Assembly: GCA_025462885.1 (NCBI GenBank)
Contig: JAOAPN010000006.1
Coordinates: 186,001 to 250,000, forward strand
Direction of reading: 5' to 3'
Length of the DNA stretch: 64,000 nt
Origin: Acidobacteriaceae bacterium
Lineage (GTDB): Bacteria > Acidobacteriota > Terriglobia > Terriglobales > Acidobacteriaceae
This document shows positions 1-64,000 of the stretch, in pieces. The notes below the pieces were generated by a model. The model was not told where the DNA came from and did no database searches. It saw only the letters and a program-made list of their open reading frames with translations. Made by a program: the position numbers and the translations under genes. Numbering within the stretch: position 1 is the first letter of the stretch; each line of letters starts with the position of its first letter.

Positions 1-1858
1 GCATGGCGCGGGCGGCGTTGAGAGTGGCGGTCTGGATGGCGGCCATCGGGGGAATGCCGGCCTGGACGTACAGCTCGAGTTCGCGGTCGAGGCCGTAGCC
101 GGGGAGGTTGGTGTCGCTGCCTGCGACAATGGGGATGCCTGCTTCGTAGAGGGCGCGGACGACCTTGCCATTGGTGTCCATGCGCTCGCGAAACTTGGTA
201 CCGTCCGCGGCGGGAACTCCGAGGGCACGGTACTTGGTGACGAGGGTGAAGGGGGCTGATTTAAGGCCGGGTTCGAAGGTATCGGGGTCGATGTCTTTGG
301 AGTGGCCGGCCATCTCGCCCCAGGCGTTGGTGGGGTCGATGACGATGTTGTGCTGTTTGAGGAGGGTGATGAGTTTTTTGGAGCGGTCGGATTGGAGATC
401 GACCGGGCCTACGCCGCCGTCGGGATTCATGGCTCGGATGACGAACTGAAGATGGTTAATCTGGTCCATGATGTTTTGATCTGGGCCGTCGGGGATGGCG
501 TCGAAGGCGTTGAGGGCGGCGGGGACGTGGCCGGTGACGGTCATGCCGCGTTTGTGGGCTTCGTCGGCGATGACTTTGACGATGTCCGGCTTGATCTGGG
601 TGTAGACCTTGATTTGCTCGAAGTGGGCGCTGGCGTAGAGATCGACGGCTTGGATCGCCTCAGCGGGGGTTTCGACGTCGACGCCGCCAAAGGCGAGGGG
701 GCCGCCGCTGTCGATAAGGCCGGCGAGGAGGAGGCGGGGGCCGAGGGCGTGTTGCTGGTCGATGCGGTCGCGGATGGTGGTGAGGAAGCCGAACTCGCCT
801 CCACAGTCGCGGGCAGTAGTGATGCCGGCGCTCAGGAGGGCGGGGCCGAACTCGATGCCGGAGTAGTGGAGATGCATCTCCCAGAGGCCGGGGAGGAGCG
901 ATTTGCCCTGAGCATGGATGATTCGGGTTCCGGTGGGGATGGGGGTGGAGGCTGCGGGTCCGGCGCTGACGATGCGGCCATCGCGAATCAGGACAGCGGA
1001 GTTCTCAATGGCGGGGACGCCGGTGCCGTCGATGAGGCGTGCGCCAACGATCGCGAAGGATCCGGTGGCGAGGGGCGGGACCTGGCGGTCGAGGTCGGCG
1101 AGATCGAGGACCTGCTGGCGGACTCCGCTGCGGAGAAGCTCGCTGGCGGCGGAGTCGTACTCGTCGAGGATCTCTTCCTGGGGGAGTCCTCCGGCAAAAG
1201 TCATGACGGCGGCGAGGCGGCCGTGGTCGTTCATCCAGAGGATCTCGCGGCCCCAGATCAGGTTCTGGACGGTGTAGCGAGTGAGGCGGACAGTGTGGCC
1301 GTCGATGCTAAAGGCTTCGTGGCCGACGAGGCGAATCTCCAGCGGCAGGGCCTGGCTGCTGACGCGGAGGATGGGCAGCCGCGCGGGCGAGTGGTGCAGC
1401 TTCCAGTAGCGCATCATCAACATCTGGGTAGGCGCGGGCATGGAGGCAAAGCCGACGAACGCGACGGTCGGCTTGGGGATAGTGCGTTCCGCGGCGGCTT
1501 CTTTAATGGTCGCGGTGCGGCCGTGGATGGTGGTGGATTGGGTCTCCGATGAGGCAGGAGCTCCGCTGTGCTGTTCCAGGGATATGGGTTCGAGCTGCGA
1601 GCCGAAGGTGAGGGTAGAGGTGCTGGTGCGCCTCATACCGCGGTCCGAGGTGGTGGAGATCGCAGTGAGGATGCGCTGGACGCGCTGCTCTTTTGGAGAG
1701 CCGGGGGTGGCTTCGGTGATCGAGTAGTCCTCGGTGCCGATGGTGTGGAGCAGGAGATGAATCTTGTAGGTACCGTGTTCGAGGACGCGCGGAGTGGGCT
1801 GGGCTGGCGCGATTTTGGGTAAGACAGACAGCAGGCAAAGCAGTGCGAATTTGCGCAT
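1..1858 (-). CDS. Secreted amidohydrolase-family metal-dependent hydrolase (3' end off the window)
   Basis: Read on the minus strand from ATG at 1858, the frame stays open to the window edge (619 codons), so the C-terminus is missing. The first 20 residues (MRKFALLCLLSVLPKIAPAQ) look like a Sec signal peptide, implying a periplasmic or exported enzyme. About residue 325 the amidohydrolase metal motif appears (LPGLWEMHLHYSG), followed by AGITTARDCGGE, a GHVPA segment and GSDTN near the end, the usual order in imidazolonepropionase-like hydrolases. The N-terminal 250 residues form a poorly conserved exported domain. The substrate cannot be told; many acidobacterial relatives are annotated as peptide or amide hydrolases. 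Family call is firm, specificity unknown. Confidence 0.85.
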   Translation of the reverse strand, partial: MRKFALLCLLSVLPKIAPAQPTPRVLEHGTYKIHLLLHTIGTEDYSITEATPGSPKEQRVQRILTAISTTSDRGMRRTSTSTLTFGSQLEPISLEQHSGAPASSETQSTTIHGRTATIKEAAAERTIPKPTVAFVGFASMPAPTQMLMMRYWKLHHSPARLPILRVSSQALPLEIRLVGHEAFSIDGHTVRLTRYTVQNLIWGREILWMNDHGRLAAVMTFAGGLPQEEILDEYDSAASELLRSGVRQQVLDLADLDRQVPPLATGSFAIVGARLIDGTGVPAIENSAVLIRDGRIVSAGPAASTPIPTGTRIIHAQGKSLLPGLWEMHLHYSGIEFGPALLSAGITTARDCGGEFGFLTTIRDRIDQQHALGPRLLLAGLIDSGGPLAFGGVDVETPAEAIQAVDLYASAHFEQIKVYTQIKPDIVKVIADEAHKRGMTVTGHVPAALNAFDAIPDGPDQNIMDQINHLQFVIRAMNPDGGVGPVDLQSDRSKKLITLLKQHNIVIDPTNAWGEMAGHSKDIDPDTFEPGLKSAPFTLVTKYRALGVPAADGTKFRERMDTNGKVVRALYEAGIPIVAGSDTNLPGYGLDRELELYVQAGIPPMAAIQTATLNAARAM

Positions 1859-1866
1859 GAGTTGGA

Positions 1867-1915
1867 GGCCTTTAGGCGTTCTCTTTGATCGTAATGGAGA
1901 GAGTGCCTAAAGGCC
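1867..1915. repeat. 11-bp perfect inverted repeat between receptor and amidohydrolase genes
   Basis: GGCCTTTAGGC at 1867-1877 is exactly complementary to GCCTAAAGGCC at 1905-1915, with a 27-nt loop. On the minus strand it lies after the receptor stop (1942) and ends 9 nt before the amidohydrolase ATG. There is no T-tract, so it is more likely a leader hairpin or operator for the amidohydrolase than a classical terminator. Confidence 0.5.
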
Positions 1916-1941
1916 GGCTGCGGGGCTGCATCTTAGAATTC

Positions 1942-4900
1942 TTAACGGCTTAGGCGGAGGGCCAGTTGAAGCACCCGTGGGTCGGTGGTGGTGCTGGTGA
2001 TGCTGCCGAAGGCGGTGGTGCCGAAGCTTCCGTTGGGTTGGCTGAACGCGGGAGTGTTGGTGACGTTGAAGAGTTCGGCGCGGAGTTCGAGGTTGGTGTG
2101 CTCGGTGAGGGCAGTGTGTTTTACCAGGGCGAGGTCAAGGTCGCGATAAGCGGGGCCGCGGACGGGATTGCGCGAGGCGTTGCCGATGTTGAAGCCGGCG
2201 GAGGCGAAGGCCCCGGTGTCGAAGAACCTTGCAGGGGTGCGCTGTTCTGCCGGCAGGGTGGGCGAGCGGACCAGGTTCGGGCGCTGCAGAACGAAGCCTC
2301 CGAAGGCGAGGTTGTTGGTGCCTTGCGTGATCGCGATGGGCATGCCGGATTGCATGGAGTAGATGACGTTGAAGTTCCAGCCTCCGAGGAGCGCGTTCAC
2401 TAGGAAGCCGGGGGCGGAGTTGCTGAAGGTCTTGCCGAAGATGCGTGGGTTGCGGGGATTGGTGAGCTGCCAGGTTCCGCTGGTGGCGAGCACGTTGGGG
2501 ACGTCGCCGGTCGAGGAGTCGCGTTCGAGGTAGGGGCGGAAGCTGTCGGCGGCGGTGAGCGACGAAGAGTTGGGGCTGGAGAGAACGGTGGAGGAGAAGA
2601 CGGAGGAGGCGTCGTCGATCAGCTTGGAGTGGGTGTAGCTGAGAAGGAGCGAGACGCCGTGGTTGAGGCGCTGCTCCAGCTTGGCCTCGAAGGCGTTGTA
2701 GTTGGTGGTGCCGGTGTTGTTGCGGTAGGCTGCGATGTTCTGGAAGCGGGGGTAGGGTTTGAGGGACTGGGCGAGAGTGATGGTCTTGCCGCCGATGGGG
2801 CTGGAGGCAGGGATTTGACCGAAGTAAGGGTTCGTGACGGGAGCCTGCAGAGCAGTCGCGCCGAGAGCCAGTTGCGCGGAGGTGAGCTGATTGAGGTTCT
2901 GGTCGGGGATGCCGACGTGGACGATGTGTGAGCCGACGTAGGCGACATCGAGCGAAAGGTTCTGGGTGATGGCGCGCTGGAAGGCGACGTTCCACTGCTG
3001 GACGTAGCCGGAGCCGAGGTTGCGGTTGGCGGTGTAGACGGACTGGCCGAGTCCGGCGTCGGGCGTCAGGGCGATGGGGGAGACGGTGGGTCCGGAGGAG
3101 AGGGCGAAGGCGGAGTTGACGCTGTCCTGGGTCTTCTGCGAGACGTTCTGGATGAAGGGGAACTGCGGGGTGGTGAAGGGAGTGGTGATGCCGGACTGGT
3201 CGATGAAGACGATGCCGAAGCCGCCACGAACCACGGTGCGCGGGGTGATGCCGTAGGTGAAGCCGATGCGGGGCGCGACATTGGTGTAGTGCAGAGTGCG
3301 GGCGGAGCGGGAGAATCCGTCGCGGCCGAGGTACTGAAGCTGCTGCGTGGCGAGATTGAAGACCGCACCCTGGTCGGTTGCCTCGGTGGAGGGGTGGTGC
3401 AGGGTGTAGCGTGCCCCGAGGTTGAGGGTGAGGTTCGGAAGCAGCTTCCAGTCGTCCTGCAGGAAGTACTCTTCTATGTGGTCGCGGGGGCGGATCTTGC
3501 TGGACTGCAGATCGATCTGGAAGGTGTCGACCTGGCCGAGGAGGAAGCTGGCAAGTGCGCTGCCGGTATTGGTCACTCCCTGCTGATTGGTGCCGGTGGT
3601 GGTGAAGGCGAAGAAGCCGGTGGGGTTGGGCGGAGCGACGGCGTTGAGCTGATATATGCGGAAATCGACGCCGAACTTGATGGTGTGGCGGCCCGAGGTA
3701 ATGGTAAAGGTGTCGACGAGCTGGGAGACGGCGGTCTGGTACTGCGAGAAAGTTCCAGCCGAGGGGCCTAGCTGTTGCAGGCCGGTAATCGTGACGAGGG
3801 GGAGGGCGTTGTTGAAGGCGGCGTTGGTGGGAATGCCGGGGATGCCAAGAGCGGCGGAGGCGGTGTCGCCGAGGGTGGCGCCGTTGATGGTATTTCCGCG
3901 CCGGGTGTAGCCGAGGCGGAGATCGTTGAGCATCCGGGTGCCTAAGGTGTGGGTCTCGCCGAGGACGGCCTGCTGACCGAGAACGTTGGAGAGGCCGGCT
4001 ACGTTGCCGGCTCCGATGATGGAGCCGGTGATGGCGCCGCTGCCGTCGGGAAGCGGCGAGACGGGCTGCTCGACGTCGTTGAAGTAGGAGTAGCGGACGA
4101 AGGCGCGGTCGTGCTGGTGGAGAGCGAGGTCGAAACGGACGTCGAACTGGGACTGGTGGTCGGAGTCGTTGGCGGTGCGGGTGTAATTGTTGGCGGTGGC
4201 CACGGTGTCGGTGGGGATGGGGAAGCGGTTGAGCAGGGCGACGGCGGCGGGGTCAAGGGGCTTGTTGATGGTGTTGTTGGGGAACTGCTGGCGGACGTAG
4301 CGAGTGCCGTTGAAGACGGTGGTGCTGGGATCGTAGATGGCGGTGCTGCCGAAACTTCCGCGGCGCTGGGCGAGGGTGGGGACGGTGGAGATGCGGGTGA
4401 TTCCGGCGAGGAAGCGCTGGCCCTGGAATCCGCCAAAGAAGAAAAGCTTGTCTTTAAGTATCGGCGCACCGAGGGTACCGCCGTACTGGTTGCGACGGTA
4501 CTCGGGCTTGGGGGTGGGGGCGCGGGAGAAGTAGTTGCGGGCGTTGAGATTTTCGTTGCGGAAGAAGTCGTAGATGCTGCCGTGGATCTGGTTGGAACCG
4601 GAGCGGGTGGAGAGGTTGACGACGCCACCGTTGAAGCGTCCGAACTCGGCGGGGACGTTGTCGGCTTCGATGGTGAACTCGCGGATGTTGTCGATGATGG
4701 GGAAGAAGGCGATCTGACCAGGCTCGGGCTGGAGGGCGGAGATGCCGTCGAAGAGATACTCATTGGTGCGCGGGCGGCCACCGTTGATGCGGGGCAGGAC
4801 GGTTCCGGGGGGCAGCGCTACACCGGGGGCGAGTGCGGCGAGTTGGACGAAGTTGCGTCCGTTGAGCGGGATCGCGGCGATGGTGGTCGAGGGGATCGAT

Positions 4901-5298
4901 GTCTGGATGCTGCTGGTCTCGGATTGCAGGAGCGGGGCATCGGCGGTGACGTTGATGGTCTGGTTGTCGGAGCCGACGGTCAGGCTGAGGTCGAGCGCAA
5001 CAGTATTGCCGGTGGTGAGGGTGACGCCGTCGCGGATGAGGCGCGCGAAGCCGGGGGCGGTGACCTCGATGCGGTAGCGGCCGGGTTGGAGTGCGGGGAG
5101 CGCGTAGGTTCCGTCGGCGGAGCTTTGCGTGGTGCGCGCGGCTGACGTTGCTGTTTCAGTAGCGGTGATCTGAGCCGCGGAGATGGGGGCCTGGGAGGGA
5201 TCGGTGATGCGGCCTTTGAGGTCAGTCGAGATCTGGGCGTGCAGAGTTGCGGCTACGAGCAGCAGTGAAGCGAGGAGGGATTTGCGAGGCAGGGACAC
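1942..5298 (-). CDS. TonB-dependent receptor, Oar/CarboxypepD-regulatory type
   Basis: An outer-membrane receptor of 1118 aa. Residues 1-21 are a signal peptide ending LHAQ. Residues about 25-110 form a carboxypeptidase-regulatory-like beta-sandwich (KGRITDPSQAPISAAQ, then DGTYALPALQPGRYRIEV). A plug follows (TINVTADAPLLQ, IPLNGRNFVQLAALAPG, NEYLFDGIS), then a long aromatic-rich barrel ending in LQLALRLSR. This architecture is typical of the large acidobacterial receptors thought to import oligosaccharides or other bulky substrates; the substrate is not evident. It has its own AT-rich upstream region (5340-5410) and is followed by the leader hairpin of the amidohydrolase gene, so the two may be co-transcribed. 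Confidence 0.93.
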   Translation of the reverse strand: MSLPRKSLLASLLLVAATLHAQISTDLKGRITDPSQAPISAAQITATETATSAARTTQSSADGTYALPALQPGRYRIEVTAPGFARLIRDGVTLTTGNTVALDLSLTVGSDNQTINVTADAPLLQSETSSIQTSIPSTTIAAIPLNGRNFVQLAALAPGVALPPGTVLPRINGGRPRTNEYLFDGISALQPEPGQIAFFPIIDNIREFTIEADNVPAEFGRFNGGVVNLSTRSGSNQIHGSIYDFFRNENLNARNYFSRAPTPKPEYRRNQYGGTLGAPILKDKLFFFGGFQGQRFLAGITRISTVPTLAQRRGSFGSTAIYDPSTTVFNGTRYVRQQFPNNTINKPLDPAAVALLNRFPIPTDTVATANNYTRTANDSDHQSQFDVRFDLALHQHDRAFVRYSYFNDVEQPVSPLPDGSGAITGSIIGAGNVAGLSNVLGQQAVLGETHTLGTRMLNDLRLGYTRRGNTINGATLGDTASAALGIPGIPTNAAFNNALPLVTITGLQQLGPSAGTFSQYQTAVSQLVDTFTITSGRHTIKFGVDFRIYQLNAVAPPNPTGFFAFTTTGTNQQGVTNTGSALASFLLGQVDTFQIDLQSSKIRPRDHIEEYFLQDDWKLLPNLTLNLGARYTLHHPSTEATDQGAVFNLATQQLQYLGRDGFSRSARTLHYTNVAPRIGFTYGITPRTVVRGGFGIVFIDQSGITTPFTTPQFPFIQNVSQKTQDSVNSAFALSSGPTVSPIALTPDAGLGQSVYTANRNLGSGYVQQWNVAFQRAITQNLSLDVAYVGSHIVHVGIPDQNLNQLTSAQLALGATALQAPVTNPYFGQIPASSPIGGKTITLAQSLKPYPRFQNIAAYRNNTGTTNYNAFEAKLEQRLNHGVSLLLSYTHSKLIDDASSVFSSTVLSSPNSSSLTAADSFRPYLERDSSTGDVPNVLATSGTWQLTNPRNPRIFGKTFSNSAPGFLVNALLGGWNFNVIYSMQSGMPIAITQGTNNLAFGGFVLQRPNLVRSPTLPAEQRTPARFFDTGAFASAGFNIGNASRNPVRGPAYRDLDLALVKHTALTEHTNLELRAELFNVTNTPAFSQPNGSFGTTAFGSITSTTTDPRVLQLALRLSR

Positions 5299-5373
5299 GG
5301 ATTCTCCAGGGGTAGGGTTTGGAGTTGGATGCGGAGTGATGGGATTCGGTTACGGTGGGCACTGGTTAATAAT

Positions 5374-5389
5374 AACGAATTTACTCGTT
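5374..5389. promoter_or_regulatory. Inverted repeat in AT-rich leader of the TonB receptor
   Basis: AACGA at 5374-5378 and TCGTT at 5385-5389 form a short inverted repeat in the only AT-rich stretch (about 5360-5410) upstream of the receptor start at 5298. The place fits a promoter or operator. Nothing in the sequence identifies the regulator. The rest of 5299-5536 shows no gene; 5460-5515 carries a diverged piece resembling common intergenic repeats (CTTCGCTTCGAGGTGACGA). Confidence 0.3.
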
Positions 5390-5536
5390 TTGATTCGTAT
5401 TGTTCTTTTGTGAAGACGGATCGTTCCGGCGCGGTTCTGAATGGGGAATGGAGCGGGTGCAGTCGCAGGTTCCTCTGCTTCGCTTCGAGGTGACGAGCAA
5501 AGTGCAGGAAATTAAGGGCTGCTGCGGGGATGGGGC

Positions 5537-5953
5537 TTAGACGAGTTCGATCATAACGTCGGTGGATTTGACCAGCGCTGCGGCGGTGTCTCCGCGTTTG
5601 AGCTGCATCTCGCGGACGGCGTCGGAGGTGATGATCGAGGTGATGCGCTGGTCGCCGATGGCAACGACGACTTTGGCCATCAGGCCGTCGATCTTGATCT
5701 CAATCACTTTGCCTACAAGTTGGTTGCGGCCACTTACCTTGCGGTAACGCTCGCGGGAGCGAACGGGTGCGGCTTCTTCCTCGCGCTTGAGGAAAGGCTT
5801 GAGCGTGGACGCGGCGATGCGGTGATGGCCACCGGGGGTGGGAAGGGTGGAGATCTTGCCGGAGAGAATCCACTGCTTGATGGTCGGGTAGCTGATGTTC
5901 AGCATGCCGGCGGCTTCGCGGGGGGTGAGGAGCGATTGAGTGCGGGGGGCCAT
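5537..5953 (-). CDS. ModE-like regulator: excisionase-type HTH plus TOBE/Mop domain
   Basis: 138 aa. Residues 8-55 form a MerR/excisionase-type helix-turn-helix (LLTPREAAGMLNISYPTIKQ, then PGGHHRI and a basic wing). Residues 72-138 match a single TOBE/Mop molybdate-binding domain (SGRNQLVGKVIEIKIDGLMA, ending KSTDVMIELV). Proteins with this two-domain layout bind molybdate or tungstate oxyanions and DNA. The next gene on the strand side is a YeiH-type transporter, separated by a long-form copy of the intergenic repeat. Molybdoenzyme-related genes elsewhere in the window (FmdE-like, formate dehydrogenase, moaA) are plausible targets, but no operator was identified. Confidence 0.85.
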   Translation of the reverse strand: MAPRTQSLLTPREAAGMLNISYPTIKQWILSGKISTLPTPGGHHRIAASTLKPFLKREEEAAPVRSRERYRKVSGRNQLVGKVIEIKIDGLMAKVVVAIGDQRITSIITSDAVREMQLKRGDTAAALVKSTDVMIELV

Positions 5954-5981
5954 GGTTTCATTCCTCGACAGGGTATTGCTG

Positions 5982-6110
5982 AAGCAAGGTAACGGCCAAG
6001 CGCCCTAACGCCGGGCGGGCACCACGGGGCCTTCGGCAGGACCTTCGTGGGGTGTTGGACGCTTCGCGTGAGGGAACCGACTTTATAGCGAGGGGGAAAT
6101 CCCTCTACTA
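5982..6110 (-). repeat. Intergenic repeat family 1, copy A (long form)
   Basis: On the minus strand this copy begins at the TAG stop of the YeiH gene (6110-6108) and runs TAG-AGGGATTTCCCCC, then the core hairpin ACGCGAAGCGT (6060-6070), the long-form insert with CCACG/CGTGG arms (6021-6050), and the GCCCGGCGTTAGGGC block (6003-6017). It fills the whole gap between the transporter and the HTH/TOBE gene. Related copies lie at 22727, 35246, 46012, 47851 and 62922. Confidence 0.85.
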
Positions 6111-7271
6111 GAGATGGTATATGTGGTCGGCACCGAGGATCAGAGCGAGAGTGATGACGGCGATGGCGATCTCACCGAGGGCGCTGACGATGAACGGGCG
6201 CGCACCTTGTTTGAAGAGGCTGGAGAGGTCGGTGCGGAGGCCGACTCCGGCGAAGGTGAGGAGGAAGGCCCAGCGGCTGAGGTTGCCGAGGGTGGTGAGC
6301 TGGGCCTTGGTGAAGCCCAGTGCCGCGATCTGGGGGGTGGTGGAGGCTCCGAGGGTCGCGAGGAGGGAGATGAAGAGGAAGCCGAGGACGAACTTGGGGA
6401 ACTTGTCCCAGAGGAAGGCGGCTTTGTTCTGGAGTTGGGTCTGGGTGGCGGCGTTGGCGAGTCCCTTGCGTGCCCACTGGACGGCGTAGGCGAGGACGAC
6501 GAAGCCGATGAGAGCGTTGCGGCAGGTCTTGGCGAGGACGGCGTACTTGCCCGCGGCATCGGAGTAGAGGGCTCCGGCGGCGGTGGCTTCGGCGGTGTTA
6601 TCGACGGCGAGTCCGGCCCATAGTCCGTAGGCGTGGTCAGACATATGGAGAGCGTGGCCGATGAGCGGGAAGGCGAAGAGAGAGATGGCTCCGAGAGCCA
6701 GAATGGCGGCGATGGCGGTCGAAGAGTCTTCTTCGTCGGCGTCGATGGCTCCCTGCGTGGCGATGATGGCGGAGACGCCGCAGATGCTGGAGCCAACGGC
6801 GAGCAGGGTGGTGAGGGCCGGGTTCAGATGGAAGGCGCGCCCCAGCCAGGTCATGAAGGCGATGGAGAGGACGATGGCGACGAAGACCAGGATCAGGGAG
6901 ATGCCGCCGAGTTTAAGGATGTCTCCAAGGATGAAGCGGGCGCCGAGCAGGATGATGCCGGCCTTGAGCCAGAAGTCGTAGGTCGCGACACCGGGACGGA
7001 AGATGCGGGGGAGCCCAACCGTGTTGGCGATGAGGATGCCGAAGAGGATTGCCCAGAGGACGTACTCAATGTTGGGGAAGGTGATGTGGTGGGCTTTGGT
7101 GTAGGTGTTGATGGCGTGTTCGACGAACTTGCCGGCGTAGCCGACGACGGCGAGGAGAGCAATGCCGGGGAGCAGGCCGAGGAAGCTGGAGCGCTCGGCA
7201 GGAGCTTTGCCGGGGCCTTGCGGGGGATAATCGGCTCGGAGGTCGGGAAGTTCGGTGGCGGGATTCGGCAT
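6108..7271 (-). CDS. YeiH/PSE-family putative sulfate exporter (UPF0324)
   Basis: 387-aa integral membrane protein. A polar N-terminus of about 28 residues precedes roughly ten hydrophobic segments. Family hallmarks include NTVGLPRIFRPGVATYDFWL, KAGIILLGARFILGDILKLG, GSSICGVSAIIATQGAIDAD and GLAVDNTAEATAAGALYSD. The YeiH family is annotated as putative sulfate or sulfonate exporters; transport direction and substrate are largely inferred in the literature. A 35-aa membrane ORF lies 56 bp upstream in the same direction and probably shares its transcript. Its stop codon coincides with the start of intergenic repeat copy A. Confidence 0.93.
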   Translation of the reverse strand: MPNPATELPDLRADYPPQGPGKAPAERSSFLGLLPGIALLAVVGYAGKFVEHAINTYTKAHHITFPNIEYVLWAILFGILIANTVGLPRIFRPGVATYDFWLKAGIILLGARFILGDILKLGGISLILVFVAIVLSIAFMTWLGRAFHLNPALTTLLAVGSSICGVSAIIATQGAIDADEEDSSTAIAAILALGAISLFAFPLIGHALHMSDHAYGLWAGLAVDNTAEATAAGALYSDAAGKYAVLAKTCRNALIGFVVLAYAVQWARKGLANAATQTQLQNKAAFLWDKFPKFVLGFLFISLLATLGASTTPQIAALGFTKAQLTTLGNLSRWAFLLTFAGVGLRTDLSSLFKQGARPFIVSALGEIAIAVITLALILGADHIYHL

Positions 7272-7327
7272 GGGTTCCTCGGCTTGGCGTTTAGTTCTCA
7301 GGTGTCAGTTCAGGTGCTGGATTTGGC

Positions 7328-7435
7328 TTACCAGGGAACGGATTTGAGGAGACCAAGGCGGGCAACAAGGGCGAGGGCCAGCGAGAGGACGACGGCCCAG
7401 ATGTCGGTGGAGATGCGGCGGGTAGCGGGGGGCAT
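7328..7435 (-). CDS. Small single-span membrane protein upstream of the YeiH transporter
   Basis: A 35-aa ORF (MPPATRRISTDIWAVVLS... ending LLKSVPW) with a Shine-Dalgarno GGAG about 7 nt before the ATG at 7435. A basic N-terminus is followed by one hydrophobic helix, predicting an inner-membrane peptide with its N-terminus inside. It precedes the transporter gene by 56 bp on the same strand, so a role as a small transporter subunit or modulator is an inference from position. I do not recognise a family. It is too short for usual gene calling; the SD, the clean helix and the operon position are the reasons to accept it. Confidence 0.5.
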   Translation of the reverse strand: MPPATRRISTDIWAVVLSLALALVARLGLLKSVPW

Positions 7436-7677
7436 AGAAGTCTCCTGATGCAGTTAGGGTGAGGCGGGCGTTTTGAAGCGATGATTCCAGAGGGGTTGCC
7501 AGGGGTGCGGCGAAATGGACGCTCTTCGCTAAGGACAACAGCGGCGGAGGATCATGCGGTGCTTCGACTCGGGCTGGAGGAGGACCTGCATGGTGCCGCC
7601 TAGTTTACAGGATGGATTTGAACTTCAGTGGCGAACAACACGGCAGCGGCAGGAAGTTGCGCGCAACGGATGAAATG

Positions 7678-7691
7678 AATGAGTGTTCATT
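7678..7691. promoter_or_regulatory. TetR-type palindrome upstream of the secreted 114-aa protein
   Basis: AATGA-GTGT-TCATT lies 50 bp before the ATG at 7741. The half-site resembles the second palindrome at 51746-51759 (TGAATGATCATTCA). Such sites are typical of TetR/AcrR repressors, but no TetR gene is in the window. The rest of 7436-7740 (305 bp) shows no convincing gene. Confidence 0.35.
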
Positions 7692-7740
7692 ACTGTGTGG
7701 CCGGTATTAGAAAGAAGTAAAACCGGTCCGGGAGGTAGTT

Positions 7741-8085
7741 ATGACGAGCACAAACGTAAAGGTGACGAAGCTGTTTGCGAAGGTGATGACGGTTGGTTTG
7801 CTGGCAGGAGCGTTTGTGATGGCGGCGCCGCAGAAGGCTCAGGCCCAGGGGTTCGCGGTCGGGGTGCAGATTGGATATCCGCACTACGACTATTCTCGTC
7901 GTGACTACTATGAGCATGAGCGTTTCGAGCGTGAACGGCGCGAGGCCTTTGCCCGTCAACAGGCGTATGAGCGCCAGCAGGCGTTCCTGCGGCATGAGGC
8001 CTGGGAACATCGCGGACGCGGTTGGGACCATGACCGCGACGATCGTTTCCGTGGCGGCGACCGGGATGACTATCGCGGGCGGTAA
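7741..8085 (+). CDS. Small exported Arg/Tyr/His-rich protein
   Basis: 114 aa with a clear signal peptide (VGLLAGAFVMAAPQKAQAQG, cleavage near residue 36). The mature part is short and highly charged, rich in Arg, Glu, Tyr and His (YDYSRRDYYEHERFERERRE, then repeated QQAYERQQAF and a DHDRDDRFRGGDRDDYRGR tail). A strong SD (GGGAGGT) precedes the ATG by 5 nt. Similar exported Arg/Asp-rich proteins occur widely in acidobacteria without known function; envelope or surface association is a guess. It stands alone, with a hairpin after it shared with the convergent FmdE-like gene. Confidence 0.75.
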   Translation: MTSTNVKVTKLFAKVMTVGLLAGAFVMAAPQKAQAQGFAVGVQIGYPHYDYSRRDYYEHERFERERREAFARQQAYERQQAFLRHEAWEHRGRGWDHDRDDRFRGGDRDDYRGR

Positions 8086-8133
8086 CGCGACAGGCCGATA
8101 GCAGTATTCATCCGGCTCCATAACGAGGTTCGG

Positions 8134-8165
8134 GAAGCCGGGCCGGTTCATTCCGGGTCGGCTTC
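8134..8165. terminator. Hairpin between convergent genes
   Basis: GAAGCCG at 8134-8140 pairs with CGGCTTC at 8159-8165, with an inner GGCCGG/CCGG pairing. It lies between the plus gene ending at 8085 and the minus gene ending at 8187, where a shared terminator would be expected. The T-tract is weak (GCTGTTTCTGG). Confidence 0.45.
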
Positions 8166-8186
8166 GCTGTTTCTGGTTGAGATAAA

Positions 8187-8864
8187 TCAGGACAGGGGTT
8201 GGTAGTAGCGGGATTCGGGATGGGCGCAGCCCTGGCAGAGGGTGGTGGATGGGCCATCGGGAAACTCGAGAATTACTTCGCGGTCGTAGTTGATGCCTTC
8301 GCCGCATTGCTCGCAGGCGATACGGGCGGATTTGTAGCCGGGCATCTCGCGGGGGTGGAGGGGAACCTGCACCCATTGCTCGGAGAAGAGATCGGCGTCG
8401 GGAAGCTCTCGGTAGGCGAGCATCTGCTGTTGATTCTTGTCTTCGATGTGAGGGTAGAGTTCGCGGGCGCGGGCTTTGGAGGATTCGCGGGCAGCGACGC
8501 GGATGGCTTTGTAGGTCGGGGTGTTGTTGGTGGGCTCGAGCGGCGAGGCGAGATCGATGAAGGTGGCGGCCATCTTGCCCCAGTCGCGGAACTTGAGGGC
8601 GCGTTTGCCAAGGCGGCAGCCGGTGACGACGGCGATAGCATCGGTGGCGCAGCGGTCGATCTCGACGACAGTGACGAGGCGCTTGCGGTCTTTGGGAGAG
8701 AGGCGGCCGCGCGGATCTTCGACGCCGAGACGGTGGCAGGCGAGCAGCGCCATGCGGACGCCGAGGATCTGACCGGCGCAGAGATGGCCGTGGGCCACTT
8801 CCGCTTCCTTGAGGAGCGTTTCGAAGTCGAGGGGTGCGGAAGGTACGGCAGCGGGGGAGGCCAT
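8187..8864 (-). CDS. FmdE-family protein with C-terminal zinc ribbon
   Basis: 225 aa starting at ATG 8864; the open frame extends upstream to 9161 but that part is a shadow of the chemoreceptor gene. Residues 20-90 carry the FmdE core: AEVAHGHLCAGQILGVRMAL and DRCATDAIAVVTGCRLGKRA, with conserved His/Cys metal ligands. The C-terminus (from about residue 180) is a zinc-ribbon, CEQCGEGINYDREV and CQGCAHPESRYY. FmdE proteins were named from a methanogen formylmethanofuran dehydrogenase operon and are linked by context to molybdenum enzymes; in bacteria their role is unresolved. A cytoplasmic metal-binding or Mo-enzyme maturation role is inferred. Confidence 0.85.
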   Translation of the reverse strand: MASPAAVPSAPLDFETLLKEAEVAHGHLCAGQILGVRMALLACHRLGVEDPRGRLSPKDRKRLVTVVEIDRCATDAIAVVTGCRLGKRALKFRDWGKMAATFIDLASPLEPTNNTPTYKAIRVAARESSKARARELYPHIEDKNQQQMLAYRELPDADLFSEQWVQVPLHPREMPGYKSARIACEQCGEGINYDREVILEFPDGPSTTLCQGCAHPESRYYQPLS

Positions 8865-8925
8865 ACGGAGATGATACGGCGGGCGGAGGTGCGAGTGTTT
8901 CGCGCCTCCGCCCGATGCGACCGCG

Positions 8926-10389
8926 TCAGGCTGCGCGACGGTGGGGGAGCTGGGTGTGGACGTCGCCTCCGACCATGGTGTTGATCTCCTGGACGACGGT
9001 GCGCATGGCTTCGGAGAGAGCGCTGAGCTCTTCGGCGGCCGCTGCACTTTGCTGGGCGCTGGCGGCGGCGCCCTGGGTGACCTGCTCCATCTGGAGGATG
9101 GAGGTGCTGATGTGGCCGATACCGCGCGCCTGTTCCTGGCTGCTCTGGTTGATCTCATCAACGAGGATCTTCATGCGGGCGGATTCGGCGGTGATGGAGC
9201 GGATGGCGCTGGCGACCTCGTCCACCTTGGTGCGGCCGTTGTTGGCCTTGGTGATGGAGTCGTCGATGAGTTCGGCGGTATCGCTGGCGGCCTGGGCGCA
9301 GCGCTGGGCCAGGTTGCGGACCTCTTCTGCGACAACGGCGAAGCCAGCTCCAGCGGTCCCTGCACGGGCGGCTTCGACGGCGGCGTTGAGGGCAAGGATG
9401 TTGGTCTGAAAGGCGATCTCGTCGATCACCTTGATGATCTTGGAGATCTTGCCGCTTGAACTGGTGATACCGTCCATCGCCTGGAGCATCTGTTCGAGGG
9501 AGTGGTTGGTCTGGGAGAACTTCTCCTGCGATTGCGAGACGATGTCGGCGGTGGAGCGCGAGTTCTCGGTGGCGCGCATCGCCATGGAGTTGACCTCGGA
9601 GGTAGAGGCGGAGGTCTCCTCGATCGAGGCGGCCTGCTGGGAGGAGCCGTGCGCGAGGGCCTGGCTGGAGGCCGTGACCTGGGTGGCCGCTGCGGCCATT
9701 CTTTCAGCTCCGTTTGAGAGCTCGACGACGGCGCTGCGGAGCATGGAGTTGATGCCGCGCACCATGTACCAGGTGATTCCAGAGCCGAGAGAGAGAGCGA
9801 TGAGCGTGACGGAGAGGGTCAGCCACCACGCGCGATTGGCGCTGGCGGTGACGGCGGCGCTGGTGGTGTCCTGACCGTCTTTGTTCCAGCGGGCGATATC
9901 GGTGAGACGGGCGTCGACGTTGGTCATGATGGGCATCATGTTGGAGATATAGAGGGCGTAGGCGTCGGCGGAGCGGCCCTGTCGGCTGATGGGGAGGATA
10001 GTCTCCCAGATCTGCAGCATCTTTTCGACTTCGGGGGTGACGCGGGAGAAGTTCTGGCGGTCGACCTCCTGAGTGATGGAGGCCTCATAGACGTGCATGT
10101 CATCACGAAGCTTGCGCAGGGCGCTGGCATCAGCGTCTTCGAGGCGAGCCATGTCGGCAACGTCGATGGAGAGCATGTGGCGCATATAGTCGCCGCGAAG
10201 AACATAGAGGTCTTCGAGGATCTGGGACGAAGAGACGATGCCCGGAACGGTGGTGGAGACCATGGACTCAATACCATGGCGGACGGCATTGAAGCCAACC
10301 ATGGCGAGGATGGCCTGAAGGAGTGAGGTGAAGAGCAGGGTTCCGCAGGCCACCATGAATTTCTTGCTGATCGTCATTCCGGGCTTCAT
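8926..10389 (-). CDS. Methyl-accepting chemotaxis protein without a HAMP domain
   Basis: 487 aa. TM1 is near residues 9-33, a periplasmic four-helix-bundle sensor spans about 34-190, and TM2 (WWLTLSVTLIALSLGSGITW) is near 190-210. The signalling hairpin tip reads DEIAFQTNILALNAAVEAAR followed by GFAVVAEEVRNLAQR. After TM2 the sequence goes almost directly into the methylation helix (RGINSMLRSAVVELSNGAER), so a full HAMP module of about 50 residues is missing. SD AGGAAG lies 7 nt before the ATG. No che genes are in the window, so this is an orphan receptor relying on a remote chemosensory cluster. The ligand is unknown. Confidence 0.93.
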   Translation of the reverse strand: MKPGMTISKKFMVACGTLLFTSLLQAILAMVGFNAVRHGIESMVSTTVPGIVSSSQILEDLYVLRGDYMRHMLSIDVADMARLEDADASALRKLRDDMHVYEASITQEVDRQNFSRVTPEVEKMLQIWETILPISRQGRSADAYALYISNMMPIMTNVDARLTDIARWNKDGQDTTSAAVTASANRAWWLTLSVTLIALSLGSGITWYMVRGINSMLRSAVVELSNGAERMAAAATQVTASSQALAHGSSQQAASIEETSASTSEVNSMAMRATENSRSTADIVSQSQEKFSQTNHSLEQMLQAMDGITSSSGKISKIIKVIDEIAFQTNILALNAAVEAARAGTAGAGFAVVAEEVRNLAQRCAQAASDTAELIDDSITKANNGRTKVDEVASAIRSITAESARMKILVDEINQSSQEQARGIGHISTSILQMEQVTQGAAASAQQSAAAAEELSALSEAMRTVVQEINTMVGGDVHTQLPHRRAA

Positions 10390-10448
10390 CGATATCTTCC
10401 TTTTTAATTACTTGAATTCGCTGGGGAGAATGGGTCTGGAGGACGGGG

Positions 10449-10820
10449 TTACTTACTTTCGCCGTCGGTGAAGTTGATCTGGACGGAGACGACGCTCTCG
10501 GTGGGGCCGGGCGCGAACTTCCAGCGAAGGAGCGCGTCCTGGGCGGCGGTGCAGAGAAGCGGATGGCCCGCAGTGGCTTTCACCTTTTCGACGTGGCCGT
10601 CCGGACTGACGGTGGCGTTGAGATGCACGGTTCCGCTGACGTGCATGCGCTTCGCCATCTCGGGATAGGCGGGGGAGATGTGGGTGATGACTTTGCGGGA
10701 GTCGCCGTCGGCTGCATGGAGCAGGGGAGAGGGGAGAAGCAGGAGCAGGGCTGCACCGGCGAGGGAGGGGAGCAACGCGAGAGGGGAGGGCTTGGCAGGA
10801 CGGGTCTTCGTACGGGTCAT
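10449..10820 (-). CDS. Exported TonB C-terminal-domain protein
   Basis: 123 aa. A hydrophobic signal or anchor segment (LALLPSLAGAALLLLLPS) ends near residue 37 (LLHAADG). The rest is one TonB C-terminal fold: ISPAYPEMAKRMHVSGTVHL, VSPDGHVEKVKATAGHPLL and DALLRWKFAPG. It lacks the long proline-rich spacer of true TonB, so it may be a minimal energy-transducer-like or binding protein. Two TonB receptors in the window are potential partners, but no exbB/exbD is present. The gene follows the chemoreceptor by 59 bp in reverse order and seems independent. Confidence 0.82.
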   Translation of the reverse strand: MTRTKTRPAKPSPLALLPSLAGAALLLLLPSPLLHAADGDSRKVITHISPAYPEMAKRMHVSGTVHLNATVSPDGHVEKVKATAGHPLLCTAAQDALLRWKFAPGPTESVVSVQINFTDGESK

Positions 10821-10949
10821 AGGGGATCTCCAGATGGATTCTCTGGAGATATCGGCGCGGGAGTGGACTACTTTAGGGGTGGTTGGGAGTTACGCAGAAT
10901 CGATATACATCCTCTGTACATTTTCGCCGGTATGGTCGAATTCGGAGGA

Positions 10950-11090
10950 TTGGAAGGGCAGGGCTTTAGCCCTGCCGGAAGAAGCATCCTCATCTACCTT
11001 TTGTTTCTTTTGTCGGTTTGCCAATGGCAAACCGACAAAAGAAACAAAAGGATGTATAGCGTTTGGCACACCTGAAGGTGGCCCTTCCAA
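10950..11090. repeat. Composite interspersed repeat with a 55-bp palindrome
   Basis: Outer arms TTGGAAGGGC (10950-10959) and GCCCTTCCAA (11081-11090) are perfectly complementary. Inside are a short hairpin GGCAGGGC-TTTA-GCCCTGCC (10957-10976), a near-uninterrupted palindrome of two 27-nt arms around one base (10997-11051, arm starting CCTTTTGTTTCTTTTGTC), and a third hairpin CACCTGAAGGTG (11069-11080). A diverged partial copy of the right end (CCTGAAG then GCCCTTCCAAA) lies at 62844-62865. No ORF of note lies inside. It occupies the gap between the TonB-like and zinc-ribbon genes. Confidence 0.8.
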
Positions 11091-11108
11091 AGCTATAGGT
11101 CGATACTC

Positions 11109-11312
11109 CTAGAGGTCGGAGGGTTCGGTGATGGCGACCTGCTGCTTGGTGACCGTTGCGGTGCAGAGTCCGCAGGCGGGGCACTTGCGGCCCTTGCGAT
11201 GCAGGGTGGCGGAGACGATGAAGACCTTGCCGCAGGAGGTGCAGGAGACGGCGGCGTTGGTGCCGTACCAGTCTTCGTTGTGGGCGAGGGCGTTCTTGTC
11301 TAAATAGCGCAT
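11109..11312 (-). CDS. Small zinc-ribbon protein
   Basis: 67 aa starting MRYLDKNALAHNEDWYGTNA at ATG 11312. Two Cys pairs (SCTSCGKVF and KCPACGLC) form a rubredoxin/zinc-ribbon-like knuckle in a basic context (LHRKGRK). The longer upstream open frame is a shadow of the neighbouring gene. It shares its flavour with the zinc-ribbon protein at 60534-60806. It is probably cytoplasmic; function is unknown. No convincing SD is visible, but the compact Cys pattern argues for a real gene. Confidence 0.7.
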   Translation of the reverse strand: MRYLDKNALAHNEDWYGTNAAVSCTSCGKVFIVSATLHRKGRKCPACGLCTATVTKQQVAITEPSDL

Positions 11313-11365
11313 AGGGTCTGCCCTATTGTAGGGCTGCAGAGCTGCGACGATCTGACGATCTGCTG

Positions 11366-12064
11366 CTATTGGTCGTCCGCGGCGTTGTCGCCTTCTTCGA
11401 TGAGGGAGGTGGAGCCGATGACGTCGAAGGTGATGGGTTCGGCAGAGGTGGGTTGAAGGGTGACGCGTACTGGGAGACGCTGCCACTTAGCGGGCTGGCA
11501 GACGGGGATGAAGTGGTTGGGCTGGGGCCAGGGACCGAGGGGACGCTGGACGACCGCTCGGCGGGCTCCGAGCTGGGCGACGACGGCGACGAGGCCGCCC
11601 TTGGCTGTGGCGGCGATGCCGCAGTAGGCTGCGTAGTCGCGGAACCAGACGGCATCGGAAACGGCAGGATCGAAGGCGGGGAGGTGGAGGGCGGCGATGT
11701 GTCCGGTGGCACGGTCGACGAGCAGCCAGGGGCCGGGCTGCCAGATCCAGTGAGGAGCGGGGTCGGTGGGGAGGGCGTCGTTGATCCGGAGGGCGCGGCG
11801 GATGGTAAAGCTGCGGTCGGTGACGTCGTGTGAGTCGCCTGTGGTCCAGTCTTTCTGACGCTCGTCCACGAAGAGGGCACGGACTTTGAGGGTGGAGGTC
11901 TCGTCGGATTTGGTGGAGGGGGTGGCGTCGGGCTGGGTGTACGGTACGCGACGGACTGCGCCGAGGGTGACAGTGTGGACCTTGGGCGCTGCGGCCCGGA
12001 GGGCTGAGGTCAGGACGCACAGGGACAGCAGCAGGCGCACAGAAGCGGAACGGAAGATCTGCAT
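11366..12064 (-). CDS. Exported protein of unknown function
   Basis: 232 aa from ATG 12064 (MQIFRSASVRLLLSLCVLTS, signal peptide ending LRAAAPK). The mature region has no family I recognise; it has several Trp-rich patches (PHWIWQPGPWLLVD, DAVWFRDYAAYCGI) and ends with acidic residues (EEGDNAADDQ). The upstream extension of the frame to 12151 lacks signal-peptide character and is rejected as the start. It could be a lipid- or carbohydrate-binding periplasmic protein, but nothing shows that directly. Confidence 0.7.
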   Translation of the reverse strand: MQIFRSASVRLLLSLCVLTSALRAAAPKVHTVTLGAVRRVPYTQPDATPSTKSDETSTLKVRALFVDERQKDWTTGDSHDVTDRSFTIRRALRINDALPTDPAPHWIWQPGPWLLVDRATGHIAALHLPAFDPAVSDAVWFRDYAAYCGIAATAKGGLVAVVAQLGARRAVVQRPLGPWPQPNHFIPVCQPAKWQRLPVRVTLQPTSAEPITFDVIGSTSLIEEGDNAADDQ

Positions 12065-12392
12065 GGGCTTGAGGGTACTGGGGCAGGGCGGAGATTTCAA
12101 GGACACCGATTTGGCAAGCGGTTTCTCCGCAATGGAGGAGCGCCAGAGCAAGGCTTTCTTGCCAGTGGGCAGAAATGGGCTGAGGGTGGGGATTTTTGTT
12201 GCAGGGTTGGGAGGAAATGCCGGGGAAGAACAATTTCAGTGAATAAAGACGCAGAGTTTCTTTGGCCGGGGTATCCACATGGAGGGGTCAGAGTAGTATG
12301 GTGAAAAGAGTGCGCGGGGCCGTAGAGAAGGGTGCAGATGTGAGTCCCTTGCGGTCCATATTCGAGACGAGATGAAAGGAAATTACTAAATT
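12065..12392. other. Non-coding gap upstream of the bactofilin gene
   Basis: This 328-bp stretch separates divergent genes (exported protein on minus, bactofilin on plus) and should hold both promoters. I see no credible ORF and no strong palindrome. A purine-rich AAAGGAAATT precedes the bactofilin ATG and may serve as its ribosome binding site, though the spacing is long. Confidence 0.4.
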
Positions 12393-12908
12393 ATGTGGAA
12401 ACCAAATCAGCCCGGCAATAACACCCCATCCAGCCCTGAGCCAGCGCGTCCGGTGACGCCGACGGGAACGACGTTTGAGGCAACTCCAGCACGTCCTACG
12501 GTTGGTGCAGGCGCGGCAGCAGCGGTCCCGACTGGTGAGCAGGCGACGATCGGAAAGTCTCTGATCGTGAAGGGTGAACTTTCCGGTTCCGAGTCTCTTT
12601 ACATCGACGGCAAGGTCGAGGGCGCAATCAATCTGCCCGGCAACCGTGTGACGATCGGGCGCAACGGCCAGGTCGCAGCGAACATTCTGGCTCGCGAGAT
12701 CGTGGTATTGGGTAAGGTTCGCGGAAACTGCCAGGCCAGCGACCGTGTTGATATCCGCAGCGAAGGTTCACTGACGGGCGATGTGATTGCGGCTCGTATC
12801 TCGATCGAAGATGGCGCGTTCTTCAAGGGCGGCATCGACATCCGCAAGCCGGGCGCCGACGCGAAGGCGACTGCTCCTGTGGCAGAGCCGGTGAAGGTCG
12901 AAGTATAG
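12393..12908 (+). CDS. Bactofilin family cytoskeletal protein
   Basis: 171 aa. A disordered Pro/Thr-rich N-terminus (about 1-48) precedes the bactofilin beta-helix (about 50-150): TIGKSLIVKGELSGSESLYI, DGKVEGAINLPGNRVTIGRN, AREIVVLGKVRGNC, DIRSEGSLTGDVIAARISIE and DGAFFKGGIDI. Bactofilins polymerise without nucleotide into filaments at the membrane and help set cell shape or localise wall enzymes. No M23 peptidase gene is adjacent, unlike in many bactofilin loci. A strong hairpin terminator follows 29 bp after the stop. The 3' 310 bp overlap an antisense open frame that continues from the DUF2752 gene. Confidence 0.93.
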   Translation: MWKPNQPGNNTPSSPEPARPVTPTGTTFEATPARPTVGAGAAAAVPTGEQATIGKSLIVKGELSGSESLYIDGKVEGAINLPGNRVTIGRNGQVAANILAREIVVLGKVRGNCQASDRVDIRSEGSLTGDVIAARISIEDGAFFKGGIDIRKPGADAKATAPVAEPVKVEV

Positions 12909-13387
12909 TTTTTATGTAACCGCAATGGTTGCATGAAATAGAGATGGCCCCGGCTTAGAGTCGGGGCCATCTCTATTTGGTGCTCAGTTGGATGGGGCAG
13001 GTTGCGGATGAGTGTGAAGACGGTCGCTGTGGCGAGCAGGGTGTAGATGGCGTAAACGGGTGGCTGGGGAAGAACGATGGTGGGAAAAGCGCGTTGTCGC
13101 CATAGATTCCAAGCGTAGTACGCAACCGCGATGGGGAGGAGCAGGGTGGTGAGGGGGTTGAGGTGCAGGGCCTCGGTAAGGTGCCCGTGGAGCAGGGCGG
13201 CGAGAGCTCGGGTAGCTCCGCAGCCCGGACACTGGAGATGCAGGTAGGTGGCGATGGGGCAGGCGGGATAGAAGGGGTAGCGGTCGGGTGGGAAGAGGGT
13301 GAGGAGCACGGCGATTGCGCTGCCAGCGCCCCCGATCCATGCAGCCGCACACATCGAGGTCATGCGGCGGCTGCGGAGTCGTTGCAT
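12599..13387 (-). CDS. DUF2752 membrane protein with an unusual antisense C-terminal extension
   Basis: The ATG at 13387 overlaps the stop of the upstream gene as TAATG, indicating translational coupling. Residues 10-130 match DUF2752: CPIATYLHLQCPGCGATRAL, ALLHGHLTEALHLNPLTTLL, and three hydrophobic helices ending near TLIRNLP. DUF2752 proteins usually end about there (100-140 aa). Here the frame runs on through the bactofilin terminator and 310 nt antisense to bactofilin, giving 262 aa with a low-quality tail. A stop in the alternative frame lies in the terminator at 12973-12975, so a lost stop or frameshift near the end is likely. The core is secure, the C-terminus is not. Confidence 0.75.
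   Translation of the reverse strand: MQRLRSRRMTSMCAAAWIGGAGSAIAVLLTLFPPDRYPFYPACPIATYLHLQCPGCGATRALAALLHGHLTEALHLNPLTTLLLPIAVAYYAWNLWRQRAFPTIVLPQPPVYAIYTLLATATVFTLIRNLPHPTEHQIEMAPTLSRGHLYFMQPLRLHKNYTSTFTGSATGAVAFASAPGLRMSMPPLKNAPSSIEIRAAITSPVSEPSLRISTRSLAWQFPRTLPNTTISRARMFAATWPLRPIVTRLPGRLIAPSTLPSM
12936..12978 (+). terminator. Strong hairpin terminator after bactofilin
   Basis: A 17-bp perfect stem (left arm 12936-12952, right arm 12962-12978, core GATGGCCCCG/CGGGGCCATC) with a 9-nt loop. The arms end in AAATAG/CTATTT, so short A/T flanks exist on both strands and it could act bidirectionally for the convergent DUF2752 gene. Confidence 0.75.
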
Positions 13388-14070
13388 TACAGGGTTCCCC
13401 GGTAGCGAAGGGCTTGTTTGATTTCATTGATCTGGTTGAGCTTGTACTGGAAGTAGATTCCTCCGAAGAAGAATGTCAGGACTGGGTTGAGGCGCAGGCC
13501 GATTGGCTCGGGGCCGTTGTAATGCTGCTCCAGGGTGCCGAGCATGCTGAAGCGGGCGATCAGGCGGACGACCCATGCGGCGATCGCCAGCAGGCTGCCG
13601 AGGTAGTTCTTATGCAGCGGCTCGTGGTGCATGGCGGCGAGGGCGTTGCCGAAGGAGGAGCCGAAGTTCGCGAAGACCAGAATGGTTCCGACGATGTAGA
13701 AGACCAGGGCCTTGCTGTTTGGCTGGATTTTCTTGGCCCAGGCGGAGAGGATGATGTTCCAGATAACTTGAAAGAATCCGCAGGTAAGGATGTCAATGAG
13801 AAGCAGCAGGCCCCAGTTGAGATTGGGTGGATCGGGATAAGGGACTATGGGCACGGCGTAGGCACCAGGAGCAGCATAGGCGGGTGCAGGCGGGACGGGG
13901 ATGGCAGCACCGGCGGCTCCGAGGAGTTGGGAGACGGGGAGCCAGTCGGTCATGTCGTCACTCTTGGCGAGGTCGGTGGCGAGGACGTTTCCGGAGGCGA
14001 CGTAGCGCTGGAGATCTTCGAGGGTGTAGGGGCCGTAGAGCTGACCGTCGCGTGAAACCTGGTAGGACAT
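13387..14070 (-). CDS. GYF_2-domain membrane protein
   Basis: 227 aa. Residues 1-48 form a GYF_2 (DUF4339) domain (YQVSRDGQLYGPYTLEDLQR, then DWLPVSQLL). An Ala/Pro linker (about 50-78) leads to a membrane region with about four hydrophobic segments, resembling DUF4234 proteins (LLLLIDILTCGFFQVIWNII, LVFYIVGTILVFANFG). The C-terminus (FGGIYFQYKLNQINEIKQAL) is typical of that family. GYF domains bind proline-rich peptides, so a scaffolding role at the membrane is possible. It is coupled to the downstream DUF2752 gene by a TAATG overlap. Confidence 0.8.
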   Translation of the reverse strand: MSYQVSRDGQLYGPYTLEDLQRYVASGNVLATDLAKSDDMTDWLPVSQLLGAAGAAIPVPPAPAYAAPGAYAVPIVPYPDPPNLNWGLLLLIDILTCGFFQVIWNIILSAWAKKIQPNSKALVFYIVGTILVFANFGSSFGNALAAMHHEPLHKNYLGSLLAIAAWVVRLIARFSMLGTLEQHYNGPEPIGLRLNPVLTFFFGGIYFQYKLNQINEIKQALRYRGTL

Positions 14071-14234
14071 TCGAAACTCCTTAGGTGCGGTTGGAGGCGG
14101 AGGAGTGAGCGGGTTGATGTAGGAACGATGAAAACATGGCGGGGCTTTGAAAACAATCAGTTTCGGTAAAGAATCACTCGACGAAAGACGTTTTCTTAGT
14201 TCAATCAGGGAACAGTTTCCAAACGTATCTTTAA

Positions 14235-14276
14235 ACCGGTATAAATCGGCAGGCCTTTGTTTGAGGTTGGACCGGT
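14235..14276. promoter_or_regulatory. Paired ACCGGT palindromes upstream of the GH106-like gene
   Basis: ACCGGT occurs at 14235-14240 and 14271-14276, 36 bp apart, in the divergent gap before the ATG at 14305. Paired palindromes spaced by about three to four helix turns could be an operator for a sugar-responsive repressor. An SD-like GGGAG lies just before the ATG. This is a positional inference; ACCGGT is common in GC-rich DNA. Confidence 0.25.
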
Positions 14277-14304
14277 GTCGAAGGGTGCCGGACGGGAGAT
14301 TTGA

Positions 14305-16536
14305 ATGCGGATGGTGAACCTGGTTGGGGTGCTGGCGGCGGGTGTAACGGCTTTGGGGTGGGGGCAGGGAAAGGTATCACCGGAGCCGTGGCAGAAGATC
14401 CAGATGCCGACGGCGGCGGAGGTTCAGCGGGTCTGGACAGGGTCGAGTATTCCGGTGGAGTACGGGCCCGAGCCCTACTACGGGTTGAACGGCGCGGTGG
14501 ATGAGGCGGTGATCCAGCGGGATCTCGATGCGATGAAGGCGCTGGGATATCAGGCGGTGACGGTGCAGTATGGGTATGGTTCGGCGCGGCCCTATCTTTC
14601 GGCGGAGTGGTTCGCGTTCTTCAAAACCTTCGTGGGAGCGGCGAAGCGGCGGGGAATGCGGGTCTGGATTGTGGACGACGCAGGCTACCCGAGCGGCTTC
14701 GCAGGTGGAAAGTTTACGGAGTTGAAGCCGGAACTCAGGATGCAGGCACTGGTAGCCGCCGAGCGGATTCCAGCGCGTAGTGGTGAGACGGTGACGCGCA
14801 CCCTGAAGCCTGAGGTAGTGGCGGTAACGGCGCGAAATTCGATCGATGAAAAGATTGTAGCTGTACCGGTTACAAATAATTCGATCGCCTGGACAGCACC
14901 TGCAGGCGATTGGACAGTGACGGTGGTGGAGCACCGGTTCAGCACGTCGCCGACCCGCAGCGATACGAATCCGAAGCGGGTCAAGGACGGGTCGCAGTCG
15001 CTCGAGGACTACATGGATCCCGAGGCGACGCGCCAGTACCTGGCGTTTACCCATGCGCAGTACAAGAAGTATGTCGGGGATGAGTTCGGCAAGACGATCC
15101 TGGGCTTTCGCGGGGATGAGCCCGACTATTCGATTCGCGGTCTGCCGTGGACGCCGAAGTTCTTCGATGAGTTTCAACGGGTGAAGGGGTATGACGTTCG
15201 GCCGTATGTGGCGGGGTTCTTTGCAGCGAAGCCGGCCGAGATGACGGAGGTGGAGCGTCGGACCAAGGCGGATTACAACGACGTGTTCTCGCAGATGTTC
15301 CGGGACGGGTTCTTCAAGGTGCAGGGGGAGTGGTGTGCCGCGAATCACCTGGAGTACCAGGTACACCTGAATCACGAAGAACTGGAGATGAACCTGGTGA
15401 AGAGCGAGGGTGAGTTCTTCCGCGCTATGAAGTACGTGCAGGTGCCGGGGATCGACTCGATCTGGCACCAGATATGGAAGGATACGGTCTCGGATTTTCC
15501 GCGGCTGGCCAGTTCGGTGGCGCATGTCTATGGGAGACCACGAGCGTTTACTGAGAGCTTCGCGGCGTACCGGCCGGAGCCGAATGTGGACATGGCGCGG
15601 TATGTGTTGAACGAGCAGTTTGTGCGCGGCGTGAACCTTGTCGAGACGATGTACTATCCCGCGAGTGCTACGCCGGGGCGTGGGCCTTCGCCGTATATGA
15701 AGGAGCCCGGGTATGCGGCATTGCTCGCGTATACACGGCGCATGAGCTACCTGCTTTCGATGGGGCGGCCTGCGGCTACGGTGGCGTTGTATCTGCCGAG
15801 CAGTGCGTTGTGGCTGGGAGACGCGGCCGCGGACCGGGCGTTCGTTTCAACAGAGCGGATGCTGTCGGAGCGGCAGGTTGATTTCGATGTGGTGAGCGAA
15901 GACTCGCTGGCTACCGATCTCAAGGCGCGCAAGGGCGGCTTTGAGACGACGAGTGGGAATGTGTATTCGACCGTGATTCTTCCCGGGGAGTCTGTGCTGT
16001 CGGAAGCTGCGCTGGGCAGGCTGAAAGCGCTCGCTGCGGCCGGTGGGAAGGTGCTGTTCCTGGGGCACCTGCCGACGATGATTGCGGGCAGAAACTTCCT
16101 TGAGGCGCGGCCTGCTACGGCCGCAGATTTTAGCTGGGCGAAGGTGGAGGTGTCGGCGGAGTTGCCGGAGACGCCGACTCCTCCCGCTCAACCTCCTGCG
16201 AGTGCTCCGGGGCCGCTGGTAGTGCCTGCTGCGATTGAAGCTTCAGTGTCCTCCGTGATTGAGGCACCGGATGTGGTGCTGGATGTTCAGAGCACGGCGG
16301 TCAAGGTGATGAAGCGGCGGTTGAAGGACTCGGATGTGTACGTGTTCTTTAACGAAGGGCCAAGCGCTGTGGCACCTATGGTGACGATGCGCGGCGACGC
16401 GCAGTTGGTGGAGGAGTGGGATGCCGAGTCAGGCAAGGTGCACTCCGTGTCGGCTCGGCGTGAGGGGGATGGTGGGACGATGGAGGTCAAGCTGGCGTTG
16501 AAGCCTTACGAGATGCGGGTTTTGATGTTGCGGTAG
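14305..16536 (+). CDS. Secreted GH106-like glycoside hydrolase (putative alpha-L-rhamnosidase)
   Basis: 743 aa with a short signal peptide (VNLVGVLAAGVTALGWGQG). A TIM-barrel-like region starts near residue 55 (YYGLNGAVDEAVIQRDLDAM, MRVWIVDDAGYPSGFAGG). FRGDEPDYSIRGLPWTPKFF near 265-285 and LEYQVHLNHEELEM near 355 suit a catalytic acidic site, and a glutamine-amidotransferase-like region (TVILPGESVLSEAALGRLKA) follows. This order resembles GH106 rhamnosidases, but the protein is shorter than the usual 1000 or more residues. It converges with a GH28 gene, so removal of rhamnose from pectin side chains or rhamnogalacturonan is a reasonable inference. Assignment to GH106 rather than a related family is moderately sure. 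Confidence 0.75.
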   Translation: MRMVNLVGVLAAGVTALGWGQGKVSPEPWQKIQMPTAAEVQRVWTGSSIPVEYGPEPYYGLNGAVDEAVIQRDLDAMKALGYQAVTVQYGYGSARPYLSAEWFAFFKTFVGAAKRRGMRVWIVDDAGYPSGFAGGKFTELKPELRMQALVAAERIPARSGETVTRTLKPEVVAVTARNSIDEKIVAVPVTNNSIAWTAPAGDWTVTVVEHRFSTSPTRSDTNPKRVKDGSQSLEDYMDPEATRQYLAFTHAQYKKYVGDEFGKTILGFRGDEPDYSIRGLPWTPKFFDEFQRVKGYDVRPYVAGFFAAKPAEMTEVERRTKADYNDVFSQMFRDGFFKVQGEWCAANHLEYQVHLNHEELEMNLVKSEGEFFRAMKYVQVPGIDSIWHQIWKDTVSDFPRLASSVAHVYGRPRAFTESFAAYRPEPNVDMARYVLNEQFVRGVNLVETMYYPASATPGRGPSPYMKEPGYAALLAYTRRMSYLLSMGRPAATVALYLPSSALWLGDAAADRAFVSTERMLSERQVDFDVVSEDSLATDLKARKGGFETTSGNVYSTVILPGESVLSEAALGRLKALAAAGGKVLFLGHLPTMIAGRNFLEARPATAADFSWAKVEVSAELPETPTPPAQPPASAPGPLVVPAAIEASVSSVIEAPDVVLDVQSTAVKVMKRRLKDSDVYVFFNEGPSAVAPMVTMRGDAQLVEEWDAESGKVHSVSARREGDGGTMEVKLALKPYEMRVLMLR

Positions 16537-16538
16537 CG

Positions 16539-16578
16539 GTGCCCATCCTTCGCGATGGTACTGCGGAGGATGGAGCAC
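16539..16578. repeat. Intergenic repeat family 2 (GTGCCCATCC type)
   Basis: GTGCCCATCCTTCGC at 16539-16553 and GCGGAGGATGGAGCAC at 16563-16578 form an imperfect hairpin between convergent genes. A related hairpin occurs at 21150-21186. It could double as a terminator for both hydrolase genes; no T-tract is present. Confidence 0.5.
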
Positions 16579-16632
16579 ACGCCTTGGAAGCAGTTCTTCG
16601 CTTTGCTCAGGATGACAACGGCTAAGGATTGG

Positions 16633-18357
16633 TTAGAGGGACTGGTTGTCGGCGGTGGCTAGTTGGGTGTCCTTCGCGGCTCGGCTGATGGCGATACGAA
16701 TGTCGGCGGATTTGTTGAAGGTAAAGGCGGCGGGGCTGGTGGGGGCGGTGACGGCGATAAAGTCGGCGCGGGTGACGTTCTGGAGGTAGAAGGACGGGCG
16801 CGGGTCGGGGTTCATCGGGGCGATCTCGACGTGGCTTAGCTCGAGATTGCGAACGTGGCGGAAGAAGAAGCCAGCGGATGGCATCGGCCCGAACATGCCT
16901 GGGTCGGGGTATTTGTCTTCGTTCTCGGGTGGGACAACTTTGACGAGGTCGGCGTAGTTGCCGCCCTGGTGCTGGATGAAGACGTTCGAGAGCTTGATGT
17001 CCTTAATGTCGTAGCCGGGGATTCCGGAGAGGATCGAGCAGACGCGGGAGTTGGTGTTATAGCTCACGAAGTTGTCGACTAGGATGCGCTGCATCGTGCC
17101 GACGACGGTGCTCTGGTTGCCCGTACCTTTGGGGCCGCGGAGACGGGCTCCGAGGCGGAAGAAGAGGGGCGCTTCGATGACGTCGCGCTGGGTGATGTTG
17201 GAGATAGTGATGTCTTCGCAGAGCGCTCCGTCTTCGCTCTCGAGGGCGAGACCCTGGCAGCCTTCGAAGACGCAGTTGGAGATGGTGATGTTGCGGAAGC
17301 CACCGTTGGATTCGGTGCCGCACTTGATGCGTCCGGTGCGGGGGACGCGGGGGGCATCGTCGGCGAACTTCTTGAAGGTGCCGTCGAGGACGCTGCCGAG
17401 CACGTAGTATCCGGTGACGTGGCAGTTGGTGATGGTGACGTTCTCGGTGGGACGGTTATAGCCGAGGGCGAAGCTGGACTTCGGGCAGATCGCATCGTCC
17501 CACGGTGAGTTGACGGTGCAGTTGGAGACGCGAACGTTCTTGCAGCAGTCGATGTCCATGCCGTCGCGGTCGGTGTCGATCTTGAGGTTGTCGATGGTGA
17601 GGTTGTCGACCCCGGTAAGGAGCAGGCCGAAGTGGCCGCCCTTGAGGAGCGAGAAGTCACGGAAGATGACGTTGCGGCAGTTCTTGAGGGCGATGGCCTT
17701 GTTGCCGACGCCGGGCTGCTCCGCTTGGTACATCGGGTAGTCGCCACGAGGAGGCCGAACGGGCGGAGGAGCCGGGGTGCCGGGTTGGCGCTCCGGGCCA
17801 AAGCCGGTGCGGGCAGGACCGCCGCGACCGGGGCCTGCGCCGAAGCTTAAACCCTTGCCGTAGATGAGGCCAGGACCGGTGATGCTGACATCGTGAATGT
17901 CCTCACCCCAGATGAGGGAATTGTGCCAGTGGTTGTGGCCGAAGTCCTGGAAGGCGTCGTAGGAGGTCTTGGGTTCGGCAGGATCGTAGGTGCCGCCCCT
18001 GTAACCGGTGGTCTGGTCGGGTGTGGGCGAGGCTGCGGCTTCGATGGTGGAACCCTGCGCGAGGTAGAGGTGAACGTAGCTCTTGAGATGGATAGAGAAG
18101 CAGAGGTAGGTTCCGGCAGGGAAGTAGACGGTGCCGCCCCCTGCCGCTGCCGCGGCTTCGATGGCCTTGTTGATGGCGGGGGTATCGACTGCTTTTCCGT
18201 CGCCGATGGCCCCGTAGGCGCGGACATCGAAGAGCAGCGGAGCGGTTGCGGGTTTAGCGGGGGCAAAGGCGAACGCGGAGGGCGCGGTGGTGGCTGCTGC
18301 GGCGAGGGCGAAGGGGCTGAACTTGAGAAGGTCGCGGCGTGAGGCGAAGAGATCCAT
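16633..18357 (-). CDS. GH28-family polygalacturonase-like protein with Tat-type signal
   Basis: 574 aa. The N-terminus has a twin-arginine motif (SRRDLLKFSPFALAAAATTA) ending near AFAFAP, suggesting Tat export after folding. A pectate-lyase-type cap (FDVRAYGAIGDGKAVDTPAI) starts a right-handed beta-helix. GH28 signature elements are recognisable but altered: DTDRDGMDID where NTDG is usual, SPWDDAICPKSS for the second Asp pair, and GRIKCGTES for RIK. A Gly/Pro-rich insertion lies near 175-205. The canonical GHG motif is not obvious. The GH106-like neighbour and the fold favour pectin or rhamnogalacturonan hydrolysis; exact bond specificity is unknown. Confidence 0.87.
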   Translation of the reverse strand: MDLFASRRDLLKFSPFALAAAATTAPSAFAFAPAKPATAPLLFDVRAYGAIGDGKAVDTPAINKAIEAAAAAGGGTVYFPAGTYLCFSIHLKSYVHLYLAQGSTIEAAASPTPDQTTGYRGGTYDPAEPKTSYDAFQDFGHNHWHNSLIWGEDIHDVSITGPGLIYGKGLSFGAGPGRGGPARTGFGPERQPGTPAPPPVRPPRGDYPMYQAEQPGVGNKAIALKNCRNVIFRDFSLLKGGHFGLLLTGVDNLTIDNLKIDTDRDGMDIDCCKNVRVSNCTVNSPWDDAICPKSSFALGYNRPTENVTITNCHVTGYYVLGSVLDGTFKKFADDAPRVPRTGRIKCGTESNGGFRNITISNCVFEGCQGLALESEDGALCEDITISNITQRDVIEAPLFFRLGARLRGPKGTGNQSTVVGTMQRILVDNFVSYNTNSRVCSILSGIPGYDIKDIKLSNVFIQHQGGNYADLVKVVPPENEDKYPDPGMFGPMPSAGFFFRHVRNLELSHVEIAPMNPDPRPSFYLQNVTRADFIAVTAPTSPAAFTFNKSADIRIAISRAAKDTQLATADNQSL

Positions 18358-18451
18358 GGCCGGAATCCTAGCAGAGAAATGGTACGACCAGAAAGTGTTT
18401 CCGGTTTGGAACTTCGATCCATTGCTCCGGGGTATATCAACGCAATGAAAC

Positions 18452-18475
18452 GAGCCCTCTCCGTAGAGAGGGCTC
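18452..18475 (-). terminator. Terminator-like hairpin after bamD
   Basis: GAGCCCTCTC (18452-18461) pairs perfectly with GAGAGGGCTC (18466-18475) around a CGTA tetraloop, 31 bp past the bamD stop and before the GH28 start on the same strand. On the minus strand GTTTCATT follows, a weak T-tract. Confidence 0.65.
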
Positions 18476-18505
18476 TTCGCAACAACAACGTCAGTTCGAT
18501 TTCAT

Positions 18506-20263
18506 TTAGAAGGGGTTGATCTTGTTTAAACCCTTCTTCTTCTTGTGCTTGCTGGACGACTCTTCACCCTTATCGAACTCGGGCTTCTTGTTCTTTCCAT
18601 TCGCCGCCGGAGTCTGACCGGCAGGAGCAGCACCCGCCGGAATATCGTTCACCGCATCCGGAGCCGCGCCAACCTTCTCGACCGCTGGAAGCGGAGCCGA
18701 GTTCATAGGTCCAACCGCCTTCAGGCCGCCGGCGTCTGGCGTTGCCGCAGCAGCCGGAGCCGCAGACGACCCGTTCACGCCGGGGGTAAGAATCTCCACA
18801 CCAACCGAGTTGCCCCTCGCTCCGGAAGGAGCAGCAGGAGCTGCCGTCATCGTCGAAGCGCCGTTGCCGCTATCGCCCGCACCCGCAGCGGGAACCTCGT
18901 TCAACTGAAGAGGCGCCGCAGGACCCGCCGCCGCATCCGTCGCCGCAGCAGGAGTTCCGTCTGCTGCCGGAGCCGCAGCTGCTGCAGGCTGAACAGCGTT
19001 CGGATTCAGAGCGCCATTGAAGTCAGCAAGAATCTGCTTGTAGACCGTGGGAGCAAGCGTAGGCTTCGGGTCCGATAGCGTCGGCTCGCCCTTGGTCGCC
19101 GCCAGAACGGTGTCCGGTCTGTGCAGAATCAGCAGGCTCAAACGATCCTGCAACCGGTACGAGCGACGGCTGTTCTCGAGCGCAGCGCTCTCCGCCATCT
19201 GCTCCGGCGTCGGAGCAGGCATTGGGATGTTCATCGCCGCCAGCCGGTCGCGGGCATCCTCAACGTGCGACGAGGCAGCATGCTCCGTCACCACGCGACG
19301 ATACGCAGCAATTGCCTGATCGTCGTAGGTCTTTTCGAGCCGCGCTTTTCCGGCTTCAGGCAGCTTCAGAGTCCGGACGTAACGTGCCTCAGCCTCATAT
19401 GCATCGCCCAGTCCGACCAGTACGTCGTCCATATGGCTGTACTGCGGATAGCTGTCCACTACGGTCTGGTAGCGAGCAATCGTCGCCGGCCAGTTCGCAT
19501 GGGTCGAGTAGAAGGCTGCGATCTCGCTCTCGCGCACCGCCAGTACCTCCTGCACCTCGCGCAGACGCTGCTTCGCGTCCGGCACCAGCGTCGACTCCGG
19601 ATAATCCGTCAGCATGCGGCGATACTCTTCCTGTGCATGGACAGCCTTCGCGTAGTCGCGGTCCGGCTTGTCCATCTGGCGGAAGTAAATGTCTCCGATA
19701 CGCATCTGCGCTTCGGCAGCTTCCGGGGCATTCGGGAAGAAGACGCGGAAGTCGGCGTACTCCGCTTCAGCCTGCGTCAACGCTGCCGTGCCGCCTTCCT
19801 TGTACCAGCTATCGGCGATCGCCAGCTTGGCGCGCATCTGATACTGCGAGTCTGGATATGTATTCAGCAGAGTCTGGAGATCGAGGCGCGCTACGTCGTA
19901 ATGGCCCTTCTTCGTCTGCTCCGTCGCCTTGTCGTAGAGCTGTTTATCCGGCAGCTTCGAGTCCACGCCAATCAGCGGCTCGGCCTTGCGGGTCTTCTTC
20001 AGTTCGCGCTTGGTGTCCTTGGACTGGACGACCTTCTCTTCCTTCTCCTTGCGGGTCTTCTTGCCAGGGGACGCGCTCAACGTCACGGTCTCCTGCGGCC
20101 GACCCGTCGCGGGATCGGTCGAAGTCTGTGACGCGCCCGTAACCTGCGCTGCTGCGCCGACTGAAAGCCCAACCGTAAGCAAGGAAGCCATCAACAGGGC
20201 AGCAACGGAAACTCCGGCACGCCGGCCCGACTTCAAACTCGGAAAAAAAGAACGCTCATTCAT
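18506..20263 (-). CDS. bamD: Outer membrane assembly protein BamD (TPR) with long Ala/Pro tail
   Basis: 585 aa from ATG 20263 (an in-frame TTG precedes it). A signal-like segment (VSVAALLMASLLTVGLSVGA) is followed by a Lys-rich stretch. BamD-type tetratricopeptides run from about 100 to 350: ATEQTKKGHYDVARLDLQTL, NTYPDSQYQMRAKLAIADSW, FFPNAPEAAEAQMRIGDIYF and YPESTLVPDAKQRLREVQE. From about 420 the protein is low-complexity Ala/Pro/Gly and ends in KKKKGLNKINPF. No lipobox Cys is evident, unlike in proteobacterial BamD, so its membrane attachment may differ. It would work with BamA in barrel-protein insertion, needed for the TonB receptors. It is last in the tldD-pmbA-rpe run. Confidence 0.87.
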   Translation of the reverse strand: MNERSFFPSLKSGRRAGVSVAALLMASLLTVGLSVGAAAQVTGASQTSTDPATGRPQETVTLSASPGKKTRKEKEEKVVQSKDTKRELKKTRKAEPLIGVDSKLPDKQLYDKATEQTKKGHYDVARLDLQTLLNTYPDSQYQMRAKLAIADSWYKEGGTAALTQAEAEYADFRVFFPNAPEAAEAQMRIGDIYFRQMDKPDRDYAKAVHAQEEYRRMLTDYPESTLVPDAKQRLREVQEVLAVRESEIAAFYSTHANWPATIARYQTVVDSYPQYSHMDDVLVGLGDAYEAEARYVRTLKLPEAGKARLEKTYDDQAIAAYRRVVTEHAASSHVEDARDRLAAMNIPMPAPTPEQMAESAALENSRRSYRLQDRLSLLILHRPDTVLAATKGEPTLSDPKPTLAPTVYKQILADFNGALNPNAVQPAAAAAPAADGTPAAATDAAAGPAAPLQLNEVPAAGAGDSGNGASTMTAAPAAPSGARGNSVGVEILTPGVNGSSAAPAAAATPDAGGLKAVGPMNSAPLPAVEKVGAAPDAVNDIPAGAAPAGQTPAANGKNKKPEFDKGEESSSKHKKKKGLNKINPF

Positions 20264-20347
20264 CAAAGGTGGACCTCATCTGTCCCGCGGCCTTATACCT
20301 CTGGCACCGCCGGAACGTTACTCTATTCTAAACAACCCCGGCCGGAA

Positions 20348-21082
20348 TTACTCGCCGTGCGAATGCCCGGGGTGATTGCAGCCTTCGTGATCCTGCTCCG
20401 CCAGAATCTTGACCCGTTCCGTTTCGGCAGTCCGCGCCAGCTTCAGGAAATCGACCGCGTTCTGTTCCGTTTTGCCCGGACTGAAGATCGCCGAACCCGC
20501 GACCAGCATATCCGCTCCTGCTTCGACCACCAGACCCACCGTATCGTGAGCAACACCGCCGTCCACTTCGATACGAAAGTTCAGGCCCATCTCGTGCCGC
20601 AGGTCCGCCAGGTAGGCAATCTTCTCAAGCGCCAGCGGCAGAAATTTCTGCCCGCCGAAGCCCGGATTCACGCTCATCACCAGCACGTAATGCACCATCG
20701 GCAGGACTTCGATCAACGAGTCCACCGGCGTCGCGGGATTGATCACCACACCCGGCAGAACTCCATGCTGTTCGATCAACTGCAGCGTCCGGTGCAGATG
20801 GCGGCACACCTCCTGCTGGACGCTGATCATGTCCGCGCCCGCCTCGGCAAACGCCGGAATATAAGCGTCCGGATTCTCGATCATCAGGTGGCAGTCCAGC
20901 GGCAGCTTCGTGATCGGACGAAGCGCCTTCACCATCGGCGGACCAAAGGTAATATTCGGCACAAAGTGCCCATCCATCACATCCACATGGACGATCGTGC
21001 CGCCGCCTCGCTCCGCCGTAGCAACCTCATCCGCAAGATGCGCAAAGTCCGAAGCCAATATCGAAAATGCCAGTTCAACCAT
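20348..21082 (-). CDS. rpe: Ribulose-phosphate 3-epimerase with His-rich tail
   Basis: 244 aa, complete. Interconverts ribulose 5-phosphate and xylulose 5-phosphate in the pentose phosphate pathway. Family landmarks are FSILASDFAHLADEV, HVDVMDGHFVPNITFGPPMV, LDCHLMIENP, VMSVNPGFGGQKFLP and IEVDGGVAHDTVG, with the metal-binding His and Asp in place. The C-terminal tail (EQDHEGCNHPGHSHGE) is an extra His/Cys-rich extension that could bind metal. It lies 84 bp upstream of bamD and downstream of the UvrC-like gene on the same strand. Confidence 0.96.
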   Translation of the reverse strand: MVELAFSILASDFAHLADEVATAERGGGTIVHVDVMDGHFVPNITFGPPMVKALRPITKLPLDCHLMIENPDAYIPAFAEAGADMISVQQEVCRHLHRTLQLIEQHGVLPGVVINPATPVDSLIEVLPMVHYVLVMSVNPGFGGQKFLPLALEKIAYLADLRHEMGLNFRIEVDGGVAHDTVGLVVEAGADMLVAGSAIFSPGKTEQNAVDFLKLARTAETERVKILAEQDHEGCNHPGHSHGE

Positions 21083-21149
21083 AAGAGAAAGTCTACCAGC
21101 GCCGCGTCAAAGCGAAATTATCTCCTCGCCGACCTACGCCAAAATTTGG

Positions 21150-21186
21150 GTGCCCCATTCGCGCAGCCCCATCGCGGGTGGGGTTC
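21150..21186. repeat. Intergenic repeat family 2, second copy
   Basis: GGTGCCCCATTCGCG pairs imperfectly with CGCGGGTGGGGTTC across a short loop in the gap between the UvrC-like gene and rpe. The pattern (GTGCCCCAT, then a complementary TGGGG arm) matches the hairpin at 16539-16578. Confidence 0.45.
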
Positions 21187-21220
21187 AGGTACAGGGATCG
21201 AAACGACCCGCAGGCCGTGA

Positions 21221-22717
21221 CTACTCCTGGTTCTCCTGAGGCGGCGCAAGATTGCCAGCCTTCTTCCGCCCCCGCTTCGGCATTGAAACCACCGGAACCA
21301 CCCGTTCCACGCCTTCCCGTCCCTCGTGCAGAATCTTCACCTTCGCCGCAACGACAGCCTCGCGCTGCGTCTCCGCGATCATTCCGGGTTCGCCCAGCGC
21401 CATCCGCGCCGCACCCCTCAGAATCCGTCGCACCGGCCATCCACCATCCAGATTCGGCAGAAAGACCTCACCGGCCCGCTGCTTCTCCGGCCGGTAATAC
21501 CAGCGCCGTAGCAACGAAAGATGGTCGCTCAGAAGCGCGAGGTCGTTCTCCGCACCGATCTTCTCCTCCAGCTTCACCAGGACGCCGCGCGCCCGATCCT
21601 CGGGAGAGTCCTTCATCACGGCCGAAACCTCGGCCTCCAGCGGCACCGCCTGCAACATCAACGGCTGCGCAAAGAGGCTGCTTCCAACGCTCGTCTGCTC
21701 CTTCACCGCCCGAACTCCCAGCGTGGAAAGCCGCTCCGGCCCAGCCAGGCAGCCCCGTTCCATCAGAAAGACGGCCGCCTCCAGCGCGTCCCGGTCCTCA
21801 CTCTTCGCTGCTGCCTGCACGATGACGGCCCGCAGCTTCGGAACCGGCTGCACCAGCTCGTCGGCCAACGCGGTGGCAGCCTTTACCTTGTGCCAGCGCT
21901 CGTGCAGCACCGCAGCCTTCTCAAACTCCATCGCGGCGGCGGCCTCCTCGCGTTCCAGGCCGATGTCGTCGATCATGCTGCCGCCTCGCGTATCGAAGAA
22001 TCGCTTCACCGCCTCCGCCTCCGCCGCATACTGCTCGGGCGTACACGCGAGATTGCAGGGTGCGAGACACTTCTTCATCTCCTGGTACACGCAGCCCGGA
22101 TGCTCGGGATGCGGTTCCAGATCCTCGTAACATCGCCGCAGCTTGAAGAGATCCAGCACCGCATCGCAGTACCGGTCCGCTGCCGCTCGGGAAGGGAAGG
22201 GTCCATACATCTGCGCCAACCCACGTTTCGACAGCCGGTTGGTCACATACACCCGAGGGTGCGGATTCTCCATCGTCATCCGCAGGAAGTAAGGCGTATG
22301 CAGCTTCAGTCGCCGCCGCGCCTCACCGTAACCGAACAGCTCCACCGCCGCGTGATACAGCACCAGCGAAGACTCGAACTCCGACCCCGTGCAGCAGTAC
22401 TCAATCCGAGCAACCTTCTCCCGCAGATTGAGCCGCTTCGACTGCTCCTCCGGAGGGTTCAGCAGCCGCCGCATGCGTCGCCGCAGATCCGCCGTCCGCG
22501 TCAGGTAAGGCTCATCCCCATCGCGCGCCCCACACAGCGCAAACACGCCCGGCACCGCCGGTACAGCTCGAAGAATCTCCTCCGCCCGCCCCGGTTCAAA
22601 CGCAACTACATGATCGAAATGGAAGTCAGCCGCCACTCTCAGGATTGTAGCCGTAAGGATGTTGGACCGTTTCGGGAAGGGCTGTAAGTCGTCTACAGTC
22701 TTAGAGCGGATTGCCAT
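21221..22717 (-). CDS. UvrC-like protein with degenerate GIY-YIG domain and UVR motif
   Basis: 498 aa from ATG 22717; the 28 residues upstream in the same frame are encoded by a repeat element and are rejected. Residues about 45-125 align with the UvrC GIY-YIG domain, but PGVFALCG and PYLTRTADLRRRMRRLL replace GIY and YIG/YVGKA, and the later LLLEN-like segment reads SLVLYHAAVE. A Cys-rich patch (CVYQEMKKCLAPC) and a UVR-like helix (EREEAAAAMEFEKAAVLHER) follow. The RNase H-like second nuclease and helix-hairpin-helix domains of UvrC are absent. It may be a DNA-binding repair accessory or a Cho-like nuclease with altered chemistry. It sits between pmbA and rpe. Confidence 0.75.
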   Translation of the reverse strand: MAIRSKTVDDLQPFPKRSNILTATILRVAADFHFDHVVAFEPGRAEEILRAVPAVPGVFALCGARDGDEPYLTRTADLRRRMRRLLNPPEEQSKRLNLREKVARIEYCCTGSEFESSLVLYHAAVELFGYGEARRRLKLHTPYFLRMTMENPHPRVYVTNRLSKRGLAQMYGPFPSRAAADRYCDAVLDLFKLRRCYEDLEPHPEHPGCVYQEMKKCLAPCNLACTPEQYAAEAEAVKRFFDTRGGSMIDDIGLEREEAAAAMEFEKAAVLHERWHKVKAATALADELVQPVPKLRAVIVQAAAKSEDRDALEAAVFLMERGCLAGPERLSTLGVRAVKEQTSVGSSLFAQPLMLQAVPLEAEVSAVMKDSPEDRARGVLVKLEEKIGAENDLALLSDHLSLLRRWYYRPEKQRAGEVFLPNLDGGWPVRRILRGAARMALGEPGMIAETQREAVVAAKVKILHEGREGVERVVPVVSMPKRGRKKAGNLAPPQENQE

Positions 22718-22726
22718 TGCTCTGAG

Positions 22727-22802
22727 CTGGTTCCCTACGCGAAGCGTCCAATACCCCACGAAGTGGCGCCTGCCCGGCGTTAGGGCGCACTTGGCAATCA
22801 AC
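22727..22802 (+). repeat. Intergenic repeat family 1, copy B (short form)
   Basis: Plus-strand copy carrying GGTTCCCT, the ACGCGAAGCGT hairpin (22737-22747), the short-form joint CCCACGAAGTGGCGCC and the GCCCGGCGTTAGGGC block. It lies antisense in the 127-bp gap between pmbA and the UvrC-like gene. It lacks a clear left extension (GGATTTCCCC). Confidence 0.8.
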
Positions 22803-22844
22803 CCATCTTAGCTACAAGCCTTCAAGGAATCGCATCAGGAAACG

Positions 22845-24245
22845 CTAAGCCCCGGCGATCGTCATACCTTCAACCCGCAGCGTCGGAGCGGCGCTCGCTC
22901 CACGAAATACCAGGTCGTTCCCCACGGCAACGATGTTCTTGTACATATCCTTCAGATTTCCTGCGATGGTGATCTCTTCGACCGGGTAAGCCAGCTCGCC
23001 ATTCTCGATCCACAAGCCGCTGACGCCCTGCGAGTAATCGCCGGTGACCAGGTTGACGCCCATCCCCATCACCTCGGTGACGTAGAGACCATTTTTCACA
23101 TCCCCGATAATCTGCTCCGGAGTCAACTCCCCCGGCTCCAGAAAGAAGTTTCCCGCACCGGTCCCGGGATTTCCGGCCAACCCGCGCGACGCATTGCCGC
23201 TCGACTTCATCCCCAGCTTGCGCGCCGTATAGGTGTTCATGACGTAGTTCTTCAGGATGCCGTGGTCGACGATCACGGTACGTCGCGTCGGCAGCCCTTC
23301 GCCGTCGAAGGGTGAGGTGCCAAAGCCGCCGATGGCGACGCCATTGCGGTCGAAGACCATGGTTCCGTCGTCGATGACGGTGATGTTTTCACCGGCCACG
23401 CGCTCCCCGAGCTGGCCTGAAAAGATGCTCGCGTTCCGGTAGATCGAATCGCCTTCCGCCGCGCTGAAGATGTTGCCGATGATGCCACGCGCAATCTCGG
23501 GTGAGAACACCACCGGGGCCTTCTGCGTCTTGACCTGCTGCGCTCCCATCCTCCGAAGCGTCCGTCGGGCAGCTTCGTGGCCGACCTCCTCCGGAGACTC
23601 CAGCAAACGCGTGGTGCGCGAGCTGGAGTACCAGTAGTTCCGCTGCATGCCGCCCTTCTCGTCCACTGCGATCGGTGCTGCCGAAAAGCCGCAGTAGCTG
23701 CGCTGGTATTCGCCGGTGAAGCCGCGCGAGTTCATCAGGATCTTGTGCGAGGTGGCAGTGTCGAAGTCGCCACCACCGGAGTTCTGGATGCGCGTATCGA
23801 AGGCCATCGCAGCCGCTTCACAGCGCCGGGCGATCTCGATGCGTTCCGCAGGAGGCTGCTCGTTCACATCTTCGAAGTAGAGGTTCAGATCGCCAGGGAT
23901 GGAGCCGAACTCGCTCGCATCCGGCAGCCCGGCGAAGGGGTCTTCGCTGGTGATCTTTGCCAGCGTAACCGCCCCATCCACCAGGCGATGAATCGATTCA
24001 TTCGAGAAGTCAGAGGACGAGGTGCTCGCCGTGCGCTGGCCAATAAAGACCCGCAGCCCGACCGCCCGTGACCCCGACTCTTTCAAGGTCTCCACCTGTC
24101 CCAGCCGCACCAGCGCCGAGAACTCGTCGCCCTCATAGACGACCGCTTCTGCGTCCGTGGCCCCGGCCTTCATGGCCTTGGCCAGGACTTCGGAAGCAAG
24201 CTGTTTCAGGTCAGAGGAGACGATCGAAGGAGCAAGCTGAGACAA
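22845..24245 (-). CDS. pmbA: TldE/PmbA metalloprotease subunit
   Basis: 466 aa using a TTG start at 24245, preceded by GAGG with 9-nt spacing; the upstream part of the frame overlaps the preceding gene and is rejected. Family features include KAGATDAEAVVYEGDEFSAL, SRAVGLRVFIGQRTASTSSS, GIIGNIFSAAEGDSIYRNAS, DDGTMVFDRNGVAIGGFGTS and SRGLAGNPGTGAGNFFLEPG. PmbA/TldE pairs with TldD to form a heterodimeric protease that degrades unfolded peptides and matures microcin B17 in E. coli; TldD carries the catalytic zinc. Here tldD and pmbA are separated by two paralogous small genes in one run. Confidence 0.93.
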   Translation of the reverse strand: MSQLAPSIVSSDLKQLASEVLAKAMKAGATDAEAVVYEGDEFSALVRLGQVETLKESGSRAVGLRVFIGQRTASTSSSDFSNESIHRLVDGAVTLAKITSEDPFAGLPDASEFGSIPGDLNLYFEDVNEQPPAERIEIARRCEAAAMAFDTRIQNSGGGDFDTATSHKILMNSRGFTGEYQRSYCGFSAAPIAVDEKGGMQRNYWYSSSRTTRLLESPEEVGHEAARRTLRRMGAQQVKTQKAPVVFSPEIARGIIGNIFSAAEGDSIYRNASIFSGQLGERVAGENITVIDDGTMVFDRNGVAIGGFGTSPFDGEGLPTRRTVIVDHGILKNYVMNTYTARKLGMKSSGNASRGLAGNPGTGAGNFFLEPGELTPEQIIGDVKNGLYVTEVMGMGVNLVTGDYSQGVSGLWIENGELAYPVEEITIAGNLKDMYKNIVAVGNDLVFRGASAAPTLRVEGMTIAGA

Positions 24246-24286
24246 GCGGGAGTACCTCGTAGCGAATGAAGTAGAGCGAATTGAAT

Positions 24287-24595
24287 CTAACGAACCGGCG
24301 TCTGCGACATCCGCGATTCGCGTCCATCCGTTGCCTTCTGGAAGTACAAGCCGGACACGCAATATTCGGAGTCGCTCTTGAGCTTGTGCTCGATATGCGG
24401 CGGCGGAGCGCCCTCGGTGTGACGGCGGAACAGCTTCACCGCGCCCGCGCAGTCCTTGCAACGGAACTCGGTGTCATTGTCGACCAGGGCCTCGGCGATC
24501 AGCTTTACCTTCCAGAACGGCTCATAGCCGCCTGTAGCGCGAACTCTCCGACGCTTCACTTCGCACTCATAAAATTTTTCGCGTTCGACAGCCAT
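24287..24595 (-). CDS. Conserved 102-aa Cys/His protein, second paralogue of a tandem pair
   Basis: 102 aa, with SD AGGTGA before ATG 24595. About 62% identical (63 of 102) and gap-free against the 102-aa protein at 24700-25008. Shared motifs are YECEVKRRRV, GGYEPFWK, DTEFRCKDC, EHK, DSEYC and KATDGR, so Cys and His residues that could bind a metal are conserved in both. The middle (residues 56-68) and the C-terminus vary. No membrane segment or signal peptide is seen. I do not recognise a named domain. Its place between tldD and pmbA suggests a partner or substrate of that protease, which is inference. Confidence 0.8.
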   Translation of the reverse strand: MAVEREKFYECEVKRRRVRATGGYEPFWKVKLIAEALVDNDTEFRCKDCAGAVKLFRRHTEGAPPPHIEHKLKSDSEYCVSGLYFQKATDGRESRMSQTPVR

Positions 24596-24699
24596 GATTC
24601 ACCTCGGTGTTCAGTTGGTGCGGTTAGGCAGCGTGGGATCGCAACGACACAGGACAGCATTCCATCCAGCCCGTTGCAGAGCGTACGAAAATTGGGGAC

Positions 24700-25008
24700 C
24701 TAGGCGACCGGGTGCTCGGAGAGCTTCGCGACGCGTCCATCGGTGGCCTTGAGGAAGAGCATGCCGCCGGAGCAGTATTCCGAGTCGGCTGGAACCTTAT
24801 GCTCGACATAAGCCGGCGCACCGGCCTTATTGTTCTTGCCCAAAAGCTTCACTTCGCCGAAGCAATCCTTGCAGCGGAATTCGGTGTCGCTGTCGGCCAG
24901 GGCAATCGCGACGTTCTTGATCTTCCAGAAAGGCTCGTAGCCGCCGCCGGTCTTAACCCTGCGGCGCTTCACTTCACACTCGTAGATCTTCTCGCGCTCG
25001 ACGGCCAT
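24700..25008 (-). CDS. Conserved 102-aa Cys/His protein, first paralogue of a tandem pair
   Basis: 102 aa. The ATG overlaps the tldD stop as TAATG, so translation is probably coupled to tldD. Motifs shared with its downstream paralogue are YECEVKRRRV, GGYEPFWK, DTEFRCKDC and DSEYC, while residues 56-68 (LGKNNKAGAPAYV) differ. The CKDC and YC cysteines with a conserved EHK are consistent with zinc binding. It is soluble by composition. Function is unknown; the duplication and the tldD-pmbA context are the most informative facts. Confidence 0.83.
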   Translation of the reverse strand: MAVEREKIYECEVKRRRVKTGGGYEPFWKIKNVAIALADSDTEFRCKDCFGEVKLLGKNNKAGAPAYVEHKVPADSEYCSGGMLFLKATDGRVAKLSEHPVA

Positions 25009-26453
25009 TATTGTCCTGTTCCTCCGACCGTCATGCGGTCGAGCTTCACGGTCGGCATGCCTACACCAACCGGCACACTCTGCCCAGCCTTGCCACAGGT
25101 GCCAATCCCTTCGTCCAGCGCAAGATCGTTTCCAACCATCGAAACGTACTTCAGCGCCTCCGGGCCGTTGCCGATCAGGGTCGCACCCTTCACCGGACGC
25201 GTTACCTTGCCGTCCTCGATCAGGTAAGCTTCGCTGGCCGAGAACACAAATTTGCCGTTCGTAATGTCGACCTGGCCGCCGCCAAAGTTCACCGCGTAAA
25301 GCCCGCGCTTCACACTCTTGATAATGTCTTCCGGCATATCGTCACCATTGAGCATGTATGTGTTGGTCATGCGCGGCATCGGAATGTGGTGATAGCTCTC
25401 GCGCCGCCCGCTGCCGGTATTCGGCGTTCCCATCAGGCGCGAGGACAACTTGTCCGACAGGTATCCCTTTAAGATGCCGTTTTCGATCAGCACGGTCTCC
25501 TGCGTGGGATTTCCCTCGTCGTCCATATTGATAGAGCCGCGACGATTCGGCATCAGGCCGTTATCGACCACCGTCACCTTGCTGCTCGCGACCTGCTGGC
25601 CGATCAGACCGGCAAATGCAGAGGTTCCCTTGCGATTGAAGTCCGCTTCCAGGCCATGCCCGACTGCTTCATGCAGCAGAACACCGGGCCAGCCGGGACC
25701 GAGAACCACTTCCATCTCGCCGGCAGGAGCATCCACTGCGCCAAGCTGCAGAATCGCTGTGCGGGCCGCTTCGCGTGCGAAGTGCTCGGGACTTTTGTCG
25801 GCTTCGAAGAAGTCCAGTGTCACCCGGCCACCGCCGCCGCTGGTTCCGCGCGAGGTGCTGGTCGCGTCCTTGGCGATGACGAAGACATTGAGTCGTGCCA
25901 GCGGCTGCGTATCGCCGGCGTAGGTTCCGTCCGACGCTGCTACCAGGATGCGGCGCAATTCGTCGCTAAAACTTGCCCGAACCTGCGTGATGCGGGGATC
26001 GAACGCACGCGCCGCAGCGTCCGCGCGCTGGATCAGCTTCAGCTTCTCGGCGATTTCGGCATCATTCGTGGCTCCGGTCACGGGATAAAGCGACTGCGGC
26101 GCCTCCGTGTGGCGAAATCCGCTCATCAATTCCTTGGCCGGCCCACTGGCGATCAGGGCTGCCGTCCGGGCCGCGCGGAGCAGCCGGTCGCTGGAAAGAT
26201 CGTCCGTGTAGGCGTATCCGGTGCGTTCGCCCGATACCACGCGAATGCCGCATCCGACGCTGATTCCCTGGCTGGCAGACTTCACCAAAGATTCATCAAT
26301 TCCCAGAGAAGTCGATGTAACTGATTCAAAATAAAGATCGGCGTAGTCGCCCCCGGCGGAGAGTGCCTCGCCCAGGCAGCGCTCCATCAGACGTTCAGAT
26401 AATCCCAACTTCTCGATAAAATAGCGTTTAGGATCGGGGGCAGGTATCGTCAT
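25008..26453 (-). CDS. tldD: TldD metalloprotease
   Basis: 481 aa, full length. The zinc-binding HExxxH motif is present within LLHEAVGHGLEADFNRKGTS. Other family blocks are GDYADLYFESVTSTSLGIDE, GIRVVSGERTGYAYTDDLS, GSINMDDEGNPTQETVLIEN, GVGMPTVKLDRMTVGG and ALDEGIGTCGKAGQSVPVG. It acts with PmbA as a cytosolic protease. The stop codon overlaps the ATG of the first 102-aa paralogue. It appears to be the first gene of the run that continues through pmbA and perhaps rpe-bamD. Confidence 0.96.
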   Translation of the reverse strand: MTIPAPDPKRYFIEKLGLSERLMERCLGEALSAGGDYADLYFESVTSTSLGIDESLVKSASQGISVGCGIRVVSGERTGYAYTDDLSSDRLLRAARTAALIASGPAKELMSGFRHTEAPQSLYPVTGATNDAEIAEKLKLIQRADAAARAFDPRITQVRASFSDELRRILVAASDGTYAGDTQPLARLNVFVIAKDATSTSRGTSGGGGRVTLDFFEADKSPEHFAREAARTAILQLGAVDAPAGEMEVVLGPGWPGVLLHEAVGHGLEADFNRKGTSAFAGLIGQQVASSKVTVVDNGLMPNRRGSINMDDEGNPTQETVLIENGILKGYLSDKLSSRLMGTPNTGSGRRESYHHIPMPRMTNTYMLNGDDMPEDIIKSVKRGLYAVNFGGGQVDITNGKFVFSASEAYLIEDGKVTRPVKGATLIGNGPEALKYVSMVGNDLALDEGIGTCGKAGQSVPVGVGMPTVKLDRMTVGGTGQ

Positions 26454-26515
26454 CTGCTTTGATTCTAGGCTTCTCAGAGGGTGGCGGCAAATGCGCGCCT
26501 GGTTTCACCTCGTCT

Positions 26516-27439
26516 TTACCGCCCATGCGACGGGTCTGCGGTCCTCGCGACGTTCAGGTCGAGGTGGATGGCAGGCAACTCCGATACGACGCAATTCCCG
26601 GCGGCGTCGTAGGTTTTGGAGCAGGCTGCGGTGATCTCTTTCCGGCGGGGTGACTGAGCATACTGCCACACCACGACATCCTGCATAGCCCCCTGTAGTA
26701 AGCCCGTCCCAACTGATCCCGGTACTGATCCCGGTCCAGCCCCGCTTGCGCGAAAGGCAGGTGGCTGCAGCATACACCCATTCGAGGGTGGGCACGCGTC
26801 GTCGTAGACCCATAATGCGACCGGATGCAGATGCTTCGCAGAGACCTGCTCGCGAATGTCCTGCGCGGTGGTGATTGTCTTACCCGGACCGTCGCCCACC
26901 GCCTGCCCGCTCACGTAGCCTCCCGGCTTGTAGGCGGAGCGGCCGACGGCCTCGGTCCAGCCAAAGAGATAGTCCGCCTGTTCCGGGAGCAGACGGCCGC
27001 CCTCCTCCTGGTCGAGGAATACGATCGTCCCGGCTGGGAAGTGTTCGCGCTCCGCCGCTGCGATGGCTATCGCCGCATCCTTCTTCCCCAGCGCTTCGGC
27101 GGATTGGCCCGAAGTCTTCTTCGCTCTCAGGATTTCGGCGTCGACCTTACCGTTCGCGAGCACCAGGAATCCGAAGCCCAGGTCCCGGAGCGCCGCGCGT
27201 TTTCCTACCCAGCTATTACTGCGGCCCCCCGGCGGATTGGTCAGCCAGTACCCCACGAACGAGAAATGCTTCCGGAGCACGGGCAGCGCCGCATCTCCCG
27301 GGTAGTCATTCCGGTCGAACCCCACATACGATCCCGCAGTCTGCTCCGCCGTCGTCCTGGCAGTCTTGATTCCGGACTGCTGGCCGAAGGCGAGGCTGCT
27401 AAAGGCAGTGAGCACAAGGAGTCGCGTTATCCATCGCAT
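26516..27439 (-). CDS. Exported DUF1906 (Rv2525c-like) glycoside hydrolase-like protein
   Basis: 307 aa from ATG 27439, with AGGAGG upstream; the 14 extra residues of the longest frame are rejected. A signal peptide (WITRLLVLTAFSSLAFGQQ) precedes a TIM-barrel-like DUF1906 domain: AGSYVGFDRNDYPGD, FVGYWLTNPPGG, LGFGFLVLANGKV, GTIVFLDQEEGG and KPGGYVSGQAVGDG. DUF1906 proteins resemble glycoside hydrolases of the GH25 fold, and some are Tat-exported in mycobacteria. The substrate may be peptidoglycan or another glycan; activity is not established. It stands alone, divergent from the YfiT-like gene. Confidence 0.78.
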   Translation of the reverse strand: MRWITRLLVLTAFSSLAFGQQSGIKTARTTAEQTAGSYVGFDRNDYPGDAALPVLRKHFSFVGYWLTNPPGGRSNSWVGKRAALRDLGFGFLVLANGKVDAEILRAKKTSGQSAEALGKKDAAIAIAAAEREHFPAGTIVFLDQEEGGRLLPEQADYLFGWTEAVGRSAYKPGGYVSGQAVGDGPGKTITTAQDIREQVSAKHLHPVALWVYDDACPPSNGCMLQPPAFRASGAGPGSVPGSVGTGLLQGAMQDVVVWQYAQSPRRKEITAACSKTYDAAGNCVVSELPAIHLDLNVARTADPSHGR

Positions 27440-27538
27440 TGGCAGACCTGGCCTCCTGGAATCTAGTCCATCGTTCTTCAAAAGCTGTGCTACCTTGCAA
27501 TTCAGAGTCTAAAGGAAAGAGCACCCGTCCCTAAATCT

Positions 27539-28066
27539 ATGCCCGATCTCGACCCTCGCTATCCCATCGGCAAGTTCGTCCGCCCTGAGAGCATCTCTGT
27601 GGATGACCGCGTCAACGCCATTGCGACCCTCGCCGATCTGCCCAGCGAACTGCGCAACGCCGTTCAGGGACTCTCCCATGCCGATCTCAATACCCCGTAC
27701 CGCGAAGGTGGGTGGAGCTCTCGCCAGGTCGTCCATCACATCGCTGACAGCCACATGAACGCTTTCATTCGCGTGCGGCTTGCGCTTACTGAAGACTGGC
27801 CCACAATCAAGCCGTACGACGAGGCTGCCTGGGCTGAACTGCATGACGCCACCGCCCCCGTGGAGTGGTCGCTCGAGCTGATCGAGAGCCTGCACGCTCG
27901 CTGGGTCATGCTGCTCCAGTCTCTGTCCGACGAGCAATGGCTGCGCGGCTTCGTTCATCCGGAGAGCGGTCGCCAGACCATCGAACTCGCTACCCTTAAC
28001 TACGCATGGCACAGCCGTCATCACGTCGCCCACATCAATCACCTGCGCATCGCGCAGGAGTGGTAG
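27539..28066 (+). CDS. DinB/YfiT-family metal-dependent enzyme
   Basis: 175 aa. The opening PDLDPRYPIGKF is typical of YfiT-like proteins. A four-helix DinB fold carries the metal ligands: RQVVHHIADSHMNAFIRVRL and, near the end, YAWHSRHHVAHINHL, supplying the three histidines. Members include bacillithiol transferases and other thiol transferases; which thiol acidobacteria would use here is unclear. The next gene, a GNAT acetyltransferase, starts 8 bp after the stop, so they form a two-gene operon. Confidence 0.9.
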   Translation: MPDLDPRYPIGKFVRPESISVDDRVNAIATLADLPSELRNAVQGLSHADLNTPYREGGWSSRQVVHHIADSHMNAFIRVRLALTEDWPTIKPYDEAAWAELHDATAPVEWSLELIESLHARWVMLLQSLSDEQWLRGFVHPESGRQTIELATLNYAWHSRHHVAHINHLRIAQEW

Positions 28067-28074
28067 CGGAAGCC

Positions 28075-28491
28075 ATGCCGCATCTTGCCGAGACCGATGC
28101 CGAGATCGACCGCTGCTTTGCGGTGATGCACCAGTTGCGACCGACTCTGCTGCCGGATCAGTTCGTCGCCATCATCCGCACCCAGCAGTCCGAGGGATAT
28201 CACCTCGCCTTTCTTGAGCACCAGGACCGTGTCGTGACCGTCGCCGGCTTCCGCATGCAGCATGTCCTGTGGAGCGGTAAGACACTCTACGTCGACGACC
28301 TCGTCACCGACGAAGCGGCCCGTTCGCAGGGCCATGGCGAGACCATGCTGCAATGGCTCATCCAACGAGCCCGCGAAACTGGCTGCGGCACCTTCAGTCT
28401 GGACTCCGGCACCCATCGCAAGGAGGCCCACGCCTTTTACTTTCGCCATGGTCTCCGCATCTCCGACTTCCACTTTCAGCTTCCGCTCTAA
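28075..28491 (+). CDS. GNAT family N-acetyltransferase
   Basis: 138 aa from ATG 28075, 8 bp after the YfiT-like gene; an in-frame ATG at 28006 would overlap that gene by 61 bp and is less likely. GNAT features are LYVDDLVTDEAARSQGHGET (acetyl-CoA loop, with a QGHGE variant of the usual Q/RxxGxG/A), then LQWLIQRARETGCGTFSLDS and a C-terminal HAFYFRHGLRISDFHF. The substrate is not predictable. It is probably co-translated with the thiol-transferase-like gene. Confidence 0.85.
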   Translation: MPHLAETDAEIDRCFAVMHQLRPTLLPDQFVAIIRTQQSEGYHLAFLEHQDRVVTVAGFRMQHVLWSGKTLYVDDLVTDEAARSQGHGETMLQWLIQRARETGCGTFSLDSGTHRKEAHAFYFRHGLRISDFHFQLPL

Positions 28492-28536
28492 AGCCAGCGC
28501 TTGTAGAATCAGCAACCTGCCGCTACCATCCTCTTC

Positions 28537-30165
28537 ATGCCCCCGCCCAGAGCAGCTTCCGCGGAGCCCGAGCAGCCCCCCGCGCTTATCGCCGCCGCGC
28601 TCGAGGCCTTTCTCGCCGAACAACCCCACTGCGTTCTTCTCGAAGACGGCAAAGTCCTCTTCGATATGCGCTCCGCGAAGTACTCCCTCGCCACCGAGCA
28701 CGGCCGCTGCGCCCTTCATCTGTGGTCGGAGGATCGCAATCTAGTCCGGCGCGTGACTGCCACCTCCATGCGCAACGGGGTGCTCCGGCTTACGACGCAA
28801 CGCTTCGGCCAGTCGAAACCCCAGACCCTGGAGTTGTCCCCGGATAAAGACCGCCGCACACCCAGCTCCCGCGAGGCGACTCGCGTTCGCTATCTGCGGG
28901 TGCTCGACCGCGTGCTGCAGCGTAACTTCCCGGACTGGCATCCTGATGCCTTCCGCACCGCGATGGATCTGGAAAAGTCCTTCGGACCTGCTTACGCCCG
29001 CGGCTCACTCGTCCAAGGCCAGAAGGCGTGGGCGGTCATCGCAGTCAACGACGAAGAATCCGCGGCCACCATCGATGGAATTCTCACGCTCGGCATTCTC
29101 TGGCTGCATCACTGCCGCGAGTCAGGCTCCGGCCGCCGCCTCTACCAGGGGCTCAAGGTCATCGTTCCGAAAGGTGCTGCGACCCTAACGCTCTCCCGCC
29201 TGGCATGGCTCAACCCCACCGCCGCGCAGTGGAAGCTGTATGAACTCAACCATTCCACCGAAGAGCTGGTAGAACGAGAGGCCGCCGACCACGGCAATCT
29301 CACCACCCGCCTGCTCCACGCCCCAAACCAGCAATCCGCCCGCGAACGCTTCGCCGAATCGACCGCGCGCGTCATGGCTCTCGTTCCTGAAGCCGCCCGG
29401 GATATCGTCGAGCAGAAGATCCGCAACCCCAGCGAGCTTTCCTTCCATCTCCACGGGCTGGAGTTCGCCCGCATCCGCAGCGGCTTCTCCGGTAACTCCT
29501 TTAATCACGCCCAGGAGATCACCTTCGGAGCCGGAGCGAACGAAACCCCTCTTACCGAAGCGAACGCCCCTGACCTTCGCGAACTGACAGCCCGCCTCTT
29601 CGAACGCCGCATCGCCTCCGGAGACAAACGCGATCCCCTCTACCGCATGGCCCCCGAGCGCTGGCTCGAGTCTGTGCTACGCGGCAACCTCGATCTGCTC
29701 AACGGAGCGATTACCCCCCACCTCAACCCAGCCCACGTCTACACCCAGGTGCCCGCGTTCGCCGCCTCCGATCGCGGCATGCTGGATCTTCTCGGCGTCA
29801 CCTCGGACGGCCGCCTCGCCGTCATCGAGCTCAAAGCCGACGACGATCTCCACCTAGCCCTGCAGGGACTCGACTACTGGATCCGCGTCCGCCATCACCA
29901 TCTCCAGACCAGCGACTCGTCCACTGGCCCCACCTTCGGACTCGGAGAGTTCCAACGCCACGGCTACTTCACCGGCCTCCGCCTGTCGCCCGATCCACCT
30001 CGGCTTTACCTCGTTGCCCCAGCCCTTCGAATCCATCCCGCTACCGAAACCATCCTGCGCTATCTGTCTCCAAGGCTCGAGTGGAGCTTGCTCGCGCTGG
30101 ATGAACGCTGGCGGAAACAAGTGAAAGTCGTCTGGCGAAAACACTCGAACGGCTTGAAAAAGTAA
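28537..30165 (+). CDS. Conserved protein with C-terminal PD-(D/E)XK nuclease-like motif
   Basis: 542 aa, cytoplasmic. The N-terminal 350 residues match no domain I can name (EQPHCVLLEDGKVLFDMRSA near the start, AMDLEKSFGPAYARG and GILWLHHCRESGSGRRLYQG further on). Near residues 410-450 the pattern DLLGVTSDGRLAVIELKADD, followed by LALQGLDYW, fits the PD-(D/E)XK fold (Asp, then Glu-x-Lys, then a Gln/Tyr helix) as in NucS/DUF91 and restriction-like nucleases. It could be a DNA repair or defence nuclease. It follows the GNAT gene by 45 bp on the same strand. The motif is clear, function is not. Confidence 0.72.
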   Translation: MPPPRAASAEPEQPPALIAAALEAFLAEQPHCVLLEDGKVLFDMRSAKYSLATEHGRCALHLWSEDRNLVRRVTATSMRNGVLRLTTQRFGQSKPQTLELSPDKDRRTPSSREATRVRYLRVLDRVLQRNFPDWHPDAFRTAMDLEKSFGPAYARGSLVQGQKAWAVIAVNDEESAATIDGILTLGILWLHHCRESGSGRRLYQGLKVIVPKGAATLTLSRLAWLNPTAAQWKLYELNHSTEELVEREAADHGNLTTRLLHAPNQQSARERFAESTARVMALVPEAARDIVEQKIRNPSELSFHLHGLEFARIRSGFSGNSFNHAQEITFGAGANETPLTEANAPDLRELTARLFERRIASGDKRDPLYRMAPERWLESVLRGNLDLLNGAITPHLNPAHVYTQVPAFAASDRGMLDLLGVTSDGRLAVIELKADDDLHLALQGLDYWIRVRHHHLQTSDSSTGPTFGLGEFQRHGYFTGLRLSPDPPRLYLVAPALRIHPATETILRYLSPRLEWSLLALDERWRKQVKVVWRKHSNGLKK

Positions 30166-30236
30166 CTACATCGTATGTACGCTCAACAGAGATCTCTTGT
30201 TTGATTGAGGCGGGGATCAGGGAATCAGGCAGTTGC

Positions 30237-31541
30237 CTAGTCGCAGTATGCAGCGCTGGAAGTCAGCACCATGTCCTGCTCCTCGGCCAGATCTGGATTG
30301 TTCTGGTGTTCCTGCCGCGTAGCGAAGAACACTTCAATCGCATCCAGCACCGTAGGTCCGTTCTTCGCCTCGAAGATCTGCTTCCGCAGCGCGCCGCCAC
30401 CTGGTACGCCATGCGTGAACCAACTGGCGAACTGCTTCATCTTGCCCACGCAGTCCCGGTTGCGGGCATCGCGCGCGAGTTGTCCAGCGGCTGTTAGCGC
30501 TGCGGCTCGGGTTGCCTCGGCCTGCTCTTCGAGAGCGATTTCGTGGACCAGCATCTCGAAGTAGGTCTTGATCATCAGGTAGCGATCGCGATCGGTCGGC
30601 TCGTCATAGATACCCACGCCGGTGGCTTCCTTGGAGGCCGTGTACTGCGCGATCTGCCGGAAGATCCAGGGATTGCTAGGAGCCGCCCGTCCGATCATCA
30701 CCGCATCGCAATGCGTCGCATCGACCATGGCGGCGGCATCTTCGGGTGTGCGAATGTCGCCGTTCCCGATCACTGGAATTCGCACCGCGTCCTTCACCGC
30801 GGCGATGTACTCCCAGCGTGCCTGGCCGGTGTAGCCGTCCTCGCGCGTTCGAGCGTGAAGCGCGACGGCGTTCAGGCCGCAATCTTCCGCCATCTTCGCC
30901 AGTTCCACGCAGACGATGTTGGAGTCGTTCCAACCCATCCGAAACTTGACGGTGAAGGGAATCGAAACCGCTCCCCGTACCGCCTTGAAGATGGTCTCGA
31001 TCAGCGGCAGATCCCGTAGCAGCCCGGAGCCGCCATTACAAGCCACAACACGCTTGGCCGGACAGCCGAGGTTCAGATCGACGAGATCGAATCCCGCATC
31101 TTGCACGATGCGCGCCGAGTCAGCGAGCGTCTCCGGGTTCGATCCGAAGAGCTGGGCTGAGATCGGGTGCTCGTCGTCGTAGTAGGTCAGGTAGCGCTTC
31201 CGCTTCGTCTCCCGCATCCGCGAGAGACCGTCAGCGGAGGTGAACTCCGTCATGATCAGCCCGCAACCGGATTGCTGATTCGAAGTCTCGACTTCTACCC
31301 CGCTAGCCGTCTCAGAAGGCTCTGCTGTCGTCGTGAACTGGCTGGCGTTTTTGATGAATCGCCGAAACACCGTATCCGTCACACCCGCCATCGGAGCCAG
31401 CACCGTCGCCGGCGCGATGCGCACGTTGCCGATCGAAAACTCAGCAGGAACACGCGCTTGCTCGGGCATGGCATGCTCCGCCGGATCGTCCCAGCGTTTC
31501 TGCTCGAGGGTGTAGCGCTTTTTGGTGGTGGTCGTCGTCAT
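30237..31541 (-). CDS. dusB: tRNA-dihydrouridine synthase (DusB type)
   Basis: 434 aa, taking the ATG at 31541 (an in-frame ATG at 31574 gives 11 more residues). FMN-dependent reduction of uridines in tRNA. Motifs are APMAGVTDTVFRRF, ISAQLFGSNPETLADSARIV, DLNLGCPAKRVVACNGGSGL with the catalytic Cys, FTVKFRMGWND, ALHARTREDGYTGQARWEYI and PVIGNGDIRTPEDA. An insertion of roughly 25 residues (TTTAEPSETASGVEVETSN) sits between the first motif and the MTEFTSADGL block and is unusual for DusB. The rpmE terminator lies just upstream, so dusB has its own promoter or is reached by read-through. Confidence 0.93.
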   Translation of the reverse strand: MTTTTTKKRYTLEQKRWDDPAEHAMPEQARVPAEFSIGNVRIAPATVLAPMAGVTDTVFRRFIKNASQFTTTAEPSETASGVEVETSNQQSGCGLIMTEFTSADGLSRMRETKRKRYLTYYDDEHPISAQLFGSNPETLADSARIVQDAGFDLVDLNLGCPAKRVVACNGGSGLLRDLPLIETIFKAVRGAVSIPFTVKFRMGWNDSNIVCVELAKMAEDCGLNAVALHARTREDGYTGQARWEYIAAVKDAVRIPVIGNGDIRTPEDAAAMVDATHCDAVMIGRAAPSNPWIFRQIAQYTASKEATGVGIYDEPTDRDRYLMIKTYFEMLVHEIALEEQAEATRAAALTAAGQLARDARNRDCVGKMKQFASWFTHGVPGGGALRKQIFEAKNGPTVLDAIEVFFATRQEHQNNPDLAEEQDMVLTSSAAYCD

Positions 31542-31593
31542 CGAGTATCGAATCCTGTGCGGCCTGTAATGCAAATGTTTTACTCAGACAAAA

Positions 31594-31615
31594 GGCCTCC
31601 GCGCTGGCGGAGGCC
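31594..31615 (-). terminator. Intrinsic terminator after rpmE
   Basis: GGCCTCCGC (31594-31602) pairs with GCGGAGGCC (31607-31615) around a four-base loop; on the minus strand TTTTGT follows. It lies 22 bp past the rpmE stop and before the dusB start. Confidence 0.8.
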
Positions 31616-31637
31616 CCTTGGGTTTCGTTCGCTCCGC

Positions 31638-31874
31638 TTACTTCGCGGCGGTCTCTGCCTTGCCGGCGTCCGATTTCGCGAACTTGCGGCGGAAGCGCTC
31701 GACACGGCCTGCGGTATCGATCAGCTTCTGCTTGCCGGTGAAGAACGGGTGGCAGGCGGAGCAGATTTCGAGGTTGATGTCGCCCTTGTGGGTGGAGTGC
31801 GTCGAGAAGTTGTTGCCACAGGCGCACTTGACGGTGATCAGATCGTACTTCGGGTGAATCCCTTGCTTCGGCAT
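31638..31874 (-). CDS. rpmE: 50S ribosomal protein L31, zinc-binding type
   Basis: 78 aa from ATG 31874, with GGAAA upstream. The sequence [20 protein letters not shown], then [20 protein letters not shown] and RVERFRRKF, is diagnostic for L31. The cysteines (CAC and CSAC) mark the zinc-containing C+ form rather than the zinc-free paralogue made under zinc starvation. A longer upstream frame to 32108 is spurious. A terminator follows directly. Confidence 0.97.
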
Positions 31875-32176
31875 CGTAATTTCCTTTTTTGACCCAGCTT
31901 TTGACCCAATTCTCGGGCCAGACAGGCTGCGGCCGAATTTCGGCACCTTCGTCTCATAGGACCGGCCGGTTCGCGGATCGCTTGCAACGGACAGATTCAC
32001 GTCACATCGAACAACACTTCGCGTCACAGGTCGTGCTCCCCGGGGAGAGCATTCAGGCACTCCAATAATTTTATCGTGTATTACCACACACGGCAATTGG
32101 ATTCCCACACCCCAGGGTTGGATTCATCCGGCTCCGGGCGCCGCCTCCGAGGCTGTCTCCTGCGATACTGGAAGAC
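31875..32176. other. Divergent promoter region between rpmE and the DnaC-like gene
   Basis: 302 bp without a credible gene. TTTTGACCCA is directly repeated at 31887-31896 and 31899-31908, immediately upstream of rpmE. A loose inverted repeat CGTGT/ACACG lies near 32075-32092. Both rpmE and the ATPase gene must start here; no confident promoter can be assigned. Confidence 0.4.
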
Positions 32177-32962
32177 GTGCCAAGCCTAGCCATCGAGCGT
32201 GCCTCCGACGTCTGCAGCCTCTGCGGAGGCTCCGGCATGCGAATTACCCAGCAGGACGGGCGGCAGTTTGCCCAGCCCTGCGACTGCCGGATCCAGCGGC
32301 AGGCGACCCGGCGCATCGGGCAGGCCCACATTCCTCGCCGTTACGAACACTGCTCGCTGGATAACTACGACACCCAGTTTCCGTCGTCGCACCGCAGCTT
32401 GTCGACCGCCCATATGCGCGCCCGGAAGTTCGTCGACAGCTATCCGCTGGAGACCGCCGGAACAGGTCTGCTGATCACCGGCTCCATCGGCGTCGGCAAG
32501 ACCCACCTGGCCGTGGGAATCCTGCAGGCGCTAGTGGGAGAGCGAGGCGCCTCGGGGCTTTTTGTCGACTATCGAGATCTTCTCAAGCAGGTTCAAAACA
32601 GCTATAACCGTCAGGTTGCCGCCACGGAACTTGAGATATTGGCGCCCGTATTCGATGCCGAAGTATTGGTCATTGACGAATTGGGAGCTTCCAAGCCCAC
32701 GGACTGGGTCTGGGACACGGTCGCACATATTCTCAATACCCGCTATAACGACCGCCGCACCACCATCATCACCACGAACTACGCTAATTTGGCTCCGCTT
32801 GGTATGGAAGCGGGGAACTCCTCCCGTGCTGCGATGCGTGAGGAGACGCTGGGCGACCGCATCGGCGAACGCATGCGCTCGCGCCTGCAGGAGATGTGTG
32901 TTGTGGTTGAAATGCAGGGCGAAGACTTTCGCCAGAAGGTAAAACGCGCCAGCTTCGCCTGA
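32177..32962 (+). CDS. DnaC/IstB-like AAA+ ATPase with N-terminal zinc finger
   Basis: 261 aa with a GTG start at 32177. The N-terminus carries CSLCGGSGMRI and PCDCRIQRQ, a zinc-finger-like Cys cluster. The ATPase core shows Walker A GSIGVGKTHLA (near residue 100), Walker B VLVIDELGA and sensor ITTNYANL, followed by RIGERMRSRLQEMC as in DnaC. Such proteins load replicative helicase or serve transposition (IstB). No IstA or replication gene is nearby, which favours a helicase-loader-like role in the chromosome. Confidence 0.88.
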   Translation: MPSLAIERASDVCSLCGGSGMRITQQDGRQFAQPCDCRIQRQATRRIGQAHIPRRYEHCSLDNYDTQFPSSHRSLSTAHMRARKFVDSYPLETAGTGLLITGSIGVGKTHLAVGILQALVGERGASGLFVDYRDLLKQVQNSYNRQVAATELEILAPVFDAEVLVIDELGASKPTDWVWDTVAHILNTRYNDRRTTIITTNYANLAPLGMEAGNSSRAAMREETLGDRIGERMRSRLQEMCVVVEMQGEDFRQKVKRASFA

Positions 32963-32990
32963 AATTGGCAGCGCCTTTGCACGAGGTTCT

Positions 32991-33164
32991 TTAGAGCATC
33001 GTTATCAGAAGAAACAAGACTGCGCTCACCGTAGCCACCCGGTACAGAACATCCTCTGCCGTCAGTTCCCGTCGCACGGTTGCGACGCACCCACCCGCAG
33101 TTGGACTTATCCCCGCGTAATCCATCCCCTGTGTCGCGTCATCGAACTCGAAATTCTGGTTCAT
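32991..33164 (-). CDS. Small tail-anchored membrane protein (57 aa)
   Basis: An ORF below usual length cut-offs: MNQNFEFDDATQGMDYAGIS at ATG 33164, with GGGAGG 8 nt upstream, an excellent ribosome binding site. After a soluble half with TAGGCVATVRRELTAED, the last 19 residues (VLYRVATVSAVLFLLITML) form one hydrophobic helix ending at the stop, so it should be tail-anchored. It is convergent with the DnaC-like gene, 28 bp apart. No known family is recognised. The SD, the codon usage and the clean helix make it likely real. Confidence 0.62.
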   Translation of the reverse strand: MNQNFEFDDATQGMDYAGISPTAGGCVATVRRELTAEDVLYRVATVSAVLFLLITML

Positions 33165-33371
33165 CTTTGCGGCCTCCCGGGCGATCTCCCGGCTCCGAAA
33201 TCACGTACGGCAACTCTCTCTGTTTCATCTATCTAACGGCATCATGCCCTAGAAAGTTCCGGGCATCCATGAAAATAAGGCAAAGATTCCAACGGCTGTA
33301 CCTGCTCCGGCTCACTTCATCTGATACCGCCTTGTCGTAGCCGGATTCACGAAGGTATAAAATCTCGGCTT

Positions 33372-33929
33372 ATGAGCGAGCTTCAGCAGGCAGGAAACCC
33401 CAGCGACAAGAACTCCCCCGGTCTTTTCGCCCCCCGTCAGCCCGAGAGTAGCGGCGGCATTCCCGTAGCTGCCTGGGGAATCGCCGGTCTCGTGATCGTG
33501 GTGGTGGTTGCCGTTCTGATCTTTGTCGGCCGCAGCAAGTCCGTCGGAGCAGGGAATACCGTCCAGCCCCTGGCTCCCTACGCCGCGAGCCTTCCGCTTT
33601 CGCAGCTCGCCATGAGCGAGTCCACCAATCTCTCCGGCGGCAAGTACACCTACATCGACGGCCACATTCGCAATACCGGCACCCAGACCGTCACCAGCGT
33701 GACCGTCCAGGTGCTTTTCCATAACGAAGAGCAGATGCCGCCGCAGCTCGAAACGCTCCCGCTTGCCCTGATCCGCACCCATCAGCCGTATATCGACACC
33801 CAGATGGTGAGTGCGGCTCCGATCAAGCCGGGCGAGGACCGGGAGTTCCGCCTCACCTTTGAGACCATTGCCGGAAACTGGAACTACCAGATGCCGGAAG
33901 TCCATATCATTCGGGTGGACTCTAAATAG
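33372..33929 (+). CDS. DUF2393-like single-span membrane protein
   Basis: 185 aa. A polar N-terminus (1-28), one transmembrane helix (AAWGIAGLVIVVVVAVLIFV), then an extracytoplasmic beta-sandwich of about 115 residues: LSGGKYTYIDGHIRNTGTQT, VTSVTVQVLFHNEE and GEDREFRLTFETIAGNWNYQ. The pattern (YIDGHIRNTG..VTxVxVxVxF) is that of DUF2393/FxLYD-like domains. The role is unknown. It stands alone between two unrelated genes. Confidence 0.75.
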   Translation: MSELQQAGNPSDKNSPGLFAPRQPESSGGIPVAAWGIAGLVIVVVVAVLIFVGRSKSVGAGNTVQPLAPYAASLPLSQLAMSESTNLSGGKYTYIDGHIRNTGTQTVTSVTVQVLFHNEEQMPPQLETLPLALIRTHQPYIDTQMVSAAPIKPGEDREFRLTFETIAGNWNYQMPEVHIIRVDSK

Positions 33930-34173
33930 CTCTGCCAGTTCAAGATCCACCCTGATCGCGTCTGGCAAATCTTACGCGCTATCCGGAAGAAACTACTGGT
34001 AAGAACTGCGCTGGATCTCCCGAGCCATGTCCGGTTTCGCAGCCTAAATTCATCATTACAAGTGGCTTAGTTCTTTGCCGCAAGTTTGGCGCGCCAGTTG
34101 CTACAGTCTCCTGCGTACGAAGCGACGCGAAACCCAGGAACGACCGAAGGCAACCAGTTTGAGGAGTGAAGCA

Positions 34174-35073
34174 ATGATGACTACAAAATCACGCAATGCG
34201 CTTGGTCTCTCAGTTTTTGTTCTTGGTAGTGCAATGAGCGTTTCGGCTTTCGCTCAGGCTACCCCCGCTGCCCAGGCGGATCCCGCCGCAGCCACCAGCA
34301 ATTCTTCAATGAGCCCGGACAACAAGGGCAGCTACGCAACCGGCAAGCCCCTGGAGCAGCAGTCCAAGGAAGGTTTCTGGGGTCACATGAACCCCCTCGC
34401 CCGTAAGAAGTGGGTGAATCGGCAGGTCAGCCCCGTCAAGGATCGTGTCAACGAACTCGACCAGTTGCAGTCCAAGAACGCAAATGACATTCGCGATGTG
34501 GATTCGCGTGCCCAGTCCGGCATCAAAAATGCGATGGACGCAGCAAGCACCGCAGACCAGCATGCTCAGGACGCCGCGACGAAGGCTGCTTCAGCAGGCC
34601 AGGTAGCCGGAACCGCCAGCCAGCGCACGACGGCTCTGAACGGTACCGTACAGAACCTTGACCAGTACCAGGAAGTCGCTTCGACCGCAGTACCGTTTGC
34701 AGCAGGACGCACGGTTCTTGGCAAGACCGCCAAGGCCAGCCTGGACGAGGTAGCCGACAAGCTCGCGAGCGAGAAGGGCTACATCATTGAAGTACAGGGC
34801 TACAGCCGCTCCGGCGTTCAGACTTCGCAGGCAATGGCCGATTCAGTCGTTCGTTACCTCGTAACCGAGCACCAGGTTCCCGTCTACCGCATCTACCGCA
34901 CCGGCCTCGGTAAGAACACTGCCAAGGCAACAGACGGCGAAAAGCTGCTCGTCAATGGAGTTCGCGTGACGCTTCTCCACAACAGTCTGGCAACCATGGG
35001 AACCACCACCGCAACCAATGGCTCAGCAGCGATGCCAGCCACCCGCGGTGTAAGCAGTCCCGCGGCGCAATAG
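34174..35073 (+). CDS. OmpA-family outer-membrane/periplasmic protein
   Basis: 299 aa from ATG 34174, with GAGGAG upstream; an earlier in-frame ATG (34075) is rejected because the signal peptide (ALGLSVFVLGSAMSVSAFAQ) starts here. An Ala/Ser-rich helical region with probable coiled coil (about 100-165, NELDQLQSKNANDIRDVDSR) precedes an OmpA C-terminal-like domain (PFAAGRTVLGKTAKASLDEV, IIEVQGYSRSGVQTSQAMAD, YRIYRTGLGKN). The peptidoglycan-binding Asp/Arg pattern is only partly conserved. It may tether the outer membrane to the wall. An intrinsic terminator follows. Confidence 0.82.
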   Translation: MMTTKSRNALGLSVFVLGSAMSVSAFAQATPAAQADPAAATSNSSMSPDNKGSYATGKPLEQQSKEGFWGHMNPLARKKWVNRQVSPVKDRVNELDQLQSKNANDIRDVDSRAQSGIKNAMDAASTADQHAQDAATKAASAGQVAGTASQRTTALNGTVQNLDQYQEVASTAVPFAAGRTVLGKTAKASLDEVADKLASEKGYIIEVQGYSRSGVQTSQAMADSVVRYLVTEHQVPVYRIYRTGLGKNTAKATDGEKLLVNGVRVTLLHNSLATMGTTTATNGSAAMPATRGVSSPAAQ

Positions 35074-35195
35074 CCCTCCCCTCAGGGTGGCACCGAGCGC
35101 AGTATTTCCTCCGTGCCGCCCGCAAGTTTGCCGGAATAGCGACCTAGAGCGCATCCGCAAAACCCTCTCCTAACCAGAGAGAACCAAGGCAGATT

Positions 35196-35223
35196 GGCCC
35201 CTCGATGAGGGGCCGTTTTTTTT
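35196..35223 (+). terminator. Intrinsic terminator after the OmpA-like gene
   Basis: GGCCCCTC (35196-35203) and GAGGGGCC (35207-35214) form an 8-bp stem with a GAT loop, followed by G and eight T. This is the clearest rho-independent terminator in the window. Confidence 0.9.
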
Positions 35224-35245
35224 AACTCTTCAAGCCGAAATTAAA

Positions 35246-35366
35246 GTGGATTCCCACAACCATGAAGTTTCTCCACGCGAAGCGTCCAATACCCCACGAA
35301 GGTCCTGCCAAAAGCCCCGTGGCGCCCGCCCGGCGTTAGGGCGCCTTGGTAATTATCTTGCCTCAG
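35246..35366 (+). repeat. Intergenic repeat family 1, copy C (long form)
   Basis: Plus-strand copy between the convergent OmpA-like and kdsA genes. It has TGGATTCCC (left), the ACGCGAAGCGT hairpin (35274-35284), the long-form CCACG...CGTGG insert and the GGCGCCC/GGGCGCC stem around GCCCGGCGTTA. It shares the family's order of blocks with copies A and D. Confidence 0.85.
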
Positions 35367-35407
35367 CGATACACCTTGAAGGACCCACTTAAGGGCAAGA
35401 CGTCTGG

Positions 35408-36229
35408 CTAAATCTGGACTGCCGCATGAATCGCCAGCAACTGCTCCAACACACCCTTCAAATGATCCAGCCGCAGCGCATTCGCGCCATCCGACTTCGC
35501 CTCCGCTGGATTGTCATGTACTTCGAGAAATATTCCATCTATCCCAGCCGCTACCGCAGCCCGTGCCAGCACGGGAATAAACTCCGGCTGCCCTCCGCTG
35601 ACTCCATCGCCTGCTGAGGGTGTCTGGACCGAGTGCGTCCCATCGAAAATAACCGGCGCAAAGCCACGCATGATCGGTAGGGAGCGCATGTCCACAACCA
35701 GGTTGTTGTAGCCGAAGCTGGCGCCTCGCTCAGTCAGGCAGACCCGCGTGTTGCCGCTGTCCACGATCTTCTGCACAGCATGTTTCATATCGCCGGGAGC
35801 GACAAATTGACCCTTCTTCACGTTGATCGCCCGTCCGGTCTCGGCGGCTGCGATCAACAGATCGGTCTGGCGGCAAAGGAACGCGGGAATCTGAATCACG
35901 TCGACAGCCTCACCCACAGCCGGACAGTCCACGGCTGTATGAACATCGGTCAGAACCGGGAGCCCCGTACTCTCACTGACAGCCTTCAGAATGCGACAAC
36001 CTTCCACCAGCCCTGGTCCACGAAAGCTGCGGATCGAGGTGCGGTTTGCCTTGTCGTAGCTGGCCTTGAAGATGTAGGGAATACCAAGATCCGCCGTAAT
36101 CCGCTGAATCGAATCCGCCATCTTCCGCGCGTGCACTTCGGACTCGATCACACAGGGTCCGGCAATAAGAAAAAGCTGGCCTCGCCCGACGGCGACGCCT
36201 CCGATATCGAAACTGAAAGGGGAGTTCAC
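35408..36229 (-). CDS. kdsA: 3-deoxy-8-phosphooctulonate synthase (KDO8P synthase)
   Basis: 273 aa. Condenses phosphoenolpyruvate and arabinose 5-phosphate to KDO8P for lipopolysaccharide core synthesis. Signatures are LFLIAGPCVIESEVHARKMA, IFKASYDKANRTSIRSFRGP, LPVLTDVHTAVDCPAVGEAV, DVIQIPAFLCRQTDLL, TERGASFGYNNLVVDMR and FDGTHSVQTPSAGDGVSGGQ. It supports an LPS-bearing diderm. It lies 51 bp after the DUF1641 gene on the same strand, but function does not link it to formate dehydrogenase. Confidence 0.97.
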   Translation of the reverse strand: MNSPFSFDIGGVAVGRGQLFLIAGPCVIESEVHARKMADSIQRITADLGIPYIFKASYDKANRTSIRSFRGPGLVEGCRILKAVSESTGLPVLTDVHTAVDCPAVGEAVDVIQIPAFLCRQTDLLIAAAETGRAINVKKGQFVAPGDMKHAVQKIVDSGNTRVCLTERGASFGYNNLVVDMRSLPIMRGFAPVIFDGTHSVQTPSAGDGVSGGQPEFIPVLARAAVAAGIDGIFLEVHDNPAEAKSDGANALRLDHLKGVLEQLLAIHAAVQI

Positions 36230-36280
36230 CCCTTTATTTGACCACAGTAGAGACAGTCCGCCGCTCCAGGCCCACCTGCC

Positions 36281-36739
36281 CTATCGCTTCATCCCTCGCC
36301 CAAATCCCGTCAGCAGCAACGTCGCAAACGACAGCCCTCTCCGCCCGTCCTCGCTCATCGCCCGCTTCGCAATCTGCCAAAGACTCGGCGGAGTGGTCTC
36401 CTTCCGCTGCTCTTCCGAAGCGTCCCTAATCGCCCTCGAAAGCTTCTCCAACACCTCGGGATCCAGCTCGGTCAGAATCTTCGCTGCCGTCAGCAGATTG
36501 CGAATCCCCGCAATCCCTTCGGGTAGCTTGGCGTACTCCGCAACCTTGCCAGCGATTGTGTCCTTCGCGTCGATCATGCCCTGCAAAGCATCGAGCAGGC
36601 CCTTATCATGCGCGGACTGCAATACATCCCACGCCACCAGCAGTGCCTCGGCATGCTCCACGGGGGCAGCGTCAACGCGCTTCTGCAACTCCAGCTTTGG
36701 ATCGATCGGTGCGGGGGTAAAGCGAATCGGATTAGCCAT
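36281..36739 (-). CDS. DUF1641 protein, formate dehydrogenase accessory
   Basis: 152 aa. Helical, soluble protein with the DUF1641 pattern: EALLVAWDVLQSAHDKGLLD, ALQGMIDAKDTIAGKVAEYA and NLLTAAKILTELDPEVLEKL. DUF1641 genes are repeatedly found next to formate dehydrogenase alpha-subunit genes (yrhD in Bacillus). Here it starts 23 bp after the FDH stop. A chaperone or subunit-like role is inferred from that context only. Confidence 0.85.
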   Translation of the reverse strand: MANPIRFTPAPIDPKLELQKRVDAAPVEHAEALLVAWDVLQSAHDKGLLDALQGMIDAKDTIAGKVAEYAKLPEGIAGIRNLLTAAKILTELDPEVLEKLSRAIRDASEEQRKETTPPSLWQIAKRAMSEDGRRGLSFATLLLTGFGRGMKR

Positions 36740-36762
36740 GGCAGATACTCCTCATAACTTTC

Positions 36763-39700
36763 TTAGACCGTAGTGGAAGTAATCTGCACCAGCTTGTCCG
36801 AAGCTTGGGTGCCTGGCACATGGTAGTCGGCGCGCTTCCACTTGCGCTCGATCTCGACGCCAGTCTGCGGAGTTCTGATCCCATTGCGGAAGTTCGCGCG
36901 CGGCAACGGATTCTTACCCTGCTCCGGAAGCACTGTCATGCTGACCGCCGTCTCCTTATAAGCAGGCGTGTGTGTGGCGCGGTCGGTATGGCTGCTGGTC
37001 AGCTTGTTGACCGGCTCTTCGATTGAGTTCAGCGGCATGTAGAGTTGCTTGCCCTGCACCCGATCCGATACCAGCACCTGTACCTTCACCTGCCCATACG
37101 CCGACTTGATCTGCACGTGGCGGCCGCTGGTGATACCGCGTTCCGCAGCCAGCTCCGGCGAGACCTCCAGGAAGGTGTTCGGCGTCATCTCTTTGATGCC
37201 CTTCGTGCGATACGTCATGCTCCCTTGCTCGAAGTGCTCCAGCAGACGTCCGTTATTCAAATGCAGATCATAGGTAGCGTTCATCTCTTCCGACGATGGG
37301 ATGTACTCGACAGGATAGAACCGCGCCTTACCGTCGGGAAAGGGAAAGCCCTCGGTAAACAGCAGCGGCGTGTCTGTGCCATCCGCATGTACGGGCCATT
37401 GCTGGCTGCCGTAGCCCTCCAGCTTGTCGTAGCTCACCCCGGCAAACAGCGGAGTGAGACGGGCTACCTCATCCATGATCTGCGAAGGGTGCGAGTACCG
37501 CCACTTCGCTCCCATGCGGTTCGCGATCAGCTGCAGAATCTCCCAGTCCGGCTTCGACTCGCCCAGCGGATTCATCACCTGGTAGATCCGTTGAATGCGC
37601 CGCTCGGTGCTGGTAAACGTCCCTTCTTTTTCGAGAGATGGTGAAGCCGGTAGCACCACGTCGGCATACCAGGCTGTCTCGGAGAAGTTGATATCCTGCA
37701 CGATCAGGAACTCGACCTTGCGCAGCGCCTCGCCAACAAAGTTCGCATTCGAGTCGGACGTAATCGTGTCCTCACCCTTGATGTACAGGCTCTTCAAACT
37801 CCCCGCCAGGATCGCATCGATCATCTGGTGATTGTCCTTGCCGATGCTGGTAGGCAGCGTTACGCCCCACTCCGCTTCGAACTTGATCCGAACTTCTTCG
37901 TCATCCACCTTCTGGTAGCCCGAGTAGACATTCGGCATCGATCCGAAGTCGCTCGCTCCCTGCACATTGTTATGCCCGCGCAGCGGGTACGCCCCCGCTC
38001 CCGGCCGCATGTAGTTGCCCGTCAGCAGTAGCAGGTTGGAGATCGCAGTCGCCGTATCCGAACCCCCGCAATGCTGCGTCACGCCCATTGCAAACAGGAT
38101 ACAAACCCCATCCGCCGCCGCGATCTCGTTCGCGACTGTAATCAGCGTGCTCGCCGGAACCCCGGTGATCTTCTCCGCATACTCCAGCGTGTAGGGCTCC
38201 AGCGACTTCTTGAACTCCTCGAAGTGATTCACCCACTGGTCGATGAACTTCATGTTAGCCAGTCCGTGATCGAGAATGTACTTTGACACCGCGCCCATCC
38301 ACACCGAGTCCGTAGCCGGATTGGGACGGAAGAAGAGGTCAGCCCGCTCCGCCATCTCATGCTTCCTCAGGTCAGCCATGATCAGACGCTGTCCGCGGAA
38401 CTTATGCGACCGCTTCACCCGAGTCGCCAGCACCGGATGGTTCTCTGCCGGGTTTGCCCCGACGATCAACACCAGTCCGGCCTTCTCGATATCCGCAATT
38501 GAGCCGGAGTCACCACCGTATCCCACGGTTCGTTGCAGTCCCATCGTCGCAGGGTTCTGGCAGTAGCGAGCGCAGTTGTCGATGTTGTTGGTGCCGATCA
38601 CTGCCCGCGCCAGCTTCTGCATCAGGAAGCTCTCTTCATTCGTGCATTTGGAAGAAGCGATGAACGCCAGCGCATCCGGCCCATGTTCCGCCTTGATGCT
38701 ATTGAACTTTGCCTCGATTACATCCAGCGCCTCTTCCCACGACGCCTCGCGGAAACCGTCGCCGTCGCGCAGCAGCGGTACCGTCAAACGGTCGTCGCAG
38801 TTGATATGGCCCCAGGCAAATTTACCCTTGATGCAGGTTGAAATGCCATTCGCCGGACCGTGCGCCGGTTCGACCTTCAAAATGTGCCGGTCGCGGGTCC
38901 AGACGTCGAAGCTGCATCCCACCGCGCAGTAGGTGCAGACCGTCTTGGTCCGCTTCACCCGCGAGTGGCGCATCTCGGCTTCTATCTCTGAGAGCGCCAG
39001 GATCGGCCCGTATCCGATAGGAGGTTCAATTCCCTTAACCACCTCGATCATGTCGTCGAGCACCTTCTCCGGTGTGTTCGTCAGGTAGCCCGCATGGCCG
39101 AGCATGGACTTCTCCATCAGCGCATTGCAGGGGCACACCGTCACGCAGTGGCCGCAGGAGACGCAGCTCGAACCCTCGATCTTCTCGCCACCATCCCACA
39201 AGACACGCGGGTGTTCACTCTCCCAGTTGATCGTCAGGGTCTCATTCACCTGGACGTTCTGGCAGGCCTCCACGCAACGTCCGCAGAGAATGCACTGGTC
39301 CGGGTCGTAACGGTAGAAGGCGTTCGACATGTCCTTCTCATACGGCTTGGGCGTATAAGGCCGCGACTGGTGCTTCACATCCAGCTCCGCCGTCGTGTTG
39401 TGGACGGTGCAGTTCTGGTTGTTGTTGTCGCACACCGTGCAGTACAGCATGTGGTTCTGCAGGATGCGGTCGAACGCCTCCCGCTGCGCGATGTCCACTG
39501 CCTCGCCTTCAGTCACCACCTGCATCCCAGTCGTAACCGGAGTCGCACACGCCCGCACCAGGCTTCCGTTCACCGACACCATGCAGGTATCACAGCTTTG
39601 GATCGGTCCCATCGCCGGCAGATAACAGACCTGCGGGACCTGCTTCGTCTCCGACGCCTTCGAGTGGCGGTTCAGGGCATCCACCAGCAGCTCTCCCACT

Positions 39701-39789
39701 CGCGCGGGAACCACCTGCCCATTGACGCGCAGCTCAGTATCGGGAGTCGTATTCAGCGGAGTGTTCAGGAGAGATTTCGTCGCGGCCAT
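36763..39789 (-). CDS. Molybdopterin formate dehydrogenase alpha subunit (FdhF/YjgC-like) with NuoG-like N-terminus
   Basis: 1008 aa from ATG 39789, with GAGG upstream. The N-terminus is NuoG-like: a [2Fe-2S] set (CYLPAMGPIQSCDTC), a His/Cys cluster (HMLYCTVCDNNNQNCTVH) and two ferredoxin clusters (CILCGRCVEACQ, CVSCGHCVTVCPC). The catalytic part begins with CTYCAVGC. The active-site Cys is in NIDNCARYCQNPATMGL; this clade uses Cys-Gln where the classical FdhF motif is Sec/Cys-His. It oxidises formate to CO2, or may act on another small oxo-acid. DUF1641 follows; no fdhD or NADH-binding subunit gene is present in the window. Confidence 0.9.
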   Translation of the reverse strand: MAATKSLLNTPLNTTPDTELRVNGQVVPARVGELLVDALNRHSKASETKQVPQVCYLPAMGPIQSCDTCMVSVNGSLVRACATPVTTGMQVVTEGEAVDIAQREAFDRILQNHMLYCTVCDNNNQNCTVHNTTAELDVKHQSRPYTPKPYEKDMSNAFYRYDPDQCILCGRCVEACQNVQVNETLTINWESEHPRVLWDGGEKIEGSSCVSCGHCVTVCPCNALMEKSMLGHAGYLTNTPEKVLDDMIEVVKGIEPPIGYGPILALSEIEAEMRHSRVKRTKTVCTYCAVGCSFDVWTRDRHILKVEPAHGPANGISTCIKGKFAWGHINCDDRLTVPLLRDGDGFREASWEEALDVIEAKFNSIKAEHGPDALAFIASSKCTNEESFLMQKLARAVIGTNNIDNCARYCQNPATMGLQRTVGYGGDSGSIADIEKAGLVLIVGANPAENHPVLATRVKRSHKFRGQRLIMADLRKHEMAERADLFFRPNPATDSVWMGAVSKYILDHGLANMKFIDQWVNHFEEFKKSLEPYTLEYAEKITGVPASTLITVANEIAAADGVCILFAMGVTQHCGGSDTATAISNLLLLTGNYMRPGAGAYPLRGHNNVQGASDFGSMPNVYSGYQKVDDEEVRIKFEAEWGVTLPTSIGKDNHQMIDAILAGSLKSLYIKGEDTITSDSNANFVGEALRKVEFLIVQDINFSETAWYADVVLPASPSLEKEGTFTSTERRIQRIYQVMNPLGESKPDWEILQLIANRMGAKWRYSHPSQIMDEVARLTPLFAGVSYDKLEGYGSQQWPVHADGTDTPLLFTEGFPFPDGKARFYPVEYIPSSEEMNATYDLHLNNGRLLEHFEQGSMTYRTKGIKEMTPNTFLEVSPELAAERGITSGRHVQIKSAYGQVKVQVLVSDRVQGKQLYMPLNSIEEPVNKLTSSHTDRATHTPAYKETAVSMTVLPEQGKNPLPRANFRNGIRTPQTGVEIERKWKRADYHVPGTQASDKLVQITSTTV

Positions 39790-39933
39790 AGGTCCTCTGA
39801 TGCCCGGAGCATACCAGAGGATTCCCAGACCTGCGGACGACCCTCCGGCAAGGCACAAGGATTTCAACGATCTAACTCCGCGATCTAGTTCAAGCAGCCA
39901 GGCCCAGAATCTATTCCGCGAAAAGAACGAAGG

Positions 39934-41346
39934 TCATGCGTGCGGCGCCACACCGAACCGCTCTCGGACCAGATGCAACGCCTCGTCCCTGGTCCGGACG
40001 GCTCCCTCCAACTGAGCATCCTCCGCCGCTTCCAACATCGCCTTGAAGCTCACTCCGGGCCGATACCCCGCCGCAATCAGATCCCGCCCGGTGACCAGCA
40101 GCGACGGACGCATCGCCTCGACAGGTTCCGCCTCAAACCTCTCCTTCGCGAACTCATACAGCCGAAGATCACCGTGACACGAGCTCGCGTCCAGCCAGTG
40201 CAGAGCCAGATGTTCGGGGAAGTTCGGCAGCCGGAAGAACCGCTTCAGCGTCGACTCCCGCATGCCCTTCACATCACCGAAGCGCATGTGATTCTGCACC
40301 AGCGCAAGAATCTGGGCCGTATCTTCGTTTGAAAACCGCAGCCGCTTCAGGATGTCTTCGGCGATCCGAACCCCTACTTCGACGTGCCCGTTGAAGCGAA
40401 TCCGATCTCCGGGCACCGCCGGATCCGGCGCCCGAAACGTAGCCGGCTTGCCGATATCGTGCAGCAGCGCCCCCCACGTCAATGTCGCCGAAGCCCGGTC
40501 GTCGTACGGAACGACACGCAGCTTCTCCAACAGCATCATCGTATGGACCCAGACGTCACCTTCGGGGTGAAACTCCGGTGGCTGCTCGACCCCACGCAGT
40601 TTTACGACCTCCGGCAGAACCTCCTTGAGCAGCCCCAACTCGAACAGCAGCTCCATCCCGCGCCGCGCACCGCCCTCGGTCAGAATCCGCGTCAACTCCT
40701 CGCGGATCCGCTCACAGCTCACCTGGCCGATCTCCGGCGCGATCGCCTGAATCGCCTTTGCCGTACCCTCATCCACCACAAATCCCAACCGAGCCGCAAA
40801 CCGCACCGCTCGCAGCATCCGCAGCTTGTCCTCTTCGAACCTCAGGCGTGGCTCGCCGATCGCCCGGACGACACCCGCCGCCAGATCCGCCTTCCCTCCG
40901 ACGTAATCGAGCGTCGCGGCGCCAGCATCGCCCGTCTCCTCGAAGAGCAGCGGATCGAGCAGCATCCCGTTGATGGTGAAGTCCCGCCGCAGTACGTCCG
41001 CGCGCGCGTCGGTCGAGAACCGCACCGCATCCGGCCGCCGCCCATCGCTGTAAGCGCCGTCGTGGCGGAAGGTAGCGACCTCGGTCGCAATCTCTTCTCC
41101 GTCCGCTTCAAGACATACCAGCACCACCCCGAAGTGTGCGCCCACGGAGAACGTCTTCGCGAACAGCCCCATCACCGCATCCGGCGTAGCGCTGGTCGCA
41201 ACGTCGAAGTCCTTCGCGGCGACACCCAGCAGCAGATCCCGCACGCATCCACCCGCAAAGTAAGCCTGGTGGTCAGCGTTCCGCAGCGCCGCTACGATCT
41301 GCCGCGCAGCCCCGTATCTCGGATCGTATTTGAACTCCATCGTCAT
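39934..41346 (-). CDS. CCA-adding/poly(A) polymerase-like nucleotidyltransferase with HD domain
   Basis: 470 aa from ATG 41346, with GGGGAG upstream. The nucleotidyltransferase head shows [20 protein letters not shown] (GGxVRD with DxD) and [36 protein letters not shown]. An RNA-binding neck follows ([33 protein letters not shown]). An HD domain is present ([11 protein letters not shown]). The protein would add or repair tRNA 3' CCA ends, or act as a poly(A) polymerase; sequence alone does not separate these. It is divergent from tsaD with 22 bp between starts. Confidence 0.9.
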
Positions 41347-41368
41347 CACTCTCCCCTATCATAGAGAG
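41347..41368. promoter_or_regulatory. Compact bidirectional promoter region between cca-type gene and tsaD
   Basis: Only 22 bp separate the two start codons. The plus strand has TATCAT (41357-41362) six bases before the tsaD ATG, and the minus strand reads TATGAT across nearly the same bases (41363-41358). Either promoters overlap here and at least tsaD is leaderless, or they lie inside the opposite genes. No good -35 at standard spacing is seen. Confidence 0.35.
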
Positions 41369-42604
41369 ATGCCCACGGAGCACCACACCGGCCTCATTCT
41401 CGGCATCGAATCCTCCTGCGACGAGACCGCCGCCGCCGTCGTCCGCGCAGGCGGCCACGCGCTTTCGAACGTCGTTGCCTCGCAGATGGAACTGCACGCC
41501 AACTACGGCGGCGTCGTCCCCGAACTCGCCTCTCGCGAGCACCTCCGCAACATTGTCCTCGTCGTCCGCGAAGCCCTCACCCGCGCCAACGTAACCTTCA
41601 GCGACCTGGACGCCATCGCCGTCACCTCCGGCCCGGGACTCGCCGGAGCACTGCTGGTCGGCATCACGTACGCGAAGGCCCTCGCCTTCGGATCGGGCAA
41701 GCCCCTGATCGCCGTCAATCACCTCGAAGGCCACATCCACGCCGTCCTGATGGAAGCGCGCGAACGTGCCGAAGCGCCCATGGAACTGCCGCTGCTCGCG
41801 CTGGTCGTCTCCGGCGGCCACACCCACCTCTACCTCGCGGAGCACCCAAAACGGCAGGGAAGCGCCGTTGCGCCAACCGGAACTGTGCAGAACACCTGGC
41901 AGTACCGGAACGTAGGCCGCACCGTGGACGACGCCGCCGGCGAAGCCTTCGACAAGGTGGCCAAGCTCCTCGGCCTCGGCTACCCCGGCGGCCCCTGGAT
42001 CGATACCCTCGCCTCGCATGGCAATCCGCGCGCGGTTCCGTTCACCTTCAGCCAGATCAAACCGCGCGCCTCCAAGCTCGAACACGCCGCCGCGCAGAGC
42101 TCCAATGGCCAGGGCACCCCGTCCCTGCCGCCCGCTCCGAACTACGACTTCTCCTTCAGCGGCATCAAGACCGCCGTCCTCCGCTACACCCAGACTCACG
42201 CCATGCAGGCTGCCATCGAGACCCGCCGCCGCGCCTTCACCGCCAATCCGGCGCTGAAGCCCTCGTCTCCAGAGGCCTTAGCCCTCCTCGACCCCCAGAC
42301 CCTGGACCTGATCGCCTCCTTCCAGAACGCCGTCGTCGGAAATCTCCTCCGCCAGACCTTCGCCGCCGCCGAGGTCTTCGGAGCCCGCGGCCTGGTCGTC
42401 TCCGGCGGAGTCGCCGCCAACTCCGAACTGCGCCACCGCTTCACGGCCGAAGCAGCCCGCCGCGGCCTCCCGGTCGCCTTCCCCTCACTGGCTCTCTCAA
42501 CCGACAACGCCGCCATGATCGCCGCCGCCGCATGGCCGCGCTTTCTCGCCGCCGACTTCGCCCCCGAAGACCTGACCGCCGCCCCCCAACTGCGCCTCGG
42601 GTAA
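41369..42604 (+). CDS. tsaD: tRNA N6-threonylcarbamoyltransferase TsaD with insertions
   Basis: 411 aa from ATG 41369; an upstream ATG at 41330 would lie inside the divergent gene. Transfers threonylcarbamoyl to A37 of ANN-decoding tRNAs with TsaB/TsaE. ASKHA motifs are [45 protein letters not shown], the metal HxxxH in [22 protein letters not shown], and [14 protein letters not shown]. TsaD is usually near 340 aa; extra segments lie after HTHLYL ([18 protein letters not shown]), before [10 protein letters not shown], and in [20 protein letters not shown]. These do not touch motifs, so activity should be kept. Confidence 0.96.
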
Positions 42605-42720
42605 GGCGTCTTTTTCGCGCCGCTGTTTAAGGCAGCCAGATCAGCTAAAATCGAACCAGAAACTTAGCGAGAGCAGTCTGCACCGTGCCACGCGCCGGCT
42701 GCGGCAGGGACATACCGCAC

Positions 42721-44202
42721 GTGGCAACCTTGGAACTCTTCAACACCCTCAGCGGAAAAATAGACCCCCTCACGCCCGTAGGCGCGCCCGCCCTGCGTAT
42801 GTACTGCTGCGGCCCTACCGTCTACGACTACGGTCATATCGGCAACTTCCGCACCTTCCTGCACGTCGATGTTCTGCGCCGTTTCCTCATCCAGCTCGGC
42901 ATTCCCGTCCAGCACGTCATGAACGTCACCGACGTCGACGACAAGATCATCCGCAACGCCGCGAATGCCGGCCTGCCCATCGCCGAGTACACGGCCAAGT
43001 TCGAGAAGGCGTTTTTCGAAGACCTTGACGCCCTCTCCATCCAACTTCCCGAACACGTCGCCCACGCTACTGAGTGCATTCCGGAGATGGTCTCACTCAT
43101 CCAGCAGCTCGCCGAAAAAGACATCGCCTACCAGGCCGAGGACGGTAGTTGGTACTTCCGCATCGCGCGCGACCCCGACTACGGCAAGCTCTCGAAGAAA
43201 GACCTAGAAAACATCACCGACGGAGCCCGCGTCGACCTGGACGAGTACGAAAAAGACGCCGCCCGCGACTTCGCCCTCTGGAAGGCCGTTAAGCCAAACG
43301 AAACCTCCTGGGACACAGCCCTCGGTACCGGTCGTCCCGGCTGGCACATCGAGTGCTCCGCCATGGCCACCAAGTTTCTCGGCCAGTCCTTCGACCTGCA
43401 CGCTGGCGGCGAAGACCTCATGTTCCCGCACCACGAGAACGAGATCGCCCAGTCCGAGTGCGCCTCCGGCCAGACCTTCGCGCGCCACTGGATGCACGTC
43501 CGCTTTCTGCTGGTTGAAGGCCGCAAGATGTCCAAGTCCGAGGGCAATTTCTATACCCTCCGCGATCTCCTCCTCAAGGGCTACCGCGCCTCCGCCATCC
43601 GCTTCCTGCTTCTCTCCGTGCCCTATCGCAACCAGATGAACTTCACCATCGACAGCCTCACCGAGAGCACCAACGCTGTCGACCGCCTCCGCACCTTCGA
43701 TAAGCGCATCCGCACCGGCAGCTTTTCAGCCGGGCTCGATGAGAGCATCGCCGCCGCCACCGCCAAGGCCGAAAAGGACTACACCGCCGCCCTCGCCAGC
43801 GATCTCAACACCGCGGAAGCCCGCGCCGCCATCTTCGACCTCGTCCGCGCCGCCAATGCAGCCGCCGACCACGGGACCCTCCGCGCCGATAACGTCACCG
43901 AGATCCTGAAAGTGCTGGCCCTCTTCGACGGAATCTTCAGCGTCCTCGAAGACCGCGATGCCGACCTGACCCGCCTCGCCCTCGCCTGGGCCGAACGCGA
44001 AGGCCGCTTCGACGAAGCCTCCCCCGACCTCCTCGCCACCCTCGCCCTGACCGACGCCGACATCGACGCCCTGGTCGCCGAACGCACCCAGGCCAAGAAG
44101 ACCCGCAACTTCGCCCGCGCCGACGCCATCCGCAACGACCTCCTCGCCAAGGGAATCCTCATCGAAGACAGCAAAGATGGCGTCCACTGGAAGCGCAAGT
44201 AG
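42721..44202 (+). CDS. cysS: Cysteinyl-tRNA synthetase
   Basis: 493 aa from GTG 42721 (ATLELFNTLSGK, the usual beginning); another in-frame GTG at 42685 is possible. Class I motifs are YCCGPTVYDYGHIGNFRTF (HIGH-type HIGN), GWHIECSAMATKFLG, DLHAGGEDLMFPHHENEIAQ with zinc ligands, and KMSKSEGN for KMSKS. The C-terminal helical domain ends ARADAIRNDLLAKGILIEDS. Full length for the family. It may be co-transcribed with tsaD (gap 116 bp). Confidence 0.96.
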   Translation: MATLELFNTLSGKIDPLTPVGAPALRMYCCGPTVYDYGHIGNFRTFLHVDVLRRFLIQLGIPVQHVMNVTDVDDKIIRNAANAGLPIAEYTAKFEKAFFEDLDALSIQLPEHVAHATECIPEMVSLIQQLAEKDIAYQAEDGSWYFRIARDPDYGKLSKKDLENITDGARVDLDEYEKDAARDFALWKAVKPNETSWDTALGTGRPGWHIECSAMATKFLGQSFDLHAGGEDLMFPHHENEIAQSECASGQTFARHWMHVRFLLVEGRKMSKSEGNFYTLRDLLLKGYRASAIRFLLLSVPYRNQMNFTIDSLTESTNAVDRLRTFDKRIRTGSFSAGLDESIAAATAKAEKDYTAALASDLNTAEARAAIFDLVRAANAAADHGTLRADNVTEILKVLALFDGIFSVLEDRDADLTRLALAWAEREGRFDEASPDLLATLALTDADIDALVAERTQAKKTRNFARADAIRNDLLAKGILIEDSKDGVHWKRK

Positions 44203-44215
44203 CTTGTTTGCAATC

Positions 44216-44243
44216 TTGTAGCCGCTGACACGAACGATATAAT
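44216..44243 (+). promoter_or_regulatory. Sigma-70-like promoter for the ABC pair
   Basis: TTGTAG (44216-44221) and a perfect TATAAT (44238-44243) are separated by 16 bp. The start codon TTG at 44250 is 6 bases after the -10 box, so the transcript would begin at or next to it and be leaderless. No SD is present before 44250. Confidence 0.5.
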
Positions 44244-44249
44244 TCAACC

Positions 44250-45347
44250 TTGCTCAATAAGCTAACGTTTGCCAACCTAGCCCATCGGCCCGTTCGAACC
44301 ATCCTGAGTATCCTCGCCATCGCTGTTGAGGTGACGATGATCCTCACTCTGGTAGGGGTCAGCAACGGAACGTTGCACGAGTCCGCCCGCCGCGCCCGCG
44401 GAACCGGCGCAGATATCCTCGTCCGTCCTCCCGGATCCTCCGCCCTCTCCTCCCTCAGTTCCGCTCCCATGAGCGACAAGCTGCCGGCGATCCTCGCAGC
44501 GGAGCCCCACATCACCCTGGCCACCGGAACCATGGTGCAGCCCCTGGAACTTTTCGACACCATCACCGGTCTCGACATGGATCAGTTCGCCACGATGAGC
44601 GGAGGGTTTCGCTTCCTGAAAGGCGGTCTGCCCGTTCTGGACACAGACATGATCGTGGATGAGCCCTACGCCCGGGAAAAGCATCTCCAGGTCGGCAGTA
44701 CGCTCACTCTCATCACCCACGAGTGGCACATCTCCGGAATCTACGAGCCCGGCAAGCTGGCACGCATCTGCGTGAAGCTATCGGCGTTGCAACGATTCAC
44801 CGGCAATCCGGGACGGCTCAGTCAGGTCTATCTCAAAGTGGACGATCCCAGCCACGCCCAGGCAATTGTCGATGCCCTCCGCGCCAAATATCCCGGTTAT
44901 CAGATCTATACGTTGGAATACTTCACCTCGCTGCTTTCGGTGAACAGTCTCGGACTACTCCGAAACTTTACGTACGTCGTCATCGGAATCGCCATGATCG
45001 TAGGCTTTATCGTCGTCTTCATGGCCATGTACACCGCCGTCCTCGAACGGACACGTGAGATCGGCATTCTCAAAGCAGTCGGCAGCTCCTCCAGCCTCAT
45101 CCTGAACATGCTGCTGCGCGAGACCTTGCTGCTGGCCGTCATCGGAACTGTGGTCGGTATCCTGCTCACGTACGGTACTCAATGGCTCATGCTGCACGTC
45201 GTGCCCAACAGCCTCACGCAGGAGACCGTCTACGCGTGGTGGCCCATCGCAGGCGCCATTGCCATTGCCGGTGCCATGATCGGAGCCATCATTCCCGGTA
45301 TCAAAGCCGTCCAGCAGGATGCAACCGAGGCCCTCTCCTATGAGTGA
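44250..45347 (+). CDS. ABC transporter permease, FtsX/MacB-like
   Basis: 365 aa with an apparent TTG start (LNKLTFANLAHRPVRT). TM1 (ILSILAIAVEVTMILTLVGV) near residues 18-38, then a large extracytoplasmic domain (about 40-240), and three C-terminal helices: NFTYVVIGIAMIVGFIVVFM, LLLAVIGTVVGILLTYG and IAGAIAIAGAMIGAIIPGI. ERTREIGILKAVGSSSSLIL is the FtsX/MacB coupling helix. The ATPase gene overlaps its stop by 8 nt. Together they resemble LolCDE/MacB type VII transporters that move lipoproteins or peptides mechanically across the periplasm. The substrate is unknown. Confidence 0.88.
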   Translation: MLNKLTFANLAHRPVRTILSILAIAVEVTMILTLVGVSNGTLHESARRARGTGADILVRPPGSSALSSLSSAPMSDKLPAILAAEPHITLATGTMVQPLELFDTITGLDMDQFATMSGGFRFLKGGLPVLDTDMIVDEPYAREKHLQVGSTLTLITHEWHISGIYEPGKLARICVKLSALQRFTGNPGRLSQVYLKVDDPSHAQAIVDALRAKYPGYQIYTLEYFTSLLSVNSLGLLRNFTYVVIGIAMIVGFIVVFMAMYTAVLERTREIGILKAVGSSSSLILNMLLRETLLLAVIGTVVGILLTYGTQWLMLHVVPNSLTQETVYAWWPIAGAIAIAGAMIGAIIPGIKAVQQDATEALSYE

Positions 45348-46014
45348 AACGTCCATCATCGAGGTCCGCGATCTCACCAAGACCTACCGTGTAGGCGATG
45401 TCGATGTCGAAGCACTGCGGGGCGTTAATCTCGACGTTACCCCGGGCGAGTTCATCGCCGTAGTTGGTTCTTCCGGCTCCGGGAAATCGACCCTCTTTAA
45501 CATCCTCGGCGGGCTCACCCCGCCCACTGGCGGCAGCGTCCACATCAACGGCAAGGACCTCTCCCACATGTCCAATGCGGAGCGCACCAATCTTCGCAAG
45601 GACACGGTCGGCTTCGTCTTCCAGAAATACAATCTCCTCCCCACGCTCTCGGCCGAAGACAACATCAGGATCGTCCGCTACATCGCCGGCCACGCGACCG
45701 ACTTCGATCCGCACTTCAAAGAGATCCTGTCACTGCTCGGCATCGAAGACCGGCTGAAGCACAAGCCCCGCGCCCTCTCGGGCGGACAGCAACAGAGAGT
45801 CGCCATCGCCCGCGCCCTGGTCAACGGCCCGGCGATTCTGCTGGCAGACGAGCCCACCGGCAACCTCGACAGCAAGAACTCGACCGCCGTTCTTAACCTG
45901 CTGCGCGACCTCAACCAGCGCCTCGGCCAGACCATCCTGATGATCACGCACGACGAGCAGGCCGCAGCCTTCGCCCACCGGAAGGTCCACATGCACGACG
46001 GGCAGTTGATCTAG
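45340..46014 (+). CDS. ABC transporter ATP-binding protein, LolD/MacB-like
   Basis: 224 aa from ATG 45340, overlapping the permease stop (TATGAGTGA). Walker A is VGSSGSGKSTLFN, the Q-loop region FVFQKYNLLP, signature ALSGGQQQRVAIARAL, Walker B ILLADEPTGNLD, and the H-loop LMITHDE. It drives the adjacent FtsX-like permease. The next 120 bp after the stop is repeat copy D, which begins directly at the TAG stop. Confidence 0.95.
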   Translation: MSETSIIEVRDLTKTYRVGDVDVEALRGVNLDVTPGEFIAVVGSSGSGKSTLFNILGGLTPPTGGSVHINGKDLSHMSNAERTNLRKDTVGFVFQKYNLLPTLSAEDNIRIVRYIAGHATDFDPHFKEILSLLGIEDRLKHKPRALSGGQQQRVAIARALVNGPAILLADEPTGNLDSKNSTAVLNLLRDLNQRLGQTILMITHDEQAAAFAHRKVHMHDGQLI

Positions 46015-46137
46015 GTGGATTCCCCATCGTCGTAAAGTTGGTTCACTTACGCGAAGCGTCCAAGACCCCACGAAGGTCCTGCCGAAGGCCCCGTGGTTCC
46101 TGCCCGGCGTCAGGGCGCACTTGATCAACTTTAGCTC
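46012..46137 (+). repeat. Intergenic repeat family 1, copy D (long form)
   Basis: Begins with the TAG stop of the ATPase gene (46012-46014) followed by GTGGATTCCCC and TCGTAAAGTTGGTTC, then the ACGCGAAGCGT hairpin, the CCACG...CGTGG insert (46078-46106 region) and GCCCGGCGTCAGGGCGCAC. Same sense as the upstream gene, so it would form the 3' end of its mRNA. Confidence 0.85.
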
Positions 46138-46182
46138 TCCGCGAACCTCCACGACGCACCCGCAAGGCATCTCAACTAATCA

Positions 46183-46821
46183 ATGAACAACCGCACGCTC
46201 CCCCTCGTCTCCGCAGTTCTGTTCGCACTCTCCCTGACCGCGCCTGCCCAGGCCCCGCTCACCGAGTGGTCCAGCGACTCCCTGAACCTTCGTTTCAGCT
46301 ATCCCTCAGACCTCACCAAGGGCGATCCTGCCAGCGTGGTCCACGACGGCAATCTCACGCTTCCCGGCGTCTCTGATCCCAGCCTTATGCGCTGCCTGCG
46401 TCCCGATCTCCTCGCGCAGTCGGCTACCGCCACTATTCTTCTCGCCGAGCTTGACGTCACCTGTCTTACCCCCGAGCAGCAGGCGACTCCCAAGGACCTC
46501 CTCGCGAATTTGGCGGAGGTAGTCAACAAGATCGGCGGCATGACCTCGATCGCGCCACCTGCCTGGTATAACGTCGGCTGGCAGAAGGTCCATATGGCAG
46601 CCGCGCAAGGCTCCCCGCAGGGCGCACCCGACGCCGCACCACAGCGGCTCTACACGATGGGCTTCTCCACCGGTTGGAACAACCATCTGCTGGTTTGGTT
46701 CTTTACTTCGACCGATATCCAGACCCTGAACCGCATCACCAAGAGCACCGTTCGCTTCGGCCGTTCGGCTGCCGCGCCGCTCTACCCCAGCCAGATCAAC
46801 GATGCCGGTTCGAAGAACTAG
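46183..46821 (+). CDS. Exported protein of unknown function
   Basis: 212 aa with a signal peptide (LPLVSAVLFALSLTAPAQAP). The mature part begins TEWSSDSLNLRFSYPSDLTK, resembling domains found in acidobacterial secreted proteins that describe a fitted, PsbP-like or lipoprotein-like fold, but I cannot name one securely. Two Cys (MRCLRPDLL and DVTCLTPEQQ) could form a disulfide. The C-terminal half has LYTMGFSTGWNNHLLVWFFT. It converges with the EamA gene, which ends 10 bp away. Confidence 0.68.
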   Translation: MNNRTLPLVSAVLFALSLTAPAQAPLTEWSSDSLNLRFSYPSDLTKGDPASVVHDGNLTLPGVSDPSLMRCLRPDLLAQSATATILLAELDVTCLTPEQQATPKDLLANLAEVVNKIGGMTSIAPPAWYNVGWQKVHMAAAQGSPQGAPDAAPQRLYTMGFSTGWNNHLLVWFFTSTDIQTLNRITKSTVRFGRSAAAPLYPSQINDAGSKN

Positions 46822-46831
46822 GCAACGTGCT

Positions 46832-47806
46832 CTAGGCGATCTCTTCCGTAGCGGTGCACTCGATCTCAGCGGTCGGCGCACCGCTCTTCAGTTTCGAGCT
46901 CGTTACCAGCCACACGGCGACCAGAATCGCGGCCATTCCGACGTACTCGATCCCCACCATCCGCTCATGCAGAAAGATCGCTCCCAGCACCACCGCAACG
47001 ATCGGATTGATGTAGGCGTAGGTAGACACCTTCGCCACCGGCACATGCTCCAGCAGGTAGATATAAGCGGTATACCCTACCAGCGAACCAAATGTAACCA
47101 GATAGAGCACAGAAGCTCCGGCCTGAACGCCCCAGCGTCCCCGGCTCCAGTCTCCCAGCACCAGCATCACCGCACAGTTGAAGACTCCCGCAATCAGCAT
47201 CTGCCATCCCGCTGAAGCGAACGGGCTGACCGGCATCTTGAATCGCCGCGCCACAATCGTCCCTGCCGTCCAACTCAGCGCACACCCTAGCGCAAACGCT
47301 CCGCCGATCATCTGCGTCCGATCACCATGCAGACTCTCCCGCAGCCCCGGCCACAACAGCACCAGCAGTCCTCCAAATCCTGTGGCGATCCCGACCCAGC
47401 CTCGTGCCCGCAGTCCTTCGCCGCGTGGAGCGACAGCCTCAAACAGCGCCACGTACAGCGGAATCACGGCAATAATCAGCGACGAAAGCCCGCTCGAAAG
47501 TGTCCGCTCCGCATACATCAGGCCGACGTTTCCGCCGGAGAGCATCAGTACTCCGATTACGGCCTGGAGCCATGCCTCGCGGCTACTCAACCGCAGCGAA
47601 ATCCCGCGCACCTTGCAGAAGAGCAGCATCAGCACGCCGGAAGCGCCGTACCGCACAGCTCCCAGGACGAACGGCGGCAACACCTCCACTCCAAACCGAA
47701 TCGCTACGAACGTCGAGCCCCAGAAGAAATACACGCACCCGAATGCGGTCAGCACCTTGGTGCTCAGGCCGGCTCTATTTCCATTCGGAGTAAGGGAAGA
47801 AGTCAC
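46832..47806 (-). CDS. EamA/DMT-superfamily transporter
   Basis: 324 aa with about ten hydrophobic helices in two EamA repeats. The first includes VYFFWGSTFVAIRFGVEVLP and MLSGGNVGLMYAERTLSSGL; the second LSWTAGTIVARRFKMPVSPF, LVGYTAYIYLLEHVPVAKVS and TYAYINPIVAVVLGAIFLHE. It resembles YedA/RhaT-like drug/metabolite exporters. The substrate cannot be told. The start at 47806 lies next to repeat copy E. Confidence 0.93.
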   Translation of the reverse strand: MTSSLTPNGNRAGLSTKVLTAFGCVYFFWGSTFVAIRFGVEVLPPFVLGAVRYGASGVLMLLFCKVRGISLRLSSREAWLQAVIGVLMLSGGNVGLMYAERTLSSGLSSLIIAVIPLYVALFEAVAPRGEGLRARGWVGIATGFGGLLVLLWPGLRESLHGDRTQMIGGAFALGCALSWTAGTIVARRFKMPVSPFASAGWQMLIAGVFNCAVMLVLGDWSRGRWGVQAGASVLYLVTFGSLVGYTAYIYLLEHVPVAKVSTYAYINPIVAVVLGAIFLHERMVGIEYVGMAAILVAVWLVTSSKLKSGAPTAEIECTATEEIA

Positions 47807-47850
47807 TCCACCATCTTAAATGCGGCACTAAAAAAATCAGCACCTTGGAA

Positions 47851-47960
47851 GGGATTTAGCAACGCTGTAAAGTCGATACCCTTACGCGAAGCGTCCAATA
47901 TCCCACGAAGTGGCGCCCGCCCGGCGTCAGGGCGCCTTTGGTACTTGCTTCCTTCAGCTA
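47851..47960 (+). repeat. Intergenic repeat family 1, copy E (short form)
   Basis: Plus-strand copy with GGGATTTAGC, CTGTAAAGTCGATACCC, the ACGCGAAGCGT hairpin (47884-47894), the short joint CCCACGAAGTGGCGCC and GCCCGGCGTCAGGGC. It lies antisense between the two minus-strand genes (EamA start and TonB receptor end). Confidence 0.83.
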
Positions 47961-47970
47961 AAAAAGAAAA

Positions 47971-47998
47971 CGGGTGCAGACGAACTCGTCTACACCCG
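47971..47998 (-). terminator. Intrinsic terminator of the second TonB receptor
   Basis: CGGGTGCAGACGA (47971-47983) pairs with TCGTCTACACCCG (47986-47998) with one mismatch; on the minus strand CCCG is followed by TTTTCTTTTTT. It lies 17 bp past the receptor stop. Confidence 0.85.
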
Positions 47999-48015
47999 CT
48001 CTGAATCAGCCGCTG

Positions 48016-50622
48016 TTAGAAGTTCAAAGTCACCTGCGCGCTCACCGTTCGGGGCGAAACAAAGTGCGTTCCGCTGAACGTTGAGAGGAAGTTATACAGC
48101 GCATATTTATTGGTGACATTCACCGCAGTCAGGCTCACATTCGTCTTGAAGCGATCACGATGCAGCACATTGTCCCAACCCGCGCCCATATCGAACAGCG
48201 TGCGTGGCGCAATCCGCGGAGGGTTCTTGTCGTCATTCTCCGTGCCGGGCTTGGGAATGCTCAGCAGCGGAGACGAGAGCTGCCCGACCGCGCAACTCTT
48301 CAGCGGAGCCGCCAAAGTTGCAACGACGCCACCGCAGGTAATCTGTGCCTGCGCCTGCTGATCGGCGGTCAGGTAGCTCAGGTCGGTGAAGCCCTGCGCC
48401 ACATCGTCCTTGGTTGCAAACGGCGCATTTCCAGCCACCAGTCCGCTCTCGTACCGGTACGTGATGCCGTACCACGGGCCACGCTTGAACGGCTGATACT
48501 GCACATGCGTCGACTGCTGAAACGCCTGATCGTGATCGATGCGGAACACGCCTTGGTCTCCGGTGCTCGGATCGTTGAACAGAATCCCGCCCACCTCCGG
48601 GTCGAAGAAGCGCGACCGCGTATGCCCGAGCACCGCGTACGCCGAAATCCCATGCGTCTGCGGAACCGTCAACTTAATCCCGAAGCCATCGATCTTCGAC
48701 TTCCGCCACTGGATCGGAAACGCCAGCGGAGTATTCAGCACAATGTCGAAGTCGAAGTCCCGGTCCGTGTACTTCCAGAAGTATTCGCCATTCACCACCA
48801 GGTGTTTGCCGAAGCCCTGCTCGAAGCCCGCGTCATACTGGTTGCGTGCCGCCGGCTTCAGCGGAGTCGGGAAGCCTGCACCCTCCAGGCCGCCTACACC
48901 CGTCGAACTCGAGACGATCAGATTCTCGTTATACGGCGTCAGGAACAGCTTGCCGTATCCGACCCGCAGCACCGTATTGGTCGCTTTCACCAGGTACGTC
49001 GCACCGAGCCGTGGCTGGATCAGCGAGCGGCTGCTCAGGCCGTTGTAGTTGTCGATGCGTCCGCCCAACAGGAAGGTGAATCCCTTGAACGCCAGGTTGT
49101 CCTGGATGTAGATGGCTTCCTGCTTGATGTCCGTCTTGCCGTTGAAATGGTAGAGGCTTCCGCCGCGCGAGAGGTCGAATCCAGCGGACCCGGGATTGAA
49201 GCTTTCGTTCACCGTATCCTGCTCCGGGCACTGGCTTGGATCGCGGTAGCTGGTGTTCGTGTCGGGGGTGCCGTCCGCGTTCAGGCAAGGCGCATTGAAG
49301 CCCGGATCGGTAATGCCCAGCGAGAACCCTTCGTGCAGGAACGTGTGGTAAAACATCGCTCCGACCTTCAGCGTATTGATACCGCGCGAGTACGAATAGT
49401 CCACCTTGATGCCGGCGTTCTGCAGGCGGCGCGACTGGGCCAGCGTTGCCGGCGTATCGCTGAACGGATTCTTGCTCGGGTAGTAGTGGAAGTTGTCCTG
49501 CCGCAGGTAAGGGTTCACCGTAAACAGGCTGTGCGCGCTGATAATGTGCGTCCACGAAGGCGATAGATTGTAGCTGAAGATCTGCGCCTTCTGGTCCTGC
49601 CCCGCCGCCTGCTGGTCGTACTGGTTCGGGTTCTGGAACCACGACCGCGAAGCCGTCATGTTCAGTTGCAGCATGTCCTTCGCGCTCGGATTGAAGTCGA
49701 TCCGGTCGAAGAAGTTTTCGTTGTTGCCCTTCGCATGGAGCGGCCGAAACTCCGGCGTATCGAGATAGCGCCCGCTGTTCACGCCATCCGCAGTAAAGAA
49801 GTTCCCGAACCGCTTATCGCCGAATCCCAGCGCCACGCTTCCTACTGAAGTCCCGAACGATCCATAGTTGAAGGAGATGCTCCCGGTGGGATGCGTCAGG
49901 TTCAACCCTGAGCGCGTCGTCGTCTGCACCACCAGCGAAGCCTTGTCGCCGTACTCCGGCGGAGCGATACCGTTGATCACGTTGATCGACTGGATCGCAT
50001 TCAGCGAAAGCTGGTTGCCGAACACCCGGCTCTGCTGGTCGCTCACCGGCTGTCCGTCGATGCTGAAGCTCGTATCCGCGTGTTCGCCCATGGGATGGAA
50101 CAGCCCGTTCGAGTCGCCCGCAATGCCCGGCGTGCTGCCCGAGACCAGCGAACTCAGTGGAGCGTTCGTGCTCTCTGTCGGCAGCCGCGAGAACAGGTTG
50201 CGGTCCACGGCATTGCCCGAGGTAGGATCGGCGTTCACCATGTCCTCCGGCTCCGATTCGACATTGACGACCTCATCGCCGCCGCCCACGGAAAGCTTAA
50301 AGTCGAGCACCGTCGCCGACGCCGAACGCAACTGCGCATCTCCGGTCGTCGAGCGGAATCCCTTTGCCGTCACCGCGACGTGATACCGGCCAAACGGCAG
50401 ATTCGTAACGCGGTACTGCCCCTGGTTATCGGTCTTCGTGGTTTGCGAGTACCCACTCACAGGATTTGAGACGGATACCACCACGTCCGGAACGATGGCC
50501 CCGGTGCTGTCTTGTACGGTTCCCGCAATCGAGCCGGATGTGCCCTGCGCGTTAAGTCGAACCAGTGCAAATAGAAATAGAAAAGTCGAAAGTGCGAATG
50601 GGAGGAAGCGAGGCCTCTGCAT
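48016..50622 (-). CDS. TonB-dependent receptor with CarboxypepD-regulatory domain
   Basis: 868 aa from ATG 50622, with AGGAG 6 nt upstream; 24 residues upstream in the frame are rejected. Signal peptide (FALSTFLFLFALVRLNAQG), regulatory beta-sandwich (GSIAGTVQDSTGAIVPDVVV, DNQGQYRVTNLPFGRYHVAV), plug (SIDGQPVSDQQSRVFGNQLS, INVINGIAPPEYGDKASLVV) and barrel ending TVSAQVTLNF. It differs from the receptor at 1942-5298 and is shorter. A Fur-like inverted repeat sits 52 bp upstream, and the next upstream gene is a DUF2946-like protein often seen near metal receptors, so metal or siderophore uptake is a reasonable guess. Confidence 0.93.
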   Translation of the reverse strand: MQRPRFLPFALSTFLFLFALVRLNAQGTSGSIAGTVQDSTGAIVPDVVVSVSNPVSGYSQTTKTDNQGQYRVTNLPFGRYHVAVTAKGFRSTTGDAQLRSASATVLDFKLSVGGGDEVVNVESEPEDMVNADPTSGNAVDRNLFSRLPTESTNAPLSSLVSGSTPGIAGDSNGLFHPMGEHADTSFSIDGQPVSDQQSRVFGNQLSLNAIQSINVINGIAPPEYGDKASLVVQTTTRSGLNLTHPTGSISFNYGSFGTSVGSVALGFGDKRFGNFFTADGVNSGRYLDTPEFRPLHAKGNNENFFDRIDFNPSAKDMLQLNMTASRSWFQNPNQYDQQAAGQDQKAQIFSYNLSPSWTHIISAHSLFTVNPYLRQDNFHYYPSKNPFSDTPATLAQSRRLQNAGIKVDYSYSRGINTLKVGAMFYHTFLHEGFSLGITDPGFNAPCLNADGTPDTNTSYRDPSQCPEQDTVNESFNPGSAGFDLSRGGSLYHFNGKTDIKQEAIYIQDNLAFKGFTFLLGGRIDNYNGLSSRSLIQPRLGATYLVKATNTVLRVGYGKLFLTPYNENLIVSSSTGVGGLEGAGFPTPLKPAARNQYDAGFEQGFGKHLVVNGEYFWKYTDRDFDFDIVLNTPLAFPIQWRKSKIDGFGIKLTVPQTHGISAYAVLGHTRSRFFDPEVGGILFNDPSTGDQGVFRIDHDQAFQQSTHVQYQPFKRGPWYGITYRYESGLVAGNAPFATKDDVAQGFTDLSYLTADQQAQAQITCGGVVATLAAPLKSCAVGQLSSPLLSIPKPGTENDDKNPPRIAPRTLFDMGAGWDNVLHRDRFKTNVSLTAVNVTNKYALYNFLSTFSGTHFVSPRTVSAQVTLNF

Positions 50623-50673
50623 GAAAAACTCCTGTCGGGCTGGAAGAGCACGGTCGAGGGATAGAAAGACCAA

Positions 50674-50689
50674 GAGAATTTTGATTCTC
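50674..50689. promoter_or_regulatory. Fur-like inverted repeat upstream of the TonB receptor
   Basis: GAGAAT-TTTG-ATTCTC is a perfect 6-bp inverted repeat, and with flanks reads TGAGAATCAAAATTCTCT on the minus strand. It resembles TGAGAAT/ATTCTCA Fur-type half-sites, though the spacer is longer than usual. It lies 52 bp before the receptor ATG at 50622, where a repressor would act. Confidence 0.4.
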
Positions 50690-50768
50690 AGCATTTAATC
50701 CGCTCGGAAAGACAGGGAAGAGAAGTTCGCGGGGATCCCGGAAAATACGTCCTTACACCTGCCGTCAG

Positions 50769-51143
50769 CTATGCCTGGGGAGACACAGCAGGCGGAGGCC
50801 GGCTGAACAGCTCGTAGTTCCAACGCTGAACACGCTCAACCTGGACCGCCTGCAGCAGAACCGTCTGGACTTGCAATACCGGTTCAGGGGACGTATGGGC
50901 CGTAGCCGGCAGAGCCGAATGCATCGCCACGCAGAGCGGGCAATGGTCTGGAACCGTCTGCCTGGAGTCACGCGAATCCTGCGATCCGCTTCCAGCCAGT
51001 TCGCCATGAACGTGGCAAACCTGCACCGTGCTCGCTACCGAAAGCAGCAGCAGACACAGCAGCGCCAGCATCCGCAACCATCCCGGCCGCTGTGGGCCAG
51101 CCTGGTGCTTCTGCCTGCTTCCGGATTGGAATATGGTCAGCAT
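50769..51143 (-). CDS. DUF2946-like Cys/His membrane-anchored protein
   Basis: 124 aa. One hydrophobic segment (MLALLCLLLLSVASTV, about 25-42) is followed by CHVHGELAG and DHCPLCVAMHSALPATAHTS, a Cys/His pattern typical of DUF2946-like proteins that accompany copper- or metal-related TonB receptors. The C-terminus (RWNYELFSRPPPAVSPQA) is Pro-rich and probably periplasmic. It lies upstream of the TonB receptor on the same strand (gap 146 bp, with the Fur-like site between). A metal-handling role is inferred from motif and context. Confidence 0.65.
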   Translation of the reverse strand: MLTIFQSGSRQKHQAGPQRPGWLRMLALLCLLLLSVASTVQVCHVHGELAGSGSQDSRDSRQTVPDHCPLCVAMHSALPATAHTSPEPVLQVQTVLLQAVQVERVQRWNYELFSRPPPAVSPQA

Positions 51144-51302
51144 CGCTTCAAGGCTACTCTTACCTGTTTAGCACATCCAGCGTCATGAAACCAAAAAAAG
51201 CCGAAGCAGTGCAAGAACTTTACTGCTGCTCGTTGCCCTCCAGGGATGAGCGGAGCGCTACAGCGTGATTTCTGCTCAGAATGAGTAGCGTGCCTAGCGT
51301 AG

Positions 51303-51377
51303 TTTTATGTTTTTTATCTGTTGGTGGGTGGTGGGTGGTGGGTTGCGGTGATTTGGCTGGGTTTTGGGGGTTGACAG
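51303..51377 (+). repeat. Family 3 repeat with heptads, left copy
   Basis: Blocks in order are TTTTATGTTTTTTAT, four heptads (TGTTGGT, GGGTGGT, GGGTGGT, GGGTTGC at 51319-51346), GGTGATTT and GTTTTGGGGGTTGACAG. The reverse complement of 60252-60317 matches it with one heptad fewer. The region 51144-51437 has no other gene. It also contains three GGG runs that could form a quadruplex. Confidence 0.75.
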
Positions 51378-51437
51378 GTTTGAGATCGCGGATTGTTGGT
51401 CGCGCCTAACATCTACTCCGTTTTATCGAGCGGACCG

Positions 51438-51662
51438 TTACTTTTCCTTTGCAAGGGTGGTAATGAAGACCACCCCCAAAAGGATGAATGAACACAGAGA
51501 TAGGTAGGTTCCGCCCGCTAGAAGCGACGTTACGGAGTCCTGCGACTGTCCCCAACGCGTTTCTTCATGGACAGAGCAACCGAAGCAGAACATTATTGCG
51601 CTTGCTAGTGAAGCAATACAAAATACGCCGATGCGTGTAGATAACTTTGTTGATTTCCGCAT
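51438..51662 (-). CDS. Possible small two-helix membrane protein
   Basis: 74 aa: MRKSTKLSTRIGVFCIASLA, then CFGCSVHEETRWGQSQDSVT, then LLAGGTYLSLCSFILLGVVF and a basic end. Two hydrophobic helices flank a polar loop. It is more AT-rich than its neighbours and has no good SD, so it may be an acquired or decaying gene. No family is recognised. Confidence 0.4.
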   Translation of the reverse strand: MRKSTKLSTRIGVFCIASLASAIMFCFGCSVHEETRWGQSQDSVTSLLAGGTYLSLCSFILLGVVFITTLAKEK

Positions 51663-51745
51663 GTCAGCGATACTCGCAGGCCGCTAAGTGAGACGCAAGC
51701 AGTTTCAAAAAGGGGGTGGCTTCTCCAGTTGTTCAACTTTACGGA

Positions 51746-51759
51746 TGAATGATCATTCA
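51746..51759. promoter_or_regulatory. Perfect TetR-type palindrome
   Basis: TGAATGATCATTCA is a perfect 14-bp palindrome in the 301-bp gap 51663-51963. This half-site arrangement is typical of TetR/AcrR operators. The nearest downstream gene on plus is the 94-aa membrane protein (start 51964). A related palindrome is at 7678-7691. Nothing else in the gap looks coding. Confidence 0.4.
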
Positions 51760-51963
51760 GTTATGCTTTCGACTCGTAGACGGAGCGGTATTCCGGCTGC
51801 GGTTATGGCTTTGGTTTTGCTGTAGTTTTGGGCTGTGATTTAATGGGGGGTGTTGCGATTGCCCGGATGGGTGTCGCGATGGGCTTCACGACCATCATCA
51901 AATCGAATTCTCAAGACGATCACGCAGCGAGCCGAGACAGGCCGCAGGAGACGAAAGAACGTA

Positions 51964-52248
51964 ATGGCAAACTTACTGCTTTCCCCCGAAGAACGGAACC
52001 TTACCCCCGACGAGGTTGAGCTGCTGGATAAGCGGCGTCGGCGTGGCCAGTTGTTCCTGGTGGTCTGCTTCCAATGCATCATCGTCTCGGCGTTGCTGTC
52101 GCTTTGGACCGGCCAGGACCTGACGTATTCGCCGGGCTGGATGCATCCGGTGGCGTACTGGAACGGAATCACGCTTCTGGCAGCAATCGTGTTTGGCATT
52201 GCCGGAGTTCGTCTGCGGAGCGGAAGCAACGAGTTCATCAGCTACTAG
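51964..52248 (+). CDS. Small two-helix membrane protein
   Basis: 94 aa from ATG 51964; AGGAGA lies upstream with long spacing. A polar N-terminus (ANLLLSPEERNLTPDEVELL) with basic DKRRRR precedes helix 1 (QLFLVVCFQCIIVSALLSLW), a loop with PGWMHPVAYWNG, and helix 2 (ITLLAAIVFGIAGVRL). It precedes the EMO-etfBA operon by 100 bp, so an association with that respiratory module is possible. No known family. Confidence 0.65.
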   Translation: MANLLLSPEERNLTPDEVELLDKRRRRGQLFLVVCFQCIIVSALLSLWTGQDLTYSPGWMHPVAYWNGITLLAAIVFGIAGVRLRSGSNEFISY

Positions 52249-52348
52249 TTCCCTGCAAGAGCTAGTTCCATCGATGAGCCGACCTTCCGGTGTGTGCTGC
52301 ATGGTGCGAGCGTGCGCTGCTTGAGGCGCTGCCCGCGGATGGGTTCGG

Positions 52349-54340
52349 ATGCTGGATGTTTCGGTTGTTGCTTCGGCGGCGATGGGGATGGCTGCCCGCC
52401 CGGGTACTTTGGCGGTCTTCACGGGGCTTCACCTCTCAGGGACGCTGGCTGAGCCGGCGGGATTTACAGGGATCGAGATTGGGCTGCTGGTGGCATGCGT
52501 TCTAGCCTCCGGCGGCCTTTTCTTCTGGCGCTTCGCGCCGATCCTGCGGAATATCTTCCGCTCCAAAAAAGATAATGACTTTACGCTGCACCCGCTGGGG
52601 CGGAGGGTGTGGGACTTCTTCTGGGAGGTGCTGTGCCAGGCGAAGGTGATCCGGCAGCGGCCTCTGCCGGGGATCGCGCACGCGTTCGTGTTCTGGGGAT
52701 TTCTGGCGTTTGCGCTGGTGAGTCTGAATCACTTCGCGAACGGGATGCGACTGGGGTTTCTGGCGCCGGACGGCTCCGTCGGACGGTTCTACTTTGGGTT
52801 TGCGGCGGTGTGGGCGCTGCTGGTGGCGGTGTCGATTGCGGGACTCTTTGTGCGACGCTTCTTCGTGCGGCCGATCTGGCTGGGGACGAAGGTCTCGTAT
52901 GAGTCGGGGTTTATTGCTTTCCTGATCTTCACCTTGATGGTTACCTATCTCGCTGCGTTTTTTGTAGAGGACGGCGGCGCTGCCGTGAAATCCCTGTGGT
53001 GGACCCATACGCTGGCCCTGCTGATGTTTCTGCCGCTGATTCCGCACACCAAGCATCTGCATCTCGTCCTCAGTCCGCTGACGGTGTTTTTGAAGCGGGA
53101 TGGATTTTCGAAGATTCCTCCCCTCAGTGGCGATGAAGACTTCGGGCTGGTGGCCGGGAAAGATATTACGCAACTGATTTCGTTACAGGCTTACAGTTGC
53201 GTGGAGTGCGGACGATGTACGGAGCACTGCCCTGCCTCTATAACGGGCAAAGTGCTGAATCCAAAGGAAATTATTCTCGGGATGCGTTCTTACCTGAACG
53301 AGCTTGGACCTGCCAGCGAGGTGGCGCTGCTGGCGGAGGCACGGCCGGAGACGACGTTCGGGACCACGATGTCGATGGAGGCTGCGTTCGAGTGCACGAC
53401 CTGTGGAAGCTGCGAGTACCAGTGCCCGGTGGGAATTCAGCATGTCCCGATTCTTGTCGGGCTGCGGCGCGGCGCGACGAACACGGGGGCGTGGGAGGAC
53501 ACCTATGGGACGAAGCTCTTCCTGGCGCTTGAGAAGAACGGCAATGCGCTGGGGCTGAGTTCGAGTGAGCGGGATAAATTTGTAACCAAAACTGGTCTTC
53601 CGATCTTCGATGGCACACAGGAGTATTGCCTGTGGTTGGGATGCATGGGTGGATATGACCCAAAGGGGCGGGAGATTATCGCCGATTTCGCGCGGGTAAT
53701 GGACTACCTCGGCACTACGTTTGGCGTGCTGAAGAAAGAGAAGTGTACGGGCGATCCGGCGCGGCGGTTGGGGAACGACCTGGTATTCCAGACGATGGCG
53801 GAGTTTGGGCTGAAGGCGCTGGAGACGGCTAAGGTGCAGAAGATCGTGGCGATCTGTCCGCATTGCGTGCGGACGATCTCGAACGACTGGCGCGAGTATG
53901 GGATCGCTCCGGAGATTGAGCACCACTCGGAGTTTATGGCGCGGCATAAGGATCGTCTGCCGAAGCAGCAATCGGACGAGAGCATCGTCTATCACGACCC
54001 ATGCTACCTGGGGCGGTATCGCGATGTGTATGAGGAACCCCGGGAGATTGTCGCGCTGGCGGGCACGCTTGTTGAAGCTCCGCGATCGCGTGAGAAGAGC
54101 TTTTGCTGTGGTGCTGGGGGTGGGCTTGCGTTCCTGGGTGAGGAGACGGGGGAGCGCGTGAGTCATGTGCGCGCAGCGGAGCTTGCAGGGACGGGGGCGC
54201 AGGTGGTGGGCACGGCTTGTCCGTTCTGCAATACGATGTTTCGGGATGCTTTGAGTGAGATGGAGACGAAACCGCAGTTACTGGATATTGCGCAATTGAC
54301 AGCGAGAGCGATAACCACAGTTGGTAGTGGTGCGTTGTGA
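52349..54340 (+). CDS. ETF:menaquinone oxidoreductase-like membrane iron-sulfur protein (EMO/HdrD-like)
   Basis: 663 aa. The first 240 residues have about six hydrophobic helices with His residues (AHAFVFWGFLAFALVSLNHF, WWTHTLALLMFLPLIPHTKH) suited to heme b. Two [4Fe-4S] ferredoxin clusters follow (CVECGRCTEHCPAS, CTTCGSCEYQCPVG), then two CCG domains (CLWLGCMGGYDPKG, DPCYLGRY, CCGAGGG, GTACPFCNTM). etfB and etfA come next, 25 bp away. This is the organisation of ETF:menaquinone oxidoreductases that pass electrons from acyl-CoA dehydrogenases through ETF to menaquinone. Its last codons are written in heptad repeats (54319-54350). Confidence 0.88.
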   Translation: MLDVSVVASAAMGMAARPGTLAVFTGLHLSGTLAEPAGFTGIEIGLLVACVLASGGLFFWRFAPILRNIFRSKKDNDFTLHPLGRRVWDFFWEVLCQAKVIRQRPLPGIAHAFVFWGFLAFALVSLNHFANGMRLGFLAPDGSVGRFYFGFAAVWALLVAVSIAGLFVRRFFVRPIWLGTKVSYESGFIAFLIFTLMVTYLAAFFVEDGGAAVKSLWWTHTLALLMFLPLIPHTKHLHLVLSPLTVFLKRDGFSKIPPLSGDEDFGLVAGKDITQLISLQAYSCVECGRCTEHCPASITGKVLNPKEIILGMRSYLNELGPASEVALLAEARPETTFGTTMSMEAAFECTTCGSCEYQCPVGIQHVPILVGLRRGATNTGAWEDTYGTKLFLALEKNGNALGLSSSERDKFVTKTGLPIFDGTQEYCLWLGCMGGYDPKGREIIADFARVMDYLGTTFGVLKKEKCTGDPARRLGNDLVFQTMAEFGLKALETAKVQKIVAICPHCVRTISNDWREYGIAPEIEHHSEFMARHKDRLPKQQSDESIVYHDPCYLGRYRDVYEEPREIVALAGTLVEAPRSREKSFCCGAGGGLAFLGEETGERVSHVRAAELAGTGAQVVGTACPFCNTMFRDALSEMETKPQLLDIAQLTARAITTVGSGAL

Positions 54341-54350
54341 GTGGTGAGTT
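54319..54350 (+). repeat. Degenerate heptad repeat across the EMO stop codon
   Basis: AGTTGGT, AGTGGTG, CGTTGTG, AGTGGTG, AGTTTTT form a 7-base period, beginning inside the C-terminus of the EMO gene and running past the TGA at 54338-54340. The opening CAGTTGGTAGTGGTG closely matches CAGTTGGTAGTTGTG at 58616. Confidence 0.5.
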
Positions 54351-54365
54351 TTTCTGGGGAGACTT

Positions 54366-55127
54366 ATGAAGATCTTGGTGGCGGTGAAGCAGGTGCCGGA
54401 GCGGGACGCGCAGATTCATGTGGCCGCGGATGGTAAGTGGATCGATGAGGATGATCTTTCGTACACGATCAATGAGCCAGACGCGTACGCGCTGGAAGAG
54501 GCGTTGCAGTTGAAGGAGAAGAATGGGGGCGAAGTGGTCGTCGTGTGCGCGGGACCGGAGCGGGTGACCAGTACGCTGCGCGAGGCGCTGGCGAAGGGGG
54601 CGGACCGGGCGATTCATATTGAGGCGGATGATCTGGGGGAGCGGGATACGCTCGGCGTTGCACGGATGCTGGCGGAGGCGGTCAAGGGCGAGTCGCCGGA
54701 TTTGATCCTTACAGGGTTACAATCTGACGATCTTGGGCTGGGACAGACGGGTGTGGTGCTAGCGGAGCTGCTCGGGATTCCGCACGCAACCATTATTATG
54801 CAAGTCGAAAAGACCGACTTGGGTCTACGAGTGAAGCGCGAGCTGGAGGATGGCTGGTTCCAGCATGTGGAGATGCCGTTTCCGGCGCTGCTGACGATCC
54901 AGAGTGGCGGCAACAAGCTGCGCTATGCGACGTTGATGGGAATCAAGAAGGCGAAGACCAAGGAGACGGCTACGTTCTCTGCGAGTGCGGCGGGGGCGAA
55001 GGCGGTATCGCTTGAAAAGGTGTATCTGCCGGAGAAGCAGAAGCGGACAGAAATGTTAACGGGAACGCCTGCGGAGATTGCGGCGAAGCTGGTGGAGAAG
55101 CTGAAGTTCGATGTGAGGGTGCTATGA
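54366..55127 (+). CDS. etfB: Electron transfer flavoprotein beta subunit
   Basis: 253 aa, with GGGGAGA before the ATG. The family start MKILVAVKQVPERDAQIHV is present, then YTINEPDAYALEEALQLKEK, VVVVCAGPERVTSTLREALA, LILTGLQSDDLGLGQTGVVL and MPFPALLTIQSGGNKLRYAT. It binds AMP/FAD at the interface with EtfA. The etfA start overlaps its stop by 4 nt (ATGA), so the subunits are translationally coupled. Confidence 0.96.
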   Translation: MKILVAVKQVPERDAQIHVAADGKWIDEDDLSYTINEPDAYALEEALQLKEKNGGEVVVVCAGPERVTSTLREALAKGADRAIHIEADDLGERDTLGVARMLAEAVKGESPDLILTGLQSDDLGLGQTGVVLAELLGIPHATIIMQVEKTDLGLRVKRELEDGWFQHVEMPFPALLTIQSGGNKLRYATLMGIKKAKTKETATFSASAAGAKAVSLEKVYLPEKQKRTEMLTGTPAEIAAKLVEKLKFDVRVL

Positions 55128-56092
55128 GCGGAGTCTTGGTGGTGTTGGAGCAGCGCGAGGGGGAGTTGAACCGCATGAGCCTGGAGGCTGTTGCGGCCGG
55201 GCATTTGCTGGCGGCGAAGGTCGGCGGGGAGTGCTCGGCGGCGATGCTTTCGAGTGGCGGCGGATTGAAGGTGGGCGGGGTGGCGAAGCTTTACTCCGTC
55301 GAGCACGAGCTGCTGAAGGACTACACGGCGGATGGATATTGCGCGGTGCTGGAGCAGCTGGTGAAGAAGCTGGAGCCGGGCTATGTGCTGTTTCCGCATA
55401 CATACCAGGTGCGGGATTTTGCGCCGGCGTTGGCGACGCGGTTTGGGCAGGTACTGATCAGCGATGTGGTGGCGATGCACGATGGCGATGTGGGGCCGGT
55501 GTTTGTGCGGCAGCTTTTGCAGGGCAAGCTGAATGCGGATTATCGACAGACAGCGAGCGGGCCTTGTTTTGTTTCCGTACAGGCGGGGAGCTTCCGGGCC
55601 GAGGGTGAGGGCTCGGGGGCAGAAGCTGCGGTGGATGTGTTTGTGCCGGAGCTGAAGCCGGAACAGATTCGGAGCAAGCCGGGGGAGCCGTTCCGGGAGT
55701 CGGCGCAGACGGTGGATTTGAGTGTGGCACCGGTGATCGTGTCGGTCGGCCGGGGGATCGGCGAGGAGGGCAATATCGCGATGATGCAGGAACTGGCAGA
55801 CGCGCTGGGAGCGGAGCTGGCGGCGAGCCGTCCGATCTGCGATAACGGCTGGCTGCCGATGGAGCGGCAGGTCGGAAGCTCGGGGCAGACAGTTTCCCCG
55901 AAGCTATACCTGGCAGTCGGAATCTCAGGCGCGATTCAACACCTGGTGGGAATGAAGGGTTCAAAGGCGGTGATTGCGATCAACAAGGATGAGCATGCAC
56001 CGATCTTCGAGGTGGCGGATTTCGGGGTAGTGGGGGATTTGTTCGAGATCGTTCCGGAGCTCACGAAGGCGGTTCTGGCAGCAAAAGGCTGA
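55124..56092 (+). CDS. etfA: Electron transfer flavoprotein alpha subunit
   Basis: 322 aa. FAD-domain motifs near the C-terminus: ADALGAELAASRPICDNGWL, RQVGSSGQTVSPKLYLAVGI, SGAIQHLVGMKGSKAVIAIN and DEHAPIFEVADFGVVGDLFE. The middle holds PVIVSVGRGIGEEGNIAMMQ. It pairs with EtfB and delivers electrons to the EMO-like protein encoded first in the operon. Acyl-CoA dehydrogenase genes would lie elsewhere. Confidence 0.96.
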   Translation: MSGVLVVLEQREGELNRMSLEAVAAGHLLAAKVGGECSAAMLSSGGGLKVGGVAKLYSVEHELLKDYTADGYCAVLEQLVKKLEPGYVLFPHTYQVRDFAPALATRFGQVLISDVVAMHDGDVGPVFVRQLLQGKLNADYRQTASGPCFVSVQAGSFRAEGEGSGAEAAVDVFVPELKPEQIRSKPGEPFRESAQTVDLSVAPVIVSVGRGIGEEGNIAMMQELADALGAELAASRPICDNGWLPMERQVGSSGQTVSPKLYLAVGISGAIQHLVGMKGSKAVIAINKDEHAPIFEVADFGVVGDLFEIVPELTKAVLAAKG

Positions 56093-56172
56093 TGAGGTTG
56101 GACCTATTTTGGCAGGCAGCAGGCTGACGCAGAGAGCCCGACGGGTCTAATGTATTAAGAGGAATGGGCATG

Positions 56173-56198
56173 CCGGCGTGTCTCAGGAGACACGCCGG
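56173..56198. terminator. Perfect palindrome between etfA and moaA
   Basis: CCGGCGTGTCTC (56173-56184) pairs with GAGACACGCCGG (56187-56198), separated by AG. It may be the etfA terminator or an operator or leader element of moaA; there is no T-tract. It does not resemble the Moco riboswitch consensus as far as I can judge. Confidence 0.5.
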
Positions 56199-56270
56199 GA
56201 TCGGCTCGTTCTGAATTATCGGTTCGGATTATGAATCACTGCATCTGAAAGAAGCGACCGTGGGAGTTTT

Positions 56271-57401
56271 GTGACAACGATGCCTTTAGTGATCATCGGC
56301 GGGGCTGACGTTCTGGACAGCGACGAAGGCCTGGAGGTCCAAGAGCGGCTTGAGCTCGGGGAACCAGAGCTGGGGCGGCTGCGGGATAAATTCGGCCGCG
56401 CAATTACGGATCTGCGGGTTTCGGTGACGGACCGATGTAACTACAAGTGCGTCTATTGCCGGACGGGCAATGAAGGGGCGCAGTACGCGGAGCTTCCGAT
56501 TGCGGATTATCTGCGCATGGTTCGGATTTTCGTATCGCTGGGCGTGGAGAAGATTCGGCTGACCGGGGGTGAACCGCTGCTGCGAGCGGGCCTGGTGGAG
56601 ATGGTGGAGGAGTTGTCCAGGATGCGGACTTCGTATCTTCCGGACGGGACCGCGGTGGGTGCAGGCGAAGCTGGTTTGCCTCTGGATATTGCTCTGACGA
56701 CGAACGGACATCTGCTTGAGGGTCTGGCGGAGCCGCTGAAGCGGGCGGGGCTGAACCGGGTGACCGTCAGCATGGATGCGGTGGATGCAGAGACGTTCAC
56801 GGCGATAACGCGGGTTCCGCGAAGCTATGACAAGGTTCTGGCTGGGATTCGTAAGGCGCGCGACGCTGGGCTTGGACCGGTGAAGGTGAATTGCGTTCTG
56901 CTGCGCGGGTTCAATGATTCGCAGATCGAACAGTTTGCGGAATTCTCGCGTCGAGAGCGAGTCATTGTTCGATTTATCGAGTTTATGCCTCTTGAGGAAG
57001 ATCGCACGTGGAAGCCGGAGACCGTCGTACCGCTGGACGAGATCGTGGGACGACTGAATGCTTACCGGCCGCTGGTGGAACTGGCTCCGAACGTCGCGAG
57101 CGAGACGGCGAAGCGCTACACGTTCGACGATGGGGTGGGAGAGATCGGGATCATCGCGCCGGTGTCGCGGCCATTCTGCGGACACTGCAGCCGGGTGCGA
57201 CTGACCTCCGATGGAAAGATACGGACTTGCCTTTTCTCGCAGAGCGATCACGATCTGCAAGGCGAGATGGTTCGGGGTGGAACGGATTCCGAACTTGCAA
57301 CGTATATCCGTCGAGTGGTGATGCGGAAAGAGGCTCGCCATCACATTGGTGAACCTGGGTTCGAAAAGCCTTCGCGGAGCATGGTCCACATCGGGGGCTG
57401 A
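56271..57401 (+). CDS. moaA: GTP 3',8-cyclase MoaA
   Basis: 376 aa with a GTG start at 56271. Radical-SAM enzyme of the first molybdenum-cofactor step. The first cluster is in VTDRCNYKCVYCRTG (CxxxCxxC), SAM-binding GGEPLLR follows, and the second cluster is in PFCGHCSRVRLTSDGKIRTC. The C-terminus ends HIGG, the conserved GG motif. The N-terminal 45 residues before FGRAITDLRVSVTDRC are longer than in most MoaA. Other moa/moe genes are absent here. Confidence 0.95.
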   Translation: MTTMPLVIIGGADVLDSDEGLEVQERLELGEPELGRLRDKFGRAITDLRVSVTDRCNYKCVYCRTGNEGAQYAELPIADYLRMVRIFVSLGVEKIRLTGGEPLLRAGLVEMVEELSRMRTSYLPDGTAVGAGEAGLPLDIALTTNGHLLEGLAEPLKRAGLNRVTVSMDAVDAETFTAITRVPRSYDKVLAGIRKARDAGLGPVKVNCVLLRGFNDSQIEQFAEFSRRERVIVRFIEFMPLEEDRTWKPETVVPLDEIVGRLNAYRPLVELAPNVASETAKRYTFDDGVGEIGIIAPVSRPFCGHCSRVRLTSDGKIRTCLFSQSDHDLQGEMVRGGTDSELATYIRRVVMRKEARHHIGEPGFEKPSRSMVHIGG

Positions 57402-57518
57402 CGTTTCGGCTGCCGATAGAGGATTGACCGCTGCGATGGATGACATGAAATACCGTTTTAGACCTTGGATCGTTTTGAGACGTCCCTGCTATACCTGCAT
57501 AATTTTTCCGGTGAACGA

Positions 57519-58607
57519 GTGAAAGAGCGGCGCCAGTTCGAAGTCATTGAGAGTCGGCAGATGGATCACCTTCGGGTGTTCCACGATGTAGCGCGTGCGC
57601 TGACGTCGATGCTTGAGCTGGAGGAGATCCTCGGCGCGATCATGGAAAAGATGGCCCAGTTCTTCGGGCCGGAGCGATGGTCTCTGCTGATGGTGGATGA
57701 AGCGGAGGACGATCTCTACTACGCGATTGCGGTGGGCGAGAACGCGGAGACGCTGAAGGGTCTGCGCGTGAAGATGGGCGAGGGCGTTGCCGGGTGGGTG
57801 GCGAAGACGGGCAATCCGCTGGTGGTGCCGGACGTTTCGCTGGATCCGCACTGGCTGGCGTTCTCGAGGCGCTTTCCGGATTTGAATATCCAGTCGATTG
57901 CGTGCGTGCCGATCCGGTCCGGGAACAAGACGCTCGGAGTGATCCAGTTGCTGAACAGCAAGCTGGACCTGATGTCGGAGTACTCCATCTCGTTTTTGCG
58001 GATTTTGTGCGATTACGCGGCGATCGCGATTCAGAACGCGCGCTCGATGACGCTGATTCACGAACTGACGATTACGGATGACGTGACGGGTCTCTTCAAC
58101 GCCCGGCATCTGTACACCATGCTGGACGAGCAGGTGAAGATCAAGCAGGACTTTACGCTGCTGTTTGTGGATCTCGACCACTTCAAGGCGGTCAACGACA
58201 CGCATGGGCACCTCGTAGGCAGCCGGCTGCTGGCCGAGGTGGGAAGCCTGATGAAGCGGTCGCTGGGTCCGGATTGCGCGGCGTTCCGGTATGGCGGCGA
58301 TGAGTTCGTGGCGTTGATGCCCGGGATGCGGAAGTCCAAGGGCGTGGAGACATCGATGAAGCTGCGGGACGATCTGCGGGAAGCGCGTTTTCTGGAAGGT
58401 GCGGGACTTTCGCTGAAGATCTCGGGTAGTTTTGGGATGGCGACGTTTCCCGAGGACGGCAACACCGTGCCAACGATTCTGCGGGCAGCCGACACCATGA
58501 TGTACGAGGCGAAGAATACGACCCGCGATAACGTCGCCGTCGCAGGCCGAGGCCTGATGCTGGAGATGGACCGGGCTGGTGGGGCGTTTCGGGTGGGGCG
58601 GAAATAA
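57519..58607 (+). CDS. GAF-GGDEF diguanylate cyclase
   Basis: About 362 aa, choosing the GTG at 57519; TTG at 57465 and ATG at 57561 are alternatives in frame. The GAF domain (about 20-180) has LKMGEGVAGWVAKTGNPLV-like strands and SIACVPIRSGNKTLGVIQLL. The GGDEF domain (about 195-350) has DDVTGLFNARHLYTMLDEQ, LFVDLDHFKAVNDTHGH and the catalytic YGGDEF. The RxxD inhibitory site five residues upstream is not visible (RSLGPD instead). It probably makes c-di-GMP under control of a small ligand. Orphan. Confidence 0.9.
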   Translation: MKERRQFEVIESRQMDHLRVFHDVARALTSMLELEEILGAIMEKMAQFFGPERWSLLMVDEAEDDLYYAIAVGENAETLKGLRVKMGEGVAGWVAKTGNPLVVPDVSLDPHWLAFSRRFPDLNIQSIACVPIRSGNKTLGVIQLLNSKLDLMSEYSISFLRILCDYAAIAIQNARSMTLIHELTITDDVTGLFNARHLYTMLDEQVKIKQDFTLLFVDLDHFKAVNDTHGHLVGSRLLAEVGSLMKRSLGPDCAAFRYGGDEFVALMPGMRKSKGVETSMKLRDDLREARFLEGAGLSLKISGSFGMATFPEDGNTVPTILRAADTMMYEAKNTTRDNVAVAGRGLMLEMDRAGGAFRVGRK

Positions 58608-58616
58608 AAGAAAGAC

Positions 58617-58644
58617 AGTTGGTAGTTGTGAGTTGATAGCAGGT
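58617..58644 (+). repeat. Degenerate heptad repeat after the GGDEF gene
   Basis: AGTTGGT, AGTTGTG, AGTTGAT, AGCAGGT occur in register at 58617-58644, ten bases past the GGDEF stop. The same heptad style is at 51319, 54319 and (inverted) 60283. Confidence 0.5.
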
Positions 58645-58699
58645 CGGGCGATTTCAGTTTCTGGCGTATTAATAAAATTCAGGGTGCTGGAGGGCGTGC

Positions 58700-58909
58700 A
58701 TGGCGAAACAGAGAGGTTATCCCGATCGTCGCGGCATGGGCGCGCAAAGCGACTTCATCGCCGAGCAGTTCATTCCGAGTGAAAAGTACAAAGCGGAGCA
58801 GATGGCGAGGGTGAGGAAGCTGCTCGCTGCAGGTGTGCATCCTGAAGCGGTCGCGCAGATGTTTTCGATTCCCTTCGATCTGCTTGCCGGTGAAAAGATC
58901 GAACCGTAA
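58700..58909 (+). CDS. Conserved 69-aa protein
   Basis: 69 aa with a strong GGAGGG 5 nt before the ATG. Basic N-terminus (MAKQRGYPDRRGMGAQSDFI), then AEQFIPSEKYKAEQMARVRK and a helical end with AAGVHPEAVAQMFSIPFDLL, which looks like a small helix-turn-helix or packing motif. Soluble. No family recognised; function unknown. Confidence 0.7.
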   Translation: MAKQRGYPDRRGMGAQSDFIAEQFIPSEKYKAEQMARVRKLLAAGVHPEAVAQMFSIPFDLLAGEKIEP

Positions 58910-58968
58910 AACGCATGCATTCAAATGAGGCTTAAGTGACTCACCCGAACTCTGAAAGAATCGGCCAA

Positions 58969-60021
58969 TCAGTTGGGGCGGCGGCGTTCGAGGGTGACTG
59001 GGCGGCGGGGTTGGGGTTTTAGGGCGTCGCGGTTTTCTGGAGCGATGGGGTGGACTCCGAAGTCCCAGACGCCGAGATTGACCTCCTTGTCGGAGATGAC
59101 CTCCATGAGGGCGTACTCTCCGAAGTCGAGGGGCTGCTTCGGGGTGATCTTCATCCAGTGATTGCCGGGGAGCAGTTCGGTGGTGGTCTCGACTACGTCC
59201 TCCTGGCGGCGGACGCCTCCCAGCATGTTGATTTTGAAGCTGGTCAGCAGCCGGGCTCCGACTCGGACGTCGGCCCGGACGATGACGTAGCGGCTGTCGG
59301 GAGAGCCACCGGCAGGGGCGGTTGGGGCCTGGGCGTTGGAGCCGTGGGTGTCTACGGTAAGCGGTGTGCCTCCGGTTGGGGGTGGAGCGGAGTCGCCTAC
59401 GCGGAGATACAGGACTGGGGTATCGACGTGAAGCTGGATGAAGGAGCGCTCGCCCTTGAGCTGGACGACCTGATGCGAACTGGAGAGCGGGTTGATGGTG
59501 GCGCGAAGAATGTTATGCGCCGTGTTGCGGTTGAGGTCGCCGGAGGATTGGGGCAGCGGAACAAGCTCCGGGGTACCGTGGAAGGTATCGAGGGCCAGAA
59601 CGCTGTCCTCCTGGGGAAGACGGAGGTCGGGCGCGACCTCGGGGGTGAGAGAGGCACGGTCGGCCTCTTCCTTCAGAAGTTCGGGGTCGAGCGTAGGGGC
59701 GGGTGCCTGTCCGTCTGCGGTGGCGGTGCGGCGGGCCTCCCACTTGCGGGTGGCGTCGAGATCGACGAGGGACGCGGGAATCTCTTCTTCCGCTCCTCCG
59801 CGCTCCGCTGAGATGTAGTGGACGATGTTGCCGGTGACGCGATAGCTCATGACGATCTGGTAGCTGCCGTCCTTGAGGATGAGGCGGGTGCGGTGCGAGG
59901 TGGAAGGCGCGTCCGCCGTGACCAGCGGCTTCTGTTGCTGGGCGAGCATTGGGGGAAGAATCCCGCCAAGGGTGAGGGCTGCCGTGAGTAAGAATTGCGG
60001 GAGAGCAAACGTTGTTCGCAT
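58969..60021 (-). CDS. Exported protein of unknown function
   Basis: 350 aa with a signal peptide (LPQFLLTAALTLGGILPPML, cleavage near AQQQ). Sections include HRTRLILKDGSYQIVMSYRV, EEEIPASLVDLDATRKWEAR, and a beta-rich C-terminal half with ELLPGNHWMKITPKQPLDFG, EYALMEVISDKEVNLGVWDF. The Pro/Thr/Gly-rich middle (about 215-250) is a linker. Such two-part secreted proteins are common in acidobacteria without known role. It is on the minus strand yet G-rich on plus, in line with the GC-skew block it lies in. Confidence 0.75.
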   Translation of the reverse strand: MRTTFALPQFLLTAALTLGGILPPMLAQQQKPLVTADAPSTSHRTRLILKDGSYQIVMSYRVTGNIVHYISAERGGAEEEIPASLVDLDATRKWEARRTATADGQAPAPTLDPELLKEEADRASLTPEVAPDLRLPQEDSVLALDTFHGTPELVPLPQSSGDLNRNTAHNILRATINPLSSSHQVVQLKGERSFIQLHVDTPVLYLRVGDSAPPPTGGTPLTVDTHGSNAQAPTAPAGGSPDSRYVIVRADVRVGARLLTSFKINMLGGVRRQEDVVETTTELLPGNHWMKITPKQPLDFGEYALMEVISDKEVNLGVWDFGVHPIAPENRDALKPQPRRPVTLERRRPN

Positions 60022-60251
60022 GGGCTTCGTCTTATTTGTATAGCTGATCCAGGGCGTATCGACCTATTCCGCCTTGGCGATTGGTTGATACGCTTGGGAG
60101 TTGAGGTTTGACGTATTGGACAATCTGTTAGCGCGGGCCTTTCAGCCCGCAATTGCTTGACTGTTCCTGACTGCAGTACTCAGCCATTTTTCCTTTAACC
60201 AACTTCAGACTCAGGATACGAGCAGGCCTCGCGCTAAACGACCATCCAGTG
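60022..60251. other. Gene-free stretch with a GCGGGC hairpin
   Basis: No credible ORF. GCGGGC (60133-60138) and GCCCGC (60145-60150) form a small hairpin like the GGGC/GCCC one at 10957. With the family 3 repeat, the terminator hairpin and a nine-G run (60511-60519), the whole gap to 60533 is non-coding and unusually AT-rich. Confidence 0.5.
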
Positions 60252-60317
60252 CTGTCAAGCCCCAAAACACAGATAAATTACCGCAACTCACCACCCATCA
60301 ACACATAAAAAATATAA
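60252..60317 (-). repeat. Family 3 repeat with heptads, right copy (inverted)
   Basis: The reverse complement reads TATATTTTTTATG, three heptads (TGTTGAT, GGGTGGT, GAGTTGC at 60303-60283), GGTAATTT and GTTTTGGGGCTTGACAG. It matches 51303-51377 apart from a few substitutions and one missing heptad, in inverted orientation. Confidence 0.75.
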
Positions 60318-60375
60318 AAAAATGGCACTTTAGTTATGGCAAAACTCCTAAAATAGAAACAGCGAACAAAAAGTC

Positions 60376-60399
60376 AGGCCCGGCTACCCAGCCGGGCCT
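60376..60399 (-). terminator. Intrinsic terminator after the zinc-ribbon gene
   Basis: AGGCCCGGCT (60376-60385) pairs perfectly with AGCCGGGCCT (60390-60399) around ACCC. On the minus strand it is followed by GACTTTTTG, so it would end the transcript of the gene at 60534-60806, 134 bp downstream of its stop. Confidence 0.7.
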
Positions 60400-60533
60400 A
60401 ACTCGTTCTGGCAGAGGAATTTAGCAGTAACCCCTTTGTTTAGACGATTTTAGCGACATCGATGCGTGTAAGTCATTCTAAAAAAAAGACTTACGCCAAG
60501 GTAACCCCCAGGGGGGGGGACCCTCCTGGATCT

Positions 60534-60806
60534 CTAAATAAAAGCCACTGACTGAATACCAGCGACATCGAATCGCTTCCGGCAGCGGATATTCTTGCAC
60601 CCCACCAGGTCATCCCGCCGCACCATGTAGCTCTGTGCCTTGGCGAATCGTGCCCGGTCCCGGTCGTCGGCTCCACGCGGCAGTTGGGTCTTTTTACGCC
60701 GCACCAGCCAGCTCAGTTCGTACTCGCCCTGCTGGCCGCAGTGCGGACAGGTCATCACATGCGTACGCTGCTCCGGCCGCTCATCAAAAAAATCACGCTC
60801 TTCCAT
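60534..60806 (-). CDS. Small zinc-ribbon protein
   Basis: 90 aa from ATG 60806, with GAGGTG upstream; the ORF upstream of that is not supported. MEERDFFDERPEQRTHVMTC is followed by PHCGQQGEYELSWLVRRKKT; a later CKNIRCRKRFD supplies the second Cys pair of the ribbon. The middle is strongly basic (RADDRDRARFAKAQSYMVRR-like). It probably binds zinc and perhaps nucleic acid. No known family. Confidence 0.7.
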   Translation of the reverse strand: MEERDFFDERPEQRTHVMTCPHCGQQGEYELSWLVRRKKTQLPRGADDRDRARFAKAQSYMVRRDDLVGCKNIRCRKRFDVAGIQSVAFI

Positions 60807-60931
60807 CCGGCACCTCGTTGCACCGTGCTGGCCCATTTTGGTGCCTAACATCCACGGTGACGCACTTGCGAAGACGAGTATATTGCATAATCACCTTGGG
60901 CTTCGGCTCCAGCAAGGTCGCAGAGACGTTT

Positions 60932-61114
60932 ATGAGCAAAGCCAAAAAGCAGGTCTTCTCCAAGGTCAAGGCCGTAAAAGCCAACGCCCGCACCCGCGTC
61001 GGATCACCGCCGCCCGAGCGCGTCCTCCCCGACCCCAAGCAGAAGGCCGCCGCCAACCCGAAACATAAGGAGACGCTCGCCGCTCTCCTCAACAAGACCG
61101 GAGAAGACGCATGA
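60932..61114 (+). CDS. Small basic protein
   Basis: 60 aa: MSKAKKQVFSKVKAVKANAR, then RTRVGSPPPERVLPDPKQKA and a helical end (HKETLAALLNKTGEDA). Lys/Arg-rich and likely soluble and disordered at the N-terminus; nucleic-acid binding is possible. Its stop overlaps the ATG of the SIMPL gene (ATGA), so the two are coupled. Family unknown. Confidence 0.62.
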   Translation: MSKAKKQVFSKVKAVKANARTRVGSPPPERVLPDPKQKAAANPKHKETLAALLNKTGEDA

Positions 61115-61839
61115 CCCTCCCCCGCATCGCCGCCCTTACCCTCCTGCTCGCCGCCCTTGCCGCACCGCTCACCAGCCAGACCGTACCGGTCAACAAGGAC
61201 AACCGCACCATCGCCATCACCGCCACCGACCGTGTCACCGCCACGGCCGACGTCGCGACGCTGCATCTCGGCTTCATCGCCTACGGCCCCGACAGCCAGG
61301 CTGCCTACGCCGCGGGCTCCCGCGTCTCGAACGCCATCGCCGACGCCCTGACCAAAGCCGGTGTCCCGGCTGGCTCGCTCGAAAGCGAAAACCAGAACGT
61401 TTCGCCGGTCCAGGAATACCAGGTTCAGAAGCTCACCGAGGCCGAGAAGGCCCAGCGCAAGTTCCAGGTCACCCAGAGCTGGACCCTCCGCTCGAACGCC
61501 AAGGATTCAGCGCGCCTGCTCGACATCGCGGTTAAAGCTGGGGCCAACCAGTCCGGCCAGATCGAGTGGTCGCTTCAAGATGAAAACGCCGTCCAGGCCG
61601 AAGCCGCCGGAAAGGCCCTGCAACGCGCCCGCACCGTCGCGACCCAGATGGCTGCCGGCATGAACGTCAAGCTCGGAGCACTCATCTTCGCCAGCAATGA
61701 AGTCCAGGCCGAACCAGTCCGTCCGATGATGCGCGCCATGGCCGCCCCAATGCAGATGGATAAAGTACAGCCGCTCGCCATCAACCCGCGTCATGTTGAG
61801 AAGTCGGCTACCGTCTACGCGGTCTTCGCTATCGAATAG
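61111..61839 (+). CDS. SIMPL (DUF541) domain exported protein
   Basis: 242 aa with a signal peptide (IAALTLLLAALAAPLTSQTV). The SIMPL/DUF541 domain shows DRVTATADVATLHLGFIAYG, AIADALTKAGVPAGSLESEN, VSPVQEYQVQKLTEAEKAQR, YRQVTQSWTLRS-like repeats and KAGANQSGQIEWSLQDENAV. SIMPL proteins are periplasmic or secreted (YggE type); relatives have been tied to oxidative-stress tolerance and channel-like assemblies. ATGA overlap with the small basic protein upstream. Confidence 0.9.
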   Translation: MTLPRIAALTLLLAALAAPLTSQTVPVNKDNRTIAITATDRVTATADVATLHLGFIAYGPDSQAAYAAGSRVSNAIADALTKAGVPAGSLESENQNVSPVQEYQVQKLTEAEKAQRKFQVTQSWTLRSNAKDSARLLDIAVKAGANQSGQIEWSLQDENAVQAEAAGKALQRARTVATQMAAGMNVKLGALIFASNEVQAEPVRPMMRAMAAPMQMDKVQPLAINPRHVEKSATVYAVFAIE

Positions 61840-61897
61840 CTGGCGGAGCGGCCCGGTTCGCGCTATTGTTTGTTGTCAGACTCAGAGGGTCACGACC

Positions 61898-62692
61898 ATG
61901 CCTGTCCATACGTATCGCGAACTGAAGCCGACCCCCGAAGCCGAAGCGATCTTCCGCCGCTGGCTCGCCCACCTCAACGAAGAGTTCACCCGCCATCAGT
62001 CCGTCGACCGCCGCTCCGAGATCGTCCGCGACGAGCTGGTGCAGCTCTATCTCGCCCGTCCCGCGGGGGGACGCAAGCAGGCGACGCTTACCAGCGAACT
62101 GGGCTCCAACGTCCTCTTTGAGTCGTTCGACCCGCGTAACGCAACGCTCGAACCCGAGTACTACGGCGACGTCGACGTCGAGAAGTACGCCATTCGCAAG
62201 CCGCTCATTTACTTCTGGCAGATGTTCGACCGCTCACCCGTCGGCCTCAACCACTGGCTCGGCTTCCGCTTCCGCTGCATGCTCGGCCGCCACATCTTCC
62301 GGCATCTCGGCAAGGGCGCCAAGATCTTTCATAACGTCGAATTCACCTACGGCTACAACCTCACCATCGAAGACAACTGCACCATCCACAAGAACGTGAT
62401 GCTGGACGACCGCGGCGAGATCATCCTCCACGAAGGCACCAGCGTCTCCGACTACGCGAACATCTACTCCCATAGCCACAACATCAACCAGCAGGCGGAC
62501 GTGATCAACAAGGTCACCGAACTCGGCCCGCGCGCTCGTGTGACGTACCACGCAACAGTCCTGGCCGGAGCGAACGTCGGCGAGAACGCCATGCTCGGAG
62601 CGATGGGGGTAGCCACGCGTCCCGTTCCTGCAGGCACCGTCTCCGTGGGGATTCCCGCCCATGTCCAGCGCGAAAAAGACCCGACGGCTTAA
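61898..62692 (+). CDS. Left-handed beta-helix (hexapeptide) acyltransferase
   Basis: 264 aa from ATG 61898, with GAGGG upstream. A helical N-terminal region of about 130 residues (AEAIFRRWLAHLNEEFTRHQ) precedes a hexapeptide-repeat helix: GKGAKIFHNVEFTYGYNLTI, EDNCTIHKNVMLDDRGEIIL, GTSVSDYANIYSHSHNIN and TYHATVLAGANVGENAMLGA. This is the fold of maltose/galactoside and colanic-acid type acetyltransferases. Acceptor unknown; a cell-surface sugar is likely. Confidence 0.88.
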   Translation: MPVHTYRELKPTPEAEAIFRRWLAHLNEEFTRHQSVDRRSEIVRDELVQLYLARPAGGRKQATLTSELGSNVLFESFDPRNATLEPEYYGDVDVEKYAIRKPLIYFWQMFDRSPVGLNHWLGFRFRCMLGRHIFRHLGKGAKIFHNVEFTYGYNLTIEDNCTIHKNVMLDDRGEIILHEGTSVSDYANIYSHSHNINQQADVINKVTELGPRARVTYHATVLAGANVGENAMLGAMGVATRPVPAGTVSVGIPAHVQREKDPTA

Positions 62693-62843
62693 AGACCCTA
62701 CGGCTTAGGCAAACGAATCCGTGGCGGCATGTCTTCGTCAGTACGGTTGCTCAAATGCTCAAAGGTTATTCGGAAAGGCACAGCTTCAGCCATGCCAAAA
62801 GCCGAGGGATCCGGAAAAACAAATCAAAATGTGTATCTGCAAA

Positions 62844-62878
62844 CCTGAAGATATGCCCTTCCAAAACACTAAGTGTTT
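62844..62878. repeat. Partial copy of the composite repeat plus a 15-bp palindrome
   Basis: CCTGAAG and GCCCTTCCAAA (62844-62865) match the right end of the element at 10950-11090 in the same order. AAACACT-A-AGTGTTT (62864-62878) follows as a perfect palindrome. The gap 62693-62921 holds no credible gene. Confidence 0.45.
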
Positions 62879-62921
62879 AGCGGAAAAGCAGGCGCTTATA
62901 GTGGATTTATCAAAGGCGTAT

Positions 62922-63036
62922 AGCTGAAAGAAGGCAAGTGCCAAGGCGCCCTGACGCCGGGCAGGCGCCACTTCGTGGGGTCTTGGACGCTTCGCGTAAT
63001 GGGAACAACTTTACAGCGAGGGGGAAATCCTCTCTA
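62922..63036 (-). repeat. Intergenic repeat family 1, copy F (short form)
   Basis: On the minus strand it starts with the TAG stop of the cNMP/DUF1003 gene (63036-63034), then AGAGGATTTCCCCCTCGC, TGTAAAGTTGTTCCC, the ACGCGAAGCGT hairpin (62989-62999), the short joint CCCACGAAGTGGCGCC and GCCCGGCGTCAGGGCGCC. Like copies A and D it starts at the stop of a same-strand gene. Confidence 0.85.
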
Positions 63037-63867
63037 GCCCAGCTTCTCCCGCAAACGGTCGTCTACGTCTCCGATCTTGTCGGTCAGCAGGTTCAGCTTC
63101 TTCGCGAGCCCTTGAATCTCGGACTCGGCGCGCCGGTTGACCTCGTAGTCCAACTCGCCGCGCAGACGGTCCTTGGTGTCCTGCCGGTTCTGGCTCATCA
63201 TGATCACCGGAGCCTGGATCGCGGCCAGCATCGACAGGAACAGGTTCAACAGGATGAACGGATAAGGATCCCAGGCCTTCCCGCGCAGCGCGATATTCAA
63301 TGCCGTGTAACTTACCAGCACCACGCCAAACGAGATGATGAAGTACCAGGAGCCGCCAAACTTCGCCACCGAGTCGGCGACCCGATTGCCGAAGGTAGCC
63401 TCTTCGTCGATGATTTCGTTCGGGTTGCGGCTCGCGCGGATTCTCACTAACTGCTGGTGGGCGTGGAGTTGCCGAGCCAGCACGGTCAACATATCCATGC
63501 CGGCCATCGGTTTGCGCTGCAGCAGAATCGTTATATCGTTGCGGTCCACCTCCAGGCAGACCGTCTCTTCGAGAGCCAGGGCGTTGGTCTGGTGTACGGT
63601 CTGCTCCAGCATGGAGGCGAAGCCGAACAGGTCGCCGTGCCCCGGCGTGTCAACCAGAACCTCCTGGCCGTCCTCGTCAAAGGTACTGACTGTCACACTG
63701 CCGGACATCATCACGTAGCCCTGGCCGCCTACATCGCCAATTTTGTAGATCCGCTGCCGTGCTGCGAACTTCCGCAACTCCACCTGCGACGCCAATACTG
63801 CTACTTCTTCGTCATCCAGCAGCGTAAACAGCGGAATATGCCTTAATTCACTTGGATCACAAGCCAT
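63034..63867 (-). CDS. Cyclic-nucleotide-binding/DUF1003 membrane protein
   Basis: 277 aa. Residues 1-140 form a cNMP-binding/CAP-like beta-roll (HIPLFTLLDDEEVAVLASQV, GGQGYVMMSGSVTVSTFDED, PGHGDLFGFASMLEQT). Residues about 155-277 match DUF1003: FGNRVADSVAKFGGSWYFII, PYPFILLNLFLSMLAAIQAP, IMMSQNRQDTKDRLRGELDY, ending in a coiled coil. Two transmembrane helices are predicted. It may gate or sense a ligand at the membrane. The DUF1003 function is unknown. Confidence 0.9.
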   Translation of the reverse strand: MACDPSELRHIPLFTLLDDEEVAVLASQVELRKFAARQRIYKIGDVGGQGYVMMSGSVTVSTFDEDGQEVLVDTPGHGDLFGFASMLEQTVHQTNALALEETVCLEVDRNDITILLQRKPMAGMDMLTVLARQLHAHQQLVRIRASRNPNEIIDEEATFGNRVADSVAKFGGSWYFIISFGVVLVSYTALNIALRGKAWDPYPFILLNLFLSMLAAIQAPVIMMSQNRQDTKDRLRGELDYEVNRRAESEIQGLAKKLNLLTDKIGDVDDRLREKLG

Positions 63868-63959
63868 CTCTCACCTCAATCGGTCGCATACCCTAAACAT
63901 ACGGGTCAAATCACGCAAAGCCCATACTCTGTCTGCAGTCTTTCGGTAAGCTAACAAAT

Positions 63960-64000
63960 ATGAGTCAGAGTGTCGTCCTCATCCTGTTTCAAGTTGTGGT
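63960..64000 (+). CDS. Start of a possible membrane protein (runs off the window)
   Basis: ATG at 63960 opens a frame reading MSQSVVLILFQVVV at the right edge. The hydrophobic residues suggest a membrane or signal segment. No SD is clear and only 14 codons are visible, so this is tentative. Confidence 0.3.
   Translation, partial: MSQSVVLILFQVV

Follow-up and report, generated by a model that had tools for sequence, protein, structure and literature searches.

A 9-kb inversion in an acidobacterial chromosome, and a dispersed element at both its breakpoints that is linked to steps in GC skew

Why does GC skew change sharply at both ends of a stretch of about 9 kb in an acidobacterial chromosome, and why do both ends carry copies of one sequence in inverted orientation? 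Bacterial GC skew is usually attributed to a single origin and a single terminus, with its local reversals interpreted as inversions. The window analysed here (64,000 nucleotides, bases 186,001–250,000 of the 318,923-base contig C8) comes from genome G000, an assembly of 5.26 Mb in 16 contigs, and was compared with 80 related loci. The named records that match it best are Granulicella and other Acidobacteriaceae, and the source is a Granulicella-like soil acidobacterium.

In 1-kb bins, skew was +0.21 to +0.37 over 1–18 kb, mostly negative over 19–49 kb, 0 to +0.04 at 49–51 kb, +0.09 to +0.33 over 51–60 kb and negative from 60 kb on. A preliminary description, which had the plus strand G-rich over 1–18.4 and 52–60 kb and C-rich over 18.5–51 and 60.6–64 kb, agrees with these bins except for 48–51 kb, where skew is near zero. 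Local two-segment likelihood fits placed the left switch at 51,243 (support 51,200–51,299, gain 84 log units), the right switch at 60,138 (support 60,106–60,166, gain 84 log units) and a third at 18,412 (support 18,345–18,531, gain 133 log units), with support intervals for the three that span 60 to 186 bp. Segmentation of the whole window gave breaks at 18,409, 60,136, 48,993 and 53,316, and blurred the left edge of the block into an intermediate piece (48,993–53,314, skew +0.07). An absence of sharp skew changes at 51.3 and 60.3 kb would have refuted an inversion; the local fits do switch there, at 51.24 and 60.14 kb.

The genes of the block have a plus-strand third-position skew of +0.07 to +0.59, the minus-strand gene 58969 included. 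Values of −0.06 to −0.57 were found for genes at 39.9–50.5 kb on either strand, and of −0.31 to −0.41 for the three genes to the right of the block (60.9–62.7 kb), with −0.03 in the next gene, 63034. Third-position skew agrees on both strands in the block and in its left flank, as expected from the earlier claim that skew is independent of gene strand.

Gene order in the relatives identifies what happened to the block. Genes 60534 and 51964 are adjacent and co-oriented in all 29 related loci that have both, and genes 58969 and 50769 are adjacent in all eight that have both, while the window’s own gene joins were found in none of the 80. Because the relatives carry these other joins and never those of the window, the window’s order is the derived one. 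The block at about 51.7–60.0 kb was thus inverted in the window’s lineage, and both breakpoint spacers now contain copies of one dispersed element. The features of the inversion are as follows.

51736–60020, no strand: inverted block, from gene order against the 80 loci and Pfam
51964, small gene; 52349, Fe-S oxidoreductase; 54366, ETF beta; 55124, ETF alpha: block gene content (Pfam)
56271, MoaA-like radical SAM; 57465, GAF-GGDEF; 58969, unnamed gene: block gene content, continued (Pfam)
50769–51143, minus strand: left flanking gene, DUF2946 (PF11162), which adjoins 58969 in relatives
60534–60851, minus strand: right flanking gene without a Pfam match, which adjoins 51964 in relatives
51081–51735, no strand: left breakpoint spacer; relative-matching DNA stops at about 51,080 and resumes at 51,736, with the skew switch at 51,243
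59939–60530, no strand: right breakpoint spacer; relative-matching DNA stops at about 59,938 and picks up again at 60,531, with the skew switch at 60,138

Each spacer is about 0.6 kb long and contains one repeat copy. In loci L036 and L037, DNA matching 60,531–60,533 of the window lies about 50 bp from DNA matching 51,736–51,737, and third-position skew keeps one sign across the block and its flanks, whereas in the window the sign flips at both block ends. Between species, the homologous stretch is positive throughout in L035, L036, L037, L050 and L070, negative throughout in L039, L043 and L048, and mixed around zero in L041, L044 and L046. The inversion put forward in the preliminary description is therefore upheld at both junctions; relatives with the block in the same orientation and no repeats at its ends would have told against it, and the relatives hold it in the opposite orientation. 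An inversion alone is ordinary.

An assembly error that turned the block round would also flip its skew, and without reads it is not formally excluded, but the 319-kb contig extends well beyond the block on both sides, and no exact match between the spacers is longer than 9 bases, which leaves little to mislead an assembler and makes such an error very improbable. The inverted repeats at both block ends would equally suit a phase-variable invertible segment, a switch of orientation. Frequent flipping would average skew away, yet block genes reach +0.59, and a fast-flipping switch is unlikely because the block retains such strong skew; with no recombinase among the ten proteins in or beside the block (Pfam), a longest exact inverted match of 9 bp and the window’s joins unseen in the 80 loci, we find a switch scarcely credible. 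A mobile element bounded by terminal inverted repeats was also considered and rejected, as the block is made up of metabolic and signalling genes that are ordered likewise in relatives.

The third skew switch of the window is a separate matter from the 9-kb inversion.

18345–18531, no strand: third skew switch, at a separate junction that lies between genes 16633 and 18506

Gene 18506 stood beside 16633 in none of 25 relative loci, in which no more than about 1.5 kb beside the gene was visible and some of which were cut by contig ends. A junction unseen in relatives is what one would look for if the genome were simply rich in rearrangements, with skew arising from oriC replication only, a mosaic made by many inversions, and the elements no more than passive repeats that aid rearrangement. 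Skew blocks of alternating sign along the contig are in keeping with this explanation, as is another rearrangement in the same region in strain dw_53 (genome G035, from which locus L038 also comes); its difficulty lies with the direction of skew change at element copies, given below.

The sequences at the block ends had been described as inverted copies of about 70 bp. Inverted repeats of 68 nt with 78% complementarity are indeed present, at 51310–51377 and 60252–60319, but the right copy belongs to a longer element, and we designate the two copies R1 and R2.

51304–51381, plus strand: R1, the right half of the dispersed element, with its G-rich end toward the block (model positions 53–123 of 126, E 2.4e-6 in C8)
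60248–60553, minus strand: R2, a full-length element copy overlapping the final 20 bases of gene 60534 (E 5.1e-75)

The E value of R2 comes from a 338-position model that includes R2 itself, with which 14 further G000 copies were aligned. The left half of the element was not detected at R1. R1 and R2 are 76–78% identical. Of 190 pairs of family copies, 20 match each other as closely as this pair or more closely. Homologous recombination calls for inverted copies of one repeat at both breakpoints, which are present, but repeats of 68 nt at 78%, in spacers whose longest exact inverted match is 9 bp, are not long or alike enough for it in its ordinary form. Where the preliminary description had a recombination-driven inversion, the inversion stands and exchange between the two repeats does not follow from the evidence. 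R1 and R2 may have been more alike at the time of inversion.

The element to which R1 and R2 belong is intergenic and roughly 300–330 bp long in aligned G000 copies. It begins with a C-run and a G-run and units with TAA.TC and GTTACGG arms, with a T-run hairpin in some copies, and continues through TTCTATTTTA, AACTAAARTGCCAC and an AT-rich stretch to a G-rich end with TTGACA. Among 61 genomes, an exact 14-base core was found 29 times in G000, 57 times in G035 and 10 times in G018; in each of the other 58 it was found 0 or 1 time, the level of a reversed control pattern. Six G000 copies with a variant core or only half of the element, R1 and R2 included, bring the number in that genome to at least 35. 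Similarity to R2, with up to 12 candidates per genome scored, extended to 12 of the 61 genomes, the source genome among them, all of one genus.

Detection in the 80 related loci depended on the model. A first model of the right half only gave no clear element copy in these loci, and longer models gave five matches. One is a left-half copy at L038:9071–9207 in dw_53 (E 4.6e-10 with a model from G000 and G035, 3.1e-4 with a G000-only model), which adjoins the orthologue of 60534 and therefore lies at the ancestral junction; another is a diverged full copy at L043:16598–16943 (E 3.5e-10 and 2.1e-5 with the same two models). The element was unrecognized in the 22-kb loci L036 and L037, despite strong uniform skew there. 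A two-core pattern run across relatives gave three matches, all in G000, and was too strict. The element yielded no consensus RNA fold (0 consensus pairs in 15 copies) and no Rfam match in the window and element loci, and had no match in viral contigs (searched with one 20-base pattern) or in the plasmids searched.

For flanking skew we examined 23 of the at least 35 G000 copies, leaving 12 outside the sample; the 20 copies outside C8 were chosen before their skew was seen. Of the 12 left out, three (on C4, C6 and C16) had been identified by then and nine were identified later. R1 and R2, both disturbed by the inversion, were included in the 23-copy profile and excluded from the 21-copy tests. 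With each copy oriented by its own sequence, the first 5 kb downstream were positive in 22 of 23, the exception being R2; at copy C4:287081 downstream skew was nearly nil. The mean profile ran from about +0.07 at −30 kb through about 0 at −14 to −7 kb to +0.147 in the last kilobase upstream, then to +0.208 in the first kilobase downstream, and stayed at about +0.2 to +17 kb before reaching +0.06 at +30 kb. Of the 21 copies, 19 stepped upward with 2-kb flanks, 20 with 5-kb flanks and all 21 with 10-kb flanks. Intergenic control positions (n = 700, 650 and 566) had mean steps of −0.014 to −0.010, and none of 20,000 draws of them reached the observed mean steps at these flank lengths. With 3-kb flanks the step peaked at the element (+0.115, upward in 20 of 21 copies) and was +0.100 when centred 1.5 kb upstream and +0.036 when centred 1.5 kb downstream; skew thus rises over the 6 kb or so upstream and no further than the element. 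That the step 1.5 kb upstream nearly equals the step at the element is not explained by a plain start site. Together, these results place the element copies of G000, with fixed polarity, at upward GC-skew steps that fade over about 30 kb downstream.

Third-position skew rose from +0.10 in the last 5 kb upstream to +0.42 in the first 5 kb downstream for genes co-oriented with the element, and from +0.30 to +0.55 for opposed genes; T over A also increased from upstream to downstream. Gene direction was rejected as the cause of the skew, as genes on both strands change and the flanking gene arrangements at the 23 copies are mixed (7, 6, 5 and 5). A sign switch was likewise rejected as the typical pattern at elements: with 5-kb flanks and a set threshold, the sign switches at only 2 of the 23 copies, R1 and R2.

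The ends of inversions would be expected to step down as often as up, and all 21 undisturbed copies step up with 10-kb flanks. Gene order is also kept across the two element sites compared with relatives (below), and we accordingly regard plain inversion in a rearrangement-rich genome, with passive elements, as improbable.

In the second species, genome G035, we sampled 41 of the 57 exact-core copies, in 40 stretches. Downstream skew was positive in 39 of 40 usable copies and exceeded upstream skew in 30 of 40, with a rise spread over about 10 kb, and the step was not significant against control positions from the same stretches (2557 and 2841 of 20,000 draws with 3 and 5 kb, P ~0.13). Co-orientation is therefore replicated in a second species and the sharp, localized step is not. 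Among the five element matches in named loci, downstream skew was positive in four. Skew stepped upward at the L043 copy and at L038:2587–2967 (from −0.24 to −0.02 at the latter), showed no step within the nearest kilobase at the L038 junction copy and stepped down at the L090 copy; L079 could not be judged.

Two element sites only were compared with relatives G010 and G012, neither of which has a recognizable match to R2. The genes flanking C2:109710 are adjacent in both, with third-position values of +0.22/+0.27 and −0.02/+0.21 against +0.15/+0.54 in G000, a smaller rise; some of any such rise reflects the usual difference between gene strands. At C10:173283, G010 has the same gene order and its skew falls along the same direction, and G012 is flat. 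At these two sites, relatives without a recognizable copy thus retain gene order and lack the step.

These comparisons bear on the most serious rival explanation, that the element inserts with fixed polarity where strand exposure already changes, for example at a fork restart site, and does not cause the skew. Co-orientation with replication is known for elements whose insertion targets are single-stranded DNA at forks. The recurrence of co-orientation in the second species (39 of 40) without the sharp step is as insertion would have it, and so is a skew rise that starts about 6 kb upstream of the element. Insertion into pre-existing changes does less well with a step that, in G000, peaks at the element itself and that is missing at the two sites in relatives without a recognizable copy; we consider it unlikely, though it has to be kept in view.

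The reading towards which we lean, without being sure of it, is that the block gained its skew downstream of R2 before it was flipped by a break or exchange at the element, and that the element bounds a one-directional process that exposes one strand. Before the inversion, R2 would have lain beside gene 60534, facing the 51964 end of the block; this position is inferred, with support from the left-half copy that adjoins the orthologue of 60534 in dw_53. Together with the DNA further on, to about 25–30 kb of the window, the block would have formed the downstream domain of R2, C-rich on the plus strand, and with R2 facing its 51964 end the block would have had the pronounced skew seen immediately downstream of element copies. 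The block may then have been turned round by a break or exchange at the element, with the right half, R1, left behind at the far end and the earlier skew now in reverse; exchange within the element is an inference for which there is no direct evidence. Inversion of the first 9 kb would account both for the wrong sign of downstream skew at R2, the only copy to show it, and for the local change-points beside R1 and R2.

What the element does is the least certain part of this reading, there being no direct evidence of activity. It may mark where a one-directional process starts, or where one stops; exposure of one strand by such a process would, over tens of kilobases, bias mutation to G over C and T over A. 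An excess of G over C and of T over A on the downstream strand is the bias expected from single-strand exposure of that strand. Unidirectional auxiliary replication, transfer of single-stranded DNA, very long transcription and a polar stop for something moving the opposite way are all possible. A bolder version, which we offer only tentatively and would sooner doubt than believe, is that the elements act as polar sites scattered along a dnaA-bearing chromosome, and that a strand-exposing process so far unrecognized sets out from them repeatedly, runs for about 30 kb and writes a GC-skew sawtooth. Loss of the dnaA gene is not the reason for the skew, as dnaA is present in G000; whether DnaA is used cannot be told.

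REP and ERIC sequences are dispersed intergenic repeats, and the element resembles them in being short, intergenic, present in dozens of copies and variable between species. It differs from them in having no consensus fold (15 copies), a fixed polarity and steps in skew; to our knowledge, skew steps are not known for the REP and ERIC families.

Chromosomal inversions have been seen as local reversals of GC skew (PMC6220195; for a critique, PMC9098844). The block resembles those inversions in its reversed third-position skew together with a gene order reversed against relatives; there, however, skew is the trace of single-origin replication, whereas here it is predicted by a dispersed element that is present once in each breakpoint spacer. 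In yeast, skew jumps occur at replication origins (PMC3459929), and some cyanobacteria have irregular skew with multi-origin replication, the dnaA gene having been lost in some (PMC7198777). The likeness to the element is in the upward skew steps at many chromosomal places, and the difference is that here the pattern is one-directional, dnaA is present and there is no evidence of replication starting at the element. We call the pattern one-directional rather than two-directional because upstream skew is near zero or of the same sign. A replication origin should have an upward skew step, which is met in G000 (21 of 21 with 10-kb flanks) and unlocalized in G035; it should also have opposite skew signs on its two sides, which is not met, mean upstream skew being 0 to +0.15. 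No comparable skew-linked element was recognized in the literature searched, which was represented by titles and the starts of abstracts and left most subscription journals out of scope.

We judge the element-linked skew, and not the inversion, to be the part that is out of the ordinary. In G000 a dispersed noncoding element predicts the place, the direction and the rough reach of skew steps, and the skew change beside it may mark an unknown one-directional chromosomal process. If confirmed, this would point to a process that is site-specific, runs in one direction and affects tens of kilobases, and would be a warning not to take skew blocks in such genomes for inversions. The 9-kb block serves as a natural experiment, in which a stretch beside one element was turned round and retained its old composition.

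In a separate search, sub-threshold matches to Acido-Lenti-1 were seen downstream of the element in two of the six loci searched, outside the element itself.

At the junction between genes 16633 and 18506, GC skew drops sharply, from +0.28 to −0.10 (window 18345–18531). This gene junction was not found in 25 loci from relatives, and no copy of the dispersed element family was detected at the switch. Along the whole of contig C8, from which the window is taken, the sign of the skew alternates in blocks of ~10–60 kb each; near the upward switch at 144–147 kb of this contig, the only element match is very weak (E 1.4). The dnaA gene of the same genome lies on another contig (G000:C6:144341–145729), with a score well over the family cut-off.

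A second dispersed repeat (window 60050–60160, + strand) adjoins R2, the full-length element copy, and stretches resembling it, as compared by eye, also border other copies. Sub-threshold matches to Acido-Lenti-1 (RF01687) were located ~85–120 bp downstream of two elements (loci L003 and L010). Within R1, the right-half copy, there is an expanded GGTGGGT run (window 51325–51345) that is absent from the other element copies displayed alongside.

In strain dw_53, locus L038 carries, from 13699 to its end, another rearrangement, that strain's own, with 55124 followed there by 46832, 48016, 50769, 58969 and 57519 in reversed order.
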